Assembly (NCBI RefSeq): GCF_000739615.1
Contig: NZ_BATP01000003.1
Location: forward strand, 124,001-188,000
Direction of reading: 5' to 3'
Source: Haloferula sp. BvORR071
GTDB taxonomy: Bacteria > Verrucomicrobiota > Verrucomicrobiia > Verrucomicrobiales > Akkermansiaceae
DNA length: 64,000 nucleotides
Both the position numbers and the translations under genes were made by a program. The notes under the pieces are model-generated. The model was not told the origin of the DNA. It ran no database searches and saw only the letters and a program-made list of their open reading frames with translations. How positions within the stretch are numbered: position 1 is the first letter of the stretch; each line of letters starts with the position of its first letter. This document shows positions 1-64,000 of the stretch, in pieces.

Positions 1-185
1 CTAAAAGTGGAATCCAAAACGAGGCACGCCGGCCCTGCTCCGGACCCGTCCGCCGTTGTGCCGGTCAACTTTATTGTTAGGGTGGTCCGTGAAATCAATG
101 TTAGGAAGGTATTTGGCTTGTCTTTGTGATATCCAGATATCAACTTCGCTCGCCCCCACGGTTCCCTTTTCTTGTTTCTCCTCAC

Positions 186-872
186 ATGAAAATGACCAGC
201 CATACCAACTCCCGTAACGCCTTGATCGCTTGTGCGATCGCGCTCTCCGGCGCCGCCTCCGCCGGTGTCCTCACTCCCGGTGCCGCGGCCTTCGCCGCCG
301 CCGATGTCGATGTCTCTTCCGCCCTCAACAAGGCCGAGTTCACCACCACCCTCGAAGTCGGGGCTTCGGCAAAGACGGTGAACCGCCAGCTTGCCAAGGC
401 GGACCTCAGCAAGAACGGTTCGATCTCACTGGTGGAGTATCTCGTCTTCGTCGGTGAACAGGAATCGCCCGGCAAGGAAGCTCTGTCCTTCGCTGATGCG
501 GATGGGAATCATAACCTCTCCCTAGACATCAACGAGTTCTACTGGGCGACGCTCAGCAAGGCCCCGATCATCGCGATGATCAAAAACTTCCGCATCGCGG
601 ATACGGATGACAATCACCTGCTCTCCTTGGAAGAGTGGACTCTCTTCAAGCAGGGCAAGGCCAAGCCGGAGCCGGGCACCAGGTTTCTCAAGTTCGACCT
701 CGCCGACTACAGCGAGGACAACAAGCTCAGCCTCGAGGAGTTCTCCTACGTTTACCCGCGTGGTGCCGCAGGTGCCAAGGTCACGGCCAAGTTTGCCAAG
801 CTCGATGCGAACGAGGACGCAGTGCTGACTCGCGATGAATGGAACCCCGGCGGCCCCAAGGCTCCGCTGTAG
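186..872 (+). CDS. Secreted EF-hand (calcium-binding) protein
   Basis: A 228-residue protein probably exported and calcium-binding. The chosen start (MKMTSH) puts a basic N-terminus directly before a hydrophobic stretch ending in an Ala-rich cleavage region near residue 20-35; the frame stays open 60 bases upstream but that extension would spoil the signal peptide. Five EF-hand-like loops follow, each about 30-35 residues apart: ADLSKNGSISLVEY, ADADGNHNLSLDINEF, ADTDDNHLLSLEEW, a looser one with SEDNKLSLEEF, and LDANEDAVLTRDEW. Loops 2 and 3 have the best acidic pattern; loops 1, 4 and 5 miss some ligands. No enzyme domain is visible, so the role could be calcium sensing or buffering outside the cytoplasm. 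It converges on the methyltransferase gene, with a strong hairpin between them. Confidence 0.8.
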   Translation: MKMTSHTNSRNALIACAIALSGAASAGVLTPGAAAFAAADVDVSSALNKAEFTTTLEVGASAKTVNRQLAKADLSKNGSISLVEYLVFVGEQESPGKEALSFADADGNHNLSLDINEFYWATLSKAPIIAMIKNFRIADTDDNHLLSLEEWTLFKQGKAKPEPGTRFLKFDLADYSEDNKLSLEEFSYVYPRGAAGAKVTAKFAKLDANEDAVLTRDEWNPGGPKAPL

Positions 873-906
873 CGATAGAGAGTTGCTAGTAGAAGTTGGA
901 TTGACT

Positions 907-938
907 GGAGGGCGGCAGGGACAACCTTGCCGCCTTCC
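907..938. terminator. Hairpin between convergent genes
   Basis: A 14-base-pair stem (907-920 with 925-938, two G-T pairs, loop ACAA) fills the gap between the EF-hand gene and the convergent methyltransferase gene. There is no clear T-tract on either side, so it may stop or protect transcripts from both directions rather than act as a classical intrinsic terminator. Confidence 0.45.
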
Positions 939-940
939 AT

Positions 941-1852
941 TCATGCCGGATCCACCCACAAACTCTTCAGATATGCCTCGCCGGTGAAATCCGTCGGCAT
1001 CGGCGCCAGCCGCGTCTTCACAGCCCGCTTTGCTATCCCGCGCACCTGCGCCTCAAAGGCCCTCGGCGGCAAGGTCCGGCAATTGGTCGAGGCCAGCAAG
1101 AAACCTCCCGGCGCGAGACAGGCAAAGGCCAGCTCAGCCAGTCGCCCATAGTCCTTCTCGACGCGGAAGACCTTGCCCTCCTTGTCCCGCGAGAAGGTCG
1201 GCGGATCGAGCACGATGCCATCGAACTTCCGGCCCTGTTTCGCGAAGCGCGCCAGCCACTGGAAGGTGTCGCCCTTGCAGAAGTAGTGCGCGGCAGGGTC
1301 GAAGCCGTTCAGCTCGAAGTTCCGCTTCGCCCAGTCGAGGTAAGGCTGGGCTAGGTCCAGTGTGGTTGCTGTCGCCCCGGCCGCCGCCGCATAGACCGAG
1401 AAGGCCCCGGTGTAGGCGAAGGTATTGAGCAGGGTCATGCCCGGCTTCAGGCGGGAGCGCAACTCGGCTCGGTTGTCCCGCTGGTCGAGGAAGATCCCCT
1501 GCGAGTAGCCGGATTGAAACGAAATCTCAAAGGCCAGCCCTCCTTCGTGGGCGGTGAAGGGCTCCTCCTGGGGCGGGCCGGAGAGGCGGGCAGGGGACTC
1601 CTTCTGCTGCTGGTCCAGCCGTTTCCAATAGACGCTCCGGCCCTGGTCCCGCAGCCAGGTACCCATTTCCCGCGGCACCTCGCGGTCGCGGGTGGAGAGC
1701 AGCCAATTTCCCGCAAAGTCTTCCAGCTCAATATCCGGAAGCCCGTCGCCGTCCCCGTCGATCAGCCGCAGGGCGTCCGTCCCCGGCACCCGCAGCGGGG
1801 CACGTTTGGCGAGGGCGGCATCGAGCAATTGGCGCATGGGAGGCATTGCCAT
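941..1852 (-). CDS. Class I SAM-dependent rRNA methyltransferase (RlmI-like)
   Basis: A roughly 303-residue methyltransferase of the RlmI/RlmK type, which methylates a base in 23S rRNA using S-adenosylmethionine in the cytoplasm. Visible motifs are the SAM-binding segment LLNTFAYTGAFSVYAAAAGA, an acidic residue ending the next strand (TTLDLAQ), and the catalytic-loop motif VLDPPTFSRDKEG typical of 5-methylcytosine-type rRNA methylases of this group. The N-terminal PUA domain of E. coli RlmI appears to be missing, as in many short homologues. The frame is open much further upstream, but that part overlaps the divergent mutase gene and reads as non-protein; start at 1852 (MAMPPMRQ) or 1837 (MRQLLD) is most sensible. 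The exact target base cannot be told from sequence. Confidence 0.85.
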   Translation of the reverse strand: MAMPPMRQLLDAALAKRAPLRVPGTDALRLIDGDGDGLPDIELEDFAGNWLLSTRDREVPREMGTWLRDQGRSVYWKRLDQQQKESPARLSGPPQEEPFTAHEGGLAFEISFQSGYSQGIFLDQRDNRAELRSRLKPGMTLLNTFAYTGAFSVYAAAAGATATTLDLAQPYLDWAKRNFELNGFDPAAHYFCKGDTFQWLARFAKQGRKFDGIVLDPPTFSRDKEGKVFRVEKDYGRLAELAFACLAPGGFLLASTNCRTLPPRAFEAQVRGIAKRAVKTRLAPMPTDFTGEAYLKSLWVDPA

Positions 1853-1883
1853 GGAGCATCGGCCCGCTAGCATCCAGCGCGAA

Positions 1884-3815
1884 ATGAGCGACCTCGCCTC
1901 CCGATTAGACGAAGCCCTGGCCAACGGACTCCTGCTGCAGAGCTCCCGCGTGAATATCGACCTGCTGCTCGCAGGCTCCGCCACCAAGGTGGCCAGCGAG
2001 GCTGTCACCGAGCTGGCTGAGGCCGGGGAATGGCAGGAGTTGAACGACCGCTTCTTCAAGACTCTCGCCTTCGGCACTGGCGGTCTGCGCGGCCGCACCA
2101 TCGGCAGGATCGTGACCAAGGCAGAGCAGGGGAAGGGTGGCCCTAACGACCGCCCGGAGCATCCCTGCGCCGGCACGGCCACGATGAACTTCTTCAATGT
2201 CTCCCGCGCGGTTCGCGGCCTGATCGCCTACGCCAAGAAGCACGTCGGCAGCTCCCGCAAGGCCAAGCTGGTCTTCGCCCACGACAGCCGCCACTTCTCG
2301 CGCGATTTCGCCGAGTTCTGCGCCAAGGCCTCCGCCGAGCTCGGCTGCGATGCCTATCTCTTCGAGTCCGGCCGCTCGACCCCGGAGCTCTCCTTCGCCA
2401 TCCGCCAGTTGCGTGCCGATGCCGGCGTGGTCCTCACCGCCAGCCACAATCCGTCCCACGACAACGGCTTCAAGGCCTACTTCACCGATGGCGCGCAGAT
2501 CGTCGAGCCGAATGCCTCCGGTATCATCGCCGAGGTGAACTCGCTCCAGAATGAGATCTACGAGGCGCTGCCCGCCGATCAGCAGGGCACCGTCACCATC
2601 ATCGGCAAGGATATCGACCGTCCTTACATGGACCGGCTGAAGTCCCTGCTGATGCGCCCCGAGCTTCTCAAGGGCAGCAGCACCAAGGTGGTCTATACCA
2701 ATCTCCACGGCGTCGGTGGCGTGATCATCGCGCCGATGCTCCGCGAGCTCGGCTTCGAGGTCCTCACCGTGCCGGAGCAGGACATCCAGGACGGCCGCTT
2801 CCCGACCGTGGAGTCGCCGAACCCGGAGAACCCGCCGGCCCTCAAGATGGCCATCGATCTGGCCGACAAGGAGGGCGCGGAGCTGGTCATCGGCACGGAT
2901 CCTGACAACGACCGCATGGGCATCGCCGTCCGCGAGGATGGCGGCAAGATGCGCGTCATCACCGGCAATCAGATCGGCTCGCTGATGGCTTGGTATCGCG
3001 CCAAGACCGCCTTCGAAATCGGCTGGCTGAACGATGCCACCCGCGCCCGCGCGCTCTTCGTGAAGACCTTCGTCACCACCGAGCTGCAGCGCGAAATCGC
3101 CGAGAAATTCGGCATCGGCGTGGTCGATACCCTCACTGGCTTCAAGTACATCGCCGAGAAGCTCCGCAAATACGAGGAAGCCATCCCGGCCGACAAGAAG
3201 GGTGGCGACTACCGCTCGCTCGACGAAGCGACCACCCGCGCCCTGCGCTTGGAATACTCGCGCTTCTTCCTCTTCGGCGGTGAGGAAAGCTACGGCTACC
3301 TCGGCTGCGACTTTGTGCGCGACAAGGACGGCAACGGTGCCGCGGTGATGTTCGCGGAAGTCGCTGCCTACGCGAAGTCCGTCGGCAAGTCGCTGGCCAC
3401 CTTGCTCGACGATATCTTCATCGAGTTCGGCTACCACGAGGAGCGCGGCAAGTCCCTCACCATGGAAGGCGCGGATGGCGCGGCCAAGATCCAGGCGCTC
3501 GCCGGCTCTTACTCGCTCAATGCGCCCATCGAAGTCGATGGCTCGAAGGTTTCGCGGATCCGCGACTTCGCCACCCACGATCTCTTCGATGCCGAAGGCG
3601 ATCCGCTGCCCAAGGAGAAGATGCTCTTTGTTGATCTTGAAGACGGACGCTCCTTCGCCGTGCGCCCCTCCGGCACCGAACCGAAGATCAAGTTCTACCT
3701 CTTCGGCAAGGCCAAGCCTTCGGCCGATCTCGCCGCTGCCCGCACCAAGGTCGGCGCCTCGCTCGACAGCCTCTGGGCCTGGATCGAAAGCGATGCCAAG
3801 GCTCGCCTTGCATGA
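1884..3815 (+). CDS. Phosphosugar mutase (phosphoglucomutase/phosphomannomutase family)
   Basis: A 643-residue alpha-D-phosphohexomutase, moving a phosphate between C1 and C6 of a hexose phosphate to feed glycogen, nucleotide-sugar and cell-envelope pathways. The four family signatures are present in order: the phosphoserine loop TASHNPSHDNG (Ser187), the magnesium loop DPDNDRMG (Asp339, 341, 343), the sugar-binding GGEESYGYL, and the phosphate-binding RPSGTEPKIK near residue 594. Length fits the longer PGM2-like members rather than the 450-residue ManB/GlmM type. The upstream frame is open to 1692 but only in antisense of the methyltransferase; MSDLASRLDEAL at 1884 is the natural start. The two genes diverge with starts about 30 bases apart, so promoters must overlap coding sequence. 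Confidence 0.93.
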   Translation: MSDLASRLDEALANGLLLQSSRVNIDLLLAGSATKVASEAVTELAEAGEWQELNDRFFKTLAFGTGGLRGRTIGRIVTKAEQGKGGPNDRPEHPCAGTATMNFFNVSRAVRGLIAYAKKHVGSSRKAKLVFAHDSRHFSRDFAEFCAKASAELGCDAYLFESGRSTPELSFAIRQLRADAGVVLTASHNPSHDNGFKAYFTDGAQIVEPNASGIIAEVNSLQNEIYEALPADQQGTVTIIGKDIDRPYMDRLKSLLMRPELLKGSSTKVVYTNLHGVGGVIIAPMLRELGFEVLTVPEQDIQDGRFPTVESPNPENPPALKMAIDLADKEGAELVIGTDPDNDRMGIAVREDGGKMRVITGNQIGSLMAWYRAKTAFEIGWLNDATRARALFVKTFVTTELQREIAEKFGIGVVDTLTGFKYIAEKLRKYEEAIPADKKGGDYRSLDEATTRALRLEYSRFFLFGGEESYGYLGCDFVRDKDGNGAAVMFAEVAAYAKSVGKSLATLLDDIFIEFGYHEERGKSLTMEGADGAAKIQALAGSYSLNAPIEVDGSKVSRIRDFATHDLFDAEGDPLPKEKMLFVDLEDGRSFAVRPSGTEPKIKFYLFGKAKPSADLAAARTKVGASLDSLWAWIESDAKARLA

Positions 3816-3852
3816 TCACAAGGGTGGACGCAGAGCGGCGCCTATTTCCAAA

Positions 3853-3943
3853 GCCCCAAAGGGGCGGCCGGGAGATAGCCCAGGGTAAGCGCAGCGCAAC
3901 CCTGGGCAGGGCATGGAGAACGAATTGCCCCCTGAAGGGGGGC
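3853..3943. repeat. Three-stem GC-rich palindromic element
   Basis: The gap between the mutase and lnt carries three inverted repeats in 90 bases: GCCCC-AAA-GGGGC (3853-3865), a 9-base-pair stem GCCCAGGGT/ACCCTGGGC with a 12-base loop (3878-3907), and GCCCCC-TGAA-GGGGG(G)C (3927-3943). From memory, near-identical arrangements are scattered between genes in Planctomycetes, Verrucomicrobia and Bacteroidetes and are often miscalled as small proteins; this was not checked. No protein-coding gene is supported in 3816-4044. Confidence 0.6.
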
Positions 3944-4044
3944 GAGGAGCTCACGCATGCGGAAGTGGCATCTCCACATTCTCGGTGGCCCCAGAAAGAT
4001 GCCGGTGGCGCACCTCACATTCCGCTTTCTAATTGAGTCGCACC

Positions 4045-5751
4045 ATGCCCCGCTTCCTCGCCATCATCCTCCGTCCCCTCGCTGCCATCGCCAGCGGCCT
4101 GGGCATGGCCTTGCTCTTCCCGCCTCACTCCTTCGGCAAGCTCGTCTGGATCGCTCTCGTGCCGCTACTGGCATCCCTCTGGTCCCTCCCCGAGAAACGT
4201 CGCAAGCGCAAAGCCTTCGGCCTCGGCTATCTAACCGGCCTCGCCTTCTTCCTCCTCAACATCGTCTGGCTCCGCACCGTCAGCGATGCCGGCTGGATCG
4301 CACTCTCCCTCTACCTCTCGCTCTTCCCGGCTTTCTTCGCCCTCTTCGCCTCCACCTGGGGCAACCCATGGCGCAAGAACGAGGATGAGGGCCTCTTCCA
4401 TGCCCCCCTGCACGCCATGGCCTGTGCCTTGGTCTGGGCCGGCCTCGAATGGCTGCGCAGCTGGCTCTTCACCGGCTTCGGTTGGAACCCACTCGGCGTT
4501 GCCTTCCACGAGACCCCGGTCTTCGCCCAAGCCGCCGATCTCCTCGGCGCCACTGCACTCTCGATCCTGCCGATCTTCGTGCAGGGCACGCTACTCCAGC
4601 TCTGCGTCCGCCGCAGCTCCCAATATCACTCCGCGGAGCAACGCCGCCGCGTTGCCCTTGGTTCCGCGACCCTCTTCATGGCCGCCTGCTACGGCTACGG
4701 CATGTGGCGCATCAATACCGTGCAGAAGGGCGAAACGATCCCGCTCAAGGCCCTGCTCGTGCAGCTCAATATCCCGCAACAGGCCGGCGCGCAGGAATGG
4801 GAGGCCACCGAAATCCACATGGGCTATGAGGACGACACCCTCAAAGCCCTGCAGCAGCCCGGCGCTCCGAAGCCCGATTGGGTGCTATGGCCTGAGACCG
4901 CCCTAACCGGGCGCATCCTCCGTCTCGACGACGGCACCGCCTTGATGCCGATCGATAACAAGATCTCGATCGACCGTGTCCGCGAGGGCGGGGACTTCAC
5001 CCTGATCATGGGGCTCAATGAGCTCGAGGGCGAACAGAAGGGCGATGAGTATTGGATGAAGGAAAACGCCCGTGGCTGGAACACCATGACGATCCTGCCT
5101 CCCGACGGCTCGATCGCGACCTTCCGCAAGCATCACCTCGTCATCTTCGGCGAATACATTCCCTTCGTGGAGAAGCTGCCCTTCCTCGCGAAGATCTACG
5201 AGCAGCAGACCGGCACCAAGTTCGGCCACGGCTTCTCCGTCGGCGAAAGCCTCGATCCAATGCCGGCCGAGGTGAAGGGCGAGTCCGTCAGCATCATCCC
5301 CACCGTCTGCTTCGAAGACACCGTCCCGCGCCTCGTCCGCAAGTTCACCCGCGACGAACCGCAGATCATCGTCAACATCACCAACGACGGCTGGTTCAAG
5401 GAAAGCGAAGGCGCCGACCAGCAATTCGCCAACGCCCGCTTCCGCGCTATCGAACTCCGCCGCCCGATGATCCGCGCCGCCAACACCGGCGTCAGCGCCG
5501 CCATCACCTCCACCGGCATCACCCTCAACCCGCACTCCCGCGAGTGGAAGTCCCAGGAACTGCGCGACGAAAACGGCAGCACCTTCACCCGCGGCACCCT
5601 CTTCGTGGACGTGGATATCCCCAAGCATCCCATCCGCACCCTCTATTCCATCATCGGCGACTGGGGCCTCATCGGCCTGGCCCTCGCCGCCATCCTCGGC
5701 ATGGGCCTGAGAAGCCGCTCGCCTCAGAAGGGCGCCCCCGAAGAACCGTAG
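4045..5751 (+). CDS. lnt: Apolipoprotein N-acyltransferase
   Basis: A 568-residue inner-membrane enzyme that adds the third acyl chain to the N-terminal cysteine of lipoproteins, the last step of lipoprotein maturation. The first 240 residues are hydrophobic with several membrane spans; the rest is a periplasmic nitrilase-fold domain. The expected Glu-Lys-Cys triad is visible: Glu284 in WPETAL, Lys362 in FRKHHLVIFGEYIPF, Cys422 in VCFEDTVPRL, followed by the conserved NITNDGWF. One more hydrophobic segment near the C-terminus (YSIIGDWGLIGLALAAILG) is typical of the family. ATG at 4045 is preferred over an upstream in-frame TTG. The TAG stop codon lies inside the GTAG foot of the first REP-like palindrome, so the element sits flush against the gene end. 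Confidence 0.93.
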   Translation: MPRFLAIILRPLAAIASGLGMALLFPPHSFGKLVWIALVPLLASLWSLPEKRRKRKAFGLGYLTGLAFFLLNIVWLRTVSDAGWIALSLYLSLFPAFFALFASTWGNPWRKNEDEGLFHAPLHAMACALVWAGLEWLRSWLFTGFGWNPLGVAFHETPVFAQAADLLGATALSILPIFVQGTLLQLCVRRSSQYHSAEQRRRVALGSATLFMAACYGYGMWRINTVQKGETIPLKALLVQLNIPQQAGAQEWEATEIHMGYEDDTLKALQQPGAPKPDWVLWPETALTGRILRLDDGTALMPIDNKISIDRVREGGDFTLIMGLNELEGEQKGDEYWMKENARGWNTMTILPPDGSIATFRKHHLVIFGEYIPFVEKLPFLAKIYEQQTGTKFGHGFSVGESLDPMPAEVKGESVSIIPTVCFEDTVPRLVRKFTRDEPQIIVNITNDGWFKESEGADQQFANARFRAIELRRPMIRAANTGVSAAITSTGITLNPHSREWKSQELRDENGSTFTRGTLFVDVDIPKHPIRTLYSIIGDWGLIGLALAAILGMGLRSRSPQKGAPEEP

Positions 5752-5790
5752 GCGCGTTCGTCAGAACGCGGAAGCCACCAGTGCAGCCCG
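5748..5790 (+). repeat. REP-like palindrome, copy 1
   Basis: GTAG followed by GCGCGTTC, loop GTCA and GAACGCG (7-base-pair perfect stem, 5753-5759 with 5764-5770), then GGAAGCCACCAGTGC. Copy 3 matches it almost base for base. The GTAG foot supplies the stop codon of lnt. Same orientation as the other two copies. Confidence 0.8.
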
Positions 5791-5854
5791 CGCCGAAGGA
5801 TCGTCCCGCTCGGCCAACAGCGCGTCCACAGTCTCGCCACAACGTCCCTCAAAT

Positions 5855-5891
5855 GTAGGCGCGTTCGTGAGAACGCGGAAGCCACGAGACC
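5855..5891 (+). repeat. REP-like palindrome, copy 2
   Basis: Same GTAG foot and same 7-base-pair stem (5860-5866 with 5871-5877), with loop GTGA instead of GTCA. Its 3' flank diverges from copies 1 and 3 after GGAAGCCAC. It lies about 70 bases before the transposase start. Confidence 0.8.
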
Positions 5892-5959
5892 AGCCCGCTT
5901 CCCCCCAAGCCCAAAAACAAGATTGTCCCTCTCCCTCCACATCCTCTAACATACCGGAC

Positions 5960-6559
5960 ATGTCCCATCCCGGACACCTCCCGCGTCTTCCTCCGGAAAC
6001 CTATCGCGGTCGAGCGTGGGTCCATTGGACCATGGGCATACACAAACGAACCTCCGGTTGGCTCGACGCCACGATGCACCACGCATTCCGAGAGCTCCTG
6101 CTCCACGCAGGATCGCGCCACCTCGTTCACTGTCCGGCCTACTGCTTGATGCCTGATCACGCCCACATCCTCTGGATGGGGATCTCTCCCGACTCCGACC
6201 AACTTCTGGCGGCCCGCTTCCTGCGAAAACAATGGAATGCACTCCTCCTTCCACTTGGCCACCAGCTTCAAACCCAAGCCCACGACCGCGTCCTCCGCCA
6301 CCACGAATGCCGGCCAGATTCCTTCGAGGACACTGTGCTCTACATCCGCCACAACCCTCAACGTGCGGGCTTGGTGAACGAATGGCAGCACTGGCTCTAT
6401 GGCGGTGCCATCGTCCCGGGCTATCCTGAACTTCCAATACACCCGGCCTGCGAGTTTTGGGGAAAGTTCTGGAAGATCCACAACCGGGAGGTGACCCGCT
6501 ACTACTCGATAAGCGAACCCCGAGGTCCAATCGAGGCCGAAGGCTCACCTGATACGTAG
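5960..6559 (+). CDS. REP-associated tyrosine transposase (RAYT, Y1/HUH family)
   Basis: A 199-residue single-strand DNA nuclease of the Y1 transposase superfamily, related to the IS200/IS605 enzymes. The HUH-type segment is seen in YCLMPDHAHILWMG, and the candidate catalytic tyrosine in VLYIRHNPQRAGLV, an arrangement typical of RAYTs. Related proteins bind and cleave REP palindromes next to a GTAG foot; here two such palindromes lie upstream and one overlaps the gene's own stop codon. An upstream in-frame GTG at 5867 falls inside repeat copy 2 and would add a low-complexity leader, so ATG at 5960 (MSHPGHLPRLPP) is chosen. No insertion-sequence ends or accessory gene are seen, which fits a domesticated, single-copy RAYT. 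The frame is intact. Confidence 0.85.
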   Translation: MSHPGHLPRLPPETYRGRAWVHWTMGIHKRTSGWLDATMHHAFRELLLHAGSRHLVHCPAYCLMPDHAHILWMGISPDSDQLLAARFLRKQWNALLLPLGHQLQTQAHDRVLRHHECRPDSFEDTVLYIRHNPQRAGLVNEWQHWLYGGAIVPGYPELPIHPACEFWGKFWKIHNREVTRYYSISEPRGPIEAEGSPDT

Positions 6560-6600
6560 GCGCGTTCGTCAGAACGCGGAAGCTACCAGTGCTGCCCGCG
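6556..6600 (+). repeat. REP-like palindrome, copy 3
   Basis: GTAG, then the same 7-base-pair stem with loop GTCA (6561-6567 with 6572-6578), followed by GGAAGCTACCAGTGCTGCCC, nearly identical to copy 1. The GTAG foot forms the stop codon of the transposase gene. Similarity to copy 1 continues weakly (AAGGA..GTCCCG) for about 25 more bases. Confidence 0.8.
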
Positions 6601-6624
6601 TCCAAGGAATGTCCCGACCACCCC

Positions 6625-7170
6625 TCAAAACGGCCAAACACTGCTCCACACGCTCGCCTTCGCACAACGGATCACCTCTGTCTCATCATTGATCCGCTTG
6701 AGCGCCCGGCTGGCCTTGAGCGCCTCCGTGCCCCGCGCCACCGCGCGCCATTCGACCGCCAAACCGCTGAGCCGGAGCACGGTCCAAATCGCCACCACGC
6801 CGATCGCCCCGGCGATCGCCCAACTGGCTGACATCCGCTTCGAGAAGATCGCAAAGATCGCAACCACCATCACCAGGACCGGCAAGGCCCGGGTCAGATA
6901 GGCTCCCTTCAGCCGTGCCTTGGCGAGCGTGTCGCCATCCTTCTCTAACAACTCGAGCCCGCACTCGCGCACGGCGTTCCCCAGCGCCGCGGCGTGCGTC
7001 TCTTTGCCGCGGCGACCTGCCGGCAGGCCGAGCCGCACCCGCAGGTCCTTCACGCTGGTCTCACAATCACGCCGCGTGCCTTCCAGCTTCACCCGGCTCC
7101 AGAACCAACGCCGGGCAGCCCATGCACCGAGCACAGGAATTAGAGCCAATAGAATGAGGAGCTTTGCCAC
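6625..7170 (-). CDS. Small membrane protein of unknown function downstream of hrpB
   Basis: A protein of about 181 residues if translation begins at GTG 7170 (VAKLLILLALIPVLG); an ATG at 7230 is possible but would overlap the end of hrpB. It has one hydrophobic segment at the N-terminus and two more in the middle (ALPVLVMVVAIFAIF and WAIAGAIGVVAIWTVL), with a basic, Ala-rich cytoplasmic-looking part between. No family was recognised. It starts 16 bases after the hrpB stop on the same strand, so it is probably co-transcribed, although a functional link with an RNA helicase is not evident. Confidence 0.6.
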   Translation of the reverse strand: MAKLLILLALIPVLGAWAARRWFWSRVKLEGTRRDCETSVKDLRVRLGLPAGRRGKETHAAALGNAVRECGLELLEKDGDTLAKARLKGAYLTRALPVLVMVVAIFAIFSKRMSASWAIAGAIGVVAIWTVLRLSGLAVEWRAVARGTEALKASRALKRINDETEVIRCAKASVWSSVWPF

Positions 7171-7186
7171 GCTTGAGACAAATAGG

Positions 7187-9778
7187 TCAGCGTTTCCCGC
7201 CGCCCGCGGCAAGCCATGCCTTCGGATCATCCGGCCAAGGATGCTTTGGATAGCGCCCGGCGAGGTCCTTCTTCATCTGGGTATAGCCCCCAGCCCAGAA
7301 GCTCGTGAGGTCCTTGGTCATCTGCCAGGGCCGCTGGTTTGGCGCCAGAATATGTACCAGCAGCGGCACGCGGCCATTCGCAATCATGGGCGTCTGCCAC
7401 ACGCCGAAGAGATCCCGCACCCTCAAGGCAATCCATGGATCCTTGCCCGCTTCATAAGTCACCTTCGGCGTCTGGCCATTTGCCAACGTCATACGCTCCG
7501 GCGCGTAGGAATCCAATGCCGCCCGCTGCGGTCCATTCAACCAATCCTTCAGCACCCGCCAGACCTGCCGCTCCTTGATGTCCTTGTAGCCGAGCGCCCC
7601 GTGGCAAATCTGCGCCACCGCCGCCGCGCGGTCTTCTTCCGACCAACCCGGCAATTCCAACTCCGGCATCCACTTGCCCAAGCCGTCGAGTCGCGCACAC
7701 CACTGGTCCACCGCAGCATCCCAGTTCTTCAAGATGAGTTCTCCCGATAGCACCTTCGCGGCTAGGATCTCCGCCGCGGCATCCTCGTTCACTCCGTGGT
7801 CGCTCTCCTTGGATTCGAGCACCAGGTCGCGGAATTTCGTCTCCTTCAGCGCGACCACCCGTCTACGAGGCTCATCGTAGCTGGCACCATTCGTGAAGCT
7901 GAAATCCTCGGGAAAAAGCTCCTTCAGCCACTCAGGATCAATCGCCGTCGCGCGCCTGAGTTGCACGATCACCTCGCGCCCTTCCACCTCGGTGATCTCC
8001 GCCGCCACGAAAGCATCCGCCCGCTTCGCCGCGCTCTCCTCATCCAGCTTGCCCCGGCGCTTGCCGACCACCCGGCAGGCCAGGGTCGCCTCGCTGAAAC
8101 GCACCGCCAGCCGGTCGCTGAAGGATGCCAGCATCGCCCGGCCCACCGCCTCGCGGCGCTTGGCAAAATCGACACCTTCCCATGGCCATCCCCGTTGCAG
8201 CGCCAGCCGCTGCAAGCGATCAAAACCCTGCGCCACTTCCTTCGCACCGCGCCCGTGGATCCCCAGTGGCCCGCAGCGCCGACCATCGAAGTCCATGCCC
8301 GCGGCCGAATCGAAGGCCCGCCACTCCGCCTCGAAGTCGCTACCATCCCCGGGGAAAACAAAATCCTTCCGCCCGATCCCACCGCGCTTCGAGGCAAAGA
8401 TCCCTTCGCCCTGCACCGCTGCTGCAATGAACGCCATTTCCGCCACGCAGCCTTGCTCTACTCCGGCCAGCATCAGCCGCGAATAGCGCGGCTCCAGTGG
8501 CAGCGCCGCCATCGCCCGTCCCTCATCCGTCAGCGCACCATGCGCATCCAGAGCCCCCAGATCGTGCAGTAGCGACTCGGCTCGCACCAGGCTCTCCTCG
8601 AGCGGAGCATCCAGCCAACGGAACTTCCGCACCTCTGCGACCCCCGCTGCTTTGAGCAACAAAACCATCTCCGCCAAGTCCACCCGCCGCACCTCCGGCG
8701 CATCGAAGGCCTCGCGCCGGGCATGCTCACTCTCGCTCCACAGGCGGAACGCCCGCCCCGGGCCAGTGCGTCCGGCACGTCCGGCCCGCTGCTCGGTCGA
8801 TGCTCGTGAAATCTTCCTAATCAACAGAGTATCAATGCCTCGTCTGGGATCAAAGCTCGCCTCCCGAGCCAGTCCCGCATCAATCACCGTCCGCACCCCC
8901 TCAATCGTCAGCGAGGTCTCGGCAACATTCGTCGAAACTATGATTTTCGGCCGCTTCCCCGGCGAAACCGCCGCCTCCTGAGCCGCCGGCGGCAGCCCAC
9001 CGTGCAGCGGGAAAATGTCGTAATTCCGGAAGGCCGACGAATTCTCCAGCGCCTCCACCGTCTTGCGGATCTCGTGCATCCCCGGCAGGAAGCACAGCAC
9101 ATCGCCCGGCTCTGGCATTCCCAAGGCTTCTTTGCAGACCGTCGCGATCCGCTCCCAGACCGGCGTCTCCATCGGCGGCCCGCCGCGGCGATCATTGGTT
9201 TTCGGCCGCTCCGGACGGTAGGCGACCTCGATCGGGTAAGTCCGTCCGCCCGCTTCCAGCATTTTGGCCGGGGCCAAGTAATCCGCCAGCCCATGGGTTT
9301 CGAGGGTGGCTGACATCACCAGCACCCGCAGGTCAGGGCGGCCAGTCTCCTGAAGATTAAGGCAGCGCCCCAGCGCCACGTCCACCGCCAGACGGCGCTC
9401 GTGGAACTCATCGAAAACCACCGCGCCAACTCCGCTGAGCTGTGGATCGTCCTGCAGCCAGCGCTGGAAAACCCCGTCGGTCATGTAGATCAGGCGGGTG
9501 TCCCGGCCGTATTTTGTGTCAAAGCGGACCGCATAGCCGACCTCGCCGCCGAGGGTGGCACCGCGGAGCTTCGCGACCCAGCCCGCCAACAGGCGTGCAG
9601 CCATTCGTCGCGGCTCGATCACGAGGATTTTCCCAGCGATTCCGGCGTCCATGAGCATCCCTGGCACGGCGGTGGATTTACCCGATCCTGTGGGGGCTTT
9701 GAGCAGCACACGGTCGCGTTCGCCGGGGGCTACTGCGGCTTTCAGATCGGCTTCGATTTCATGGACGGGCAAGCGCAC
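7187..9778 (-). CDS. hrpB: ATP-dependent helicase HrpB
   Basis: An 863-residue DEAH-family RNA-type helicase. In order: Walker A APTGSGKST (residues 28-36), the DEAH-box variant FDEFHERRLAVD, motif III SATLE, the second RecA domain with STNVAETSLTIEGV and QRAGRAGRTGPG, then a helicase-associated region and the HrpB-specific C-terminal domain (segments such as PKVTYEAGKDPWIALRVRD, HILAPNQRPWQMTKDL and FWAGGYTQMKKDLAGRYPKH). The Arg-Gly segment of motif VI is complete and the length is close to E. coli HrpB, about 810 residues. Substrate and role remain unclear even in model bacteria. The gene diverges from tatA, with about 120 bases between their starts. Confidence 0.95.
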   Translation of the reverse strand: MRLPVHEIEADLKAAVAPGERDRVLLKAPTGSGKSTAVPGMLMDAGIAGKILVIEPRRMAARLLAGWVAKLRGATLGGEVGYAVRFDTKYGRDTRLIYMTDGVFQRWLQDDPQLSGVGAVVFDEFHERRLAVDVALGRCLNLQETGRPDLRVLVMSATLETHGLADYLAPAKMLEAGGRTYPIEVAYRPERPKTNDRRGGPPMETPVWERIATVCKEALGMPEPGDVLCFLPGMHEIRKTVEALENSSAFRNYDIFPLHGGLPPAAQEAAVSPGKRPKIIVSTNVAETSLTIEGVRTVIDAGLAREASFDPRRGIDTLLIRKISRASTEQRAGRAGRTGPGRAFRLWSESEHARREAFDAPEVRRVDLAEMVLLLKAAGVAEVRKFRWLDAPLEESLVRAESLLHDLGALDAHGALTDEGRAMAALPLEPRYSRLMLAGVEQGCVAEMAFIAAAVQGEGIFASKRGGIGRKDFVFPGDGSDFEAEWRAFDSAAGMDFDGRRCGPLGIHGRGAKEVAQGFDRLQRLALQRGWPWEGVDFAKRREAVGRAMLASFSDRLAVRFSEATLACRVVGKRRGKLDEESAAKRADAFVAAEITEVEGREVIVQLRRATAIDPEWLKELFPEDFSFTNGASYDEPRRRVVALKETKFRDLVLESKESDHGVNEDAAAEILAAKVLSGELILKNWDAAVDQWCARLDGLGKWMPELELPGWSEEDRAAAVAQICHGALGYKDIKERQVWRVLKDWLNGPQRAALDSYAPERMTLANGQTPKVTYEAGKDPWIALRVRDLFGVWQTPMIANGRVPLLVHILAPNQRPWQMTKDLTSFWAGGYTQMKKDLAGRYPKHPWPDDPKAWLAAGGGKR

Positions 9779-9897
9779 GCCCCGCGATAGCGGCGAAACC
9801 GGGGTAAGGAAAAGGCCAAAGCAGGGCGAAAGAGGGTCGGGAATGGCCCGGTATTGGGCATTGCAAGGCCCGGTGCAGGGCCTAAACTCCAGACACT

Positions 9898-10056
9898 ATG
9901 TTTAACTTCGGTGGCCAAGAAATGATCGTCATTTTCCTGATCGTCTTGCTCCTGTTCGGGGCCAAGAAGCTTCCGGAACTGGCCCGCGGGGTGGGCAAGA
10001 GCATGGGCGAGTTCAAGAAGGCGCGCAACGATTTCGAGAACGAGATCAAGGGCTGA
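9898..10056 (+). CDS. tatA: Sec-independent translocase subunit TatA/E-like, copy 1
   Basis: A 52-residue protein. An N-terminal hydrophobic helix (MIVIFLIVLLLF) is followed by the FG hinge (LFGAKKLPELA) and an amphipathic helix with lysines and glutamates (VGKSMGEFKKARNDF), the classic TatA/TatE plan. In the family many copies assemble around TatBC to carry folded proteins, recognised by twin-arginine signals, across the inner membrane. It is shorter than most TatA, lacking the charged tail that copy 2 has. No tatB or tatC lies nearby. The stop is followed by a self-complementary AGCGATCGCT (10061-10070) and a T-rich run, a weak terminator candidate. One probable Tat substrate in this window is the DUF1501 protein. 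Confidence 0.85.
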   Translation: MFNFGGQEMIVIFLIVLLLFGAKKLPELARGVGKSMGEFKKARNDFENEIKG

Positions 10057-10208
10057 AAAAAGCGATCGCTCTTTAATTTTTCCAGACGGTTTCCCACATG
10101 GCGGACGCTCGCCTCATGAGGGCGGCGATCCGAGCAGCCAGGCAGTGATTCCCATTGCATGGCCAGCCAAGGGGGCCTACTCTTTTTACCAACAACTCCA
10201 CGCTCGCT

Positions 10209-10460
10209 ATGAACTTCGGTGGCCAAGAAATGATTGTCATTTTCCTGATCGTCTTGCTCCTGTTCGGAGCCAAGAAGCTTCCGGAACTGGCCCGCGGGGT
10301 GGGCAAGAGCATGGGCGAATTCAAGAAGGCCCGTGATGATTTCGAACGCGAGATCACCCGCTCCGAGCAGGATGTGAAGACTCGCGAAACGGCCAAAAAG
10401 GAGGAAGAAGAAATCCGCATCAAGCAAGCCGCCAGCAGCGAGCCGGTCGAGAAGGCCTGA
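10209..10460 (+). CDS. tatA: Sec-independent translocase subunit TatA-like, copy 2
   Basis: An 83-residue TatA-like protein. From MNFGGQEM to FKKARDDFE it is almost the same as copy 1 at both protein and DNA level, with only a few silent and a few amino acid changes over about 130 bases; it then continues into a charged, Glu/Lys-rich tail (EEEEIRIKQ) normal for TatA. Start at 10209 is chosen by the match with copy 1; an in-frame upstream ATG at 10155 would add a tail with no counterpart. The TGA stop overlaps the ATG of the next gene by one base (TGATG), so the lipoprotein phosphodiesterase is probably translationally coupled. Confidence 0.9.
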   Translation: MNFGGQEMIVIFLIVLLLFGAKKLPELARGVGKSMGEFKKARDDFEREITRSEQDVKTRETAKKEEEEIRIKQAASSEPVEKA

Positions 10461-11500
10461 TGTCAGAGTTCCCTCAGATCGATTTTAAACGCAGCGCCCC
10501 GGGATTACTCGGGGCGTTTTGCTTGGCACTTGGCCTGGGTGCCTGCCGCGAAAAGGAGCAGGGCGGCGATTGGGCAGGCCAGAAGGTCCCCGCACAGGGA
10601 GAGGCGTCGTCGGCGCCCGCTCCTCAGTCAGCACCCTCAGTGGGTCCGGTCGCACCGGCAGCTGACACCAGCGATCCTTCAAGGCTCCGCTTTGTGGCCT
10701 ACAATGTGGAGAACTGGCTGACGATCGAACGCACCGAGAACGGCAAGCTCACGAGTGGTGCCAAGCCGGAGAAACAACGCAATGCGGTCACGCAGGCGAT
10801 CGTTTCGGTGAAGCCGGATATCCTTGGCGTTGCGGAGATCGGCAAAGAGGAGGACGTGAGGGATTTACAGAAGCATCTGGCTGATGCCGGATGGCCAATG
10901 ACCTATTCATACCAGAACCACGGGGCTGATCCCACGCGAAGCCTGGTGCTGCTGTCGCGCTATCCGATCGGTAAGACGGTCAAGCATGAGAATCTCACCT
11001 ATCGCTTGCAGGGTGAGGAGTTCGCCATGCAGCGCGGGATTCTAGATGCCAGTGTGGATACGCCGGTGGGTACATTCCGCTTCATCGGCCTGCACCTGAA
11101 GTCGAAGCGCGATGTCCAGGAGGGCGATGAAGAAGAGATGCGGCGCAACGAGGCCCATCTGCTGCGGCGCGAACTCGATGCGATCCTTAGCCAAGACCCG
11201 CAAGCGCGGTTGGTGGTGTATGGGGATTTCAACGATACCCGCAATAGCCCTTCAATCCGCACGGTTCAGGGTTCAGGGCGCGATCCCAGCACCCTGAACA
11301 TGCTGCCGCTGCGGGACTCCCGCGGTGAGTATTGGACCCATCATTGGGATTTTCAGGATGTCTATTCGCGGATCGATTACGTGATGGTCTCGCAGGCTTT
11401 GAAGGAATCGGTGGATCGCGAGAAGTCGCGGGTCGTCGATGGCAAAGAGGTGAGCGGTGGCAGCGATCATCGGCCCTTGCTGGTGATCTTGAAGAAGTAA
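10460..11500 (+). CDS. Lipoprotein of the endonuclease/exonuclease/phosphatase family
   Basis: A 346-residue predicted lipoprotein with a metal-dependent phosphodiesterase domain. The N-terminus has a hydrophobic segment ending in the lipobox LGLGAC near residue 30, then a Pro/Ala/Ser-rich linker of about 40 residues. The catalytic domain shows the family motifs in order: FVAYNVENWL, GVAEIGKEEDV (metal-binding Glu), IGLHLKSKRD, VVYGDFNDTRNS (Asp-x-Asn), RIDYVMVS and GGSDHRPLL (catalytic Asp-His). Such enzymes cleave phosphodiesters in nucleic acids, lipids or sugar phosphates; the substrate is not deducible. It overlaps tatA copy 2 by one base. Being a lipoprotein, it would depend on Lnt-type maturation. 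Confidence 0.85.
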   Translation: MSEFPQIDFKRSAPGLLGAFCLALGLGACREKEQGGDWAGQKVPAQGEASSAPAPQSAPSVGPVAPAADTSDPSRLRFVAYNVENWLTIERTENGKLTSGAKPEKQRNAVTQAIVSVKPDILGVAEIGKEEDVRDLQKHLADAGWPMTYSYQNHGADPTRSLVLLSRYPIGKTVKHENLTYRLQGEEFAMQRGILDASVDTPVGTFRFIGLHLKSKRDVQEGDEEEMRRNEAHLLRRELDAILSQDPQARLVVYGDFNDTRNSPSIRTVQGSGRDPSTLNMLPLRDSRGEYWTHHWDFQDVYSRIDYVMVSQALKESVDREKSRVVDGKEVSGGSDHRPLLVILKK

Positions 11501-11515
11501 GCCGCGCTTGGGTGC

Positions 11516-13447
11516 CTAGGCGTGGAGTTCGATCATCATCACGCTTAGCGCCGGCATGGAGGGCAAGGGGATGCCGCCGTAGGGCAGTTCCTCGGATGCC
11601 ATCTCCGCTGCCCAGCCTTCAGCCAGGCGCTCACGGAAGCTTAGCTTCCCGGCGGTATCCATGCCCAGCCAGCCCAGCGCATGCTGGGGGATTCTCACGC
11701 GAATTCCGTGCATGGCTTGGCTGCCGTTGAAGTTCGCTACGACCATGAAGGCTTGGCCTGACTCGGGATCTTGCCGCAGGAAGGCGTAGAGCCAGTGTCC
11801 GCTGGCAGTCTCACCATCCAGCCTGCCGAAGTTGGGGTTCTCCTTGTTCGCATGGTTCAGGCCGTAGAACTCGCCGCGGGTGAAGGCGGGCTCGTGCATG
11901 AGCCGGATTAGGCGGCCATACCACCCGCGCAGCTCGCGCTGTTCAGGACTCAGGCGGCCGCCATCGAAGTTGCCGCCATTAACCCACTTCGTGAACTCGG
12001 GCATCGACCAGTAGTCGAAGATGGTCGTGCGTGCATTGTCGCCACCGAAGCCCGCCGCGCCTTCCGCGGGCTCACCGACTTCCTGACCGCTGTAGAGCAT
12101 GATCGGACCGCGGCCCATGGCATAAACGACCGCCGACACCGGGCGGCCGACTGCCATGCCGAGGCCACCCCATTCCTTCGGGCTGGCGAGGCGCACTTCG
12201 TCATGGTTCTCGGCATAGCGCAGCGAGCGGTGGAAGCGCGTGCCGGTGAAGGTGAGGGCGTCGAGGTCGTTGGCCCACTTGCCCGAGGAGTCGTAAAGGC
12301 CTTCAAGGACATCGTAGACCGGGTCGTCGTAAATCGCGTCGAAGCCAGCCTCTAACAGCGCGTCGAGTACATGCCCGTCGCAGAGCTTGGCGGGATCGTT
12401 GTCATAGGCCTCCGCGCAGAAGAAGGCTGCGGAATTCCGGGCGCGGGCTCGGCGAACGGCCCAGCGCCAGAACTCCATCGGGATCATGTGGGCCATGTCC
12501 GCGCGGAAGCCATCCACTCCCAACTTTTGCCAGTAGGAAAGTACGGCATCCATCGTACGCCAGGTGCGGGGCACTGTTTCCGGCGAGGCATTCGAGGCGG
12601 GCAGGTGGGAGGTGTCACGGCCCTTGGTGAAGTCGTGGCCGTAATTGAGCTTCACCGTCTCATACCAATCGTAGATCGAGGGTGCCCAGGAGATCACGTT
12701 GTTGCCGCTGACCCGGCCATAGTCCGTCTCCGGTGCGAAGAGCCCACTGCAGCCGGCCTGCCCGGCAGTGGGCAGCTTTAGCGGCGGACCCTCGCCGGGA
12801 TGTTCCGGGCGCAGGTAGAAGAAATGGTTGTCGCGAGCGAAGAAGACCTCGTGGTCATCACCCTCGCCGAAGGACAGGTCGGGCTTGATGTCAGAGTGGT
12901 AGGATCGGGCGACGTGGTTCGGCACGAAGTCGATGATGACCTTCAGTCCGTGGGCGTGGCAGCGCTCCGCCAAGGACTCGAACTCCGCCAGGCGTTCGGC
13001 GGGATTCACCGCATAGTCCGGGCAGACATCGAAGTAGTCCTTGATCGCATAGGGGCTGCCCGCGATGCCTTTGAGAATGTCCGGGGGATCGGCCGGGCGC
13101 TCCGGGTGGGCAGTGCCACTGGCCTGCTCGTGGATTCCGGTAAGCCAGATGTGCGTGAAGCCCATCTGCTTCAGCGAGTCCAAGGCTGCATTCGTGATAT
13201 CGTTGAACTTCCCGCAGCCATTCACCGCCAGCGGCGCGTTGAACTGGCGGGTCTCAACGGTATTCGCGAACAAGCGCGGCAGCATCTGGTAGATGGCCGG
13301 GCGCGAGGTCGCGAGGCTGGAAGAATTTTCCGGCAAGGGTGCCAAGATGGATCCGGGCCTCCCTTTTGTCCAACGACTACTATGTCCTGACAGCCAACGG
13401 GATTTGCTTTCCCGGGCCGGGAACAGATGCTGTTCGTAAAACGTCAT
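11516..13447 (-). CDS. GH13 alpha-amylase family glycosidase
   Basis: A protein of about 643 residues acting on alpha-glucosidic bonds by the retaining mechanism. All conserved GH13 regions are present: DFVPNHVAR (region I), GFRADMAHMI with the nucleophile Asp317, FFCAEAYDN with the acid/base Glu346, and YAENHDEVR with the transition-state-stabilising Asp416. A C-terminal beta domain follows (about residues 530-643). The first convincingly protein-like segment is SRPAIYQMLPRLFANT near residue 50; the start is uncertain, and a GH13 region could begin there. No signal peptide is seen, so it may be cytoplasmic and concern glycogen, trehalose or maltose metabolism; specificity is not resolved. 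It converges on the phosphodiesterase gene with a 15-base gap. Confidence 0.85.
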   Translation of the reverse strand: MTFYEQHLFPARESKSRWLSGHSSRWTKGRPGSILAPLPENSSSLATSRPAIYQMLPRLFANTVETRQFNAPLAVNGCGKFNDITNAALDSLKQMGFTHIWLTGIHEQASGTAHPERPADPPDILKGIAGSPYAIKDYFDVCPDYAVNPAERLAEFESLAERCHAHGLKVIIDFVPNHVARSYHSDIKPDLSFGEGDDHEVFFARDNHFFYLRPEHPGEGPPLKLPTAGQAGCSGLFAPETDYGRVSGNNVISWAPSIYDWYETVKLNYGHDFTKGRDTSHLPASNASPETVPRTWRTMDAVLSYWQKLGVDGFRADMAHMIPMEFWRWAVRRARARNSAAFFCAEAYDNDPAKLCDGHVLDALLEAGFDAIYDDPVYDVLEGLYDSSGKWANDLDALTFTGTRFHRSLRYAENHDEVRLASPKEWGGLGMAVGRPVSAVVYAMGRGPIMLYSGQEVGEPAEGAAGFGGDNARTTIFDYWSMPEFTKWVNGGNFDGGRLSPEQRELRGWYGRLIRLMHEPAFTRGEFYGLNHANKENPNFGRLDGETASGHWLYAFLRQDPESGQAFMVVANFNGSQAMHGIRVRIPQHALGWLGMDTAGKLSFRERLAEGWAAEMASEELPYGGIPLPSMPALSVMMIELHA

Positions 13448-13922
13448 GACCACGATAGGCCCCGTCAAACGACTACCGTCCGTGTTCTGGATAGGGCTCT
13501 TGCTGGTGGTGATTCTTCTATGGGCTTGGGCGGATTCCCCAAATCACGCGACAGGCTGGTATTATTCGCGGACTCCAGAGCGCGCCATGGGGGGCAAGGC
13601 TCTGGGCCTCAGCCATTGACGCCGAGTTCCACCGCAAGGAGAAGCTTCTGGAATTCGAGGAGGGTCCGAACTTCGGTTTCCCCGTGACCGGACCTTGGGG
13701 CTCATGGCATCGCCATCCTGATGTCAGCGATGAATCTTGGTTTCCGACCTTCCTACACCGGGAAGATGCGGAAACCGGGTGACGATGGTCCTTCATCACA
13801 CATCGACCGTAACCATACCCTTGTGGCAGCTCTTGGCGAGCTACTTGCCGCTGTGGGTTCTATTGAGCTGGTGGCAGTTGTATAGGCGGAAGAGGAGGAT
13901 TGAAAAGTCCGTGCCTCGCTAG
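13446..13922 (+). pseudogene. Frame-broken small membrane protein gene
   Basis: Three consecutive frames read like pieces of one short membrane protein. Piece 1 (13446-13619) starts MTTIGPVKRLPSVFWIGL, has one membrane helix and reaches WYYSRTPERAMGG before a TGA. Piece 2 (frame +1, about 13612-13782) gives AIDAEFHRKEKLLEFEEG and TGPWGSWHRHPDVSDESW before a TGA. Piece 3 (13785-13922) begins MVLHHTSTVTIPLWQLL and contains a second helix ending WWQLYRRKRR. From memory, intact Verrucomicrobia proteins of this shape have an N-terminal helix, a Trp/Ser-rich exported middle and a C-terminal helix with an Arg/Lys tail. Two frameshifts would restore it. Sequencing error is the alternative explanation. 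It overlaps the start region of the GH13 gene on the opposite strand. Confidence 0.55.
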
Positions 13923-14599
13923 GGCTCAGCTGTAGCCGCCAGGATCCGGCGGTCTTCGGGGATCACCTTGATGGCCAGAGGGCCTAGGCGGGGCTCGGTA
14001 CCGGGGACGATGAAGACGAGGCGGCGGACCTCACGCTCGGCCTTCCAGATGCCGGTATAGAGAGGCTCTTGAGGTGCCTCCGTGGTGGAGATGGCGATGG
14101 GCAAGGCCTTCTCGCCTTCCGGTTGGAGATCGACCGGTTGCCAGCCGACGGGAAGCTGCTTGCGGATGCTGCCGAGGGCGAGGTTGAGCGGCTTGCCAGT
14201 GGAGTTCAGGACGCGGAAGGTACCCCAAGGGAAGGAGCTGGTGTCATCCTCAATGGCGAAGCCGCGGAGGCCTGAGGCAGCCTTGGTATCCGGCAGGAGC
14301 AAGACCAAGGGCTTGGTCATACCGGTGCCGAGCTTCACCGTGAAGGTCAGCGGCTTGTCGGAACTATCCTTGCGATCGAGCGCGCGCAGGGCGAGTTCGC
14401 CGCTTGGCAGCAGCGATGCGGTCACGGCTTCGGTGCGCTTCAAGGGATGAAGTTCCTTCACGGCGATCTCGCTCTCGCCCACCGCGATCTGGCGGGTCGC
14501 GACCTGCTCGTCCCAAGCGAGGAAACTGACATCAAGGGCGCGGGCAGCGGGGAGGACGGCGATGGACGAGGCGACAAGACAGCGGAGCAAAGACTTCAT
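13919..14599 (-). CDS. Secreted protein of unknown function next to Verru_Chthon A
   Basis: A 226-residue protein. MKSLLRCLVASSIAVLPAARA is a good signal peptide, so it is placed in the periplasm or outside. The mature part looks all-beta, with alternating hydrophobic residues and many Pro/Gly turns (for example FAIEDDTSSFPWGTFRVLN and TEAPQEPLYTGIWKAERE). I recognise no catalytic motif. It starts 22 bases after the end of the Verru_Chthon A gene on the same strand, so it very probably belongs to the same transcription unit and may interact with the pseudopilin-like cassette protein. It overlaps the end of the broken gene on the other strand by 4 bases. Confidence 0.75.
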   Translation of the reverse strand: MKSLLRCLVASSIAVLPAARALDVSFLAWDEQVATRQIAVGESEIAVKELHPLKRTEAVTASLLPSGELALRALDRKDSSDKPLTFTVKLGTGMTKPLVLLLPDTKAASGLRGFAIEDDTSSFPWGTFRVLNSTGKPLNLALGSIRKQLPVGWQPVDLQPEGEKALPIAISTTEAPQEPLYTGIWKAEREVRRLVFIVPGTEPRLGPLAIKVIPEDRRILAATAEP

Positions 14600-14620
14600 G
14601 AAACAAAACAAGACGGGAAA

Positions 14621-17600
14621 TCAGGCGCCCAATTCATCCTCCTGCAAGTCGCGGAAGGAGACGATTTCGAAACGGCGGCCGAAGCGCGCATTGATGGGTG
14701 TAAGGTCGAGCGGTTGCTCGGTGGCGTTGTCGTTCGGATCGGGATCGAGGAGATCCGGCACGCGCTGCACCACAGCCTCACACCAGGCGCGGGCGAGGAG
14801 CTTGCCATTCGCGTCCTTCGCCTCGCCATAGGCGCGGATGGTGAAGGTATCCGAGCGGACCGTGATGAAGGGGCCGAGCGCAGTCAGTAGGTCCGCTTGG
14901 GTCAGCCAGCCCGGGGTGCCGATGCCGGTGTAGGGCTCGGGAATGTTGGCCTGGAAGGGATAGCCGTCGCGGCTGAATCTCTCGACCGTGGCCTGGGAGT
15001 TCAGCTTGGCGCGGTCGATGGCGGCTTGAAGCGCACCTTTGAGGCCGACCTTGCCAGACGAGAGGCGGCGGTTGACGAACTCACCAAGGGATTGGAAGGG
15101 CCCGCGGTCACGGACTTCCTTTACGATCTCGGTGGCCAAGACGCGGATCTCGGCATCGGAGAGTTCGCGGAAGCCGTTCCACAGGTCACCGGGGCTACCT
15201 GCAGGATGACGCAGGCGCGGCACCGGAGTGGAATCGTCCGAATAATAAGGTCCCTTGCCGGTGACATCCAGGGTGCTGCCACGCAGGCTGGACAGCATGG
15301 CCCGCCAAGCGGCCTCGTTCACCGAGTTTACATTGAAAGCACCGTCCACCAGCAGGTGTGCCGCAGCCCAGCGGCAGCCGGCGGGCGAGTTCAAGCGGTT
15401 GAGGATCTGCTCATTGGTCAGGCCACCGCGGTAGAGGAGGTGGCGCGGATTGCGCAGCGGATGGTCCTCCGGGTCTGTCACCCACTCCTTGAGGACATCG
15501 CCGAGACTCTGCTTCACCGGGGCGAGCGGCCGGTCATAAGCCTGCGCCGAACCACGGGTGCCGGGCGGTGATGATGTGGGTTCGGTGCGGGGACCAAGCG
15601 AGGAGAAGAAGAAGCCGTCCCACAGTGCAGCATTCACCAGATAGGAGCTGTCATAGAGCCCGACGCCGTTGGGCTCGATCTTCTCGCCGTTGATCGGCGC
15701 GGTCCTGAGATGGTTGACTACCTTGGAATTGGCGACGAAGCCGGAGGCCCAAGCATTCCCGAACTGCGAACCCGGGGTGAAAGCGGAGTCCGCAAGATCA
15801 GCACCCTGGAAGGCTCCGAGCGAGAGCATGGGCTCGCGTGGGATCTCGAAGAAGGAGAGGTGGTCCCGACCGCTGCCGGAGGTATTGCTCATCCCATAGT
15901 AGGAGCGCTGGCCATCGCCGGTGACCTGAAAGGCGGTGCTGATGAAGTCGGAGACCGCATGCATGGTCGACTCGTAGTGCGGGCCGGCCGCGAAGTTCTG
16001 CGAGCCGGAGAGCATGCCATTCACGTAGCGTTGGCGCGGATTGACGGTATAGACGAGATCGGCCACCTGACCGGCCTCACCGGCGGTGCGATGATAGGTT
16101 TCGAGCAATGCCACCGGCTGCGGCTTGGCCTTTAGAGCGGCGCCGGGATAGGACGGTGATTCAAGCGTCTGCTGGGCGATCTTACCGCTATGGATCTGGA
16201 CTTCAGAGAGCGTCTTGCCGCGGACCAAGTTCTTCATGCGGCCAGCGTCTTCGGCACGGACGAAGTAATGGAAGCCATCGAAGCGGAGATCGATTTTGAC
16301 CTTCACCTGATCGGTCCTGGAGATCTGGCGGGTGATGGGTTCGCCCATGCTAATGTTCATCGGCACGCCGATGCCGCCGCCCAATGCCAGGTCTTCCGCC
16401 GTGACTGCCGGCTTCATGTAGATCGAGGTGCGGTTCTTCTCGTCCGGGAAGCGGTCATAGCGGACCACCGACTTAGAGGAGGGGACGAAGACCCTAACTT
16501 CACCCGGGCCGATCCGGATCGGGGTCTTGAGGCTCTTGGTGCCGTCGCCCGTGAGATTGCAATAGAAGTAAGGTTCCTTTTGCCGGCCTTCACGGGCACC
16601 TGTGGAATCCTTGCCCATGTGATAGGAAAGCGGCACCTGCGGGAGCGCTTGGCCATTCACGCTGAAGGTCTCAAAAATCGGGATGTCCATCCATGGGAAG
16701 ACCACGAAGCCTTCTGATTCCACCGCGACATTGTAGGGATTCCACAGCGTGATCACCGGGGTGAACACGGTATTGAGATAGCCGGAGGAATCCACCGACA
16801 GACAGACGAAGAAGAGGATCCGGTCGAGCACCGGCGCGACCGAAGTCTCACTGCCACGGGTGGCGAGGGGATCACCCCAGTAGCTGCTAGCCTGCGGGCG
16901 GTAAGAGGCGGTGGGGCCGCCGGAGTCGTAGAGATACTTGTAGAGATTGTGGTAGGAACGCAGCGACTGGAAGGTGGGTGCCGAGCCACTTTCGAAGATG
17001 TGATCGTAGGTCACCGAGCGGTAGTTCATGGTGACCTTCACGGGGGTGCCGCCGTTGAGCGGCTGGAAGAGCGGCACTTCGCCCTGAGGGGCATTGCCAC
17101 CGCCGAAGGGATTCACCACCTTGTCCCAGCGCGGCTGCCTGAAACTGTTGTCATCGAGCTCGAAGCCGAGCGAGAGGTCGGTTTTGAGACCACCCTTCAC
17201 CACGTCTGCGAGCACGCCCCGGGCAACTGCCGTGTGCTCGCGGCCGAGTTGGACGACTTTGTTTTTGGCGAGATTGAAGTCCTGATCGAGTACGGCCTGC
17301 TGGATGCCGAGCACGCGGGCAGAGCGCTGGGACCAGCCCTTGCTGGGCTGCAGGGCGAGATCGGAGAGTGCCAGATTCGGGCCGTCCGGTGCTTGAATTG
17401 CGTCGTTGCTGGCGGTTCGCTGCGAATCGTTGCCAAGATTGATCCGGGCCTTGGTGCCTTCCTGGGTCACGGCCCAGGCCATCGAGCTGCTGCCGCCGGT
17501 CTGATCCGCTACCGGAATGCAGGCCGCGCGCATCTCGAAGCCATCGCGCTCCTTTGAAAACAGCCGCGGGTCCCCAGGGGAAAGAGGTCTGCTTGCAAAG

Positions 17601-18055
17601 TCGCGGGTCTTCAGGGCATCCGGATCCGGGCTGGAGGCCAGCCAAGTGCGGAAGCGATCACGCTTCCAAGCATCATAGGCAGGTGCCGCCGAAGTCACAT
17701 TGCTGGTTTGGCTGCCGGCGGCGGAGTTCCAGACGCCGACCAATTGTGGCTGGGCGGAGGTGACGGAAAGCAGAGATGCATCCGCAGTCACCCGGCGGTC
17801 GTCACCGAGTTCGCTTTGCATCTGGCCCAAGGCTAGGGACAGGGCCAAGCGGGCATTTGCCTGAGCGGTGCGGCGGGCTTCGCTCATGCTGGAGCCGCGG
17901 AGCGAAACATTCGCCAAGGAGAGGAGACCTATGGCGAGAACGGACAGGAGCGTCAGCAGCATCAGGACAACCACCAGCGCAAACCCCTTCTTGCCGGCGG
18001 CACGAGCCATCCGGGAGTGTGGGGTTTTGAAGCGGGCCGATCCGGAAGGCGTCAT
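14621..18055 (-). CDS. Verru_Chthon cassette protein A (prepilin-like)
   Basis: A 1144-residue protein matching the Verru_Chthon cassette protein A family (TIGR02600). The N-terminus has a basic leader, KKGFALVVVLMLLTLLSVLAIG, like a type IV prepilin helix but without a canonical Phe-Thr-Leu-x-Glu site, followed by ANARLALSLALGQMQSELGDD, a hallmark of the family. The long remainder is extracellular-looking, rich in Gly, Ser, Asn and Tyr, with no catalytic motif. Family members usually occur with cassette proteins B, C and D; none of those is found here. ATG at 18055 has GGAG upstream; ATG at 18010 (MARAAGKKG) is the alternative. Upstream are the FecR-like gene and sigma factor on the same strand, suggesting shared control. 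Confidence 0.88.
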   Translation of the reverse strand: MTPSGSARFKTPHSRMARAAGKKGFALVVVLMLLTLLSVLAIGLLSLANVSLRGSSMSEARRTAQANARLALSLALGQMQSELGDDRRVTADASLLSVTSAQPQLVGVWNSAAGSQTSNVTSAAPAYDAWKRDRFRTWLASSPDPDALKTRDFASRPLSPGDPRLFSKERDGFEMRAACIPVADQTGGSSSMAWAVTQEGTKARINLGNDSQRTASNDAIQAPDGPNLALSDLALQPSKGWSQRSARVLGIQQAVLDQDFNLAKNKVVQLGREHTAVARGVLADVVKGGLKTDLSLGFELDDNSFRQPRWDKVVNPFGGGNAPQGEVPLFQPLNGGTPVKVTMNYRSVTYDHIFESGSAPTFQSLRSYHNLYKYLYDSGGPTASYRPQASSYWGDPLATRGSETSVAPVLDRILFFVCLSVDSSGYLNTVFTPVITLWNPYNVAVESEGFVVFPWMDIPIFETFSVNGQALPQVPLSYHMGKDSTGAREGRQKEPYFYCNLTGDGTKSLKTPIRIGPGEVRVFVPSSKSVVRYDRFPDEKNRTSIYMKPAVTAEDLALGGGIGVPMNISMGEPITRQISRTDQVKVKIDLRFDGFHYFVRAEDAGRMKNLVRGKTLSEVQIHSGKIAQQTLESPSYPGAALKAKPQPVALLETYHRTAGEAGQVADLVYTVNPRQRYVNGMLSGSQNFAAGPHYESTMHAVSDFISTAFQVTGDGQRSYYGMSNTSGSGRDHLSFFEIPREPMLSLGAFQGADLADSAFTPGSQFGNAWASGFVANSKVVNHLRTAPINGEKIEPNGVGLYDSSYLVNAALWDGFFFSSLGPRTEPTSSPPGTRGSAQAYDRPLAPVKQSLGDVLKEWVTDPEDHPLRNPRHLLYRGGLTNEQILNRLNSPAGCRWAAAHLLVDGAFNVNSVNEAAWRAMLSSLRGSTLDVTGKGPYYSDDSTPVPRLRHPAGSPGDLWNGFRELSDAEIRVLATEIVKEVRDRGPFQSLGEFVNRRLSSGKVGLKGALQAAIDRAKLNSQATVERFSRDGYPFQANIPEPYTGIGTPGWLTQADLLTALGPFITVRSDTFTIRAYGEAKDANGKLLARAWCEAVVQRVPDLLDPDPNDNATEQPLDLTPINARFGRRFEIVSFRDLQEDELGA

Positions 18056-18236
18056 GGGTTTTGTACCTGCTCCGTAATCACGCAGATTGTGGGCCGATCG
18101 CTAAGTGGTAGGCCCTTTTCCTGTGGTCTTCAATCTCATTTTCGCAGAGGAATAGATGAATATGCTCAATGATCCCTAGGGGTTGAGCTTTGATACGGAA
18201 TTACCCGTGGCGCGATTGCGCAGGAATTCGCCAAAA

Positions 18237-19706
18237 TTAGCGATTCGACGAGTTTCCCCCGTCTTGCTGATACGTAAGCATCCGTACCTTGAGGTCATCC
18301 AAGGAAACGTCGCCGCCGCCATCGTTCGAAACCACGAGAGAGTCGAGCGAATGACCGGATCCCACCTGGAAGGGAGTGTCGATGAGTTCGCCCTTGGTGT
18401 CGGTCCCTTTGTAAAGGCTTACCAAGCCAGTCCCGCTGTCGTAGCTGAGGGTGATGTCAGCCTCCGACAGGGCGGAGACCCGGGTGCCGATCGAGTACTT
18501 CGTGGGATCGTTCTCAGGTTTGATCTCGTCCTTGATCTGCCAGTGGTGGTCGCGGGATTTGCGGGCCACCAAGCTGAAGGCGGGGCCTGCATTGCCGCTG
18601 CGAATAAAGGTGATGCGCTCTGCAGCATCGGGGAAGGCTGCCTTGTCCCAGATATTCGCGGGGCCGCGGGTGGAGAAGGTGACGATGTAAACCTTGCGGT
18701 CGGTAGTCTGCCCGCCCTTGAAGCGGGCGAGCAGAGAGCGCGGGCCCTTCGAAGTATCGAGCCTGCCGCCGGTGATGGTAGAGGGGTTGATCTCCATCTG
18801 GGTGACCCAAGGCAGACCGATGTCCGGCATCTTGCCGTCGATCTTGGTGCCGTCCGCTTCGTTGAAGTCGTCGTCGAAGATGGTGACATCGCGCGGCAGG
18901 CTCTCGGCGAAGCGACCGCGGGTGCCCAAGCCACCTTGGATCGCGCCCTTGCCGGTCCAGCGGGCCATCTCGCCGGCGCGGATCTCGTGTTCCACCTTGC
19001 CGTCTGCCTCCCGGACAATCCCCACGGTGCCGTCGATCACGTGGACTTCCACCTGCTTGGTGCTGCTCACATTGACGCCGAACTGGGTGCCGATGTCGCG
19101 GAGAGTGCCGCCACCTGGGGTCAAGACCTCGAAGCCTTTGCCGCCGGGCTGGATAGCGAGGAAAGCGCTGCCTTCCTGGAGATCCAGTTTGCCCTTTTTA
19201 GCCGGTAGGCGGAAGCGTGCGGGAGCCTCGACGACAACCTTCACGTGAGTGCCGATGTCCATAGACAGCAGGCCGTTCGTGACCACGACTTCCTGATCCT
19301 TCTCGAGGGTGGTATCGGTATCGATGGGCTGTCTGACGCCGGCGATGGTGTAGATGCACTCCTTGGAGGCGCTCAGGGTCGCGGCGGAGGGTTGGCCGCG
19401 GAAGAGGTAGGTGCCGCCCAAGGTCAGCAGTACGCAGGCGGCTGCGGCCCAGAAGGCGATTCTGATCACCTTGTGCTTCGAGCGCCGGACCACCCAATGA
19501 TCCTCCATGGTCTTGGCCTGGACCGAAATGTGAGTGGGCACTTCGTAGCGCTCCGAGAGCATCAGATCGACGCCGATAAGATCGTAGTATTCAGCGCGGA
19601 TCTCTGGATTGACCCGCATCGCGCCTTGTAGCCGCGCAAAATCCTCACGGCTGATCGAGCCATCGATCAGGCGATTGAGGAGGCGGTTGACATCGTGTTC
19701 TTCCAT
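18237..19706 (-). CDS. FecR-like transmembrane protein with C-terminal beta-sandwich
   Basis: A 489-residue single-pass membrane protein. Residues 1-80 are cytoplasmic and start with a helical segment (NRLLNRLIDGSISREDFARLQGAM) like those that contact the partner sigma factor. A membrane helix (IAFWAAAACVLLTLGGTYLF) follows near residues 83-102, then a periplasmic FecR domain (VVVEAPARFRL, EGSAFLAI, GFEVLTPGG, DIGTQFGVNV, VEVHVIDGTVGI). The C-terminal half resembles a LamG/concanavalin-like beta-sandwich that could bind glycans. In this arrangement, well known in Verrucomicrobia and Planctomycetes, the protein would pass an outside signal to the sigma factor encoded 4 bases upstream. Start ATG is set by that tight spacing. 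Confidence 0.85.
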   Translation of the reverse strand: MEEHDVNRLLNRLIDGSISREDFARLQGAMRVNPEIRAEYYDLIGVDLMLSERYEVPTHISVQAKTMEDHWVVRRSKHKVIRIAFWAAAACVLLTLGGTYLFRGQPSAATLSASKECIYTIAGVRQPIDTDTTLEKDQEVVVTNGLLSMDIGTHVKVVVEAPARFRLPAKKGKLDLQEGSAFLAIQPGGKGFEVLTPGGGTLRDIGTQFGVNVSSTKQVEVHVIDGTVGIVREADGKVEHEIRAGEMARWTGKGAIQGGLGTRGRFAESLPRDVTIFDDDFNEADGTKIDGKMPDIGLPWVTQMEINPSTITGGRLDTSKGPRSLLARFKGGQTTDRKVYIVTFSTRGPANIWDKAAFPDAAERITFIRSGNAGPAFSLVARKSRDHHWQIKDEIKPENDPTKYSIGTRVSALSEADITLSYDSGTGLVSLYKGTDTKGELIDTPFQVGSGHSLDSLVVSNDGGGDVSLDDLKVRMLTYQQDGGNSSNR

Positions 19707-19710
19707 TAGC

Positions 19711-20244
19711 TCAGGATTCGCGAGGGGAGAGTTGGCCGCGGATGCAGCGGCGGAGATTGCCGCGAAGCTGGAATAATCGGGCCTTGAGGGTGCCGACGCT
19801 GCGCTCGGTGGCGCGGGCGAGGGCTTCGAGGGATCCGCCGGACCAGTAGTGGTGGCGGATCAATTCGTCGTCTTTGGGGGTGAGTTTCTTGAGACACTCG
19901 GTCAAAGCGAGGCGCCTTTCGGGTAGTTCGTCGATGACCGAGGGCATCTCGGAGGCGAAGCACTCGATCAGATCCGCATCGAAGCAGACCGAGCGGTCCT
20001 TCTTCTTGCGGCGGAGGTAAGTCATCACCTCAAGCTGGGCGATGCGGAAGGCCCAGTTCTTGAAGCTGCTGCCGGGCCGGAATTTCTCGCGCTTGCGCCA
20101 GAGGATCATATTCACGGCCTGGCGGATATCGGCGGCCGCGTGCGGGTCCCCGCAGAGCGCTCGAATAAAATAGAACAGGTCGCCCTGACACTGGGTCAGC
20201 TCCTGAACGAAGTCTTCGAGGTTGTCCTTCTTTTTGCGGTCCAT
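19711..20244 (-). CDS. Sigma-70 family factor, Rhodopirellula/Verrucomicrobium type
   Basis: A 177-residue ECF-like sigma factor. Region 2 lies at about residues 12-80 (FYFIRALCGDPHAAADIRQ, ILWRKREKF, FKNWAFRIAQLEVMTYLRRKKKD) and region 4 at about 110-170 (LTPKDDELIRHHYWSGGSLEALA, VGTLKARLFQLRGNLRRCI), with the helix-turn-helix for -35 recognition. It fits the group described as TIGR02989. The start at 20244 (MDRKKKDNLEDFV) is preferred to 20304 because the extra 20 residues are proline-rich and unlike the family. It is followed 4 bases later by the FecR-like gene, its likely regulator, and then by the Verru_Chthon genes that it may control. Palindromes upstream may be control sites. Confidence 0.88.
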   Translation of the reverse strand: MDRKKKDNLEDFVQELTQCQGDLFYFIRALCGDPHAAADIRQAVNMILWRKREKFRPGSSFKNWAFRIAQLEVMTYLRRKKKDRSVCFDADLIECFASEMPSVIDELPERRLALTECLKKLTPKDDELIRHHYWSGGSLEALARATERSVGTLKARLFQLRGNLRRCIRGQLSPRES

Positions 20245-20263
20245 GGGCAGCGAGAACGCTAAT

Positions 20264-20342
20264 TCACGTGAGGGAGGCCATGCCCGGTTTAGCGGAATGA
20301 CCATAAATTCAAGGATTCACGGGAATTCGGCATAACCGTGAA
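20264..20342. promoter_or_regulatory. Palindromes upstream of the sigma factor gene
   Basis: The leader of the sigma gene holds an 8-base perfect palindrome TCACGTGA (20264-20271), 20 bases before the start codon, and an inverted repeat TTCACGG (20316-20322)/CCGTGAA (20336-20342). The shared core CACG suggests a repeated binding site, possibly for autoregulation. No -35/-10 pair was clear. Confidence 0.3.
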
Positions 20343-20450
20343 ATTACGAAGGGAAGCGGGGGAAATGCGCGAACGCGTGTCGATTTAACCCGAGTGGATC
20401 CGCCCCCGGCCAGCCCCGATTTTGCATAGGGATGTTGTAGGGGAAGGGGG

Positions 20451-20912
20451 ATGCCGCGCTTTTTCGAATTGACGCTGCGTCCGCGAGGAAAGATCCACAC
20501 GGGCGTCTTGAACCGCTTCGTGCGCATTGCCGTCGCCGTCCTTGGCTGCCTGCATCTCTGCGGCGGCCAGTGGGGGGCGTTGCAGGTGGTGGCGTGGACG
20601 AAGATGATCGTCGACTACTCGGCGCAGGATGGCTTGGCCGAAGGCGCTGCAAAGACCTTCGACGGGGCGCACCCCTGCTGCATGTGCAAGGCGATCGCCG
20701 AGGGCAAGAAACAGGAGAGCAAGGAGCAGAATAGCAAAGCACCCCTCGCGGCGCAGAATCTGGCGCTGAAGGAGTGTGTGCTCGGCAAGCCGATCGTGGT
20801 GCCTCCGCCTGTGACTTGCGAAGCGACGGTGGTGGTCCTGCCTGACTTCGCGAGTAACGGAGCATGGGTTGGCTATCGTCCGCCAGTGCCACCGCCACGA
20901 CTGGCCGCCTGA
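20451..20912 (+). CDS. Membrane-anchored protein with a HPCCMCK cysteine motif
   Basis: A 153-residue protein with a purine-rich ribosome site (GGGGAAGGGGG) right before ATG 20451. After a basic start comes one hydrophobic segment (FVRIAVAVLGCLHLCGG, about residues 23-39) and then VAWTKMIVDYSAQDG, a segment leading to the motif DGAHPCCMCKAIAEGKK (about residues 71-87). The rest is charged, then Pro-rich at the C-terminus. The His-Pro-Cys-Cys-x-Cys group could hold a metal or heme, or form disulphides. I recall similar short proteins in other Verrucomicrobia but know of no assigned function. It is the first gene of a plus-strand group with a di-heme protein and a His-rich barrel, which is the main hint at metal or redox biology. 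Confidence 0.7.
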   Translation: MPRFFELTLRPRGKIHTGVLNRFVRIAVAVLGCLHLCGGQWGALQVVAWTKMIVDYSAQDGLAEGAAKTFDGAHPCCMCKAIAEGKKQESKEQNSKAPLAAQNLALKECVLGKPIVVPPPVTCEATVVVLPDFASNGAWVGYRPPVPPPRLAA

Positions 20913-21240
20913 TCCATCCCGAACTTCCGGTGGATTGATTGCCGCGGGAGGACTGTCGTCGGGTTGACTCATGCCTAGCTGTGGGCGGCACACCTGTGCC
21001 GGGCCGGAGCGAGGCGAGGATGCCGAGGTGGTGCCGAGCCGTTCATCGATAGCTATCTACTGGAATCATCGTGGCCCGATTCAAGCCGCCTGCATGAAGG
21101 GCGAGTTTGTTTGTCTGCACGGCTGATCATGGCTGAGGCGGAAGGCTGACGAGGGGATGGCGTGCCTTGCTTCGTTCGCTCCGCGGATGCGTGTGCCTCC
21201 GTGGGTCCTGTTAGGCCCCTGACTGCGAATTCCTTCGCCG
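20913..21240 (+). other. Intergenic stretch, nothing recognised
   Basis: About 330 bases between the Cys-motif protein and the di-heme propeller gene. No convincing gene, hairpin terminator or promoter was seen; the small open frame starting at 21162 overlaps the next gene's signal peptide in another frame and reads as chance. Confidence 0.4.
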
Positions 21241-23853
21241 ATGCTTTTTCGTATTCCTGTCTTCGCCGCGATCCTTCTCGCGGCTGTCGCGCCGCTGCGT
21301 GCTCAATTCGAGGCCCGCCAAGTGCATCCCGTGGCGCTAACCCCGGATGGGACGCGCTTGCTGGCGATTAATTCGCCGGAGGCCGCGCTTTCAGTCTTCG
21401 ATATCTCGAACCCTGCGCGGAGTGCGCCCTTGTTGATCGATGAGATCGGCACCGGGCTGGAGCCGGTCTCGGTGCGTGCCCGCGGCAATGACGAGGCGTG
21501 GGTGGTCAACGAGCTTTCGGATTCGGTCTCGGTGATCTCGCTGAGCGAGCGGCGGGTGCTTGCAACGCTGGCCGTCCCGGATGAGCCGGCGGATGTGGTG
21601 TTTGCAGCAGGGAAGGCTTTCGTGTCCTGTGCACGGAATTCGCAGCTGCGGGTCTTCGATGCGGTGACTCGTGCGAGCCTGGGGTCGATTCCTCTGAACG
21701 GGGTGTATCCGCGGGCGCTCGTGGCAAGTGCGGATGGTAGCAAGGTCTATGTTGCGTTCCTGCTCTCGGGGAATGGGACGACGATCCTGCCGAGGAGCGA
21801 GGCACCGGCGCAGCCCGCGCCGTCTAACAGCAGCTTGCCCGCTGCGCCGCAGACGGCTTTGATCGTGGCGGCGAGCGATCCGCGGATTCATCATCAGGTG
21901 CTGGATCGCGACGTGGCGGAGATCGATTGCGCAACGCTGAGCGTGAGCCGCTATCTGGGTGGGACTGGCACTCATCCCTTCGATCTCGCGTTGCATCCGG
22001 GGACCGGGGATCTGTGGATTGCGAATTCGGAGTCGCTGAACTTGGTGCGCTTCGAACCGCAACTGCGAGGGAACTTCGTAAGGCATCGCTTGACCAAGCT
22101 GCCGCTGCTGGGAACCCCGGTTGCTTATGATCTCAATCCGACGGTCAACTACAGCATGCTGCCGAATGAGGCGGCGAAGGCCGTAGCGCTAGCGCAGCCA
22201 ACTGGACTGATCTTCACTGGCGATGGCTCGCGTGCATGGGTGGCGGCGTTCAATTCGGACCGGGTTGCCGAGGTGAATGCGGCGGATGGGGGTGTGCTGA
22301 ACCGGGTGGATCTGAGGACGGGCGGGGGAGGCTCCGCTGCGATGCGGGGACCAAGAGGGCTAGTGCTATCCGCTGACGGGGCGCGGCTGTTTGTGCTGAA
22401 CAAGCTATCTAACAGCCTGACCGTGGTCGATGCCGCGACGCGGGCGATCTTGTCCGAGATTCCGGTGGGGAGTTTCGATCCGACATCCGCTGCGGTGCGG
22501 GCCGGGCGCGGCTTCCTTTTCGATGCGCGGCTTTCTGGCAATGGCACGAACTCTTGTGCGAGCTGCCATCTTGATGCCGACCGCGATGGACTGGCGTGGG
22601 ATCTCGGGGATCCGGGTGGTGCCATGGTGATGGTGCAGGGCGCGAATCTCTCTGCCCACAATACGCAGCTCCGCAACCGCAGCCTGCACCCGATGAAGGG
22701 GCCGATGGTCACGCAAACGCTGCGCGGGATGGTGGGGAATATTAGCGGGGTGACGATTCCCGCTGCGGCGGTGACGCCGAAGTTCCACTGGCGCGGCGAC
22801 AAGCCATCGATCCAGAGTTTCAATCCGACCTTCAGCAATCTGATGGGTGGCAGCCAGCTTCCGGCGGCGGACATGGATGCCTTGGCAGCGTATTTGATGA
22901 CGATCCCGCATCATCCGAATCCGAACCGGAATCCGGATCGCAGCTTGCCGACTTCCTTTCACGGCGGGAATGCGGTGTTTGGCCGCGATCTCTTCAACGA
23001 CCACTTGGTAAGCCATTGTGTGGTCTGCCATCCGTTGCCGGCGGGAACGGACAACAATATCGACCTGCGCCGCGAGGTGGATGGCACGCAGGAGATGAAG
23101 AACCCACCGCTGCGCACGGTCTATCAGCGCGCGGAGCTCTACGATCCGGCTGCGGGCGCGACATCGCTTTCGGGCTTCGGGCTGGGCTCGGACGGCACGG
23201 GGCACGAACTGCCGCGGATCCACTTCTATCAGCTCGACACGATCGATTCCGAGTCGGACCTCGCGAACCTGACCGCCTTTGTGTTGTGTTTCGACACGGG
23301 GACCGCACCGGCGGTGGGCCGCAGTGTGACGGTGGATCTGGTGAGCCGGAATTCGGCGACGGCGCTGGCGGAGATCGCGCTGCTAGAATCCCAGGCGGGA
23401 ACGAATTGTGATCTGGTGGTGCAGGGAAGGTCGGCGGTGGACGGCCATCGTTTCCGCTTCAACCCGGGGAGCCAGAAGTATGAGGCGGATCGCAGTTCGA
23501 TTCCTCCGCTTACCCGGGCCCAGACGCTCGACCTCTTGGTTGCTGGCGAGTCCTTCACCTTCCTCGGCGTGTCTCTGGGAGATGGCTCGCGGATGGGTGG
23601 AGACCGCGATGGCGATGGTATCCGCGACGCAGACGAGCTGGAGCCGGTGCCTTTGATCCAAGTGAGTGCGAGCGACAGCGCCTTCCTTTGGCCAGCAGCG
23701 GCAAGGGACTGGACGCCTGAGTCTTCCTCCGTGTTGCCGGGGTCATGGCTGCCGCTGAACGCGGTGCCGGTTACCGAGGGTCCCTTCCTGCGCATCAATC
23801 CGAGTCCGGTGAGTGGCGGCAGCCAGTTCTTCCGCCTGCGCCGCACCTGGTGA
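21241..23853 (+). CDS. Secreted beta-propeller di-heme cytochrome
   Basis: An 870-residue exported protein. A signal peptide (MLFRIPVFAAILLAAVAPLRA) precedes a YVTN/NHL-type beta-propeller over about residues 25-410, with repeated motifs such as VSVISLSERRVLATL, LRVFDAVTRASLGSI and LTVVDAATRAILSEI. Two c-type heme sites follow: CASCH near residue 437 and CVVCH near residue 596, each within a cytochrome-c peroxidase-like or di-heme region with downstream Met residues. A calcium-type loop DRDGDGIRDADELE leads into an 80-residue C-terminal tail ending QFFRLRR. Such proteins carry electrons or oxidise small molecules in the periplasm; the substrate is not clear. The PEP-CTERM and histidine-rich barrel genes follow directly on the same strand. 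Confidence 0.82.
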   Translation: MLFRIPVFAAILLAAVAPLRAQFEARQVHPVALTPDGTRLLAINSPEAALSVFDISNPARSAPLLIDEIGTGLEPVSVRARGNDEAWVVNELSDSVSVISLSERRVLATLAVPDEPADVVFAAGKAFVSCARNSQLRVFDAVTRASLGSIPLNGVYPRALVASADGSKVYVAFLLSGNGTTILPRSEAPAQPAPSNSSLPAAPQTALIVAASDPRIHHQVLDRDVAEIDCATLSVSRYLGGTGTHPFDLALHPGTGDLWIANSESLNLVRFEPQLRGNFVRHRLTKLPLLGTPVAYDLNPTVNYSMLPNEAAKAVALAQPTGLIFTGDGSRAWVAAFNSDRVAEVNAADGGVLNRVDLRTGGGGSAAMRGPRGLVLSADGARLFVLNKLSNSLTVVDAATRAILSEIPVGSFDPTSAAVRAGRGFLFDARLSGNGTNSCASCHLDADRDGLAWDLGDPGGAMVMVQGANLSAHNTQLRNRSLHPMKGPMVTQTLRGMVGNISGVTIPAAAVTPKFHWRGDKPSIQSFNPTFSNLMGGSQLPAADMDALAAYLMTIPHHPNPNRNPDRSLPTSFHGGNAVFGRDLFNDHLVSHCVVCHPLPAGTDNNIDLRREVDGTQEMKNPPLRTVYQRAELYDPAAGATSLSGFGLGSDGTGHELPRIHFYQLDTIDSESDLANLTAFVLCFDTGTAPAVGRSVTVDLVSRNSATALAEIALLESQAGTNCDLVVQGRSAVDGHRFRFNPGSQKYEADRSSIPPLTRAQTLDLLVAGESFTFLGVSLGDGSRMGGDRDGDGIRDADELEPVPLIQVSASDSAFLWPAAARDWTPESSSVLPGSWLPLNAVPVTEGPFLRINPSPVSGGSQFFRLRRTW

Positions 23854-23884
23854 GCTCTTTTTCCTAACTGAATCGATACATACC

Positions 23885-24613
23885 ATGAAAGCCAAACTCC
23901 TCGCGGTCTTCCTCGCCGCTCCGCTTGCCCACGCCGCCACCGTTACTTTCCACGATGCCGAGAATCCTGATGCCGCCGGAGGCATCGGATATGAATGGTC
24001 GGTCACGCTCGGTAGCGAGGAGGTCATCTCGACGCCTAACGTCGCGGGTTCGCATGTCGGTGCGTGGTCTTGGGAAGATCAGGGTCTTTTCGATCCCGGC
24101 GATCCGACGGTGGGCTGGACCCATACTTCCCAGTGGGCAGCCATCACCCTTACGGAGGCTGCCTATTTTACGGTCCGGCTCGAAGCGAATGGTGCGGTGC
24201 CTTATACCGGGGCAGGTAACGTCGGTGGATTCCGGCCAAGCGACAACTTCTTCCCGTCGTTCACGCTCTATTCGGGAATCGACCAAGATGCGATCCCGGA
24301 TGCGATTGCGGAAGCCTTGGGGCTGAACCCCGCGGACGGTGAGAACCACATGTACAATAACCGCGGCAACATCGACTGGGCCGAGGATCTCACCTTTGTT
24401 GGCTTAAAGGAGAACAGCACTCAGTCTTTCGCTGAGGCCACTTGGTTCCTACCTGCGGGCACCTACACCCTGGTGATGGGGAGCAATGCGCCCTCCGAAT
24501 CGAACCCGCCGCGGCAGGGATTCAAGGCAACCTTCACCACGGCGCCCGAGCCTTCATCCGCACTGCTGGGGGCCTTTGCCGCCGGGCTCCTGGTGATTCG
24601 TCGCCGCCGTTAA
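23885..24613 (+). CDS. PEP-CTERM-like secreted protein
   Basis: A 242-residue exported protein with a short signal peptide (MKAKLLAVFLAAPLAHA) and a C-terminal sorting signal: APEPSSALLG, a hydrophobic helix and the cluster RRRR. In the PEP-CTERM system an exosortase/archaeosortase-like enzyme cleaves or processes this tail, often in EPS-producing bacteria; no such enzyme is seen in this window. The middle is beta-rich with aromatic and acidic residues (GYEWSVTLGSEEV, GAWSWEDQGLFDPGD, FTLYSGIDQDAIPDA), as in many PEP-CTERM proteins, without a named domain. It lies 31 bases after the di-heme protein and 27 before the His-rich barrel, so the three are probably one operon. Confidence 0.82.
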   Translation: MKAKLLAVFLAAPLAHAATVTFHDAENPDAAGGIGYEWSVTLGSEEVISTPNVAGSHVGAWSWEDQGLFDPGDPTVGWTHTSQWAAITLTEAAYFTVRLEANGAVPYTGAGNVGGFRPSDNFFPSFTLYSGIDQDAIPDAIAEALGLNPADGENHMYNNRGNIDWAEDLTFVGLKENSTQSFAEATWFLPAGTYTLVMGSNAPSESNPPRQGFKATFTTAPEPSSALLGAFAAGLLVIRRRR

Positions 24614-24640
24614 TCCAAGCTTCCCAATCATATTTTACCC

Positions 24641-25510
24641 ATGCGCTCTAACAAAACGATGATTTGCTGCCGTGCCGCCTTGCTGGTGACGGCTTTGCTC
24701 CAAGGGATTGCCAATGCCCACCACGGTGAGGACTTCCTCGTGGTCATGGACTCGACCGTGCCGGAACCGATGCATGCCACGGTCTTCAGTGCGATCGAGT
24801 GGTCGCGCCGGGGCACCGAGGACGAGGTCGGTTTCGAGCCCGGCTTCATGGCCGGGGTGCTGCCGGGGCTGGCTGTGGGCAGTAGCTTCCAGTTCGGCGA
24901 CGAGGACGGCGCGGGCTGGGAATACAGCGCTGTGGATCCCTCGATCCAATGGACCCTGCCGATCGGGGACTTCCCAGTGAAGTTCGCAGTCCACGCGGGT
25001 TACGTTTTTGCCGACGAATCCGACGACGATCATGACCATGGTGCTGACGACCACGACCATGATGAAGATGATGGCGGGGTGGACCCCGGTCCCGACGGCC
25101 CCTTGGGCGGCGGTATGGAACACGACCATGATCACGGTGAGGAGCATGAGCACTCGCACAGTCACAACGGCATTCATCGCCACGGCCAAGATCACTTCCA
25201 CATGCGGCTGATCGCGGATACCAAGCTGGGTGATCACACACGGCTGGTGGCGAACCTGATCGGCGTGGCCCCTGGCGGAGGGGAGTATGACTTCGGCTAT
25301 GCGATTGGGCTTCGCTACCAGTTCAGTCACGCTTGGGCCGCGGGTATCGAGAACATCGGGGACTTTAATACCCACGGTGAGAACGAGCTTATCGCGGGAC
25401 TTTACTGGACCCCGATCCACTCCTGCACCATCCGGCTCGGTGCGGGTGTGGGCATCGGCCAGGCCTCCAGCGACTTTTCGCTGCGGAGCGGGCTCACTTG
25501 GCGGTTCTAA
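24641..25510 (+). CDS. Outer-membrane beta-barrel with histidine-rich loop
   Basis: A 289-residue protein. After a signal peptide (cleavage near GIANA-HHGED) it consists of amphipathic beta strands and ends in LRSGLTWRF; a final Phe after alternating residues is the usual outer-membrane insertion signal. Between about residues 130 and 190 lies a loop with some twenty His residues interleaved with Asp/Glu (DDHDHGADDHDHDEDD, EHDHDHGEEHEHSHSHNG), fit to bind zinc, copper, nickel or cobalt. Another HH pair lies at the mature N-terminus. I recognise no named porin family. Position after a di-heme protein and a Cys-motif protein supports a role in metal capture or efflux at the outer membrane, an inference only. 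Confidence 0.72.
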   Translation: MRSNKTMICCRAALLVTALLQGIANAHHGEDFLVVMDSTVPEPMHATVFSAIEWSRRGTEDEVGFEPGFMAGVLPGLAVGSSFQFGDEDGAGWEYSAVDPSIQWTLPIGDFPVKFAVHAGYVFADESDDDHDHGADDHDHDEDDGGVDPGPDGPLGGGMEHDHDHGEEHEHSHSHNGIHRHGQDHFHMRLIADTKLGDHTRLVANLIGVAPGGGEYDFGYAIGLRYQFSHAWAAGIENIGDFNTHGENELIAGLYWTPIHSCTIRLGAGVGIGQASSDFSLRSGLTWRF

Positions 25511-25536
25511 GTTCTCATCCTGGTTGCCGGAAATCG

Positions 25537-25565
25537 TGCTGCCACAGCGATTTACTGTGGCAGCA
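25537..25565. terminator. Hairpin between convergent genes
   Basis: A perfect 11-base-pair stem, TGCTGCCACAG (25537-25547) with CTGTGGCAGCA (25555-25565), loop CGATTTA, lies between the ends of the His-rich barrel gene (+) and the beta-strand-repeat gene (-). Only short T runs flank it, so it may act as a two-way terminator or as an RNA-stabilising stem. Confidence 0.55.
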
Positions 25566-25593
25566 GCCTTTCCGTCCAAGTGCGTCTGGAATC

Positions 25594-28500
25594 TCAAGGA
25601 CGGGAAACGAGCACGCGGGCGAAGAGCTTGTGGCCTGCCGACTCCTCGGTCCGCGGGATCGAAACCTCCACGGTGTCGAGCGCCGCTGAGGGAGAGTCCT
25701 CCGCGATACTAGCCATGCCCGCACTGGTAGCACCGATAGCGACTTCATGAGCCGCGCTCCAGAGAGAGAGGTCGTTGGTCCATTGAACCTTGATGGTCAC
25801 ATCACCTTCGCTGAGGTCGGTGCGCTTGAAGCTGAGCACCAGGTGGGTGGGTGTGAGGGAGCAGGCGGGCAAGCCCGACTGGCTTGAGGCGCCGGTGCCG
25901 GCGGGAACTCCGCCGAAGACGAATTCCAGCAAGTTGGCCACGCCATCGTGGTCGGGATCGTCATTCACGCCGTCGTTGACTCCGGCGGTGAGACCATTGG
26001 CCGGCAGGGTCTTCCAAGCGTCGTAACCGCTGCCGGTCTGATTGATGATGATCTGGGTGGCGGTGTAGGCGACCGAATAGCCGGCAGGCAGGTTCTTGAT
26101 GGCGAAGGTGCCAGTGAGGCTGGTGGCTTCAGCGATCACGTAGCTCGGTTGCGTGGCGGGGCTAAGCTCGGTGACATTGAGGGTGGCACCGCTGATGTTG
26201 AGATTGCCGCTGACGACCAGCTTGTCGGCGGCGACACCGCTGACCTCGATATCCAAGGAACCGGTGAGGGTGGTGGGGCCTGTGGTCAGCGTGCCGACAC
26301 TCGTTCCCGGGGCGATGCTGCCCGCCGCCGTGACAGTGCCGGGGAAGATACCCGTGCCTGCAAGCTTGGCTCCGGCTGAGACATTTACCGGGCTGGAAGC
26401 GGAGATGCTGCGAGGAGCAAGGATGGCCAGAGTTCCCTCCTGGACGGTGGTGTTGCCGGTATAGGTGCTGCTGCCTGTCAGGGTCAGCTTGCCCGTGCCG
26501 ACCTTGGTAAGCGCGGTAATCTGGTTGGTGCCGCTGCCGTTGGCAATCACACCGCCGAAGCTGCTGTCAGTGCCGAGCGCGCCGACCGAAAAGGTAGCCG
26601 TGGTGTTGTTGACGTTGTTGCGAAGCCGGGAGTTGGATGTGGCTCCGGTGGTCGAGAGCTCGCCCATGTGGACCGTGCCTCCGGCGGCCATGTTGGCGAC
26701 GTAGGCGGAAGTGGAAGAGAGAGTTCCTTCGGTGCTAAAGGTGAATTTGGCGGCCTGACTTGAGGAGCTGGAACTGTTGAAGAGGATGGTGGTGCCGGCT
26801 TGCCAGAGGTTGAAGGTGCCGGTGAAGGCCGAGTTGTCCGCGGTCAGTGTGTCGCTGCCGTCCATGATGTTGAGCACGCCGCTGCCACTAAGGCGGCCCG
26901 TGAGGGTCCGGCCGCTGGCGTTCTGGGCAATGAAACCATTGCTGAGAACTTCGATGTCATTTGGCAGATTTCCGGTGCCTGCGTTGAGGTAAAGCCGGTT
27001 GTTGGTTCCGAGCGTGCCATTGGTCCCAATCGCACCGGCCGCGGCTACATCGAGCACGATGAGGGCGTTTGAAAAATCGGCGCTGAAGTTGTTGCTGCGG
27101 ATGTTGCCGCTGCGCTGGCTCAGCGAGCCGCTGAAGTTCTTCAGGCTGGTGTTGAGCTGGTATTGGTTGCCGGAGCCGATGTCCGAAATGAGGTTGATGT
27201 CTCCGCCGATGATGTTGATGCCGTTTTGGATGCCATTGTTTTTCACCGTGAGTGAACTGGGCTGACCGCTGCTATTGCGGATCGCGCCCTCGGCGGTGCC
27301 AAGAGTGCCGATGGTCTGATTGAAGCCGTTGAGATCGAGGACGGCCCCCGAGGCGATGGTTACGGAAGGGGCCGCAGCGTTGCCGATACCGAGGGGGCTT
27401 GAGGTAGTGCCCACCTGGCTGACACCGAGCTTGGTGATGCCCTGGTTGATGGAAACGGCACCGGTGAAGGTGTTGTTTCCGCTCAAGGTAGTCGTGCCGG
27501 GGCCGGAAAGCGTGAGGCCGCTGTTGCTGCCGTTGTCGGCAATGTTCGAGGCGACCTCAAGAGAGGCGTGATTGATGAGGATCAGCTCGCGGCTGGCACC
27601 GTTGGCATTGCCACGGATGGTGCCACCGCTGATCATCGAGCCAGTGGCCACGGGTGTCACCAATACGCCGCCGGTGGCAACGGTATTCACACCGTCCAAG
27701 CCGAGCAGTTTATTGGGAGCACCGCTGAATCGCAGCGAATTGACCGTGACTCCGGAGACCGAATCACCGCCTGCGACATCGACGTTGGTCGCGGCTGTGT
27801 AGGTAGTCCCGTAGGAGCCCGCTGGCAGGCCGGAAAGCGTGTAGGGTCCCGTTCCGGACTTCGTGAGCCAGGTGGTGCCACCAACGGTTTGGTAGGCTGA
27901 ATTCGAGCTGTTGGTGGCGATGCCGTTGGCTGTGTTGGCGCTGGTGGTCGTGACCGAGCCTGAGGCGGGGAGCACGAAATCCATCGTGCTCTGAGCATTG
28001 CGGGTCATGCCGCCGAGGGTGACGTCGACAGTCGTCGCCCCATTCGGAACGACGGTAAGAGAAGCGGCCCGGTTGGCGCTGGTGGTGATGCCATTGAAAG
28101 TCTGCGAGACGGCAGCGGCGTTCTTCCCTTTCAAGGTGGCGGCCCCACCGAGAGTCAGATTGGTCAGGCCGAGCAGATTCGACGGCACGGCCATACTGGA
28201 AAAATCCAGCACCAGGGAGCCGCTGGAGAGGGTGGTGGAGCCGGTGTAGGTGCTCCCGGTGCTGCCACTGATTGTGAGGGTTCCGGTGCCGGCGTAGGTG
28301 AGCTTGTTCGCGGCAGCCACGGCACTGCTACCATTGGCAACCGGACCGTTGATGGTGACGTCGGCAGCGCCATTCAAGGTGAGGGTGCGGACCGAGGTAT
28401 CAGGATCGATCGATAGATCGATCGCGCCCAAGGTGAGCTTGGCAGCTCCACTGAGGTTATTGGTGAGGGTTCGGTTCGCACCGGCGATTCCGCCAAGAAT

Positions 28501-28938
28501 CCCGGAGGTGAGCTTGCCGGAGAAGCTGACATCGCTGTTACCTGAAACGACCACGGTGGCTGCCTGCAGCCCCATCGGCAAGGCGATGGCTTGAGTGACT
28601 GAGCTGTTGTTAGACAGATTGCCGTTCAAGTTCATGGCGTTCCCTCCCAGCGTGAAAACACTGGCTCCGGCGTTGAAGGTGATGCCGTTGAGGGCGAGGT
28701 TCGCGGCGAGGTCGTTGTTGAGAGTTGCGATTCCCGAATTGCCAAAGATCAATGCATCATTGGCCACCGGAGCGGTGCCGCCCCAGTTGGCCGGGAGCGA
28801 CCAGTTGGAACTGCTCGGAACTGCGGTCCAAGTGCAGTCCCCGGCGAACAGCGGTGAGGCGGCGGCCATGCCTAGTGCCAGCCTGCAGAGACTGCTGCGG
28901 CAGAATGAAGGGGTGGAAGTCGGGTTTTGGGCTTTCAT
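25594..28938 (-). CDS. Large secreted protein with autotransporter-associated beta-strand repeats (1)
   Basis: An 1114-residue exported protein. The start at 28938 (MKAQNPTSTPSF) gives a plausible signal peptide ending near SPLFAGD; the frame remains open 61 codons upstream but this part is Pro-rich and not signal-like. The body is a long parallel beta-helix-type array with PATR motifs (KVGTGKLTLTGSSTYTGNT, GPGTTTLSGNNTFTGAVS, YAGTGTLTISGS). The last 140 residues change character: DDPDHDGVANLLEFVFGG, then a beta module with VQWTNDLSLWSAAHEV and a final FARVLVSRP. No autotransporter barrel is present, so it is not a classical type V substrate. Likely surface adhesion or matrix. It diverges from a second such gene with about 440 bases between their starts. 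Confidence 0.85.
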   Translation of the reverse strand: MKAQNPTSTPSFCRSSLCRLALGMAAASPLFAGDCTWTAVPSSSNWSLPANWGGTAPVANDALIFGNSGIATLNNDLAANLALNGITFNAGASVFTLGGNAMNLNGNLSNNSSVTQAIALPMGLQAATVVVSGNSDVSFSGKLTSGILGGIAGANRTLTNNLSGAAKLTLGAIDLSIDPDTSVRTLTLNGAADVTINGPVANGSSAVAAANKLTYAGTGTLTISGSTGSTYTGSTTLSSGSLVLDFSSMAVPSNLLGLTNLTLGGAATLKGKNAAAVSQTFNGITTSANRAASLTVVPNGATTVDVTLGGMTRNAQSTMDFVLPASGSVTTTSANTANGIATNSSNSAYQTVGGTTWLTKSGTGPYTLSGLPAGSYGTTYTAATNVDVAGGDSVSGVTVNSLRFSGAPNKLLGLDGVNTVATGGVLVTPVATGSMISGGTIRGNANGASRELILINHASLEVASNIADNGSNSGLTLSGPGTTTLSGNNTFTGAVSINQGITKLGVSQVGTTSSPLGIGNAAAPSVTIASGAVLDLNGFNQTIGTLGTAEGAIRNSSGQPSSLTVKNNGIQNGINIIGGDINLISDIGSGNQYQLNTSLKNFSGSLSQRSGNIRSNNFSADFSNALIVLDVAAAGAIGTNGTLGTNNRLYLNAGTGNLPNDIEVLSNGFIAQNASGRTLTGRLSGSGVLNIMDGSDTLTADNSAFTGTFNLWQAGTTILFNSSSSSSQAAKFTFSTEGTLSSTSAYVANMAAGGTVHMGELSTTGATSNSRLRNNVNNTTATFSVGALGTDSSFGGVIANGSGTNQITALTKVGTGKLTLTGSSTYTGNTTVQEGTLAILAPRSISASSPVNVSAGAKLAGTGIFPGTVTAAGSIAPGTSVGTLTTGPTTLTGSLDIEVSGVAADKLVVSGNLNISGATLNVTELSPATQPSYVIAEATSLTGTFAIKNLPAGYSVAYTATQIIINQTGSGYDAWKTLPANGLTAGVNDGVNDDPDHDGVANLLEFVFGGVPAGTGASSQSGLPACSLTPTHLVLSFKRTDLSEGDVTIKVQWTNDLSLWSAAHEVAIGATSAGMASIAEDSPSAALDTVEVSIPRTEESAGHKLFARVLVSRP

Positions 28939-29374
28939 GGGTTTGGGAGTCGAAGTGCCTCGCGGTATTAGCCAAACAGCGCGGTCGTCCTGGCTGGCTC
29001 CGAAGGCAGCGGGCGGAAACATCCCTGCGGCAGGAGGAAAAGCCGCAGCAAATGGAGGTTTGGGGTTTGAAGTCCCGGTTGGGCTCCGGGATCGGGAGTG
29101 ACAGACACCGCCAAGGCTCATTTCGCCCCAAGGTGCCGATACAAGACTGCGCGCTTGGCGAACGGGAATTCAATAACCCGGTTAGGGAATGGGGGCACTC
29201 GGTTGATCGCGCCCTGCACTGCCGGGAACAGCAAGCGGTCCATTGGCTGCCGGTCTCGCCCTTCATAACTCCGATGGGGTAATGGACGGATTTTAGCCCT
29301 GCGTGGATAACGATTCTTGTAATGCGGGAACCTGCCCAGTTCCGGCCTTCGGCAGAACCCAACGCCACAAACCC
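28939..29374. other. Divergent intergenic region between two repeat-protein genes
   Basis: About 436 bases that must hold promoters for both large repeat-protein genes. It is more AT-mixed than the genes and contains short inverted repeats (for example CCGGTTGGGCTCCGG near 29080), but no -35/-10 pair convincing enough to name. Confidence 0.4.
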
Positions 29375-32300
29375 ATGAAAAACTCCCCGTCTATTGGTAA
29401 TTTCAAGCGAGCCTCTTTGCTATCTTGCGCCACTGTCTGCGCGATTTCAGCTGCCCATGCCCAGAGTGGCACGTGGACCGGAGTCGCAAGCCCGGCACTC
29501 TGGAGTAACACCGCCAACTGGACTGGTGGGATCGTCGCCAGCGGATCCGGAAATACGGCACACTTCGAAACCATCGATCTCCCGGATGGCCCGTTCCAGT
29601 TGTCGCTGGATACGCCGCGCACGCTGAGCAATCTGAGCTTTGGCGATATCAATACCACCACCGCTGGCTCGTGGTTGGTGGACAATAATCTCGATCCACT
29701 CAACGTCCTCACGCTCGATGGCACGCCGGTGCTCACCGTGAATGCGATGGCAACCGGTGCCGCGGCGGAGATCAGCGCGGTGGTCGCGGGCAGCGCCGGA
29801 GTGAGCAAGGCGGGAACTGGTGCCCTGACCTTGAGCGGAGCGAACACTTACAGCGGCACCACTGCGGTGAACGCAGGCACGCTCAACATCAATAGCGCCA
29901 CTGCGATCGGCACGAGCACCCTGACTCTGGCCGGGGGCAATATCGGCAGCACCGGTGCCGCAGTAACACTCAACAACAACAACGCGCAGAACTGGAACTC
30001 GAACTTCACCTTCGCGGGGCCGAGCAATCTGGCGATGGGTACGGGTGCAATCAACGTTCCGGGTGCCATCACGCTTACGGCGACTGCAGGCCAACTGAAC
30101 CTCGGCGGCGTCATCACCAGCACTGGCACCTTCACGAAAGATGGCGCAGGTGAAGTGCTGCTCTCCGGCGCGAATGTTGCGAGCTTCACCGGCCCGATGA
30201 CCCTGAAGGGCGGCTTGGTCCGCATCCGTGGCAATATGGCCACCGGTGCCACTGGCGTCGCACTCAATCAAGAGCCCATCGGTTCGCTCACGAAGACGAT
30301 TACTTTTGAAGGTGGAGCGCTCATGCTCAATGGAGCAACAGGAAGCAATGGCCCGACCACCGTTGCCTTCACCAATCCCGTGGTGGTCGCAGCAGGACAG
30401 ACCGGTACCGTCTGGGGGCCCCAGCGTGGTGCTTTCAACTCCACGCTGACTGGCAGCGGCACCTTCAATTTCATCGGCAACTATGTGCGCGGTGACCTGA
30501 ACGGCAACTGGACCGGATTCACTGGCACCGTCAATGCATCCGGTGCCAACACGGCCGGCAATTCCGATGTCCGCATCGCCGGTGCAAACATCCTGCATGC
30601 GGGGCTCGCGCTGAATATTACGAATGCCAGCGTCTATCAGACCTACAACCCGCCTAACAATGCGGTCGGCACCACCCAGATTATCGGCAGGCTGAGTGGA
30701 AGCGCAGCGGCCTTTTTGGGCGGCAGCCCGGTGGGCGGGCGCTTCGTCAACTGGCAGGTGGGGGCTCTGAATCAGGATACCGAATACGCCGGCGTCATCG
30801 GAAATTCGGCCGGTGCGGCCCGCCTCTACAAAGTGGGCACCGGGACTTTGACATTGAGTGGTGCGAACACCTACACCGGGGACACCCAGCTCAATGCCGG
30901 CAAGATTTCGGTCGGAAACGGTGGTGCTTCCGGTAGTCTGGCAGCGACCAACGTGATCACCGTTGCGGGAACCCAACTCATCTTCAACCGCGGCAGCAGC
31001 GCATCGAGCGTCTATCCCGGCATCCTTTCCGGACCGGGCACGATCACGAAGCGTGGTGCTGGCCAGGTGAACTTCACCGGTGCCAATACCTACACCGCGG
31101 GCACCACAATCGAAGGCGGCATCATCGGCATCAATAGCCCGGCATCGCTCGGCAGCGCCGGTGCGGTCAGCTTCACCACCGCCAATGGCGGGGTGATCTC
31201 AATCTTGCCCGGTGTGGTGGAGAGCCGCAGCTTCAACGTGGCCAGTGGCCTCACCGCCAGCTTCGGGGGCGCGACCGCTGGGGATTCGCTGGAAGTCACC
31301 AGTTCCATCACCGGCGCTGGCTCCTTGGCTGTGAGCGGTGATGGCTTCCTCACGCTCTCCGGCGCCAATGCCTACGCCGGTCCTACCACTGTCAGCAGTG
31401 GCGCGCTGGTCGCGGCGAATCTTTCCGGAAGCGCAACCTCGTCCGGCGCGGTGTCATTCTCGGCTGGCACGCTGGCGGGCGAGGGCACCATTGCCGGTGC
31501 CGTGACCACGGCTTCAGGCGTATCTCTGAAGCCCGGTGCACTGACGCCGACTTCTTCGGGCGTCGGCAATCTGACCGTCGGCTCGCTCGCTCTCGCAGGT
31601 GGCACCACGCTCTACACCGAGTTCACCAATTCCGCGACTTACGACAAGATCACGGTTTCCAACCCGAACGGATTGACCGTGTCCGCATCGCTTGCCAATC
31701 CAGTGATGGTGGATCTGCGGGTGGCCAACTCCACCGCCAAGTGGACCACTCCGGGAACCTATACCATCCTGCAGTTTGCAGGCTCCTTCGTCGGAAACGC
31801 CAATGATCTGTTCGAGGTGACTCCAGCCAGCCAGCAGGCCGGCCAGACCTATACCTTCTCGGTCGTAGGGAATAGCATCCAGCTCGTGGTGGCCGGCAAC
31901 TTGCCCTCGATCTGGAATGTCGATGCGTCCGGCAACTGGAGCGCTGCCGGTAACTGGGCGAATGGATCACCCAATGCGATCGGTGCCACGGCTCAGTTTG
32001 ACAGCAAGATCACCGGAACCCAGACCGTGACCTTGGACAGCAGCCGCACGGTGGGCTTGATTCAATTCAACAACGCCAACTCCTATGCGATCGACGGCAC
32101 GGCTACACTGACGCTCAACCAAGCGGTGGGGAATGCCCAAGTCGACGTGCTCTTGGGTGCTCACTCCATTTCGACGCCGATCCAGCTAGCAGATCCAATC
32201 GGCATTGATTTATTCAACGGTGCCAATTCGCTCACCCTGTCTGGAAACATCGGTGGTGCGGGCGGGATCACCAAATCCGGGCCGGGTAACCTGGCGTTGG

Positions 32301-34741
32301 CAGGCAGCAACAACTTCTTGGGGAATCTCTCTTTTGCGAACGGCACGCTGACCTTTGGCAACAAGAGCCTAGGCTCGGGAGCCCTGACCCTGAACAACGC
32401 TTCCCTGGTCTGGGGCCCGGGCAATAACCAGGACATCACGATCGGTCGTGCCATCACCTTCGGGAATGACCCGATCACCTTCTCCATGGATTCGGATGTC
32501 ATTCTTTCGAATGACTTCGGCCTCTCAGGAACGGCCAACCTCACCAAGGACGGCACTGGCAAGCTGACCTTGGTCGCAGACACCAGCTTCTTGGGGAATC
32601 TGACGGTTCTGAACGGCAATCTCACGCTCGGTGACGGTGGCGCGACGGGGTCGGTGCTCGGAGCGATCGCCCTGAACAATGCCTCCAGCATCCTGACCGT
32701 GAGCCACTCGGGTGATCCGGTGATCAACAATCTCATCTCTGGCACAGGCAGCCTGGTGCTGGATGGCAACGGATTGCAGTCGCTGATGCAGCCGAACACC
32801 TTTAGCGGGACGACCACGATCAATGGCGGCACCGCGGTTCTGGGCAGTGGCTTGGCCTTGCAGAATAGCTCGCTCCTCTACAATGCCGCAGGCGGCGCTC
32901 TCGATTTCGGAGCAAACTCCGCGGCAACGCTCGGGTCGCTTGGCGGTGACAAGGATCTCGTGCTTGAGAATGGCTCGGCGAGTGCGGTGATCCTCACGGC
33001 CGGTGGCAACGGAGCAGCCACCGCCTACACCGGTGTCCTCTCGGGGGCAGGATCCTTCACCAAGGCCGGTGCCGGAATCATGACCTTCACGGGAGCACAT
33101 ACCTACAGCGGCGCTACTCAGGTGAATGGCGGTGCCTTGGAGTTGGACTCAACGGTGACACTCAATAACACTACGGTGAGCGTAGGCGCGACCGGCCGTT
33201 TGACCAGCAACGGAGCCACGATCAATGCCTCGGTGGCGTCCAATGTGGCGGCTGGGGCCACAGGCGCGGCCATCTTTGAAGTCTTCGGCGGGACGGCGAA
33301 TTTCCCCGGAGGACTCAATGGCGTGGGTAACGCGACCAACGTCTATCGCATCCAGGTGAGCGGTGGCAGCTTGAGCGCCGGCGGCATGAGCATCGGCCGC
33401 TCCGGCTTGGTCTACACCACGGAACCTGCCGCGGGCTCGGTCAACGATGGTCTGTATGTGAATGGTGGTGATGTGGACATCGTCGGGAGCCTGCTGCTGG
33501 GCAATACTTCCGGAGCCAACTCTTCGGTGAGCACCCGCATCGACTCCGGTAGCCTCGATATTACCGGTCCCATCTCCATCGGCCTCAACAATGGCGGTCG
33601 CTGGTCCGTCGTGGATGTGGGTGGTGGCGTCTTCAGTAGTGCCGACACCGGGACCGGCGTCCGTCTCGGCGGACCGCTCCAAGGCAATGCGGCCTTCCTT
33701 ACCCGCGGCGGTGTTGCCACGGTCGAGCGTTTCCAGTTCGGGAACCTGGCCCTTGGTGGCACCGGCACAGTCGCCGTTAGCGGTGGTGAGCTCTATGTTG
33801 GCTCCGGCGGAATGGTCATGGGCACGACTGAGCCAGGCTACGTGGCTACGCTCCGTCTCTCCGGTGGCGTGATCGGTGCGAAGGCTGCCTGGTCAACGGC
33901 ACTGCCGGTCGCCACCTCGAACGTCTTCGAGGTGAAAGCTGCGGACGCCAGCAGTGTCGCGCACGACATTACCCTATCCGGAGCCGTTAGCGGGACCGGC
34001 TCATTGGTGAAGAGCGGGGCTGGCACGCTGACCCTCTCTGGAACTTACAACTATACGGGCAATACGAACGTCACCGCGGGGACGCTAGTGCTGGGCACCG
34101 CTACGCTCAGCGATGCGGCCACCGTGGACGTGGCCACCGGTGCTGTCATCAATCTGCCCCACGGTCAGGTCGATACGGTTCAGGACTTCCTGATCAACGG
34201 CGTGTCCCAAGGTCCCGGCACCTACACTTCTGCGAATAGCGGCGGGCGGATCACCGGCACCGGTTCGCTCCGTGTGGCGGCCGCCGATCCTTACATCGCT
34301 TGGATTGGCAGCTTCTCGGTCGGCGCTCTCACCGGCAAGGCCGATGATGCCGACGGTGACGGCCTCACCAACCTGGAGGAGTTTGCGCTTGATGGTAATC
34401 CCGCCAGCGGTGCCAGCACCGGCAAGGTCCGCTCGCGGATTGAAACGGTGGGTGCTGATCAAGCTCTGGTGATCACGCTGCCGGTTCGCAGTGGGGCTAC
34501 CTTCAGCGGCACCCCGTCGAAGTCGGCGACCATTGATGACCTGATCTACACCGTCAGGGGCGGGAACAATTTCGCGGCCTTTGACCAAGGCATCACCGAG
34601 ATTGCAGTCAGCTCAACCGGAATGCCGGTGCTGAGCACCGGGTGGACCTACCGCACCTTCCGCTTGGACGGCGCGATTGGTGGTGCCACTCCGCGGGGGC
34701 CGAAGGGCTTCATCGACATCGACACCGTGGATGCGCCGTAA
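29375..34741 (+). CDS. Large secreted protein with autotransporter-associated beta-strand repeats (2)
   Basis: A 1788-residue exported protein with a signal peptide (MKNSPSIGNFKRASLLSCA..., cleavage after SAAHA-QSG); an upstream in-frame start at 29303 is less likely. At least nine PATR motifs are spaced along the chain: KAGTGALTLSGANTYSGTT, KVGTGTLTLSGANTYTGDT, KRGAGQVNFTGANTYTAGT, VSGDGFLTLSGANAYAG, KSGPGNLALAGSNNFLGN, KDGTGKLTLVADTSFLGN, LDGNGLQSLMQPNTFSG, KAGAGIMTFTGAHTYSG and KSGAGTLTLSGTYNYTG. This predicts a long right-handed beta helix. The end again has a calcium-type loop, DDADGDGLTNLEEFALDGNP, and a beta tail, with no autotransporter barrel. Probably a surface or matrix protein. 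A strong terminator follows 36 bases after the stop. Confidence 0.88.
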   Translation: MKNSPSIGNFKRASLLSCATVCAISAAHAQSGTWTGVASPALWSNTANWTGGIVASGSGNTAHFETIDLPDGPFQLSLDTPRTLSNLSFGDINTTTAGSWLVDNNLDPLNVLTLDGTPVLTVNAMATGAAAEISAVVAGSAGVSKAGTGALTLSGANTYSGTTAVNAGTLNINSATAIGTSTLTLAGGNIGSTGAAVTLNNNNAQNWNSNFTFAGPSNLAMGTGAINVPGAITLTATAGQLNLGGVITSTGTFTKDGAGEVLLSGANVASFTGPMTLKGGLVRIRGNMATGATGVALNQEPIGSLTKTITFEGGALMLNGATGSNGPTTVAFTNPVVVAAGQTGTVWGPQRGAFNSTLTGSGTFNFIGNYVRGDLNGNWTGFTGTVNASGANTAGNSDVRIAGANILHAGLALNITNASVYQTYNPPNNAVGTTQIIGRLSGSAAAFLGGSPVGGRFVNWQVGALNQDTEYAGVIGNSAGAARLYKVGTGTLTLSGANTYTGDTQLNAGKISVGNGGASGSLAATNVITVAGTQLIFNRGSSASSVYPGILSGPGTITKRGAGQVNFTGANTYTAGTTIEGGIIGINSPASLGSAGAVSFTTANGGVISILPGVVESRSFNVASGLTASFGGATAGDSLEVTSSITGAGSLAVSGDGFLTLSGANAYAGPTTVSSGALVAANLSGSATSSGAVSFSAGTLAGEGTIAGAVTTASGVSLKPGALTPTSSGVGNLTVGSLALAGGTTLYTEFTNSATYDKITVSNPNGLTVSASLANPVMVDLRVANSTAKWTTPGTYTILQFAGSFVGNANDLFEVTPASQQAGQTYTFSVVGNSIQLVVAGNLPSIWNVDASGNWSAAGNWANGSPNAIGATAQFDSKITGTQTVTLDSSRTVGLIQFNNANSYAIDGTATLTLNQAVGNAQVDVLLGAHSISTPIQLADPIGIDLFNGANSLTLSGNIGGAGGITKSGPGNLALAGSNNFLGNLSFANGTLTFGNKSLGSGALTLNNASLVWGPGNNQDITIGRAITFGNDPITFSMDSDVILSNDFGLSGTANLTKDGTGKLTLVADTSFLGNLTVLNGNLTLGDGGATGSVLGAIALNNASSILTVSHSGDPVINNLISGTGSLVLDGNGLQSLMQPNTFSGTTTINGGTAVLGSGLALQNSSLLYNAAGGALDFGANSAATLGSLGGDKDLVLENGSASAVILTAGGNGAATAYTGVLSGAGSFTKAGAGIMTFTGAHTYSGATQVNGGALELDSTVTLNNTTVSVGATGRLTSNGATINASVASNVAAGATGAAIFEVFGGTANFPGGLNGVGNATNVYRIQVSGGSLSAGGMSIGRSGLVYTTEPAAGSVNDGLYVNGGDVDIVGSLLLGNTSGANSSVSTRIDSGSLDITGPISIGLNNGGRWSVVDVGGGVFSSADTGTGVRLGGPLQGNAAFLTRGGVATVERFQFGNLALGGTGTVAVSGGELYVGSGGMVMGTTEPGYVATLRLSGGVIGAKAAWSTALPVATSNVFEVKAADASSVAHDITLSGAVSGTGSLVKSGAGTLTLSGTYNYTGNTNVTAGTLVLGTATLSDAATVDVATGAVINLPHGQVDTVQDFLINGVSQGPGTYTSANSGGRITGTGSLRVAAADPYIAWIGSFSVGALTGKADDADGDGLTNLEEFALDGNPASGASTGKVRSRIETVGADQALVITLPVRSGATFSGTPSKSATIDDLIYTVRGGNNFAAFDQGITEIAVSSTGMPVLSTGWTYRTFRLDGAIGGATPRGPKGFIDIDTVDAP

Positions 34742-34776
34742 CTAAAACAGGCTTCTTGGGTCCATCCGGGTATCCG

Positions 34777-34812
34777 GGCCGGGAGGGGTTTTCTCTCCCG
34801 GCCTTTCCTTTC
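34777..34812 (+). terminator. Rho-independent terminator after the repeat-protein gene
   Basis: A 9-base-pair perfect stem GGCCGGGAG (34777-34785)/CTCCCGGCC (34795-34803) with a 9-base loop and a following TTTCCTTTCC run. It lies 36 bases past the stop codon and before the convergent DUF1501 gene. Confidence 0.75.
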
Positions 34813-34858
34813 CCATGGGGTGGAATCAGTGACGCTGGAGTTTGGGCCAAGTAGCCGG

Positions 34859-36247
34859 TCAAGCGAGGATCGGTCGAATGATCGAAGCCGGCTCGACGCC
34901 CGTCAGCCTTTGGTCGAGGCCTTGGTAGCGATAGGTGAATCGCTCGAAGTCGAGGCCCAGCAGATGCAACAGGGTGGCGTGGAGATCATGGACGGACACA
35001 GGATCGCGCGCGATGTCGTAGCCGAGTTCATCGGTCTCGCCGTGGACCACGCCGCCCTTGATCCCACCGCCGGCAAGGAAGATCGAGAAGGCCTTGATGT
35101 GATGATCGCGGCCATCTCCCTGGGCCATCGGAGTGCGGCCGAATTCGCCGCCCCAGACCACTAGGGTGTCGTCCAGTAGACCCCGCTGCTTGAGATCGGT
35201 GAGCAGAGCGGAAGTGCCTTGGTCCACCAGCTTTGCGATGTCGACCAGGCCTTGCTTGATCCCGCCATGATGATCCCAGCCGCGGTGATAGAGCTGGATG
35301 AAGCGCACGCCGCGCTCGGCGAGGCGGCGGGCCAGCAGGCAGTTCGAAGCGAAGGAACCATCGCCCGGCTTGCAGCCATACAATTCAAGGGTTTCCTTGG
35401 ATTCGCCGCGGTTGTCCATCAACTCGGGGACGGAAGCCTGCATCCGGAAGGCTAGCTCATACTGCTGGATCCGGGTGGCGACTTCCGGATCGCGGCTTTG
35501 CTGCGCGCCGATCTGGTTGAGACGATTGACCGTCTGGATCAGCTTCTTCTGGGACTCGTCGGTATTGCCCGGTGGTGTCCGCACGTAGTGCACCGGATCC
35601 CCGGCGGATTGGAACTCCACACCCTGCAGATGGCCGGGAAGGAAACCGCTGCTCCACTGCCGCGAGGAAATCGGCTGCGCTTGGCCGCCGCCGACGCTTG
35701 TTAGAACGACGAAGCCCGGGAGGTTCTGGCATTCGCTGCCGAGTCCATACAGCACCCAGGAGCCCATCGAGGGCCGACCCGGAATGATCGAGCCGGTGTT
35801 CAAGAAACCTTGCGCGGGATCGTGGTTGATCTGCTTGGTGTTCATCGAACGGATCACCGCGATCTCGTCGGCGTGCTTGGCGATGTGGGGGAAGAGATTG
35901 CAGATTTCGATGCCGGACTTGCCGTGGCGGGAGAAATCGTGTTGAGCCCCCATGCAGTTGAGGGCCTTGCCTTGAAGTTGGGCGAGCTGCTGGCCCTTGG
36001 TGAAGGACTCGGGCATCGGCTTGCCGTGCATCTCGCGCAGCTTGGGCTTGAAGTCAAAGGTCTCCAGATGGGACGGCCCGCCCGACATGCTGAGGAAGAT
36101 CACCCGCTTGACCTTGGCCGCGCGCGTGGGAGCGGCAGCCAGGACACTGGGCAGGTCGCCCGCCAGCAGACGCGACAGAGCGATCGAACCAAGACCGGTC
36201 AAGCCTTGGCCAAGGAAGGTCCGGCGAGTGGCAGAGTGGAACAACAT
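34859..36247 (-). CDS. DUF1501 protein, Tat-exported
   Basis: A 462-residue member of the DUF1501 family, abundant in Planctomycetes and Verrucomicrobia. The N-terminus has a twin-arginine signal, ATRRTFLGQGLTGLGSIAL, linking it to the Tat genes in this window. The mature part shows family segments such as VKRVIFLSMSGGPSHLETFDFKPKL, NHDPAQGFLNTGS, GRPSMGSWVLYGLGS and VVWGGEFGRTPMAQGDGRDHH, the last with the sulfatase/alkaline-phosphatase-like metal-binding look that gives the family its suspected hydrolase role. No substrate is established. It starts 10 bases after the stop of the DUF1549/DUF1553 gene, the usual partner; the pair is presumably an operon acting outside the inner membrane, perhaps on polysaccharide. 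Confidence 0.92.
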   Translation of the reverse strand: MLFHSATRRTFLGQGLTGLGSIALSRLLAGDLPSVLAAAPTRAAKVKRVIFLSMSGGPSHLETFDFKPKLREMHGKPMPESFTKGQQLAQLQGKALNCMGAQHDFSRHGKSGIEICNLFPHIAKHADEIAVIRSMNTKQINHDPAQGFLNTGSIIPGRPSMGSWVLYGLGSECQNLPGFVVLTSVGGGQAQPISSRQWSSGFLPGHLQGVEFQSAGDPVHYVRTPPGNTDESQKKLIQTVNRLNQIGAQQSRDPEVATRIQQYELAFRMQASVPELMDNRGESKETLELYGCKPGDGSFASNCLLARRLAERGVRFIQLYHRGWDHHGGIKQGLVDIAKLVDQGTSALLTDLKQRGLLDDTLVVWGGEFGRTPMAQGDGRDHHIKAFSIFLAGGGIKGGVVHGETDELGYDIARDPVSVHDLHATLLHLLGLDFERFTYRYQGLDQRLTGVEPASIIRPILA

Positions 36248-36256
36248 GGCCGTGGC

Positions 36257-39200
36257 TCAGTAGCGGGTGATGGTTTCGTGCAAGTTGAGGATCGTCCGGG
36301 CCAGCGAGGTGGCGGCGGCCAACTTGGCTGGCGGGATGTCCTGCGGCGCGGGCAAATCGCCGACGCCTAGCAGATCGCTTGCGGCCTTGGGATCAGCGGT
36401 GAAGCGGGCGAGCTCTCCGGCATTAAACTCTCCAAGAACCTTGAGTTCCTCCTCTGTCGGTGGCCGGCTGAGGCAACGGACCCATGCTCGTGTGGTCAGG
36501 TTCTTCTCGCCCTCAGGTTCCTTAAGTAAGCTTGTCGCAAGCGCACGAGCGGCCTCCGTGAAGCTAGGGTCATTGAGCAGGTCGAGAGCCTGGAGCGGGG
36601 TGTTGGAAAGCGTCCGCTCGGCGGTGCATTCCTCGCGTGCCGGGGCGTCGAAGGCTTTGAGCATTGGGTGCAAGAATGTCCGCTGCCAATGGGTGTAGAG
36701 GCCGCGACGATAGAGCATCGCGCCCTTGTCCGCCTGATACTCGCGGGGCGGGAAGTTGAGGTGCCGGTAGTAGCCGGCCGGTTGATAGGGCTTGGCGCTT
36801 GGTCCGCCGATCGCCGGGTTGAGCAGCCCGGCCACCGCGAGCGCATTGTCGCGGATCAGCTCCGCTGGCAGGCGCAGCTGGGACTGGCGAGCCAGCTGGC
36901 GGTTCTGGGGATCGATCTCTAACAGCGCGGGAGTGGGTGTGCTCGCTTGGCGGTAGGTCTTTGAAAGCAGGATGGTCCGCAGCAGGTGCTTGGTGCTCCA
37001 GCCGTTCTCCACGAACTCGATTGCCAACCAGTCGAGCAGCTCCCGGTTGCTGGGGTATTCTCCCTGCAAGCCGAAATCGCCGGTGTCCTTCGACAATCCG
37101 ACCCCGAAGAGGCGGGCCCACTGCCGGTTGACGAAGACCCGGGCAGTGAGGGGATTGTCCTTGTTGGCAATCCAATGTGCGAGATCGAGGCGCGTTGCAC
37201 GACCCGCGGCAGGAGCGGCGTTTGATGCCGTGGCCAAGAAGGCTGGCGGGGCTGGGGTGACGACTGCACCCGACTTGTCCTGCCAATCCCCGCGGTTGAG
37301 GACCCGGAGCTCGCGCGGCTTCGCGGAAATCGTCATCGGCACGCTGGGGGCCGCTTTCAGGATCTCCGTCCGTTCGCGTTCCAGCTTGGCTACTTCAGAT
37401 GAAAGCTTCTGCCAGGCGGGCGTCGTCTGCCGGTAGTAGAGCGCCAGCTTGGCAGGGTCCGGAGATGCGGACTGGAGAAGGGCGATGGCCTCCTTTGGCA
37501 AGTGGCCGAGGCGCTGCGCAGGATTCGTGGTATGGAGACCGACATTATCCCAGTAGATGAGGCCTCCAACTTGGGTGCACGCGACTTGACCGATGACTGA
37601 GCCGGGCGGAAGGCCCATGTCGGCAGGGGACACGGTGAGGCGAGTCCAAGCACCGGCCTTGGGTAGATCTCCAGCGCGATGATAGGCGGGGCCATCCTTG
37701 CCCTTGCCGTAGGGAATCTCCGCGTCTCCCCAATAGGCACGGTGGCTCCAATCTCCGGCCATGTTGGCCTGCAGCATTAGAGTCCGGGTTGGCTTGGCGG
37801 AATCGAGATAGACCCACAGGTAGAACTCATCCTTGTCCTGGATTGTGACCGGCCGCTTCAAGACCGCGATGTGCTGGACAAGCCCACCGGATTCCTGGCG
37901 GCGTGAATGGGTGCCGGACTGAACTGGAGCACCGCTGCTCGCTTCGACGAAGCCCGGTTGATCGATCGAGGCGGGCTCGGGCAATGTCTCATCGAGAATC
38001 GGCGCGTCGTAGGCATCCTTCGATGCGAGCAAAGCTTGCTGGCGGGCGATCCAGTCCGCGACTTCCTTCGGCTCGACCGCGCCATTGGACTCCAACTGTG
38101 GTCGCAACTGGCCGAGTTCGACATCCACTTGTGCGAGGCGGCCGGCTTGCTCGGGCGAGGGGACCTGCAGCAGGGGGCCCCATTTGTCGAAGACCACACC
38201 CTGCGAAGTCCATTTCGAGATGTCCTCCTGGTAGCGGCCGTCGTCGTTACACGCGCCTCGTTCCAAGATGTCGCTGAAGTAAGCGGCGAAGGAATAGAAA
38301 TCCTTCGTGGTGAAGGGATCGAATTTGTGGTCGTGGCACTCGCAGCAGGCCATGGTCGAGCCCAGCCATGCGGCGGAGGTGGTGCGCACCCGTTCACCTT
38401 GATATTTGGCGAGGTATTCGGCGTCTTGGATGCCGCCTTCCTCGGACAACTGATTGAGGCGGTTGTAGGACGCGGCGACCTTCTGGCTCAGCGTTGCATT
38501 CGGCAGCAAGTCGCCGGCAAGCTGTTCGATCGTGAATTGATCGAAGGGCTTGTCGCTATTGAATGCCTCAATCACGTAGTCGCGGTAAGGCGACGCAGAG
38601 CGATCCTGGTCACCGTGATAACCGACGGTGTCCGCATAGCGGACATTGTCCAGCCATCCAACCGCCATACGTTCGCCGAAATGGGGCGAGACAAGCAATT
38701 GCTCCACCACTTCCCGGACCGCGACCTCGGGATCGCGGGCGTAGGCCTGCTGGAATGCGGTCACCTGTTCTGGACTCGGAGGAAGCCCGGTCACATCGAA
38801 GTGCAAGCGCCGCAGCAAGGTAGTCGGGTCCGCTGGTGAAGAGAACGCCAGTTGGCGGGATTCCAATTGATGGGCCACCAGGGAGTCGATGCTTTGGCCG
38901 GCATCCCGCTTGGGCAGCGTGTAAGCCCAGTGGGGTTCATAAGCAGCACCCTTCTTGATCCAATCGCGGAGCAGTTGCTTCTCCGCCGGATTGAGGGTCT
39001 TGTGGCTTTCCGGCGGCGGCATCCGGTCGTCCTCGTCCTCGGCATTGATCAGCTTGATCAACCTGCTCTTCTCCGGATTGCCCGGGACGAAGGCCTTGGA
39101 GGCGAGAGCCTCCTCGCGGATGTCGAGCCGGAGATCTTCCTCACGCGTCTTCGGGTCGGGGCCGTGGCAATAGAAGCACTTGTCGGAAAGAATCGGCCGG

Positions 39201-39325
39201 ATGTCGCGGCCATAGTGGATGTCCGCTTGGGCTGGTAGTGACCAGCTGATCACGCCCGCCAAGGACAGGAGTCGCACCGCGCGCGGCGAAATCGCAAAGG
39301 CTGGGAAGTCGAGGCTAGACTTCAT
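36257..39325 (-). CDS. PSCyt1/DUF1549/DUF1553 planctomycete-type cytochrome protein
   Basis: A 1022-residue exported protein. ATG 39325 (MKSSLDFPAFAISPRAVRLL) begins a signal peptide ending near PAQA-DIHYG. A planctomycete cytochrome c domain follows, IRPILSDKCFYCHGPDPKTR, with one heme site CFYCH and the family segment EEDLRLDIREEA. Then come DUF1549 (for example SPEQVTAFQQAYARDPEV and VGWLDNVRYADTVGYHGDQ) and DUF1553 (RVFVNRQWARLFGVGL, NRELLDWLAIEFVE, RRGLYTHWQRTFLHPML, AREECTAERTLSNTPLQAL). A beta-rich insert in between resembles a carbohydrate-binding or LamG-like domain. The pair with DUF1501 is a standard PVC gene unit whose biochemistry is not settled. Confidence 0.92.
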   Translation of the reverse strand: MKSSLDFPAFAISPRAVRLLSLAGVISWSLPAQADIHYGRDIRPILSDKCFYCHGPDPKTREEDLRLDIREEALASKAFVPGNPEKSRLIKLINAEDEDDRMPPPESHKTLNPAEKQLLRDWIKKGAAYEPHWAYTLPKRDAGQSIDSLVAHQLESRQLAFSSPADPTTLLRRLHFDVTGLPPSPEQVTAFQQAYARDPEVAVREVVEQLLVSPHFGERMAVGWLDNVRYADTVGYHGDQDRSASPYRDYVIEAFNSDKPFDQFTIEQLAGDLLPNATLSQKVAASYNRLNQLSEEGGIQDAEYLAKYQGERVRTTSAAWLGSTMACCECHDHKFDPFTTKDFYSFAAYFSDILERGACNDDGRYQEDISKWTSQGVVFDKWGPLLQVPSPEQAGRLAQVDVELGQLRPQLESNGAVEPKEVADWIARQQALLASKDAYDAPILDETLPEPASIDQPGFVEASSGAPVQSGTHSRRQESGGLVQHIAVLKRPVTIQDKDEFYLWVYLDSAKPTRTLMLQANMAGDWSHRAYWGDAEIPYGKGKDGPAYHRAGDLPKAGAWTRLTVSPADMGLPPGSVIGQVACTQVGGLIYWDNVGLHTTNPAQRLGHLPKEAIALLQSASPDPAKLALYYRQTTPAWQKLSSEVAKLERERTEILKAAPSVPMTISAKPRELRVLNRGDWQDKSGAVVTPAPPAFLATASNAAPAAGRATRLDLAHWIANKDNPLTARVFVNRQWARLFGVGLSKDTGDFGLQGEYPSNRELLDWLAIEFVENGWSTKHLLRTILLSKTYRQASTPTPALLEIDPQNRQLARQSQLRLPAELIRDNALAVAGLLNPAIGGPSAKPYQPAGYYRHLNFPPREYQADKGAMLYRRGLYTHWQRTFLHPMLKAFDAPAREECTAERTLSNTPLQALDLLNDPSFTEAARALATSLLKEPEGEKNLTTRAWVRCLSRPPTEEELKVLGEFNAGELARFTADPKAASDLLGVGDLPAPQDIPPAKLAAATSLARTILNLHETITRY

Positions 39326-39544
39326 GGCCGGCATTCTCACGAGGCGTCCCAAGGTTCGGCGGCATTGGATTCATGCGTATAAGCGGATACATGGCGTTCT
39401 CGCCGGGAATTTCGGTGAAACGACCTCCGCCCGACGAATAGAACGGCACATCCGGCCTCGGCTCACTCACTACCCACATCGTGCCCAGCATACGGCACCC
39501 AGCGCGGCATCAGCCAATGCTGGCGAGATAAGAAACGCGTATTA

Positions 39545-39575
39545 TTTTGCCCTCCGGCGATGCCGGAGGGCAAAA
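39545..39575. repeat. Perfect 14-base-pair hairpin
   Basis: TTTTGCCCTCCGGC (39545-39558) pairs fully with GCCGGAGGGCAAAA (39562-39575) over a 3-base GAT loop. It sits 31 bases past the end of the beta-strand/PEP-CTERM gene. The outer bases run T-then-A, opposite to a normal intrinsic terminator, so it is either a factor-dependent stop, an RNA-protecting 3' stem, or a protein-binding palindrome. Confidence 0.6.
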
Positions 39576-39606
39576 GGGATGTAACCAAGGTGCACGTCGC
39601 TACACT

Positions 39607-41670
39607 TCAGCGCCGGCGGCGCAACAGCGCGAGCAGCCCCAGGCCTCCGAGCAGCGCCATGCTTGGCTCAGGCACCGCGGTCCAAGTCGCAGTGACCTTT
39701 CCTCCGCCGGATGAAGTGCTCCAGCTTCCTTGGCCGGCGGTGTTGTCCAACCCGCTCAGATTGATGCTGGAGAAGGCCCCATTGAGTGCGCCCGTGTAGG
39801 TGAAAAGATCGAAGGAATGGTTGCTGTCCCAAAAGGCGGTCGTGTAGTCGGCCGCGCCAAACAAGGTCACCGCCAGCGCCACATTGTTGCCGATGCCCAA
39901 GTCGCCCGTGATGGAGATCTGATCCGCAGCGCTTCCGTCGGCGGCAATTTCCGTGGTCACATTGGCGTTATTCCCGTAACTCAACCCGTTGGCGAAGCTC
40001 TGGCTGCCAGGCGAGTTGCCGGGATTGTGCTGGCCATTCACCGTGACCAAGCCGCCGCCAAAGGCGCCTTGACCGGTCAGTGTGCCGACCGTGAGTCCAC
40101 CGGTGGTATTAATTGCCCGCGCCGGATCGGTCCCGGTATTCACCATCCCGGAGAAGATGCCGGAGATCGATGAACTTCCGGTCACGGTCACGGTCGAGGT
40201 AGCAGCAGTTCCGGTTAGAGTGCCGCCCGCCAGGGTGATTGTATTTCCCACCGCATAGGCGCCGGTGTTGAGGACGCCGCCGTTGATGGTAATCGTACCC
40301 GTGCCGAAGGCCGACGCGTGACCGGCAGTCAGCGTGCCGGAAGTGACCGTGGTCTGGCGGGAATAGGTGTTATTCCCGCTGATGATGAGGTTGCCCGTGC
40401 CTGCTTTTGTGAATTTCCGGGTGGTATCACCGCCGTCGGAAATTACTCCGGCAAATTCGGTGACGGTATTGTTCACCGTGGCGATCTTATCGGCGGCATT
40501 GCCGAGACTGACGGTATCAACGAATTTCAGATTGCCGGTGCTCGCGGTGCCGAAGGTACTGCTGTTGGCGAAGTCGAGTTGCCTGTTTGTGGTGATGACC
40601 CGGGCAGTGGAATCCGCGGAGGCAATGGTGCCGCCGCCCATGCGAAGCTGCGAAGTGCCAAGGGCACCGTCATTTCCCAATGCCAAGGTGCCGGCATTGA
40701 CTGCCGTGACGCCGCTGTGGGTATTCGCATTGGAGAGTGTCAGGGTGGCCGCACCGTCCTTGGCGATGCCACCACCGGTGCCGGTTACGACCCCGGAAAA
40801 GATGGTGTCGACATTGGTGGTGATGGCTCGCTGGGCGGTATTCAGATTCACCCCACCGGTGAAGGTGAGCGCTCCAGTGCCGCCGCTGGTTTGGCCGAAG
40901 GTCGCGCCGATGGAGAAGTTGAGGCCATTGCCAAAGTTGCGGGCGGTGCCGTCGGCGGATGACAAGGTAGTGGTCCCGCCACCCGTGCCGAGGTAGATGG
41001 TGCCGCTGCCAAAGGCCCCATCATTTCCGGCACGCAGGGTGCCGTTGTTGATGAAGACCCAACCCAGCGAATTGTTGCCGTTGAGGGTCCAGGTTCCGGC
41101 ATCACCTTTGCCGAGCTGACCATCGACGGTCAGCGTGCCATTGATGATGGAGGATCCGGCAGTGCCGCGCAGGAAGAGATTGGCATCGTTGGCCAAGGCG
41201 CCGCCGTTGCTGGTGACATTGCCCAAGGTCAGGCCGCCGGTGCCCGCATTGATTTGCAGGCGTGACGTGAGGTTTCCTACAGCGACAGCAGTAGTGCTGT
41301 TGACCCCGCTAAGCAGCAGGTCATTGCCAATACTACGGGTGCCGGTCGCACCGGTGTCGTTGATGACGTTAAATGAACCGTTGGAAGTCGCCCCCGAAAG
41401 GGTGATGGCCGAGCCAGTGAGCGAAAGCGCCGTCGTATTCGCGAAACCAATCTGATTCCACGTCACCGGGCCGCTGACCGTCTGGCCTCCGGTCAGCGAA
41501 GTCGATGTCCAGTTCGCGGGGTTGGCGGTCGCTGGAGCGACTCCGCCTGCCCAACTCGTCCCGTCGGTGAGCTCAGTGCCGGTGGCGGCTTTGTCGATGG
41601 CGGACGAGAGTGAGACTGTGGCAGATGTCGCAAGAGCGACCACCAGGAAGGGGTTGCGGGAGGGTTTCAT
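39607..41670 (-). CDS. Beta-strand-repeat protein with PEP-CTERM tail
   Basis: A 687-residue exported protein. Start at 41670 (MKPSRNPFLVVALATSATV) gives a signal peptide; 56 further codons upstream are open but unlike protein. The body has PATR-type motifs (KDGAATLTLSNANTHSGVT, KAGTGNLIISGNNTYSRQT, GDAGTWTLNGNNSLG) in Gly/Thr/Asn-rich beta sequence, then a region similar to the end of many PATR proteins (NPGNSPGSQSFANGLSYG, GNNVALAVTLFG). It ends in a sorting tail: VPEPSMALLGG, a short hydrophobic stretch and RRRR. Unlike the other two repeat proteins here, it thus carries a PEP-CTERM anchor rather than a calcium-loop tail. Probably a surface protein. Confidence 0.87.
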   Translation of the reverse strand: MKPSRNPFLVVALATSATVSLSSAIDKAATGTELTDGTSWAGGVAPATANPANWTSTSLTGGQTVSGPVTWNQIGFANTTALSLTGSAITLSGATSNGSFNVINDTGATGTRSIGNDLLLSGVNSTTAVAVGNLTSRLQINAGTGGLTLGNVTSNGGALANDANLFLRGTAGSSIINGTLTVDGQLGKGDAGTWTLNGNNSLGWVFINNGTLRAGNDGAFGSGTIYLGTGGGTTTLSSADGTARNFGNGLNFSIGATFGQTSGGTGALTFTGGVNLNTAQRAITTNVDTIFSGVVTGTGGGIAKDGAATLTLSNANTHSGVTAVNAGTLALGNDGALGTSQLRMGGGTIASADSTARVITTNRQLDFANSSTFGTASTGNLKFVDTVSLGNAADKIATVNNTVTEFAGVISDGGDTTRKFTKAGTGNLIISGNNTYSRQTTVTSGTLTAGHASAFGTGTITINGGVLNTGAYAVGNTITLAGGTLTGTAATSTVTVTGSSSISGIFSGMVNTGTDPARAINTTGGLTVGTLTGQGAFGGGLVTVNGQHNPGNSPGSQSFANGLSYGNNANVTTEIAADGSAADQISITGDLGIGNNVALAVTLFGAADYTTAFWDSNHSFDLFTYTGALNGAFSSINLSGLDNTAGQGSWSTSSGGGKVTATWTAVPEPSMALLGGLGLLALLRRRR

Positions 41671-42257
41671 TCGTAAAAGCGGTCGGCGAGGACCCTTGGG
41701 TTGCGAAGATGTAATACAACTTTGGGGCCCATTGCAAGCATCTTCCTTAACGGAAAATGCGTCGAATGCTCCCTTCCAGCGCGACCGAGGGGCGGAGACC
41801 TTTCCCGGGCGCCGCTTGGGGGCCGGTAATAGGGGCATGCGGAATCATGACGACCGCTCTCTTGATGTCAGGGAGGCAGCATCGGCAAGCGCCTTGGGCC
41901 TCTTGTGAGCGCGTCGCCAAACTTCTGATTTTGAAGCCACTCCCCGCGCGTCTGCTAGGTCCATAGTAGTTTGGTCTACGCAAAATCGGACGTGGCATTT
42001 TGCAACAAACCCAAGCCCTTATGGGGGTATTGAAGATTAGGTAATCAAACTAGTTTCCAAAGGTTGACGATCCGAGCATTCGAGGTATGAAGGTTCCGTG
42101 GTTCGTCGCTTCGCTTCAAGCGGGGCGATACTCGCTCCCGGACCACATTGTTGCTGTTCATCACCCACCAATTCGCATCCGGGAGAATCTACCGACGGCG
42201 TGTTTACGCTGGTCGAAGAGCGTATCCGTTTCCATCGGAAGGCTCTCCCAGAGGCGG
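41671..42257. other. Intergenic region upstream of the giant gene
   Basis: About 590 bases between the PEP-CTERM repeat gene and the giant gene. A relatively AT-rich core (41940-42060) stands out against GC-rich surroundings and is where control sites for the giant operon would be expected. Open frames here are weak and unlike proteins. One modest sigma-70-type promoter candidate is listed separately. Confidence 0.45.
42064..42091 (+). promoter_or_regulatory. Candidate sigma-70 promoter for the giant gene
   Basis: TTGACG (42064-42069), 16-base spacer, TATGAA (42086-42091): 5/6 and 4/6 matches to consensus, about 170 bases upstream of the chosen start. Alternative -35/-10 combinations exist in the AT-rich core just upstream, so this is only a candidate. 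Confidence 0.25.
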
Positions 42258-45200
42258 ATGTCCCATGCATCCCACCCCATGACCTACCGGACTGCTCTCC
42301 CAAGAGTTCGAACGCTGTTGCTGAATTCCTTCCTCGCGCTTGCGGGGATGATCGCGGCGCATGCCCAGTCAATCGTTCAAGAATACTATGTGCCCATGCC
42401 GGAAGCGCAGATCCGGCAGACCTTCTTGGCCTTGGCGCCGGGCACTGGGACCACCATGGACAGTACCGTCTCGCTGGTCGCAGCGGTGAGCGGGACCAAA
42501 ATTGTCTATGACCAGTGGGAAGACGGCTACGAACTGAGCCTCGACAATCCGACGCAGTCGACGACCCAAGTTTGGGGGGATGGCAATGACGTGAACGGCA
42601 AGCCTCCGGGTTTTGCAACCGATCCAAACGGCTTGAGCTCCGGCGCTGTGATCGCCCTGCGCAACCAGATCGCGCTGCCTCGCAATCCGACGACGCTTCT
42701 CTACGATGGCCGTGACCGGGTGGGTGCGACGCGAGGCATCGTGATGACCCGTTCGGCTTGGGCGACTTCTCCCGGGGCGGTGCTGGCGGATGCCACCGAG
42801 GTCTACTCGACCATCGACTGGGGCAGCAATTTCATCATCCCTGTCGGCGAGAATGAGATTTTCCCGACTCCGTTGACTTCCTCGATGTTCGAGCTCTGCT
42901 CGCTCTTCGTGCAGGCATCCCAGCCGGGCACCACGGTGCAGATCGACAAGGATGCGAACGGCACTGCTGAAACCACGGTCACCCTGAATCAGGGCGAGAC
43001 CTACTACATCGAGCGTGGCGTCTTGCGCGGCGCCACCGTGACCTCGTCGAAGCCGGTGCAGGTGGACATCATTACCGGCGATATCGGCGGCAACTATGAG
43101 AACCGCTGGTATACCGTGGCTCCCACCACCCAATGGGGCACCCGCTACTACAGCCCGGTGGGCACGGCCTCGAATGGCGATGACACCTACGTCTTCCTCT
43201 ACAACCCGGACAGCGCGGCGATCTCGGTGAACGTCACCACTCGCGTCGGAGCCAGCACCATCAGCATCCCGGCGAAGAGCAACTACATCTACCTGATGCC
43301 CCAAGACTCGGGGGCGAGCTTCATCAATACCTCGAACAAGCCCTTCTACGCCATCGCCACCGTGGGTGCAGAACCTACGGCGAACAACGTACATGACTGG
43401 GGCTTCAGCTTGATTCAGGAAGCCGATCTCACCACCACTCTTTCCCTTGGCTGGGGACCGGGCAGCTCCGAGTCCGGCACGATTACCGTGAATGGCAACC
43501 CTGTGTGGGTGACTCCGGTGAAGGCCACCACCATCTACGTGGACTACAATGGCGACCGCCTCGGGTCGCTGACTGACCCCCTCGGCGGCAAATACGATGC
43601 CGCCTATACGCTTTCCGCGCTGCAGGTGCAGCGCCTCTTCGATCCTGACAAGGACCAGACGGGTATGCGTGTCTACACGCTGGATGGCACTTTGATCGCG
43701 GGCGCTTGGGGTCAGGATCCAGCCACGGCGGGTCCTGGCAATCCCTATCTGGATGCCGGCACCACCATCCCGGCCTTCCCTGTGCCGGTGGTTCGCAAGA
43801 ACTCCGCTGTGGTCATCGACCCGACCAGCAACGGCCTCAGTATCGGTGATACCTTGGAATATTCGATCACCATGGACAATGCCGGACTCGTGGCTCTCGG
43901 CAACCTGCTCGTGATCGACGGTTTGCCCGCGCAGATCACCTATGTCGCAGGCAGCACGACGCGCGACGGAGTCGCCATTGCCGACAACACCCTCCCCGCC
44001 ACGCCCTTCCCGCTGGATGCCAGCGGCTACAACGTGCCGATCCTGCCCCGCGGCCAGACGACGGTCTTCAAGTATCGCGCGGTCGTCAACGCAGCGGGTT
44101 CGATCAACAACACGGTGACGACCTCATACGCGGGCGTCACCTCCACCAATAGTGTCTCTGTTCCCGGTGGCGGCACCGCAGCCCAGATCAGCTTCAGCCT
44201 CGCAGGCGGCACTGCCACCACGACCTATGGGGCGGGGGATGGGATCTACGTGACTGTCACCGATCCCGATGCCAACACCAGCGCCACCACGGTGCAGACC
44301 ATCACCGTGATCGTGAAGAACGCGACCACCGGCGACTACGAGACGATCACTCTCACGGAGACCGGCGTGAATACCGGAGTCTTTCGTAACACGGGTGCAC
44401 CTCTGGCATCTTCCTCCGCGGCGGGGACCAATCCGAATGACAGCACGCTGAACGTCTTCCCTGGCAATAGCCTCACCGTCAGCTACACGGACCCAATCTA
44501 CGGCGAGACCGCGAACACCACCGCGACCGTGACCGCCGGAACCGCGACGAAGATCCTTTACCTCGGCACGGATGCTTCCGGCACTTCCGGCCAGATCCTT
44601 GATCGTGTCGATCCGGCCAACCCGGTCGACACCACGGTCGCCAGCACTGCGGTGCTGAGCCCTTCTTCGACCATCGTCGCGGGAACCCCGAGCCTGGGGG
44701 CCTACGCCGGTCCGAACTCGGGCTCCACTGCCAGCGTGACCCTCAGCCACACCGTGGCAGCCGGGAATAACCGCCTGTTGCTCGTCGCGGTCAATTTCGA
44801 GGACGACAGCACTGCAGGGATGGCGATCAACTCGGTGAGCTATGGTTCACAGGCGATGACCTTGGTGGCCAGCCGAGCCTCCAGCCAGGAAGCGAATGCG
44901 CAGCTCTGGAGTCTGGTCGCTCCCGCCGCAGGCACTGCCAACGTTACGGTGAATATGACGAGCTTCGGCAATGCGGATGCTCTGCACGTCGCTGCCACCA
45001 CCTTCACCGGTGTCAACCAAACCACTCCGCTCGGCGCGGCCGTCACTGCCACGGCCGCGACCAGTCCCGCGACCATCAGCGTCACGGGCGCGACCAACGA
45101 ACTCGTCTTCGTTACCGCTGGCATTGATGATGCTCGCACCGCGACCATCGCCTCCAGCGGCCAGACCGCACTTTGGAATGCCCTTAGCGGTGTTTCGGAA

Positions 45201-48200
45201 AGCGACGGCATCCGCTCCGTCGGCAGCACCCGGGCTGGCACTGGCTCCGCGGGCACTTCGTCGTGGACCCTGGGAACCGCGGATGCCTGGGCTGCAATCG
45301 GCGTGCCGATCAAGCCGGCTACCGGCACGGCCACGGCGACCTTCACACAGAGCCCGGCTTATGCTGAGAGCTTCACCTTGCCCGCTGGCGCGGTGCTGGG
45401 TGCACAGACTTACTTCACCACCACCTCCGGCACCTTGAGTGGCACGGTGGCCGTGACTGCCACGCTGCGTTACGGTTCGACCACAGTTGCCACCAGCAGT
45501 TCGGCCAGCGCTGCCAGCGGGGTGATCACCTTCACCTTCCCGGCCTTGGCCAGCGCGGTGACGATCCCCTCCGGCCAAGCTCTCTCGATCGATATCTCCA
45601 GCGCGGTCGCCGGAGTCGGCTTCACCATCGACTACGACGCGAATACTAAGCCCTCGCGCATCACGCTGCCGACGACCACGGTGATTCACGTCGACTCGAT
45701 CGGCGTTTACGATGCCCCGTATCCGAACGGAACGCTGGTCACGAGCCCCGCCAATGGCCAGACTCTCTACGTCCGCGCGACTGCTGGCGACCCCTTCGGC
45801 GCCTATGACATCACCAGCATGCCGCTGAGCATCGATGGTCCCGGCACGGCCGGCGACATCTCGGCGAACATGTCCGTAGTCACCGCGGCCACCACCGCTT
45901 CGTCGAAGACCTTTGAATACGAGTGGCGCACCGGCTCTACCACCGGCGCCTATCAGATCGTGGCCAACGCCAAGGAAGGCACGGAGAACACGATTTCCGC
46001 CTCGCGCTCGACCTCGGTGAATCTCAACTACCTCGATCTCGGCACCCCTTCCTCCGTCGAGTTCTTCAACACCGGCGGCAATAGCACGCTGACCTACGCT
46101 ACCAACGAGTCGATCGTCATTCGGGTCACCGACCTTGACCAGAATATGGATCCGGCGGTCGCCGAAACGCTCACCGTCACCCTGACCAGCAGCACCGGCG
46201 ATACTGAGGTCGTTACCCTCACCGAGACCGGCATCAATACCGGGATCTTCGCCGCCACCGTGCCGACCAGCTCGACGGTGGCCGGCACGAGCAACAACGG
46301 GACGCTCTATGCCATTGCCGGAAGTGCTCTCAGCGTGAGCTATGTCGATCCCACAGACTCTTCCGACACTTCCACCGACACCGCGACGATTCCGACTCCG
46401 ACCGCGGTGGATGGCGTCTCGATCAGCAAGGTCCTCATCACCCCCGCTGGCGGTCAGGCGATCGTCGGCGAGTCCGTGCAGTATCGTTTGCGGGTGACGA
46501 ACACCGGCGGTACCGCGCTTTCCAGTGCCACGGTCACGGATACCTTTCCAACCTCGAACCTAACCTACGTCTCCGCCAGCACCACGCCGACCAGCGTCTC
46601 CGGCGGCACGATCACTTGGTCGAATGTCGGTCCGTTGGCCCAAGGCCAGGCGGCCGAGATCTTCGTGAACTTCACCGCGAACGCCGCGGGTGGCACCGTG
46701 ACCAACTCCGCGGCGGTCACTGCCGGCACCGCCAGTTCGAATAGCTCCGCAAACCTCACCATCACCCGCCCGCGAGTCACCGTCACCAAGACCGTGACCA
46801 GCCCGGCCACTGGCACAGCAGGGAAGGGCGACAACGTTGTCTTCAGCATTGCCGTGCAAAACAGCGGCACCACCGCGATCCCGAATCTTCCGTTGGAGGA
46901 TCTCTACAGTGGTGACACCTTTGAATACGTCTCCGCCTCCTTGGCTCCGAATGCCACGGGCTCAGGGACTATCCTTTGGAACGATATCACTGGCAGCGGC
47001 AGTCTCGCGGTCGGCGCCACGCAGACCATCTCCGTAACCCTCAAGGTCAAAGGTCAGGCGAACCCCGCGACAAATACCGCAGCGGTCAACTACGCCACGG
47101 ATTCGAACGGCAATTCCGTTCCCGGCTCCAGCGGCGTGGCCACCATTGTCACCACTGCCGCCAGCATCCGCGGCAGTGTTCTGGAAGACAAGGGCACTGC
47201 CGGCTTCGGTGGCGGCGATACTCCGCTCGCCGGGATAAACCTCTCGCTCTACACCGATCCGAATGCCGACGGTAATCCTGCCGATGGCACCTTGGTAGCG
47301 ATCACCAGCACCTTGGCTGATGGCAGCTATGAATTCCTGAGCTTGGCACTGGGGAGCTATGTGGTGGTTGAGACCGATCCTACCGGCTTCAACAGCATTG
47401 CCGATACCCAAGGCGCGAACGACAACCGGATAGCGCTCACACTGACGACTTTCGCGGCCTCGACCGGGAACAACTTCCTCGATAAATACATCGATCCAGC
47501 GCTCTACGCGAACATCACCGGCCAGGTCCGCAACGATGCGGATGGCGACGGCGATCTGACTGATAGCGACACCGGCATCAGTGGCGTTACCATCGATCTC
47601 TACACCGACCCGAATGGCGACGGCAATCCGGTGGATGGCACCCTCTACGCCACCGCCACGACCAACGCTTCCGGCAACTACGCCTTCAACCTCGTGCCTC
47701 CCGGCACCTATGTGGTGGTGGAGACCGATCTTAGTGGCTACGCCAGCACTGGCGACAAGACCCTGCCTAACGACAACCGCGTGCCGGTGAATGCCGTTGC
47801 CTCCGTCACGAATAGCGGCAACGACTTCCTGGACACCAATACGCTGACCTTGCTTGGCACCATCGGTGACTCGGTCTGGGCAGATACGAACAACAACGGC
47901 ATCTTTGACACCGCCACGGAGTCCGGCATTCCCGGTGTCAACGTGCAGCTCTATCGCTCCACCCAGACGCCCGGCACGGACACCCCGTATCGCATCACCA
48001 GCACAAATCTCAGCGGCATCTATTCCTTCGCGAACGTGCCTGCAGGTAGCTATCGGATCTATTTCCCGGCCTCGAACTTCGTCGCTGGCGGCCCCTTGGC
48101 CTCTGCGCCGCTCTCGTCGCAAATCACTGTCAATGGCGACAACCAGGTCAACAACGACGACAACGGCATCCAGACCGCTTCCGGGCAGCCGGTGAGCAGT

Positions 48201-51200
48201 CCAGTGATCGTGATCTCCGCGAATGAGACCGACAACACCGTCGACTTCGGCTTCGTCCCGAACAGCAGCATCGGTAGCATTGTCGGCACGGTCCTAGACG
48301 ACACCAACAACGATGATGTCGGCGACACCGGCATCGCGGGTGTGACCCTCACGCTCTACACCGATCCGAATGGAGACGGCAATCCGGCCGATGGTGTCCA
48401 GATCGGCACGACCACCACTGCCGCAGATGGCTCTTATTCCTTCACCGGTCTCACCCCGCGCACCTACGTGGTGGTGGAGAGCCAACCTGCTGGCTACCTG
48501 AACGTCTCTGATAGTGACGGCAACAGTACCCTGAATGCGGTGGTCGTTGCGCTCGGAGCCGGGGCGAATGCTACCGCTTCCTTCGTGGAAGAACGCCCGG
48601 GAACCGTCACCGGCCATGTCTATCTCGATGCCAACGGCAACGGTAGCCAGCAAGGTGGGGAGGGGAATCTTTCCGGCATCCGCGTGGTGGTCACTGCTTC
48701 AGACAACTCGGTCCAGACCGTTACCACCGACCCGAGTGGCAACTGGACGGCCACCGTGCCGCCCGGCAGCACCTCGGCCAAGATCACGATTGCTGATCTC
48801 CCCTCCGGCTCCGCTCAGACCGAGGGCACCGATCCGACCGTGGTCGTGGTCACCGGTGGTGCCAGCATCAGCGCAGGCAATGACGGCTACTACCGCGCTG
48901 CCACCCTCACCGGTATCGTCTATCGCGACGTCAATGGCAACGGCAGCCAAGACGGCACTGATTCGGGACTCTCCGGCGTGACCGTTCGCATCACCGACAT
49001 CCTCGGCGTGGTGCGCGATGTCACCACCAATAGCACCGGCTTCTGGACCGTCAGCGTGCCGCCGGGAGCCACCATCGTGGATGTGCTGGACCTTGCCGCG
49101 AACTTCCCGGTCGGTGGCATCCATCGTGAGGGCACCGATCCTGAGACCGTCACCGCGCTTGCGGCCACGACCGTCGACACCGGCAAGGACGGCTACTACT
49201 TCCCCGGCACCGTCACCGGCCACCTCTACCTCGATGTGAATGGCAACGGCACTCAGGACTCCGGCGAGTCGCCGCTTCCCGGTGTGGACGTCATCATCAC
49301 TCCGAGCTTCGGCGCGGCCTTCCGTGTCACCACCGACTCCGCCGGAAATTGGACCGCCAGCGTGCCGCCCGGTGCCGGCACCGCCGATGTGGACGAACTC
49401 GATCCACAGTTCCCGTCCGGTTCGAATCACACCGAGGGCACGGATCCGACTGGCTTCACCGCTATCGCCGCCAGTTCCGTTTCCGGCGGCATCGATGGCT
49501 ACTACGTTCCTGCCACGGTCGTCGGTCACATCTACCGCGACGTGAATGGCAACGGGGTGGAAGACAGCGGCGAACCCGGCCTGCCGAACGTCTCCCTGGT
49601 CATCACCAATAGCCTGGGCAACACCCAGACCGTCAATACGGATGCGAACGGCAACTGGAGCGCCACAGTGCCTCCCGGCAGCACCATCGCCGACATTGTC
49701 GATAGCGATCCTGACATCCCGACCGGTGCGATCCGGAAGGAAGGCACCGATCCGACCACGGTCATTGCCGTCGCTGGCACCACCGCGAATGCCGGCAAGG
49801 ATGGCTACTACATCCCGGCCCAAGTGAGCGGCCACCTCTATTCCGACAATAACGACAATGGCATCGAGGACGCTGGCGACACTCCGGTCGCGAATATCGA
49901 CATCATCGTCACCGATAGCACCGGCACCGTCCGCACCGTGAGCACGGATGCCAGCGGCAACTGGACCGTGAGCGTGCCGCCCGGCACCACGACTGCCCTG
50001 GTGGACGTCAACGATCCGCAGTTCCCCGCCGGTGGCACCTTCGCCCCGGGCACCAATCCTCAACAGACCACTGCCGTCGCGGGAACCGCCACGAACATTC
50101 CTGCCACCGGATTCCAAATCCTTGGAGTCGTCACTGGTCACCTCTACATCGACGTCAACAACAACCACACGCAGGGTCCCAACGAGCCGGGTCTTGCTGG
50201 GGTGAATGTCATCGTCACCGATTCCCTCGGTGCGATTCACACCATCGAATCGGATGCTTCAGGCAATTGGTCCGTGAGCGTGCCGCCCGGCAGCACCTCC
50301 GCGAAGGTCGATACCACCGATCCGCAATTCCCGGTGGGAAGTTCCCGCAGTGAAGGCAACGATCCTTCGGTTGTCACCGCCATTGCCGGTCAGACGGTGA
50401 GTGCTGGCAATGTGGGTTACTACATCGCCACCTCTGTCACTGGCACCATCTACGTCGACACCAACCACAACGGCAGCCGCGATCCGGGTGAGCCCGGCCT
50501 CGCCGGAGCCAGTGTGCTCGTGACCGACGTGAACAATGCGACCCGCACCGTGATCACGGATAGTGACGGCGTCTGGGTTGCCAGCGTGCCGCCCGGCAGC
50601 ACCATCGCTACGGTTCAACAGACCGGCCCGGCTTTCCCGGCTGGATTCAGCCGCACGGAAGGAACGAGCACGGCCACCGTTATCGCGGTCAACGGCAGCC
50701 CGGCCAGCGTGCCGATCAATGGCTACTATTTCCCTGGCACCATCAGCGGCCATGTCTTCAGCGACACGAACGGCAACGGCATTGAGGACTCCGGCGAGCC
50801 GGGCCTTGCAAACATCACCGTCAATATCATCGACAGCCTCGGGAATACCCAGTTCGTCGTGACCAATGCGAGCGGCAACTGGACCGCCACCGTGCCGCCA
50901 GGCACCACCATCGTCGACATCGACAACGGCGACACTGACATCCCGTCCGGCTCCGTCCGCACCGGCGGCGTCGACCCGGTTACTATCACCGCGGTCTCCG
51001 GCGTGAATACTCCGGCGGGTGGGGGAGTTGGCTTCTATCAGGCCGCCACCGTCACCGGTCACCTCTACGTCGATACCAATGGCAACGGCACGCAGGACGG
51101 CAGCGAGCCGAACCTCGCCAATGTGAATGTCTTCGTAGCAGCTTCGAATGGCGGCACCCAGACCGTCTTGACCGACTCGAACGGCAACTGGAGCGCCAGC

Positions 51201-54200
51201 GTGCCGCCGGGCACTACCATCATCGATATCGACGAAACCGATGGCCAGTATCCCGCGGGCTCGACGCAGACTCAGGGCACGAATCAGACCACAGTCATCG
51301 CGGAGGCCGGTGTCATCAAGTCCAGCACGCCCGCCGGCTTCTTCATCCCGGCAGTGATCACCGGCCACCTCTACCTTGATCTGAATGGCAACGGTCAGCA
51401 GGACTTCGTGGTCCACGATCTGGCCAACGTGAACATCATCATCACCGATTCGAACGGGAACACCCAGATCGTGGTGACTGACTCGAACGGCAACTGGAGC
51501 GCCACCGTTCCACCGGGCCTGACGAGCGCCAAAATCGACAACACCGACCCGCAATACCCCGCCGGTTCGGTGATCACTCAAGGTGCGATCACTACCAATA
51601 TCAACGCGGTCGCCGGTTCCACCACCGGCAGCACGCCGGTAGGCTTCCACTTCCCGGCCACCATCACCGGTCATCTCTACATCGATACGAACGGTAACGG
51701 CACCCAGGATTCCGGAGAGCCGGATCTTGCGAATGTCGATGTGCTGGTCACCAGCTCGATCAATAATACCCAGACGGTCACCACGAATGCGAACGGTAAC
51801 TGGACGGCCATCGTGCCGCCGGGCAATACCATCGCGAAGGTCAGGGAAACCGATCCGGACTATCCCACCGGCTTCCTTCATCGGGAAGGGGACGACCCAA
51901 CCATCGTCAACGCGACGGCTAGCACCACCACCTTCGCAGGCAACGACGGTTTCTATCAGCCGGGCACCGTCAGCGGCCACCTCTTTGTCGACACGAATGG
52001 CAATGGCGTTGAAGACCCGGGTGAGCCCGATCTCGCGGATGTCGATATCCTGATCACGGACTCGAATGGCAATACCCAGACTGCAACCACCGGTTCGGAT
52101 GGCAATTGGATCGCCACGGTCCCGCCAGGCAACACCATCGTGGATATCGTCGATAGCGATCCGCAGATCCCCTCGGGAGCCGTGCGCACCACTCCCGGCA
52201 CGGATCCGGTGACGGTTCCAGCCGTGGCTGGCATCGATACCCCGGCGGGCGATGCTGCCGGCTTCTATCAGGCCGGTTCTGTCACAGGCGTCCTCTACTT
52301 GGACACGAATGGCAACACCACCCTCCAGAATGGTGAGCCGGGTATCCCGAACGTGAATGTCCGGGTCACCGATAGTCTCAACAACGTCCATGTGGTGGTC
52401 ACTGATGCCAATGGCGTCTGGACCGCCAGCGTGCCGCCGGGCACCACCACCGTGGCGATCGATACCACCGATCCCGACTTCCCGGCAGGCGTCAGCCTCA
52501 CCGATGGCACTGAGCCCACCACCGTCACCGCTCAGGCAGGTCAGTCCGTGGACGCAGGCCGAGATGGCTACTACCTCCCTGCCATCGTCACCGGCCTCGT
52601 CTATCGCGATGTCAATGGCGATGGCGCGCAAGGCAGTGGCGAACTCGGCATCCCGAATGCAATCGTCCGCATCACGGATAGCACCGGCGCCACCAAGGAC
52701 GTCATCACCAATAGCGCAGGCATCTGGACCGCCAGCGTGCCACCTGGCGAAACCATCGCCGACGTGCTGAATCTCGACGCCACCTTCCCGGAGGGCGGCG
52801 TCCACATCGAGGGTTCTGATCCGACCTTCTTCACCGCGGTGGCTGGCAGCACGACTAACGCGGGCAAGGACGGTTACTATTTCCCGGCTACTGTCACTGG
52901 TCGCGTCTTCTTCGATACGAATGGCAACGGCACCGAGGAAAGCGGCGAGCCGGGTCTGTCCGATATCAACGTCATCATCACCGATAGCAACAGCCGGCAG
53001 CAGATCGTTGTGACCGACTCGACCGGCACTTGGACCGCCAGCGTGCCGCCTGGCAGCACCCAGGTGAAGGTGGACGAGAGCGATCCGCAGTATCCTGCTG
53101 GTACCAGCCAATCCGCCGGCACGGACCCGAGCTCCGTGAATGCTGTGCCCAATGCGGTGACCTCCGCGGGCCTCGATGGCTACTACACCGCCGCCACTCT
53201 CACTGGTATTGTCTACCTTGATACCAATGGCAACGGCAGCCGTCAGGTTGCTGAGAACGGCATCGCCGGTGTCTCGGTGACCATCACGGATGTGCTCGGC
53301 ATGCCTCGCACCGTGACGACCGATAGTAATGGCCGCTGGACCGTAAGCGTCCCGCCGGGCGCCGCGACCATCGACGTGCTTGAAGGCAGCGGCTCGATCC
53401 CCCTCGGCGCGACCCGCACGCAAGGCAGCGATCCGCGATCGGCCACAGCACTGGCTGGCTCGACTGTGGATACGGGCAACGACGGCTTCTACCTCGCCGC
53501 CGTGGTTAACGGCCACCTCTACGTGGACAACGATGGCAATGGAACGGAAGGCCCCGGCGACACGCCGCTGGCAGGTGTCGATGTCATCGTCACCGATAGC
53601 AACGGCAATCCGCATATCGTCACAACCGATGCCAGCGGCAACTGGACCATCAGTGTTCCGCCGGGAGCTACGACGGTTCTCGTGGATGTGAATGATCCGC
53701 AGTTCCCGGTTGGTGGCACTCCGGCCACGGGCACGAATCCGACCACCGTCACTGCCACCACGGCAGGTTCGACGAATATTCCGCCCACCGGCTTCCGCAT
53801 CCTCGGCACCATCACCGGCCACCTCTACATCGACACGAACGGGAACGGCACCCAAGACCCCGGCGAGCCGAATCTCGCGGGTATCAGTGTGCTGATCACC
53901 GATTCGCAGAGCAACACGCAGATCGTCGAGAGCGATGGCACTGGCAATTGGACTGCCAGCGTGCCGCCCGGCAACACCACGGCGGATGTTCAAGAAAGCG
54001 ACCCACAGTTCCCGGGCAATAGCCCCGAGCATCGCGAGGGCGACGACCCGACCACGGTCACGGTCATTGCCGGCCAGACTGCGAACGGCGGCACCGATGG
54101 CTACTACATCGCCACCTCCGTCACCGGCACGGTCTACAACGACCTCAACAACAATGGCACCCGCGACTCCGGCGAACCCGGAGTGGCAGGCGTGACCGTG

Positions 54201-57200
54201 AAAGTCACCGACTCGGTGAACCACGATCAGTTCGTTCTTACTGATTCGAATGGTGTCTGGGTAGCCAGCGTGCCGCCGGGCAGTGTCCTCACGGATATTC
54301 TCGAAACCGATCCGGTCTTCACCTCCGGTTTCGTCCGCAGCGAGGGCAGTGGGAATGACTCGCTGACTACCGCTCCAGGCGCCCCGGTGTCTGCGGATCT
54401 CACCGGCTACTACTTCCCGGGTAGCATCAGCGGCCACCTCTACCTCGATGTGAATGGCAACGGGCAGCAGGACGGCACCGAGCCGGATCTCGCCGACATC
54501 GACGTGCTCATCCACGATAGCACCGGTGGCATCACCACGGTCGCGACCAATGGAACTGGCGATTGGACGGCTTCCGTTCCATCCGGCCCGGTCGGCGTGG
54601 AGGTGGATAAGACCGATCCTCAGTATCCGGCGAATTCGCAGCAGACGCAGGGCAATGCCTTCACCAATACCACCGTCCTGCCCGGCCAGACGGCCGATGG
54701 CGGCACCAATGGCTACTTCGTCCCGGCCTTCGTCACCGGCCACCTCTTCAAGGATGTGAACGGCAACGGAGTGCAGGACGACGGTGAGCCGGACCTCGCC
54801 GGAGTGAATGTCTTCGTTCTCGGCTCGAATGGCGCGCTCATCACCGTGGAGACCGACTCGAACGGCAACTGGATCGCCAGTGTGCCACCGGGGCCGACCC
54901 TGGTGGATGTGGACGAGACCGATCCGCAGTTCCCTGCGGGTGGTGTCCTCACGGCCGGACTGCCACAGACCACCGTCACCGCCATCGCGGGCGGCACCGT
55001 AGGCGCTGGCACCTTGGCCTACTTCGTGCCTGCGGCCATCAGCGGTCACCTCTATCTCGACCTGAATGGCAACGGGGTGCAGGACTTCGTGATCCACAAC
55101 CTTGCCAACGTCGATGTCATCATCACGGACGCGAATAACCGGACCTTCCGTGTCACCACGGATTCCAACGGTAACTGGACGGCCACCGTGCCTCCGGGAC
55201 CGGCCACTGCCACGGTTGACTCCAGCGATGCGGAATATCCCTCCGGCTCGGTGATCACCCAGGGTTCCCTTACCACTGCCTTCACCGCGGTGGCGAATAG
55301 CCCCACCCCAACTAGTAGCACACCGGTCGGCTTCTTCTTCCCGGCGATCGTCACCGGTCACCTCTATGTCGATACAAATGGCAACCACATCCAGGATTCC
55401 GGCGAGCCGAGCCTCACGGGCGTGGACGTATTCGTCACCAGTGCGATCAACAACACCCAGACCGTGAGCACCGATGAACACGGCAACTGGCACGCCATCG
55501 TTCCTCCGGGCACAACAACGATCGACATCGACAACGCCGATCCGGACTACCCGACAGGCTACACCCAAACTGAGGGCAGCGACCCTTCCCAAGTTACCGC
55601 GGTGGCCACCCTCGAGACCTTCTCGGAGAACGATGGCTTCTACCTGGCTGGCACCGTGAGCGGTCACGTCTATGCCGATACCAATGGCAATGGCGACCAG
55701 GATTCCGGCGAGCCGGATCTGCAAGGCGTCTCGATCCTGATCACCGATGTGAATGGTGCCTCCCAGACCGTCATCACCAATGCCAGCGGCATCTGGACCG
55801 CCACCGTCCCTCCGGGCCTGACCACCGCCAATGTGATTGAAGCCGGCGGACCGATTCCTGCGGGAGCGATCCACAAGGAGGGCACTGATCCGGTCACGGT
55901 CACCGCATCTGCGGGCAACGATGTCTTCACCGGTGACAACGGCTACTTCACGCCGGGCAGCATCAGCGGTTTCGTCCGGGTGGATACCAATGGCGACGGC
56001 ACGCCGGACCTTCCGCTGGCAGGGGTCACCATCGGCCTCTTCGATACCGAAGGCCACGGACTCGCCATGACCACCACGGGTGCTGACGGCAGCTATGTCT
56101 TCAACGGCATCGCCCCGGGCAACTACGTGATCGTAGAGCTCCAACCCACCGGCTATCTGAGTGTCTCTGATAGTGATGGTGGTGATCTGGACAACATCGG
56201 TGACGTGACCCCGATCGTGGTCACCGCCGGTGCCACCGTGGGCAACCGCAACTTCCTGGAGCGTCCAATCAAGACCCCGAACACCTTCGGCGGGTGGCAA
56301 ACCGCGAATCCGCTTGGCGGCAACAACGGTCCGGCTGGCAACCCCGACGGCGACCTTTCGAACAACCTGATCGAATACGCCTTCGGGACCGATCCGGCCA
56401 ATGGCTCGGGCAGCCCCTTCTGCCTGGTTCCATCGCTGACCAGCTCTACCGCGATCGATGCAGTCTACACCCGCACCGCTGGCGGTCCACTCGATCTGAC
56501 CTATGAACTTCAGTTCGTCTCCAGCCTCGTGCTCTCGCCTGGCGGCTGGTCCACGGTCGCGCTCACGCCTGCCAACTTCACCATCACCGACAATGGCGAT
56601 GGCTCCGAGACGGTCCGCATCCTCGATCTGCAGGCTCTGACGGGCTCTCCGAATGCGGGCTTCGTTCGCATCCGTGTCAGCCTGGATGCAGACCACAACA
56701 GTGTCTTCGAAGCACAAGCCGTCACCGAGACCGGTGGTTGGGTTGGCACGAGCTGGGGTACCGAGTGCGTGACCTACAGCAATCCCTTCATCTCCTGCCC
56801 GAGCTTCTCCGGCGTGATCGATGCGGTGAACGGTCAGCAGCTCAGTCTGACGACATCAGCTCCCGGACTGAATCTCGCCACCGTCCTGCCGCCGGGCGCT
56901 GCCTATTACATCGAGGTCACGTCTGGCGATTGGGCCGGCCACCGCTTCGACGTTACCGGCACTGGCCCGTCCTCGCTCACACTGGCGAATGATGCTAACC
57001 TCTTCGCGGGCAGCGTGCCCTTCAATACGCTCACCGGCGCCCTGCCGGCCAGCCTCGCGGGAGACAGCTTCGTGATCCGCACCCACTGGACGCTCGGGAA
57101 TATGTTCCCGGTCGAGTCCTTCACCGGCTCCGCCAGCCAGGAAACGGCCGATCAGGTCCAGACCTTTGCCAATGGCGTCTACACCACCTACTGGCTCTAC

Positions 57201-57713
57201 GACAATGGCACGTCCAAGCGTTGGGTCCGCGTGGGTGATGCTGACCTTGCCGATCAGGACACCACCATCGTCCCGGCAGAGCAGGGGACCTTCATCAAGT
57301 GCCTCAATGCCCCGGGCTCGATGCTCGCCTACGGCAAGGTTCGCGCGAATGACTTCGTGCTGCCCATGGCCGCTGGCAATAACCTCGTCCGTGGCGGTTA
57401 CCCACTCGATGAGTCCCCGGTCTCCCGCGGCATGACCATACCGAATGGCTACGATGGCGACCGCGACTTCAAGAAGGCGGATGAGATCTTCATCTGGCGC
57501 GGTGATATTGTCTCCGGCAGCAGCGGCTATGATACTTACTTCCTGCTAGATACCGCACCGCGCACGCCGCTGATCCAGCGTTGGGCGAAGGTGGGCGATG
57601 CCACGCTGCAGTCGCAGGATTCCACCCTCCTGTTCAAACGAGACCACAGTGCATTCATCAAGCTGAATGCCCCGCTGCCATCCCACCGGATCACACGTCC
57701 GTGGCAGCCCTGA
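42258..57713 (+). CDS. Giant secreted multi-module protein (about 5150 residues)
   Basis: One uninterrupted frame. A signal peptide (LLLNSFLALAGMIAAHA, near residues 24-40) supports start 42258 or 42279; the frame is open to 42087. Approximate layout: 40-500, a beta region with VTSSKPVQVDIITGDIGGN resembling the IgGFc-binding N-terminal type; 510-635, a DUF11-like module; 645-1380, several beta modules including two related ones (ITLTETGVNTGVF and VTLTETGINTGIF); 1386-1618, two more DUF11-like modules; 1635-2114, four SdrD-B/Cna-B-like modules with TDPNGDGNPVDGT-type loops; 2115-4566, 24 tandem modules; 4567-4670, another SdrD-B module; then NLIEYAFGTDP and a 330-residue end resembling TIGR02597 (THWTLGNMFPVESF). 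Likely a very long surface adhesin or matrix fibre. Two small secreted proteins follow in the same operon. No membrane anchor or barrel is visible. Confidence 0.9.
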   Translation: MSHASHPMTYRTALPRVRTLLLNSFLALAGMIAAHAQSIVQEYYVPMPEAQIRQTFLALAPGTGTTMDSTVSLVAAVSGTKIVYDQWEDGYELSLDNPTQSTTQVWGDGNDVNGKPPGFATDPNGLSSGAVIALRNQIALPRNPTTLLYDGRDRVGATRGIVMTRSAWATSPGAVLADATEVYSTIDWGSNFIIPVGENEIFPTPLTSSMFELCSLFVQASQPGTTVQIDKDANGTAETTVTLNQGETYYIERGVLRGATVTSSKPVQVDIITGDIGGNYENRWYTVAPTTQWGTRYYSPVGTASNGDDTYVFLYNPDSAAISVNVTTRVGASTISIPAKSNYIYLMPQDSGASFINTSNKPFYAIATVGAEPTANNVHDWGFSLIQEADLTTTLSLGWGPGSSESGTITVNGNPVWVTPVKATTIYVDYNGDRLGSLTDPLGGKYDAAYTLSALQVQRLFDPDKDQTGMRVYTLDGTLIAGAWGQDPATAGPGNPYLDAGTTIPAFPVPVVRKNSAVVIDPTSNGLSIGDTLEYSITMDNAGLVALGNLLVIDGLPAQITYVAGSTTRDGVAIADNTLPATPFPLDASGYNVPILPRGQTTVFKYRAVVNAAGSINNTVTTSYAGVTSTNSVSVPGGGTAAQISFSLAGGTATTTYGAGDGIYVTVTDPDANTSATTVQTITVIVKNATTGDYETITLTETGVNTGVFRNTGAPLASSSAAGTNPNDSTLNVFPGNSLTVSYTDPIYGETANTTATVTAGTATKILYLGTDASGTSGQILDRVDPANPVDTTVASTAVLSPSSTIVAGTPSLGAYAGPNSGSTASVTLSHTVAAGNNRLLLVAVNFEDDSTAGMAINSVSYGSQAMTLVASRASSQEANAQLWSLVAPAAGTANVTVNMTSFGNADALHVAATTFTGVNQTTPLGAAVTATAATSPATISVTGATNELVFVTAGIDDARTATIASSGQTALWNALSGVSESDGIRSVGSTRAGTGSAGTSSWTLGTADAWAAIGVPIKPATGTATATFTQSPAYAESFTLPAGAVLGAQTYFTTTSGTLSGTVAVTATLRYGSTTVATSSSASAASGVITFTFPALASAVTIPSGQALSIDISSAVAGVGFTIDYDANTKPSRITLPTTTVIHVDSIGVYDAPYPNGTLVTSPANGQTLYVRATAGDPFGAYDITSMPLSIDGPGTAGDISANMSVVTAATTASSKTFEYEWRTGSTTGAYQIVANAKEGTENTISASRSTSVNLNYLDLGTPSSVEFFNTGGNSTLTYATNESIVIRVTDLDQNMDPAVAETLTVTLTSSTGDTEVVTLTETGINTGIFAATVPTSSTVAGTSNNGTLYAIAGSALSVSYVDPTDSSDTSTDTATIPTPTAVDGVSISKVLITPAGGQAIVGESVQYRLRVTNTGGTALSSATVTDTFPTSNLTYVSASTTPTSVSGGTITWSNVGPLAQGQAAEIFVNFTANAAGGTVTNSAAVTAGTASSNSSANLTITRPRVTVTKTVTSPATGTAGKGDNVVFSIAVQNSGTTAIPNLPLEDLYSGDTFEYVSASLAPNATGSGTILWNDITGSGSLAVGATQTISVTLKVKGQANPATNTAAVNYATDSNGNSVPGSSGVATIVTTAASIRGSVLEDKGTAGFGGGDTPLAGINLSLYTDPNADGNPADGTLVAITSTLADGSYEFLSLALGSYVVVETDPTGFNSIADTQGANDNRIALTLTTFAASTGNNFLDKYIDPALYANITGQVRNDADGDGDLTDSDTGISGVTIDLYTDPNGDGNPVDGTLYATATTNASGNYAFNLVPPGTYVVVETDLSGYASTGDKTLPNDNRVPVNAVASVTNSGNDFLDTNTLTLLGTIGDSVWADTNNNGIFDTATESGIPGVNVQLYRSTQTPGTDTPYRITSTNLSGIYSFANVPAGSYRIYFPASNFVAGGPLASAPLSSQITVNGDNQVNNDDNGIQTASGQPVSSPVIVISANETDNTVDFGFVPNSSIGSIVGTVLDDTNNDDVGDTGIAGVTLTLYTDPNGDGNPADGVQIGTTTTAADGSYSFTGLTPRTYVVVESQPAGYLNVSDSDGNSTLNAVVVALGAGANATASFVEERPGTVTGHVYLDANGNGSQQGGEGNLSGIRVVVTASDNSVQTVTTDPSGNWTATVPPGSTSAKITIADLPSGSAQTEGTDPTVVVVTGGASISAGNDGYYRAATLTGIVYRDVNGNGSQDGTDSGLSGVTVRITDILGVVRDVTTNSTGFWTVSVPPGATIVDVLDLAANFPVGGIHREGTDPETVTALAATTVDTGKDGYYFPGTVTGHLYLDVNGNGTQDSGESPLPGVDVIITPSFGAAFRVTTDSAGNWTASVPPGAGTADVDELDPQFPSGSNHTEGTDPTGFTAIAASSVSGGIDGYYVPATVVGHIYRDVNGNGVEDSGEPGLPNVSLVITNSLGNTQTVNTDANGNWSATVPPGSTIADIVDSDPDIPTGAIRKEGTDPTTVIAVAGTTANAGKDGYYIPAQVSGHLYSDNNDNGIEDAGDTPVANIDIIVTDSTGTVRTVSTDASGNWTVSVPPGTTTALVDVNDPQFPAGGTFAPGTNPQQTTAVAGTATNIPATGFQILGVVTGHLYIDVNNNHTQGPNEPGLAGVNVIVTDSLGAIHTIESDASGNWSVSVPPGSTSAKVDTTDPQFPVGSSRSEGNDPSVVTAIAGQTVSAGNVGYYIATSVTGTIYVDTNHNGSRDPGEPGLAGASVLVTDVNNATRTVITDSDGVWVASVPPGSTIATVQQTGPAFPAGFSRTEGTSTATVIAVNGSPASVPINGYYFPGTISGHVFSDTNGNGIEDSGEPGLANITVNIIDSLGNTQFVVTNASGNWTATVPPGTTIVDIDNGDTDIPSGSVRTGGVDPVTITAVSGVNTPAGGGVGFYQAATVTGHLYVDTNGNGTQDGSEPNLANVNVFVAASNGGTQTVLTDSNGNWSASVPPGTTIIDIDETDGQYPAGSTQTQGTNQTTVIAEAGVIKSSTPAGFFIPAVITGHLYLDLNGNGQQDFVVHDLANVNIIITDSNGNTQIVVTDSNGNWSATVPPGLTSAKIDNTDPQYPAGSVITQGAITTNINAVAGSTTGSTPVGFHFPATITGHLYIDTNGNGTQDSGEPDLANVDVLVTSSINNTQTVTTNANGNWTAIVPPGNTIAKVRETDPDYPTGFLHREGDDPTIVNATASTTTFAGNDGFYQPGTVSGHLFVDTNGNGVEDPGEPDLADVDILITDSNGNTQTATTGSDGNWIATVPPGNTIVDIVDSDPQIPSGAVRTTPGTDPVTVPAVAGIDTPAGDAAGFYQAGSVTGVLYLDTNGNTTLQNGEPGIPNVNVRVTDSLNNVHVVVTDANGVWTASVPPGTTTVAIDTTDPDFPAGVSLTDGTEPTTVTAQAGQSVDAGRDGYYLPAIVTGLVYRDVNGDGAQGSGELGIPNAIVRITDSTGATKDVITNSAGIWTASVPPGETIADVLNLDATFPEGGVHIEGSDPTFFTAVAGSTTNAGKDGYYFPATVTGRVFFDTNGNGTEESGEPGLSDINVIITDSNSRQQIVVTDSTGTWTASVPPGSTQVKVDESDPQYPAGTSQSAGTDPSSVNAVPNAVTSAGLDGYYTAATLTGIVYLDTNGNGSRQVAENGIAGVSVTITDVLGMPRTVTTDSNGRWTVSVPPGAATIDVLEGSGSIPLGATRTQGSDPRSATALAGSTVDTGNDGFYLAAVVNGHLYVDNDGNGTEGPGDTPLAGVDVIVTDSNGNPHIVTTDASGNWTISVPPGATTVLVDVNDPQFPVGGTPATGTNPTTVTATTAGSTNIPPTGFRILGTITGHLYIDTNGNGTQDPGEPNLAGISVLITDSQSNTQIVESDGTGNWTASVPPGNTTADVQESDPQFPGNSPEHREGDDPTTVTVIAGQTANGGTDGYYIATSVTGTVYNDLNNNGTRDSGEPGVAGVTVKVTDSVNHDQFVLTDSNGVWVASVPPGSVLTDILETDPVFTSGFVRSEGSGNDSLTTAPGAPVSADLTGYYFPGSISGHLYLDVNGNGQQDGTEPDLADIDVLIHDSTGGITTVATNGTGDWTASVPSGPVGVEVDKTDPQYPANSQQTQGNAFTNTTVLPGQTADGGTNGYFVPAFVTGHLFKDVNGNGVQDDGEPDLAGVNVFVLGSNGALITVETDSNGNWIASVPPGPTLVDVDETDPQFPAGGVLTAGLPQTTVTAIAGGTVGAGTLAYFVPAAISGHLYLDLNGNGVQDFVIHNLANVDVIITDANNRTFRVTTDSNGNWTATVPPGPATATVDSSDAEYPSGSVITQGSLTTAFTAVANSPTPTSSTPVGFFFPAIVTGHLYVDTNGNHIQDSGEPSLTGVDVFVTSAINNTQTVSTDEHGNWHAIVPPGTTTIDIDNADPDYPTGYTQTEGSDPSQVTAVATLETFSENDGFYLAGTVSGHVYADTNGNGDQDSGEPDLQGVSILITDVNGASQTVITNASGIWTATVPPGLTTANVIEAGGPIPAGAIHKEGTDPVTVTASAGNDVFTGDNGYFTPGSISGFVRVDTNGDGTPDLPLAGVTIGLFDTEGHGLAMTTTGADGSYVFNGIAPGNYVIVELQPTGYLSVSDSDGGDLDNIGDVTPIVVTAGATVGNRNFLERPIKTPNTFGGWQTANPLGGNNGPAGNPDGDLSNNLIEYAFGTDPANGSGSPFCLVPSLTSSTAIDAVYTRTAGGPLDLTYELQFVSSLVLSPGGWSTVALTPANFTITDNGDGSETVRILDLQALTGSPNAGFVRIRVSLDADHNSVFEAQAVTETGGWVGTSWGTECVTYSNPFISCPSFSGVIDAVNGQQLSLTTSAPGLNLATVLPPGAAYYIEVTSGDWAGHRFDVTGTGPSSLTLANDANLFAGSVPFNTLTGALPASLAGDSFVIRTHWTLGNMFPVESFTGSASQETADQVQTFANGVYTTYWLYDNGTSKRWVRVGDADLADQDTTIVPAEQGTFIKCLNAPGSMLAYGKVRANDFVLPMAAGNNLVRGGYPLDESPVSRGMTIPNGYDGDRDFKKADEIFIWRGDIVSGSSGYDTYFLLDTAPRTPLIQRWAKVGDATLQSQDSTLLFKRDHSAFIKLNAPLPSHRITRPWQP
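48600..55955 (+). repeat. 24 tandem coding repeats of about 306 bp, as two blocks of 12
   Basis: Each module of about 102 residues begins with a strand like VTGHLYLD, then a calcium-type loop D-T-N-G-N-G-x-x-D-x-G-E-P, a central strand ending TDSNGNWTASVPPG, and a tail with a P-x-G segment, TEGTDPTTVTAVAG and GNDGYYxP. Block A is 48600-52274 and block B 52275-55955. Module n resembles module n+12: modules 10 and 22 share QDFV(V/I)H(D/N)LANV, 5 and 17 end NIP(A/P)TGF(Q/R)IL, 7 and 19 begin TSVTGT and contain GVWVASVPPGS, 11 and 23 share VTS(S/A)INNTQTV. Lys is not conserved in the first strand, so Cna-B style isopeptide bonds are unlikely. Confidence 0.9.
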
Positions 57714-57738
57714 ACAAACACCCCTTAATGCTGATCCC

Positions 57739-58413
57739 ATGAAACTCCGCATTCACCCCTCACACCTTGTAGTTGCCCTGCTTGCCTTGGGCTCGCTGCA
57801 AGCGGGTGCCACCACCATCAACTGGGGCGGCCGGGTCCTCGACAATCTGGTCGACAGCCAGGGCCAGGCACTCGATTCGAGCTTCAAGTTCGAACTCGGC
57901 ACCTTCGCGAATTCCTTCGTGCCTACCAGCGAGAACACCTCTGAGTGGGCTGCAAACTGGCAAACCTTTGACCTCGCGAACTTCGATCCGGACATGGGTT
58001 ACTTCACCGGTACCGCCGACCTGAAGGCCGATGGCAGCAGCAGCAGCGCCTTTGCCGACCTCGGTCTGAATTTCGCGGAGGGCGAGGCTTACCTGTGGGT
58101 TTACAACGACCAGGAGATGCAGAGTGGCACGGAGTGGTTCCTCGGTCGCAACGACAATTGGGTGATGCCCTCACTGGCGGAGGATTGCGGCTGCAGTGGC
58201 ACCTTGCCACTCCAGTGGTCCACCAGCGATCTCGGCGTCTTCGATGTCCCGATCTACGGCGGCCAGGGGGCGACCACGGGTGCGGGCTCGGCCAGCCAAC
58301 CGGGGAACTACAACATCCAGACCTACACCATGGTTCCGGAGCCTTCCGCATTCATGCTTGCCATTCTCTCGGCCGGCCTGTGTTTCCTGCGCCGTCGCCC
58401 GCAGAAAGCCTGA
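57739..58413 (+). CDS. PEP-CTERM protein in the giant-gene operon
   Basis: A 224-residue exported protein with a signal peptide (MKLRIHPSHLVVALLALGSLQAGA) 25 bases after the giant gene. The mature N-terminal half reads INWGGRVLDNLVDSQGQ, SFKFELGTFANSFVPTSEN and EWAANWQTFDLANFD, followed by an aromatic middle (AYLWVYNDQEM, TEWFLGRNDNWVMP). The C-terminus is a sorting tail: VPEPSAFMLA, a hydrophobic run and RRR. No known enzymatic motif. The N-terminal half is clearly related to that of the next gene. I recall such proteins beside TIGR02597-type proteins in other Verrucomicrobia; here the TIGR02597-like domain forms the end of the giant protein. Its TGA overlaps the next ATG by one base. Confidence 0.85.
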   Translation: MKLRIHPSHLVVALLALGSLQAGATTINWGGRVLDNLVDSQGQALDSSFKFELGTFANSFVPTSENTSEWAANWQTFDLANFDPDMGYFTGTADLKADGSSSSAFADLGLNFAEGEAYLWVYNDQEMQSGTEWFLGRNDNWVMPSLAEDCGCSGTLPLQWSTSDLGVFDVPIYGGQGATTGAGSASQPGNYNIQTYTMVPEPSAFMLAILSAGLCFLRRRPQKA

Positions 58414-59363
58414 TGGTCCAGTTTATGTCGTTCGCCAGCCGCAGCATCCCATTCATTCGCCTTTTCGGCTCCGTCTGTTGCCTGCTGGCTCTAACAACGA
58501 CAGCGCTCCGAGCCAAAACCATCCGCTGGTTCAGCGATCCGCTGAAGGACAACCGCACCAGCAGCGGAGCCGCGATGGATGGCGGCTTCCGTTTCGAGCT
58601 TGGCGTCTTCACCGGCGGCTTCACTCCTACCAGCGCCAATACCGCGGATTGGGCCTCGCATTGGGCTTCCGCCCAGCGTGCGGTTTACAACGAGAGCAAT
58701 CGGCTCTTCACAGCGCAGTTCACCGTCACCAGCAATGCCTCGCCCTTCACTGCCGGCGCGCAGGCCTGGGTCTGGGGCTTTGGCGGCACCTCGGGCAGGG
58801 AGTGGATCCTTTTCCGTGCGCTCTCATGGACTTGGCCGGAACCCGATCCGATTGATCCCATTGGCTTCGATTGGAATGCGGATGACGCCACCCAGGTCGT
58901 GCTCGGCGCCATCAAGCCTCCCGGCAGCCCCGCGATTCTGATGCGCTCCGCCGCGGTGTCCAATAGCGCGCCACCCGCCAGCACCTTCAATCTTTGGCGG
59001 GTTGAGGAACTCAGTGACGTCGCCTTGAACGGGCCCGACGATGACCCGGACGGCGACGGCATCCCGAACATCCTAGAATACCTCTTCGGCACCCGCCCCC
59101 GCAGCCGTGATGCCTTGCCTGTCACGCCAATCTCTATCGTAGAAATCTCCGGCCAAAGGTACCTGCAAATCTCGATTCCACGCCGCCTCGATCGGCCCGC
59201 CACCCTGATCACGGAAGTCTCCACCGATCTTGCGCTGTGGTCTTCCGGCCCCACTTACACACAGGTTACGGCGAGCGCGCCCGATGCCCTGCTCGTCCGT
59301 GCGCTCGCGCCCTTGGGATCGGCGACGCCGCGTCTCTTCATGCGCATGCGGGCGACTCCGTGA
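58413..59363 (+). CDS. Secreted paralogue of the preceding protein with calcium-loop tail
   Basis: A 316-residue exported protein; ATG 58413 overlaps the previous TGA (TGATG), and a second ATG at 58425 is possible. After the signal peptide its N-terminal half parallels the upstream protein: IRWFSDPLKDNRTSSG, GFRFELGVFTGGFTPTSAN, DWASHWASAQRAVYN, AQAWVWGFGGTSGREW. Instead of a PEP-CTERM tail it ends with DDDPDGDGIPNILEYLFGTRP, a calcium-type loop, then a beta module (ITEVSTDLALWSSGP) and final LFMRMRATP, the same kind of end as the beta-strand-repeat protein at 25.6-28.9 kb. The two paralogues may therefore share a role but differ in how they are attached or released. Confidence 0.82.
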   Translation: MVQFMSFASRSIPFIRLFGSVCCLLALTTTALRAKTIRWFSDPLKDNRTSSGAAMDGGFRFELGVFTGGFTPTSANTADWASHWASAQRAVYNESNRLFTAQFTVTSNASPFTAGAQAWVWGFGGTSGREWILFRALSWTWPEPDPIDPIGFDWNADDATQVVLGAIKPPGSPAILMRSAAVSNSAPPASTFNLWRVEELSDVALNGPDDDPDGDGIPNILEYLFGTRPRSRDALPVTPISIVEISGQRYLQISIPRRLDRPATLITEVSTDLALWSSGPTYTQVTASAPDALLVRALAPLGSATPRLFMRMRATP

Positions 59364-59457
59364 GGCGGGGATGGACTTGTTCCTCTGATTGACGCCCCGT
59401 CTCTCGCTCGTCCAAGCTCGCGGAACTTTCCTCCGCCGTGCTGGCCAAGACGAGATC

Positions 59458-61662
59458 ATGAGCCCTACAAAATCCTTCCTTTGCTTCGCCTTCCTCGCGA
59501 GCCCCGGCTTTGCGCTGGATCTCCCGCTGGCCGCCCAAGCGTATGGTGAGCTTCGCGAAAACCTAGCGGTAGAGGGCGGCCCGCTGACCATTGGCGGCAA
59601 GGTCTACCCGCAGGGCCTCGGCAGCCACGCGGTTTCCGAAATCCCTATCGACGTGCCGGATGGCGCGACACGTTTCACCGGTGCCGCGGGGGTGGACGAT
59701 GCTCAAGGCCCCGGAAAAGGCTCGGTGAAGTTCCGGATTCTTTCGGGCAATGCAGTGCTGTGGGAGTCTGCCGAACTCAAGAGCGGCGACCCTGCCGCTG
59801 CCTTCGATCTCCCGGTTTCTTCCATCCTTTACCGCAAGCTCTACCTGCAAGCCGACGATCTCGGTGAGAATTCCTACGACCACGCGGACTGGGTGGATCT
59901 CCAGTGGAAAAAGGAGGGCGGCACCGCGGCGACCGGCCAGGCGCGGACCTTCGCTGGCGCGGACTTCGGCATTCGTCCGGAGGTAGAGGAAGATCAGAGC
60001 TCGGCCTTCCGCAAGGCCATCCAAGCCCTGCGCGAGGCACCGGGATCCACCCTTAAACTTGCCAAGGGCACCTATCACTTCCGCCGCGAGGGTGCTCTCA
60101 AGCACCACTTCCATGTCTCGAATCACGATCAACCGAAGTGGCATCCGGTCTCCATCCCCCTCGTCGATCTCCGCGGCGTCACCATCGATGGGCAGGGCTC
60201 GCTCTTCCTTTTCCATGGTGAAGTCCAGCCCGTCCTGGTGATGGATTCGGAGAAGGTCACCCTGCAGGGCATCGGCATCGACTACGCCATTCCCCATCAT
60301 TCGCAGGGCACTCTAACGAAAGTGGAACAAGACGCCTACGAGGTCGAAGTCGATCCCGTGCGCTATCCTCACGAAGTGAGGAATGGCTGGCCGGCCTTTA
60401 AGGGGGATGGCTGGGAAACCGGCGGCGGCAAGGGCGGCATTGTGTTCGATGGCAAGACCCGTGAGATCGTTGCCGGGACTTCCGACTACAACTTCGGCGG
60501 CAGACTCACGGAACTTACGCCCGGGCACTACCGCGTGGAGAAGAACCTCGCCAAGTCCGGCATCAAGACGGGGGATATCCTCACCTTCCGCCAGGGCGGA
60601 CGACCCCATCCGGCGATCACCCTCTACCGGGCGAAGGACACCGCGCTGGTGGATTGTCCCATCCACTCATCCCACGGCATGGGCCTGCTCGCCCAGCGCT
60701 CGGAGAATATCCGCCTCAGCGGAGGCGGCGTGTATCCACGCAAGGAAACCGGGCGCTACTTCAGCACCGTGGCGGATGCCACCCATTTCTCGAACTGCAA
60801 GGGCCTCATCCTTTCCGAGAACGGCCTCTACGAGGGCATGATGGACGACGCCATCAACGTCCATGCCACTTGTCTGCGGATCGAGGACAAGCCGGACTCA
60901 CGGACCTTGCGCTGCAGCTACATCCACGAACAGTCGATCGGCTTCGAGACCTTCCTACCCGGCGAGACGCTGCGCTTCATCGAGGCGAAGCACCTCACCC
61001 CGCGGGACCCGCGCAAGGTGGTAGCCGTGCGCCGGCTCTCCGATACCGAGCTGATCATCACCCTGGATTCCGACACACCTGCCGATCTCGGCAAGGGCGA
61101 TGCCGTCGAGAATGCCGATTTGTTCCCTCAAGTGACCTTCCGTGGCAACACCGTGCGCCACAATCGCGCCCGCGGCTCGCTCTTCACCACGCCGGAGAAG
61201 GTGATCGTGGAAGGCAATACCTTCGAGTCCATCGCCGGCTCTGCCATCCTCCTCGCGGGCGATGCCAACGGCTGGTATGAGAGCGGGGGATGCCACGATG
61301 TGCTCATCCGCAACAATACCTTCCGCGACAACCTGACCTCCCGCTTCCAGTTCACAGAGGCCCTCATCTCAATCTACCCGGAGGTCCCGGATCTGGAAGG
61401 TCAGAAGGAGTTCTATCACCGCAATGTCCGCATTGAGGGCAACCGCTTCGAGACCTTCGACGTCCCGCTGCTCTTTGCCATGTCCACCAGCGGTCTGTCC
61501 TTCACGGGAAACGAGGTTACTTACAATGACCACTATCCTGCTTGGAACAAGCCGCCCTTCATTCTCCGTCATTGTAAGAATTTCGTTCAGAAGGACAACC
61601 GGGTGACTCGCGATGGCAAGCCGGTGGAATGGACGGAGAAGGACATCAAGTCCGATCCCTGA
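59458..61662 (+). CDS. GH110-type alpha-1,3-galactosidase with NPCBM-like N-terminus
   Basis: A 734-residue exported glycosidase. Signal peptide [19 protein letters not shown] is followed by an NPCBM-like carbohydrate-binding domain (about residues 20-160: [41 protein letters not shown]). The rest is a parallel beta-helix enzyme typical of GH110: [51 protein letters not shown] and the acidic [15 protein letters not shown], near where the family's catalytic Asp residues lie. GH110 removes terminal alpha-1,3-galactose, classically from blood group B antigen, with inversion. Branched and linear subfamilies exist and cannot be told apart here. A fucosidase gene follows 60 bases downstream, supporting work on fucosylated glycans. 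Confidence 0.82.
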
Positions 61663-61721
61663 GCGGAGCTGGCCGGGCTATCGGCTTGGCGCTGGGTCCA
61701 AGACTGGTATACCCGCACCCT

Positions 61722-64000
61722 ATGCGCCGTTCTCCGTTCATTCTCCTGCTGGCCAGCTTCGGTTGCGTCCACGCCAAGGAACCCTCCGTCACCGGTGATC
61801 GCACGCCACCGGCCGAACCCGCCAGCCTGTGGTTCACGGCCCCCGCCGAGCAACGCGACAAGCCGCGAGTGGAGATCGGCGAGGATGGCACACAGGCGGA
61901 TCTCGCGAAGGAAGCCCGGAAGTATGACTTCCAGCAGTCCCTGCCACTGGGCAATGGCCGCCTTGGCGCGATGGACTGCGGCGGCGTGGATCTGGAAAGG
62001 GTGATCCTGAATGAATCCAGCGTCTGGTCCGGCGGTGACTACGATGGCAACAAGTACGATGCCTATAAGAGTTTGCCGGAGATCCGGAAAAAGCTCTTCG
62101 CGGGTGAGATCACCGCTGCGCGCGAGGTGCTGGAGGCAAACTTCGGCTGGATCGGCAAGCGCTTCGATCCCTCCCAGTTCGGCAGCTATCAGACCTTGGG
62201 GGATCTCTTGTTGAAGTTCCCCGACAGCGCGGAGCCAGCCAGCGGCTACCGGCGCGACTTGAACCTGCTCACCGGCGTCGCCACCACCACCTACACCCGC
62301 GGTAGTGTAAAATTCACCCGCGAGCTTGTGGTGCCGAAGAAAGAGGAGGTCATCGCGCTGCATCTCACGGCGGACAAGCCGGGAACTCTCAGCTTCCTCG
62401 CCACGCTCGCACGCCCCGCGCAGGTAAAGACCCGCAAGGAGGGTGGACGCTTCGTGATGGAAGGCCAACTCACCTTCGACTGGCCGGGCAAGCAGGGCCT
62501 GCGCTACCATGCCCTGCTCGGTGCCAGCAGCAAGGGCGGCAAGATCGCGATCACGGATGAAGGCATTCAAGTCAGCGGTGCCGATGAGGTGACGCTTTAC
62601 GTCTCCGCCGGCACTGACATGCGCGAGAAGGACTTCACCGGCCTGATCGCGAAACGCCTGGATGCCGCCTTGGCCGCCGACTACATCGCCATTCGTGATG
62701 CCGCGGCGAAGGACCACCAGTCCTACATCGAGCGCTGCCAACTCACGCTTCCCACCACCGCTGCTGCATCACTTCCTACACCGGAGCGGGTGAAGCAGGC
62801 GGAGAAGACTCCCGATCCAGCGCTGGATGCGATCTACTTCCAGTTCGGCCGGCACCTGCTGGTCTCCGGCTCGCGCCCGGATTCGCCGCTACCGAATAAT
62901 CTGCAAGGCATTTGGTGTGAGGAGATCAAGGCCCCGTGGAATGCCGACTTCCACAGCAACATCAACATCCAGATGAACTACTGGCCGGCGGAGGCGACCA
63001 ATCTCTCCGACTGCCATCTGCCACTCTTCGATCTGATCCGGCGGACCGCAAAGGAGGGCGAGAAGACCGCCAAGGCCTACTACGACGCACCGGGCTGGCT
63101 CTGCTTCCATACCCAGAATCCATGGGGCTACTCCGCGCCCACCAATCTCTCGGCGGGCTCCGGTTCTACCTGTGGCGCTTGGCTCGCCCAGCACATCTGG
63201 CTCCACTACGATTACACCCGCGACGAGGCCTTCCTGCGCGAGAACTACCCGGTCATGCGCGAGGCCTGCCGCTTCTTTCTCGCCACCCTGGTCGAAGAAC
63301 CGAAGAACCACTGGCTTGTCACCAGCCCCTCGAACTCTCCGGAAAACGACTACGTCATCCCCGGTACGCAGAAGGAAGCGAAGGACGCCCACACCTCGCT
63401 TACCTATGGCGCGACCTATGACATGCAGATCGTGCGCGACCTCTTCACGAACACCATCGCCGCCGCCAAGGTGCTCAAGACCGATGCCGATCTGATGGCG
63501 ACGATCGATGCCGCGCGCACCAAGCTTGCTCCCACCCGCGTCAACGCCGAGGGCCGCATCATGGAGTGGATCGAGGGCTACGAGGAAACCGATCCGCATC
63601 ACCGCCATTGTTCACCGCTCTGGGGCTTACATCCCGGCAACCAAATCACCGCCGGCACGCCGGAACTCTTCAAGGGCGCGCGCCTGCTTCTCGAGCGCCG
63701 TGGCGATGCCTCCACCGGATGGTCGATGGCTTGGAAGGCAAACTTCTGGGCCCGCCTCCGCGATGGCGACCGCAGCCGCAAGCTGTTGTCGATGTTGATC
63801 GGCCGCGGCGCGGGCAATCTCTTCTGCCTCCATCCGCCTTTCCAGATCGATGGCAACTTCGGCGGCACCGCGGCGATTGCCGAAATGCTTCTTCAAAGCC
63901 AGCAGTCCGATACACAGGGAAACCCCGTGATCGACCTCCTGCCCGCGCTGCCCACAGCATGGAGCGAGGGCATAGTCAGCGGCCTGAAAGCCCGCGGCGG
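61722..64000 (+). CDS. GH95 alpha-L-fucosidase family protein (partial, runs off window)
   Basis: At least 759 residues; the 3' end lies outside the window. After a signal peptide ([18 protein letters not shown]) the N-terminal beta domain has the GH95 signature [16 protein letters not shown] and [14 protein letters not shown]. The (alpha/alpha)6 catalytic domain shows [19 protein letters not shown] (the two Asn that activate water), [20 protein letters not shown] (general acid Glu region) and [21 protein letters not shown] (catalytic Asp region). GH95 enzymes release alpha-1,2-linked fucose, and some members act on alpha-galactose (L-galactose), so specificity is not certain. Located just after the GH110 gene, probably in the same operon. 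The frame is intact as far as seen. Confidence 0.9.

Follow-up and report, generated by a model that had tools for sequence, protein, structure and literature searches.

Four consecutive genes on the forward strand of the window (the whole stretch of 64,000 nucleotides analysed here, from a 7.8 Mb Haloferula genome) raise the question of what a short membrane-type protein, a propeller protein with two haem motifs, a PEP-CTERM protein and a histidine-rich barrel do together. A sequence-only reading had suggested that the group captures, oxidises or exports a transition metal at the cell surface. A surface role in metal capture is supported, and the metal can be narrowed to copper, because the third protein has the CorA/MopE fold with its copper-ligand pattern kept; oxidation of the metal by the haem protein and export now appear less likely. 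Copper is very likely the metal, most likely bound as Cu(I). Uptake is probably the direction, and we prefer it over defence because CorA and MopE are reported to be made under copper limitation (PMC3912023, PMC3423442) and because the first gene of the group also heads loci of TonB-dependent receptors. That the locus is a copper-acquisition gene group acting by the full mechanism proposed below is the reading we favour, with reasonable though not high confidence.

The genes, called A, B, C and D in their order, are four open reading frames that lie where the earlier reading had placed them, all on the plus strand. Its description of the last three as tightly spaced is right, as B and C are separated by 31 nt and C and D by 27 nt. 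The gap between A and B measures 328 nt (20913–21240, +) and is probably an attenuation or leader region. An Rfam search gave no match, the promoter scan returned a single promoter-like site, on the minus strand, and the terminator scan found 9 terminator-like sites versus 4.2 expected. Divergent from A, at 18237–20304 (−), lie genes for a FecR-like protein and a sigma factor of the Rhodopirellula/Verrucomicrobium type; this pair was considered as a regulator of A–D and not adopted. On the other side of the group the window holds three very long ORFs, one of 1175 aa with autotransporter-type strand repeats (25594–29121, −) and two of 1812 aa (29303–34741, +) and 5208 aa (42087–57713, +).

The grouping is conserved. 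The cluster is carried also by the cultured relatives Haloferula luteola (L103) and Roseibacillus persicicus (L144), and among 20 loci selected by C, a set that leans towards the finding, both B and D adjoin C in every case, while A was found by blastp in 18; of the two misses, one contig starts inside B and the other locus has a weak 42-bit HMM match. These counts, repeated in loci selected by B alone, show that the clustering is not due to chance. The B-selected set comprises 80 loci from named genomes, with A in 49, C in 50, D in 36 and none of the three in 22; 51 of the loci have 2.5 kb upstream and 3 kb downstream of B. Where B scores at least 1050 bits and flanks are ample (n = 35), C adjoins on the same strand in 34 loci, A in 31 and D in 28, and all three are present in 28. 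The sole same-strand miss for C is Cerasicoccus frondis (L129), in which C is on the other strand, and seven of these 35 clusters have no detectable same-strand D. At amply flanked loci with B below 1050 bits (n = 16), C was found in 3 and was not detectable in 13; these lower-scoring B proteins come from Planctomycetota, Acidobacteriota and other Verrucomicrobiota and indicate a broader family that has other partners. Co-occurrence of the four families in other genomes, which the sequence-only reading had offered as a check of its idea, is thus seen in both C-selected and B-selected loci. Our two locus sets (L031–L090 and L091–L170) overlap in part, and counts of unique sequences are used where stated. 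Several MAGs titled Akkermansia muciniphila carry the cluster (L093, L098, L113, L115, L130), titles that may be wrong, and small genomes of family f1, genus g2, are without it. In the Prosthecobacter-like group, genes for cytochrome c, SCO1/SenC and HMA proteins are located between A and B; these genes point to copper independently of C.

The narrowing to copper comes from gene C (23885–24613, +; 242 aa counted from the ATG), which is almost certainly a relative of CorA and MopE. When a profile of 19 homologues was compared with all PDB chains, two matches only were returned, CorA (4bz4, E 8.1e-4) and MopE (2vov, E 2.9e-3); a search of the PDB with the single sequence gave chance phosphatase matches only. 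The profile alignment to CorA and MopE runs over GWTHHSNW and GWTHTGKW and brings W78 and H80 of C onto the sites of both proteins, while H155, the second histidine of the predicted W78-x-H80 plus H155 site, was assigned from its conservation and not from an alignment with CorA/MopE. All three residues are invariant in the 19 sequences and are kept at 96.3, 97.2 and 96.3% (W78, H80 and H155, respectively) among 107 unique C domains, 105 of which contain the motif [GF]W.H. The AlphaFold model (mean pLDDT 78.2) is a two-sheet beta protein. Foldseek places CorA as its top match, and VIA-align gives CorA a Z of 12.6 (rmsd 2.7 over 144 residues) and MopE 11.6, with the next entry at 9.0 and unrelated sandwiches not above that value. 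Enterotoxin- and collagenase-type domains, also present in the fold list, rank well below CorA by VIA-align and are read as sharing the sandwich fold. C thus has the CorA/MopE fold and ligand pattern. Its score against the Pfam family Cu_bind_CorA (PF18252) is 13.6 bits, below the gathering cut-off of 27.0, and 15 of the 19 members match this family below cut-off; a tandem-domain relative in locus L050 reaches 53.6 bits, above the same 27.0. Full C domains number one in 43, two in 4, three in 12 and four in 5 of 64 unique proteins.

The PEP-CTERM assignment made earlier for C agrees with a tail match at E 7.7e-4, which is just below the gathering score; the motif is found in 18/19 members at E ≤ 1, and the Haloferula genome itself has two exosortase genes above cut-off. 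Many weak C matches in genomes of the order are confined to this tail. The reading of C as a common PEP-CTERM protein was rejected, since the W-x-H and histidine columns and the structure match all extend beyond the tail. Searching the phylum with the C profile gave 6 of 387 genomes, all in the order, a count with likely misses because no more than seven candidates were scored in any genome. A plasmid collection searched with C gave no match. In three loci a second PEP-CTERM protein, scoring 40–55 bits against the C profile, is encoded beside C (L033, 10468–11277; L040, 9527–10426; L041, 1271–2173) and is possibly a degenerate C or one with different ligands.

Gene B (21241–23853, +) encodes a secreted protein of 870 aa in which an N-terminal beta-propeller (Pfam Lactonase, 6.9e-7; NCBIfam YVTN repeat, 3.3e-18) is followed by a MauG/MbnH-like di-haem domain. 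The earlier description as a propeller with two c-type haem motifs is therefore correct: CxxCH motifs are found at C439–H443 and C593–H597, and both are present in 97/97 unique homologues, in all of which W453, H483, H516 and W517 are invariant as well. Pfam CCP_MauG scores 32.9 bits on B, above its cut-off of 25.6, and the MbnH equivalog TIGR04039 scores 23.6, far below 362.85; since that cut-off is not reached, we file B as MauG/CCP-like only and not as MbnH. Among solved structures B is closest to an S-layer propeller, the beta and gamma subunits of hydrazine synthase and, at haem 1, MbnH (6e1c). Hydrazine synthase gamma aligns at haem 1 of B too, but the strongest matches of B are propellers, and the alignment between its haem domain and MbnH is limited to about 30 residues. 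An hhalign comparison of the haem part against eight further di-haem proteins from the family covered the stretch of the second haem only. By analogy with the di-haem neighbours of MopE and CorA, for which a role in making kynurenine has been proposed, B is likely the maturase of C, and we think that it probably modifies C as a Trp-to-kynurenine oxidase. This chemistry need not be tied to C, as relatives of B are found without a detectable C.

The architecture of B and its surroundings vary. In L050 (9953–14284) and its Prosthecobacter-like relatives B is about 1440 aa long and ends in Ig-like domains, which the tandem C proteins of the Prosthecobacter-like loci also have. Two different B proteins flank one C (order B-C-B) in five loci (L104, L105, L115, L116, L057). 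Ten loci from Planctomycetota and Acidobacteriota MAGs (L148, L151, L152, L156, L159, L160, L161, L163, L166, L167) encode B-type proteins in whose vicinity C, A and D were not detected, some of these contigs being short.

For gene D (24641–25510, +; 289 aa) no Pfam family matched above cut-off, and there being no certain Pfam barrel family, the barrel proposed by the sequence-only reading stands on the AlphaFold model (mean pLDDT 81.8), which has the fold of a closed transmembrane barrel of 12 strands. The same reading had counted about twenty histidines in one loop; the protein has 23 in total, 13 of them in a disordered loop (residues 125–184) between strands 5 and 6. This loop would face outwards, given that a periplasmic N-terminus is the usual rule for such barrels. 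The model matches FapF (Z 22.3), the COG4313 channel 4rl8 (Z 20.9; COG4313 corresponds to Pfam Phenol_MetA_deg) and KdgM (Z 19.9), and the copper protein PcoB is found at rank 39 (Z 13.6). Histidine content of D homologues ranges from 3 to 28 and is mostly 14–24 (52 unique sequences, truncated copies included). A scan of the genome contigs with D gave no confirmed match. A zinc role for D was considered and, because of C, not adopted. Pairs of A and D without B and C directly attached were seen in four loci (L086, L087, L090 and L034, 14234–15868), so the barrel with its His loop may have a role independent of the copper protein as well.

Gene A (20451–20912, +) encodes 153 aa with one N-terminal hydrophobic segment, HPCCMC and, near the stop codon, PPVPPPR. 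The His-Pro-Cys-Cys-x-Cys motif reported earlier is thereby recovered, in a family whose conserved form is HPCxxC. What has changed is the role, as a cis-acting regulatory leader is now more likely than a part of the machinery. The first place in the cluster, the CxxC together with the C-terminal PPPR, and the heading of TonB-receptor loci suggest, by likeness to the copper-sensing leaders CruR and CutF, that A is probably not structural, and a copper leader is a rather likely identity for it. No Pfam or NCBIfam family matched gene A above cut-off, and none of 20 members matched DUF2946 (PF11162) at E ≤ 1. Ten columns of an alignment of 20 members are invariant, two of them within the final proline motif; parts with Trp, Met and HPCxxC near the hydrophobic segment are conserved, the centre is variable, and the PPPR end and its distance from the CxxC are held. 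Among 84 unique members, 77 have PxPP or PPP no more than 20 residues from the stop, and the spacing from CxxC to the proline motif is mostly 60–74.

In every gene order observed (A-B-C-D, A-D-B-C, A-C-D-B and A-C-B-D), A precedes the other genes and shares their strand, and 91 of the 92 A hits having a labelled gene on the same strand have it downstream (duplicates included). After A the median gap is 339 nt when B follows, 274 nt when D follows and 252.5 nt when C follows (62 unique loci with a labelled next gene). The A–B region of the window folds as RNA no better than its shuffles (z 0.64) and has no Rho-type C>G bubble; across the 62 loci the C>G signature was not seen either, the 3' ends of A exceeding the next gene in only 35. 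As A is not DUF2946 by HMM and no Rho-type signature was found, we propose only a shared working principle with known leaders, neither membership nor the exact mechanism. Of 239 genomes of the order, 175 encode the A family; B was detected in 78 (E ≤ 1e-30), C in 63 (E ≤ 1e-3, with many hits confined to the tail) and D in 53. The A loci without B and C were chosen by hand among the A hits, for the most part in genomes that have no B, C or D; a TonB-receptor-type family is present in 13 of 18 such loci, its tested members being TonB-dependent receptors, and PepSY_TM, SCO1 and MetA-type barrel genes are found there too. In the tree of A, copies linked to B/C and other copies are interleaved, with 12 label changes (shuffled mean about 20), of which at least 9 are forced by well-supported branches.

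Taken together, the proposed mechanism would run as follows. A would be translated first, its nascent chain sensing copper through HPCxxC, and its C-terminal proline arrest motif would set expression of B–D, so that the group is made at copper scarcity. C would be exported, sorted by its PEP-CTERM tail and displayed on the cell surface, where the di-haem domain of B would oxidise Trp78 to kynurenine. The resulting Kyn78 would, with His80 and His155, bind a single Cu(I) in the manner of MopE* and CorA. D would be an outer-membrane channel whose outward His-rich loop may gather copper or take it from C, and would let copper into the periplasm.

The same genes could be arranged for copper defence, with C and the D loop binding surplus copper and B oxidising Cu(I) or scavenging peroxide. 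Histidine-rich loops and surface copper binders do occur in tolerance systems also, and B has a peroxidase-like fold. It would fit as well that CutF is reported to head a copper-induced multicopper oxidase (PMC9973294). Production of CorA and MopE under copper limitation speaks against defence, as do the uptake context of the TonB-receptor loci headed by A and the clusters themselves, in which neither a P-type ATPase nor an RND efflux gene was seen (flanks viewed unsystematically), and we regard it as unlikely. A different metal is less probable still. Zinc and nickel proteins often have His-rich loops, and the loop of D might be of the zinc-chelating kind and the metal zinc, nickel or iron; the CorA/MopE copper site of C, the SCO1 and HMA genes in the operons of relatives and the resemblance of A to copper leaders all argue for copper instead.

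The group could also work with B not acting on C: B would then be a surface di-haem electron carrier or peroxidase, and C would bind copper through an unmodified tryptophan and two histidines. Relatives of B without C and the limited similarity of its haem domain to MauG/MbnH would allow this, and for CorB-type proteins the role is described as remaining to be elucidated, the knock-out of one still having grown (PMC3912023). However, the same-strand pairing with C in 34 of 35 loci whose B is close to the window type, and the strict conservation of the very tryptophan that becomes kynurenine in CorA/MopE, make such independence improbable, and modification of C by B is the reading we keep. Less readily dismissed, but still rather unlikely, is that A is no regulatory leader but a membrane-bound copper-handling protein, for example a chaperone or a reductase partner. 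Conservation of the Trp, Met and HPCxxC parts near its hydrophobic segment would be expected of such a protein, and the missing Rho signature, special RNA fold and DUF2946 match leave room for it. On the other side, its centre varies while its PPPR end and the distance to the CxxC are held, it opens the cluster and is followed by a long gap, and its partners have changed many times (12 on the tree, at least 9 forced), all of which favours the leader.

If our reading is true, the copper site would be the same in Verrucomicrobiota that include Haloferula, Roseibacillus and relatives of Prosthecobacter, which would make this way of gathering copper more general, and these non-methanotroph hosts could serve the question of which enzyme makes kynurenine. 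Tandem C proteins of two to four domains would represent a new layout of surface copper store. With its 175 genomes, the A family would widen the range of copper-sensing leader peptides far past DUF2946, and it offers a way to find copper-uptake genes in bacteria whose metal biology has received little study. More tentatively, with doubt slightly outweighing confidence, we suggest a self-contained copper scavenging module outside methanotrophs, in which C, with two to four copper-binding domains per chain in some lineages, would have its ligand made by its own propeller-di-haem maturase and would pass copper to a dedicated His-loop channel. Control would lie with copper-sensing proline-arrest leaders of a new and widespread family, which would regulate TonB-dependent receptors across Verrucomicrobiales as well. 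Titles and abstracts returned by literature searches that covered few subscription journals gave no description of the A–D group, and novelty is to that extent unproven.

The statement of the sequence-only reading that no such form had been described is half right, as close precedents exist for B and C. MopE/SACCP of Methylococcus capsulatus and CorA/CorB of Methylomicrobium album BG8 are reported as a surface protein with a Kyn-x-His plus His site, encoded beside a di-haem peroxidase-like protein that is proposed to make the kynurenine (PMC3912023, PMC3621798). Copper is held by His132, His203 and the kynurenine from Trp130 in MopE* (PMC3423442), and by two histidines and Kyn62 in CorA (PMC3912023). 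C shares the fold and ligand pattern of both. In these papers, kynurenine-copper proteins of this type are described from methanotrophs and linked to methane oxidation, whereas the present hosts are Verrucomicrobiota not known as methanotrophs, C carries PEP-CTERM and in some relatives has tandem domains, and genes D and A are added. The propeller on B may be a further difference from SACCP and CorB.

For B, the MbnP/MbnH "metallo-mystery pair" (TIGR04052/TIGR04039) is reported as a conserved pair of a partner protein and a MauG-like di-haem enzyme (PMC3621798). Its likeness to B lies in the haem-1 region, which aligns with MbnH 6e1c; a search of 97 genomes from the taxonomic family to which the window belongs gave nothing above the MbnH cut-off. 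Hydrazine synthase beta and gamma have a propeller plus di-haem arrangement like that of B, but B itself as a hydrazine synthase was rejected, with 57.9 bits versus a curated cut-off of 560 and no alpha subunit seen. D has the same predicted fold as the 12-stranded barrels of the FapF, COG4313 (Phenol_MetA_deg) and KdgM types and differs from them in its His-rich 60-residue loop, at a sequence identity of about 9–10%. The closest likenesses of A are to CruR (DUF2946) of Bordetella pertussis and CutF of Rhodobacter capsulatus, reported as short exported-type proteins with CxxC (CxxxC in CutF) and a C-terminal proline motif of the arrest type, encoded first in copper operons, in the case of CruR with a long gap to the next gene. 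A differs from these leaders in having HPCxxC, PPPR instead of RAPP and a spacing of mostly 60–74 versus 45, and in lacking a DUF2946 HMM match and, in the window, a C>G bubble.
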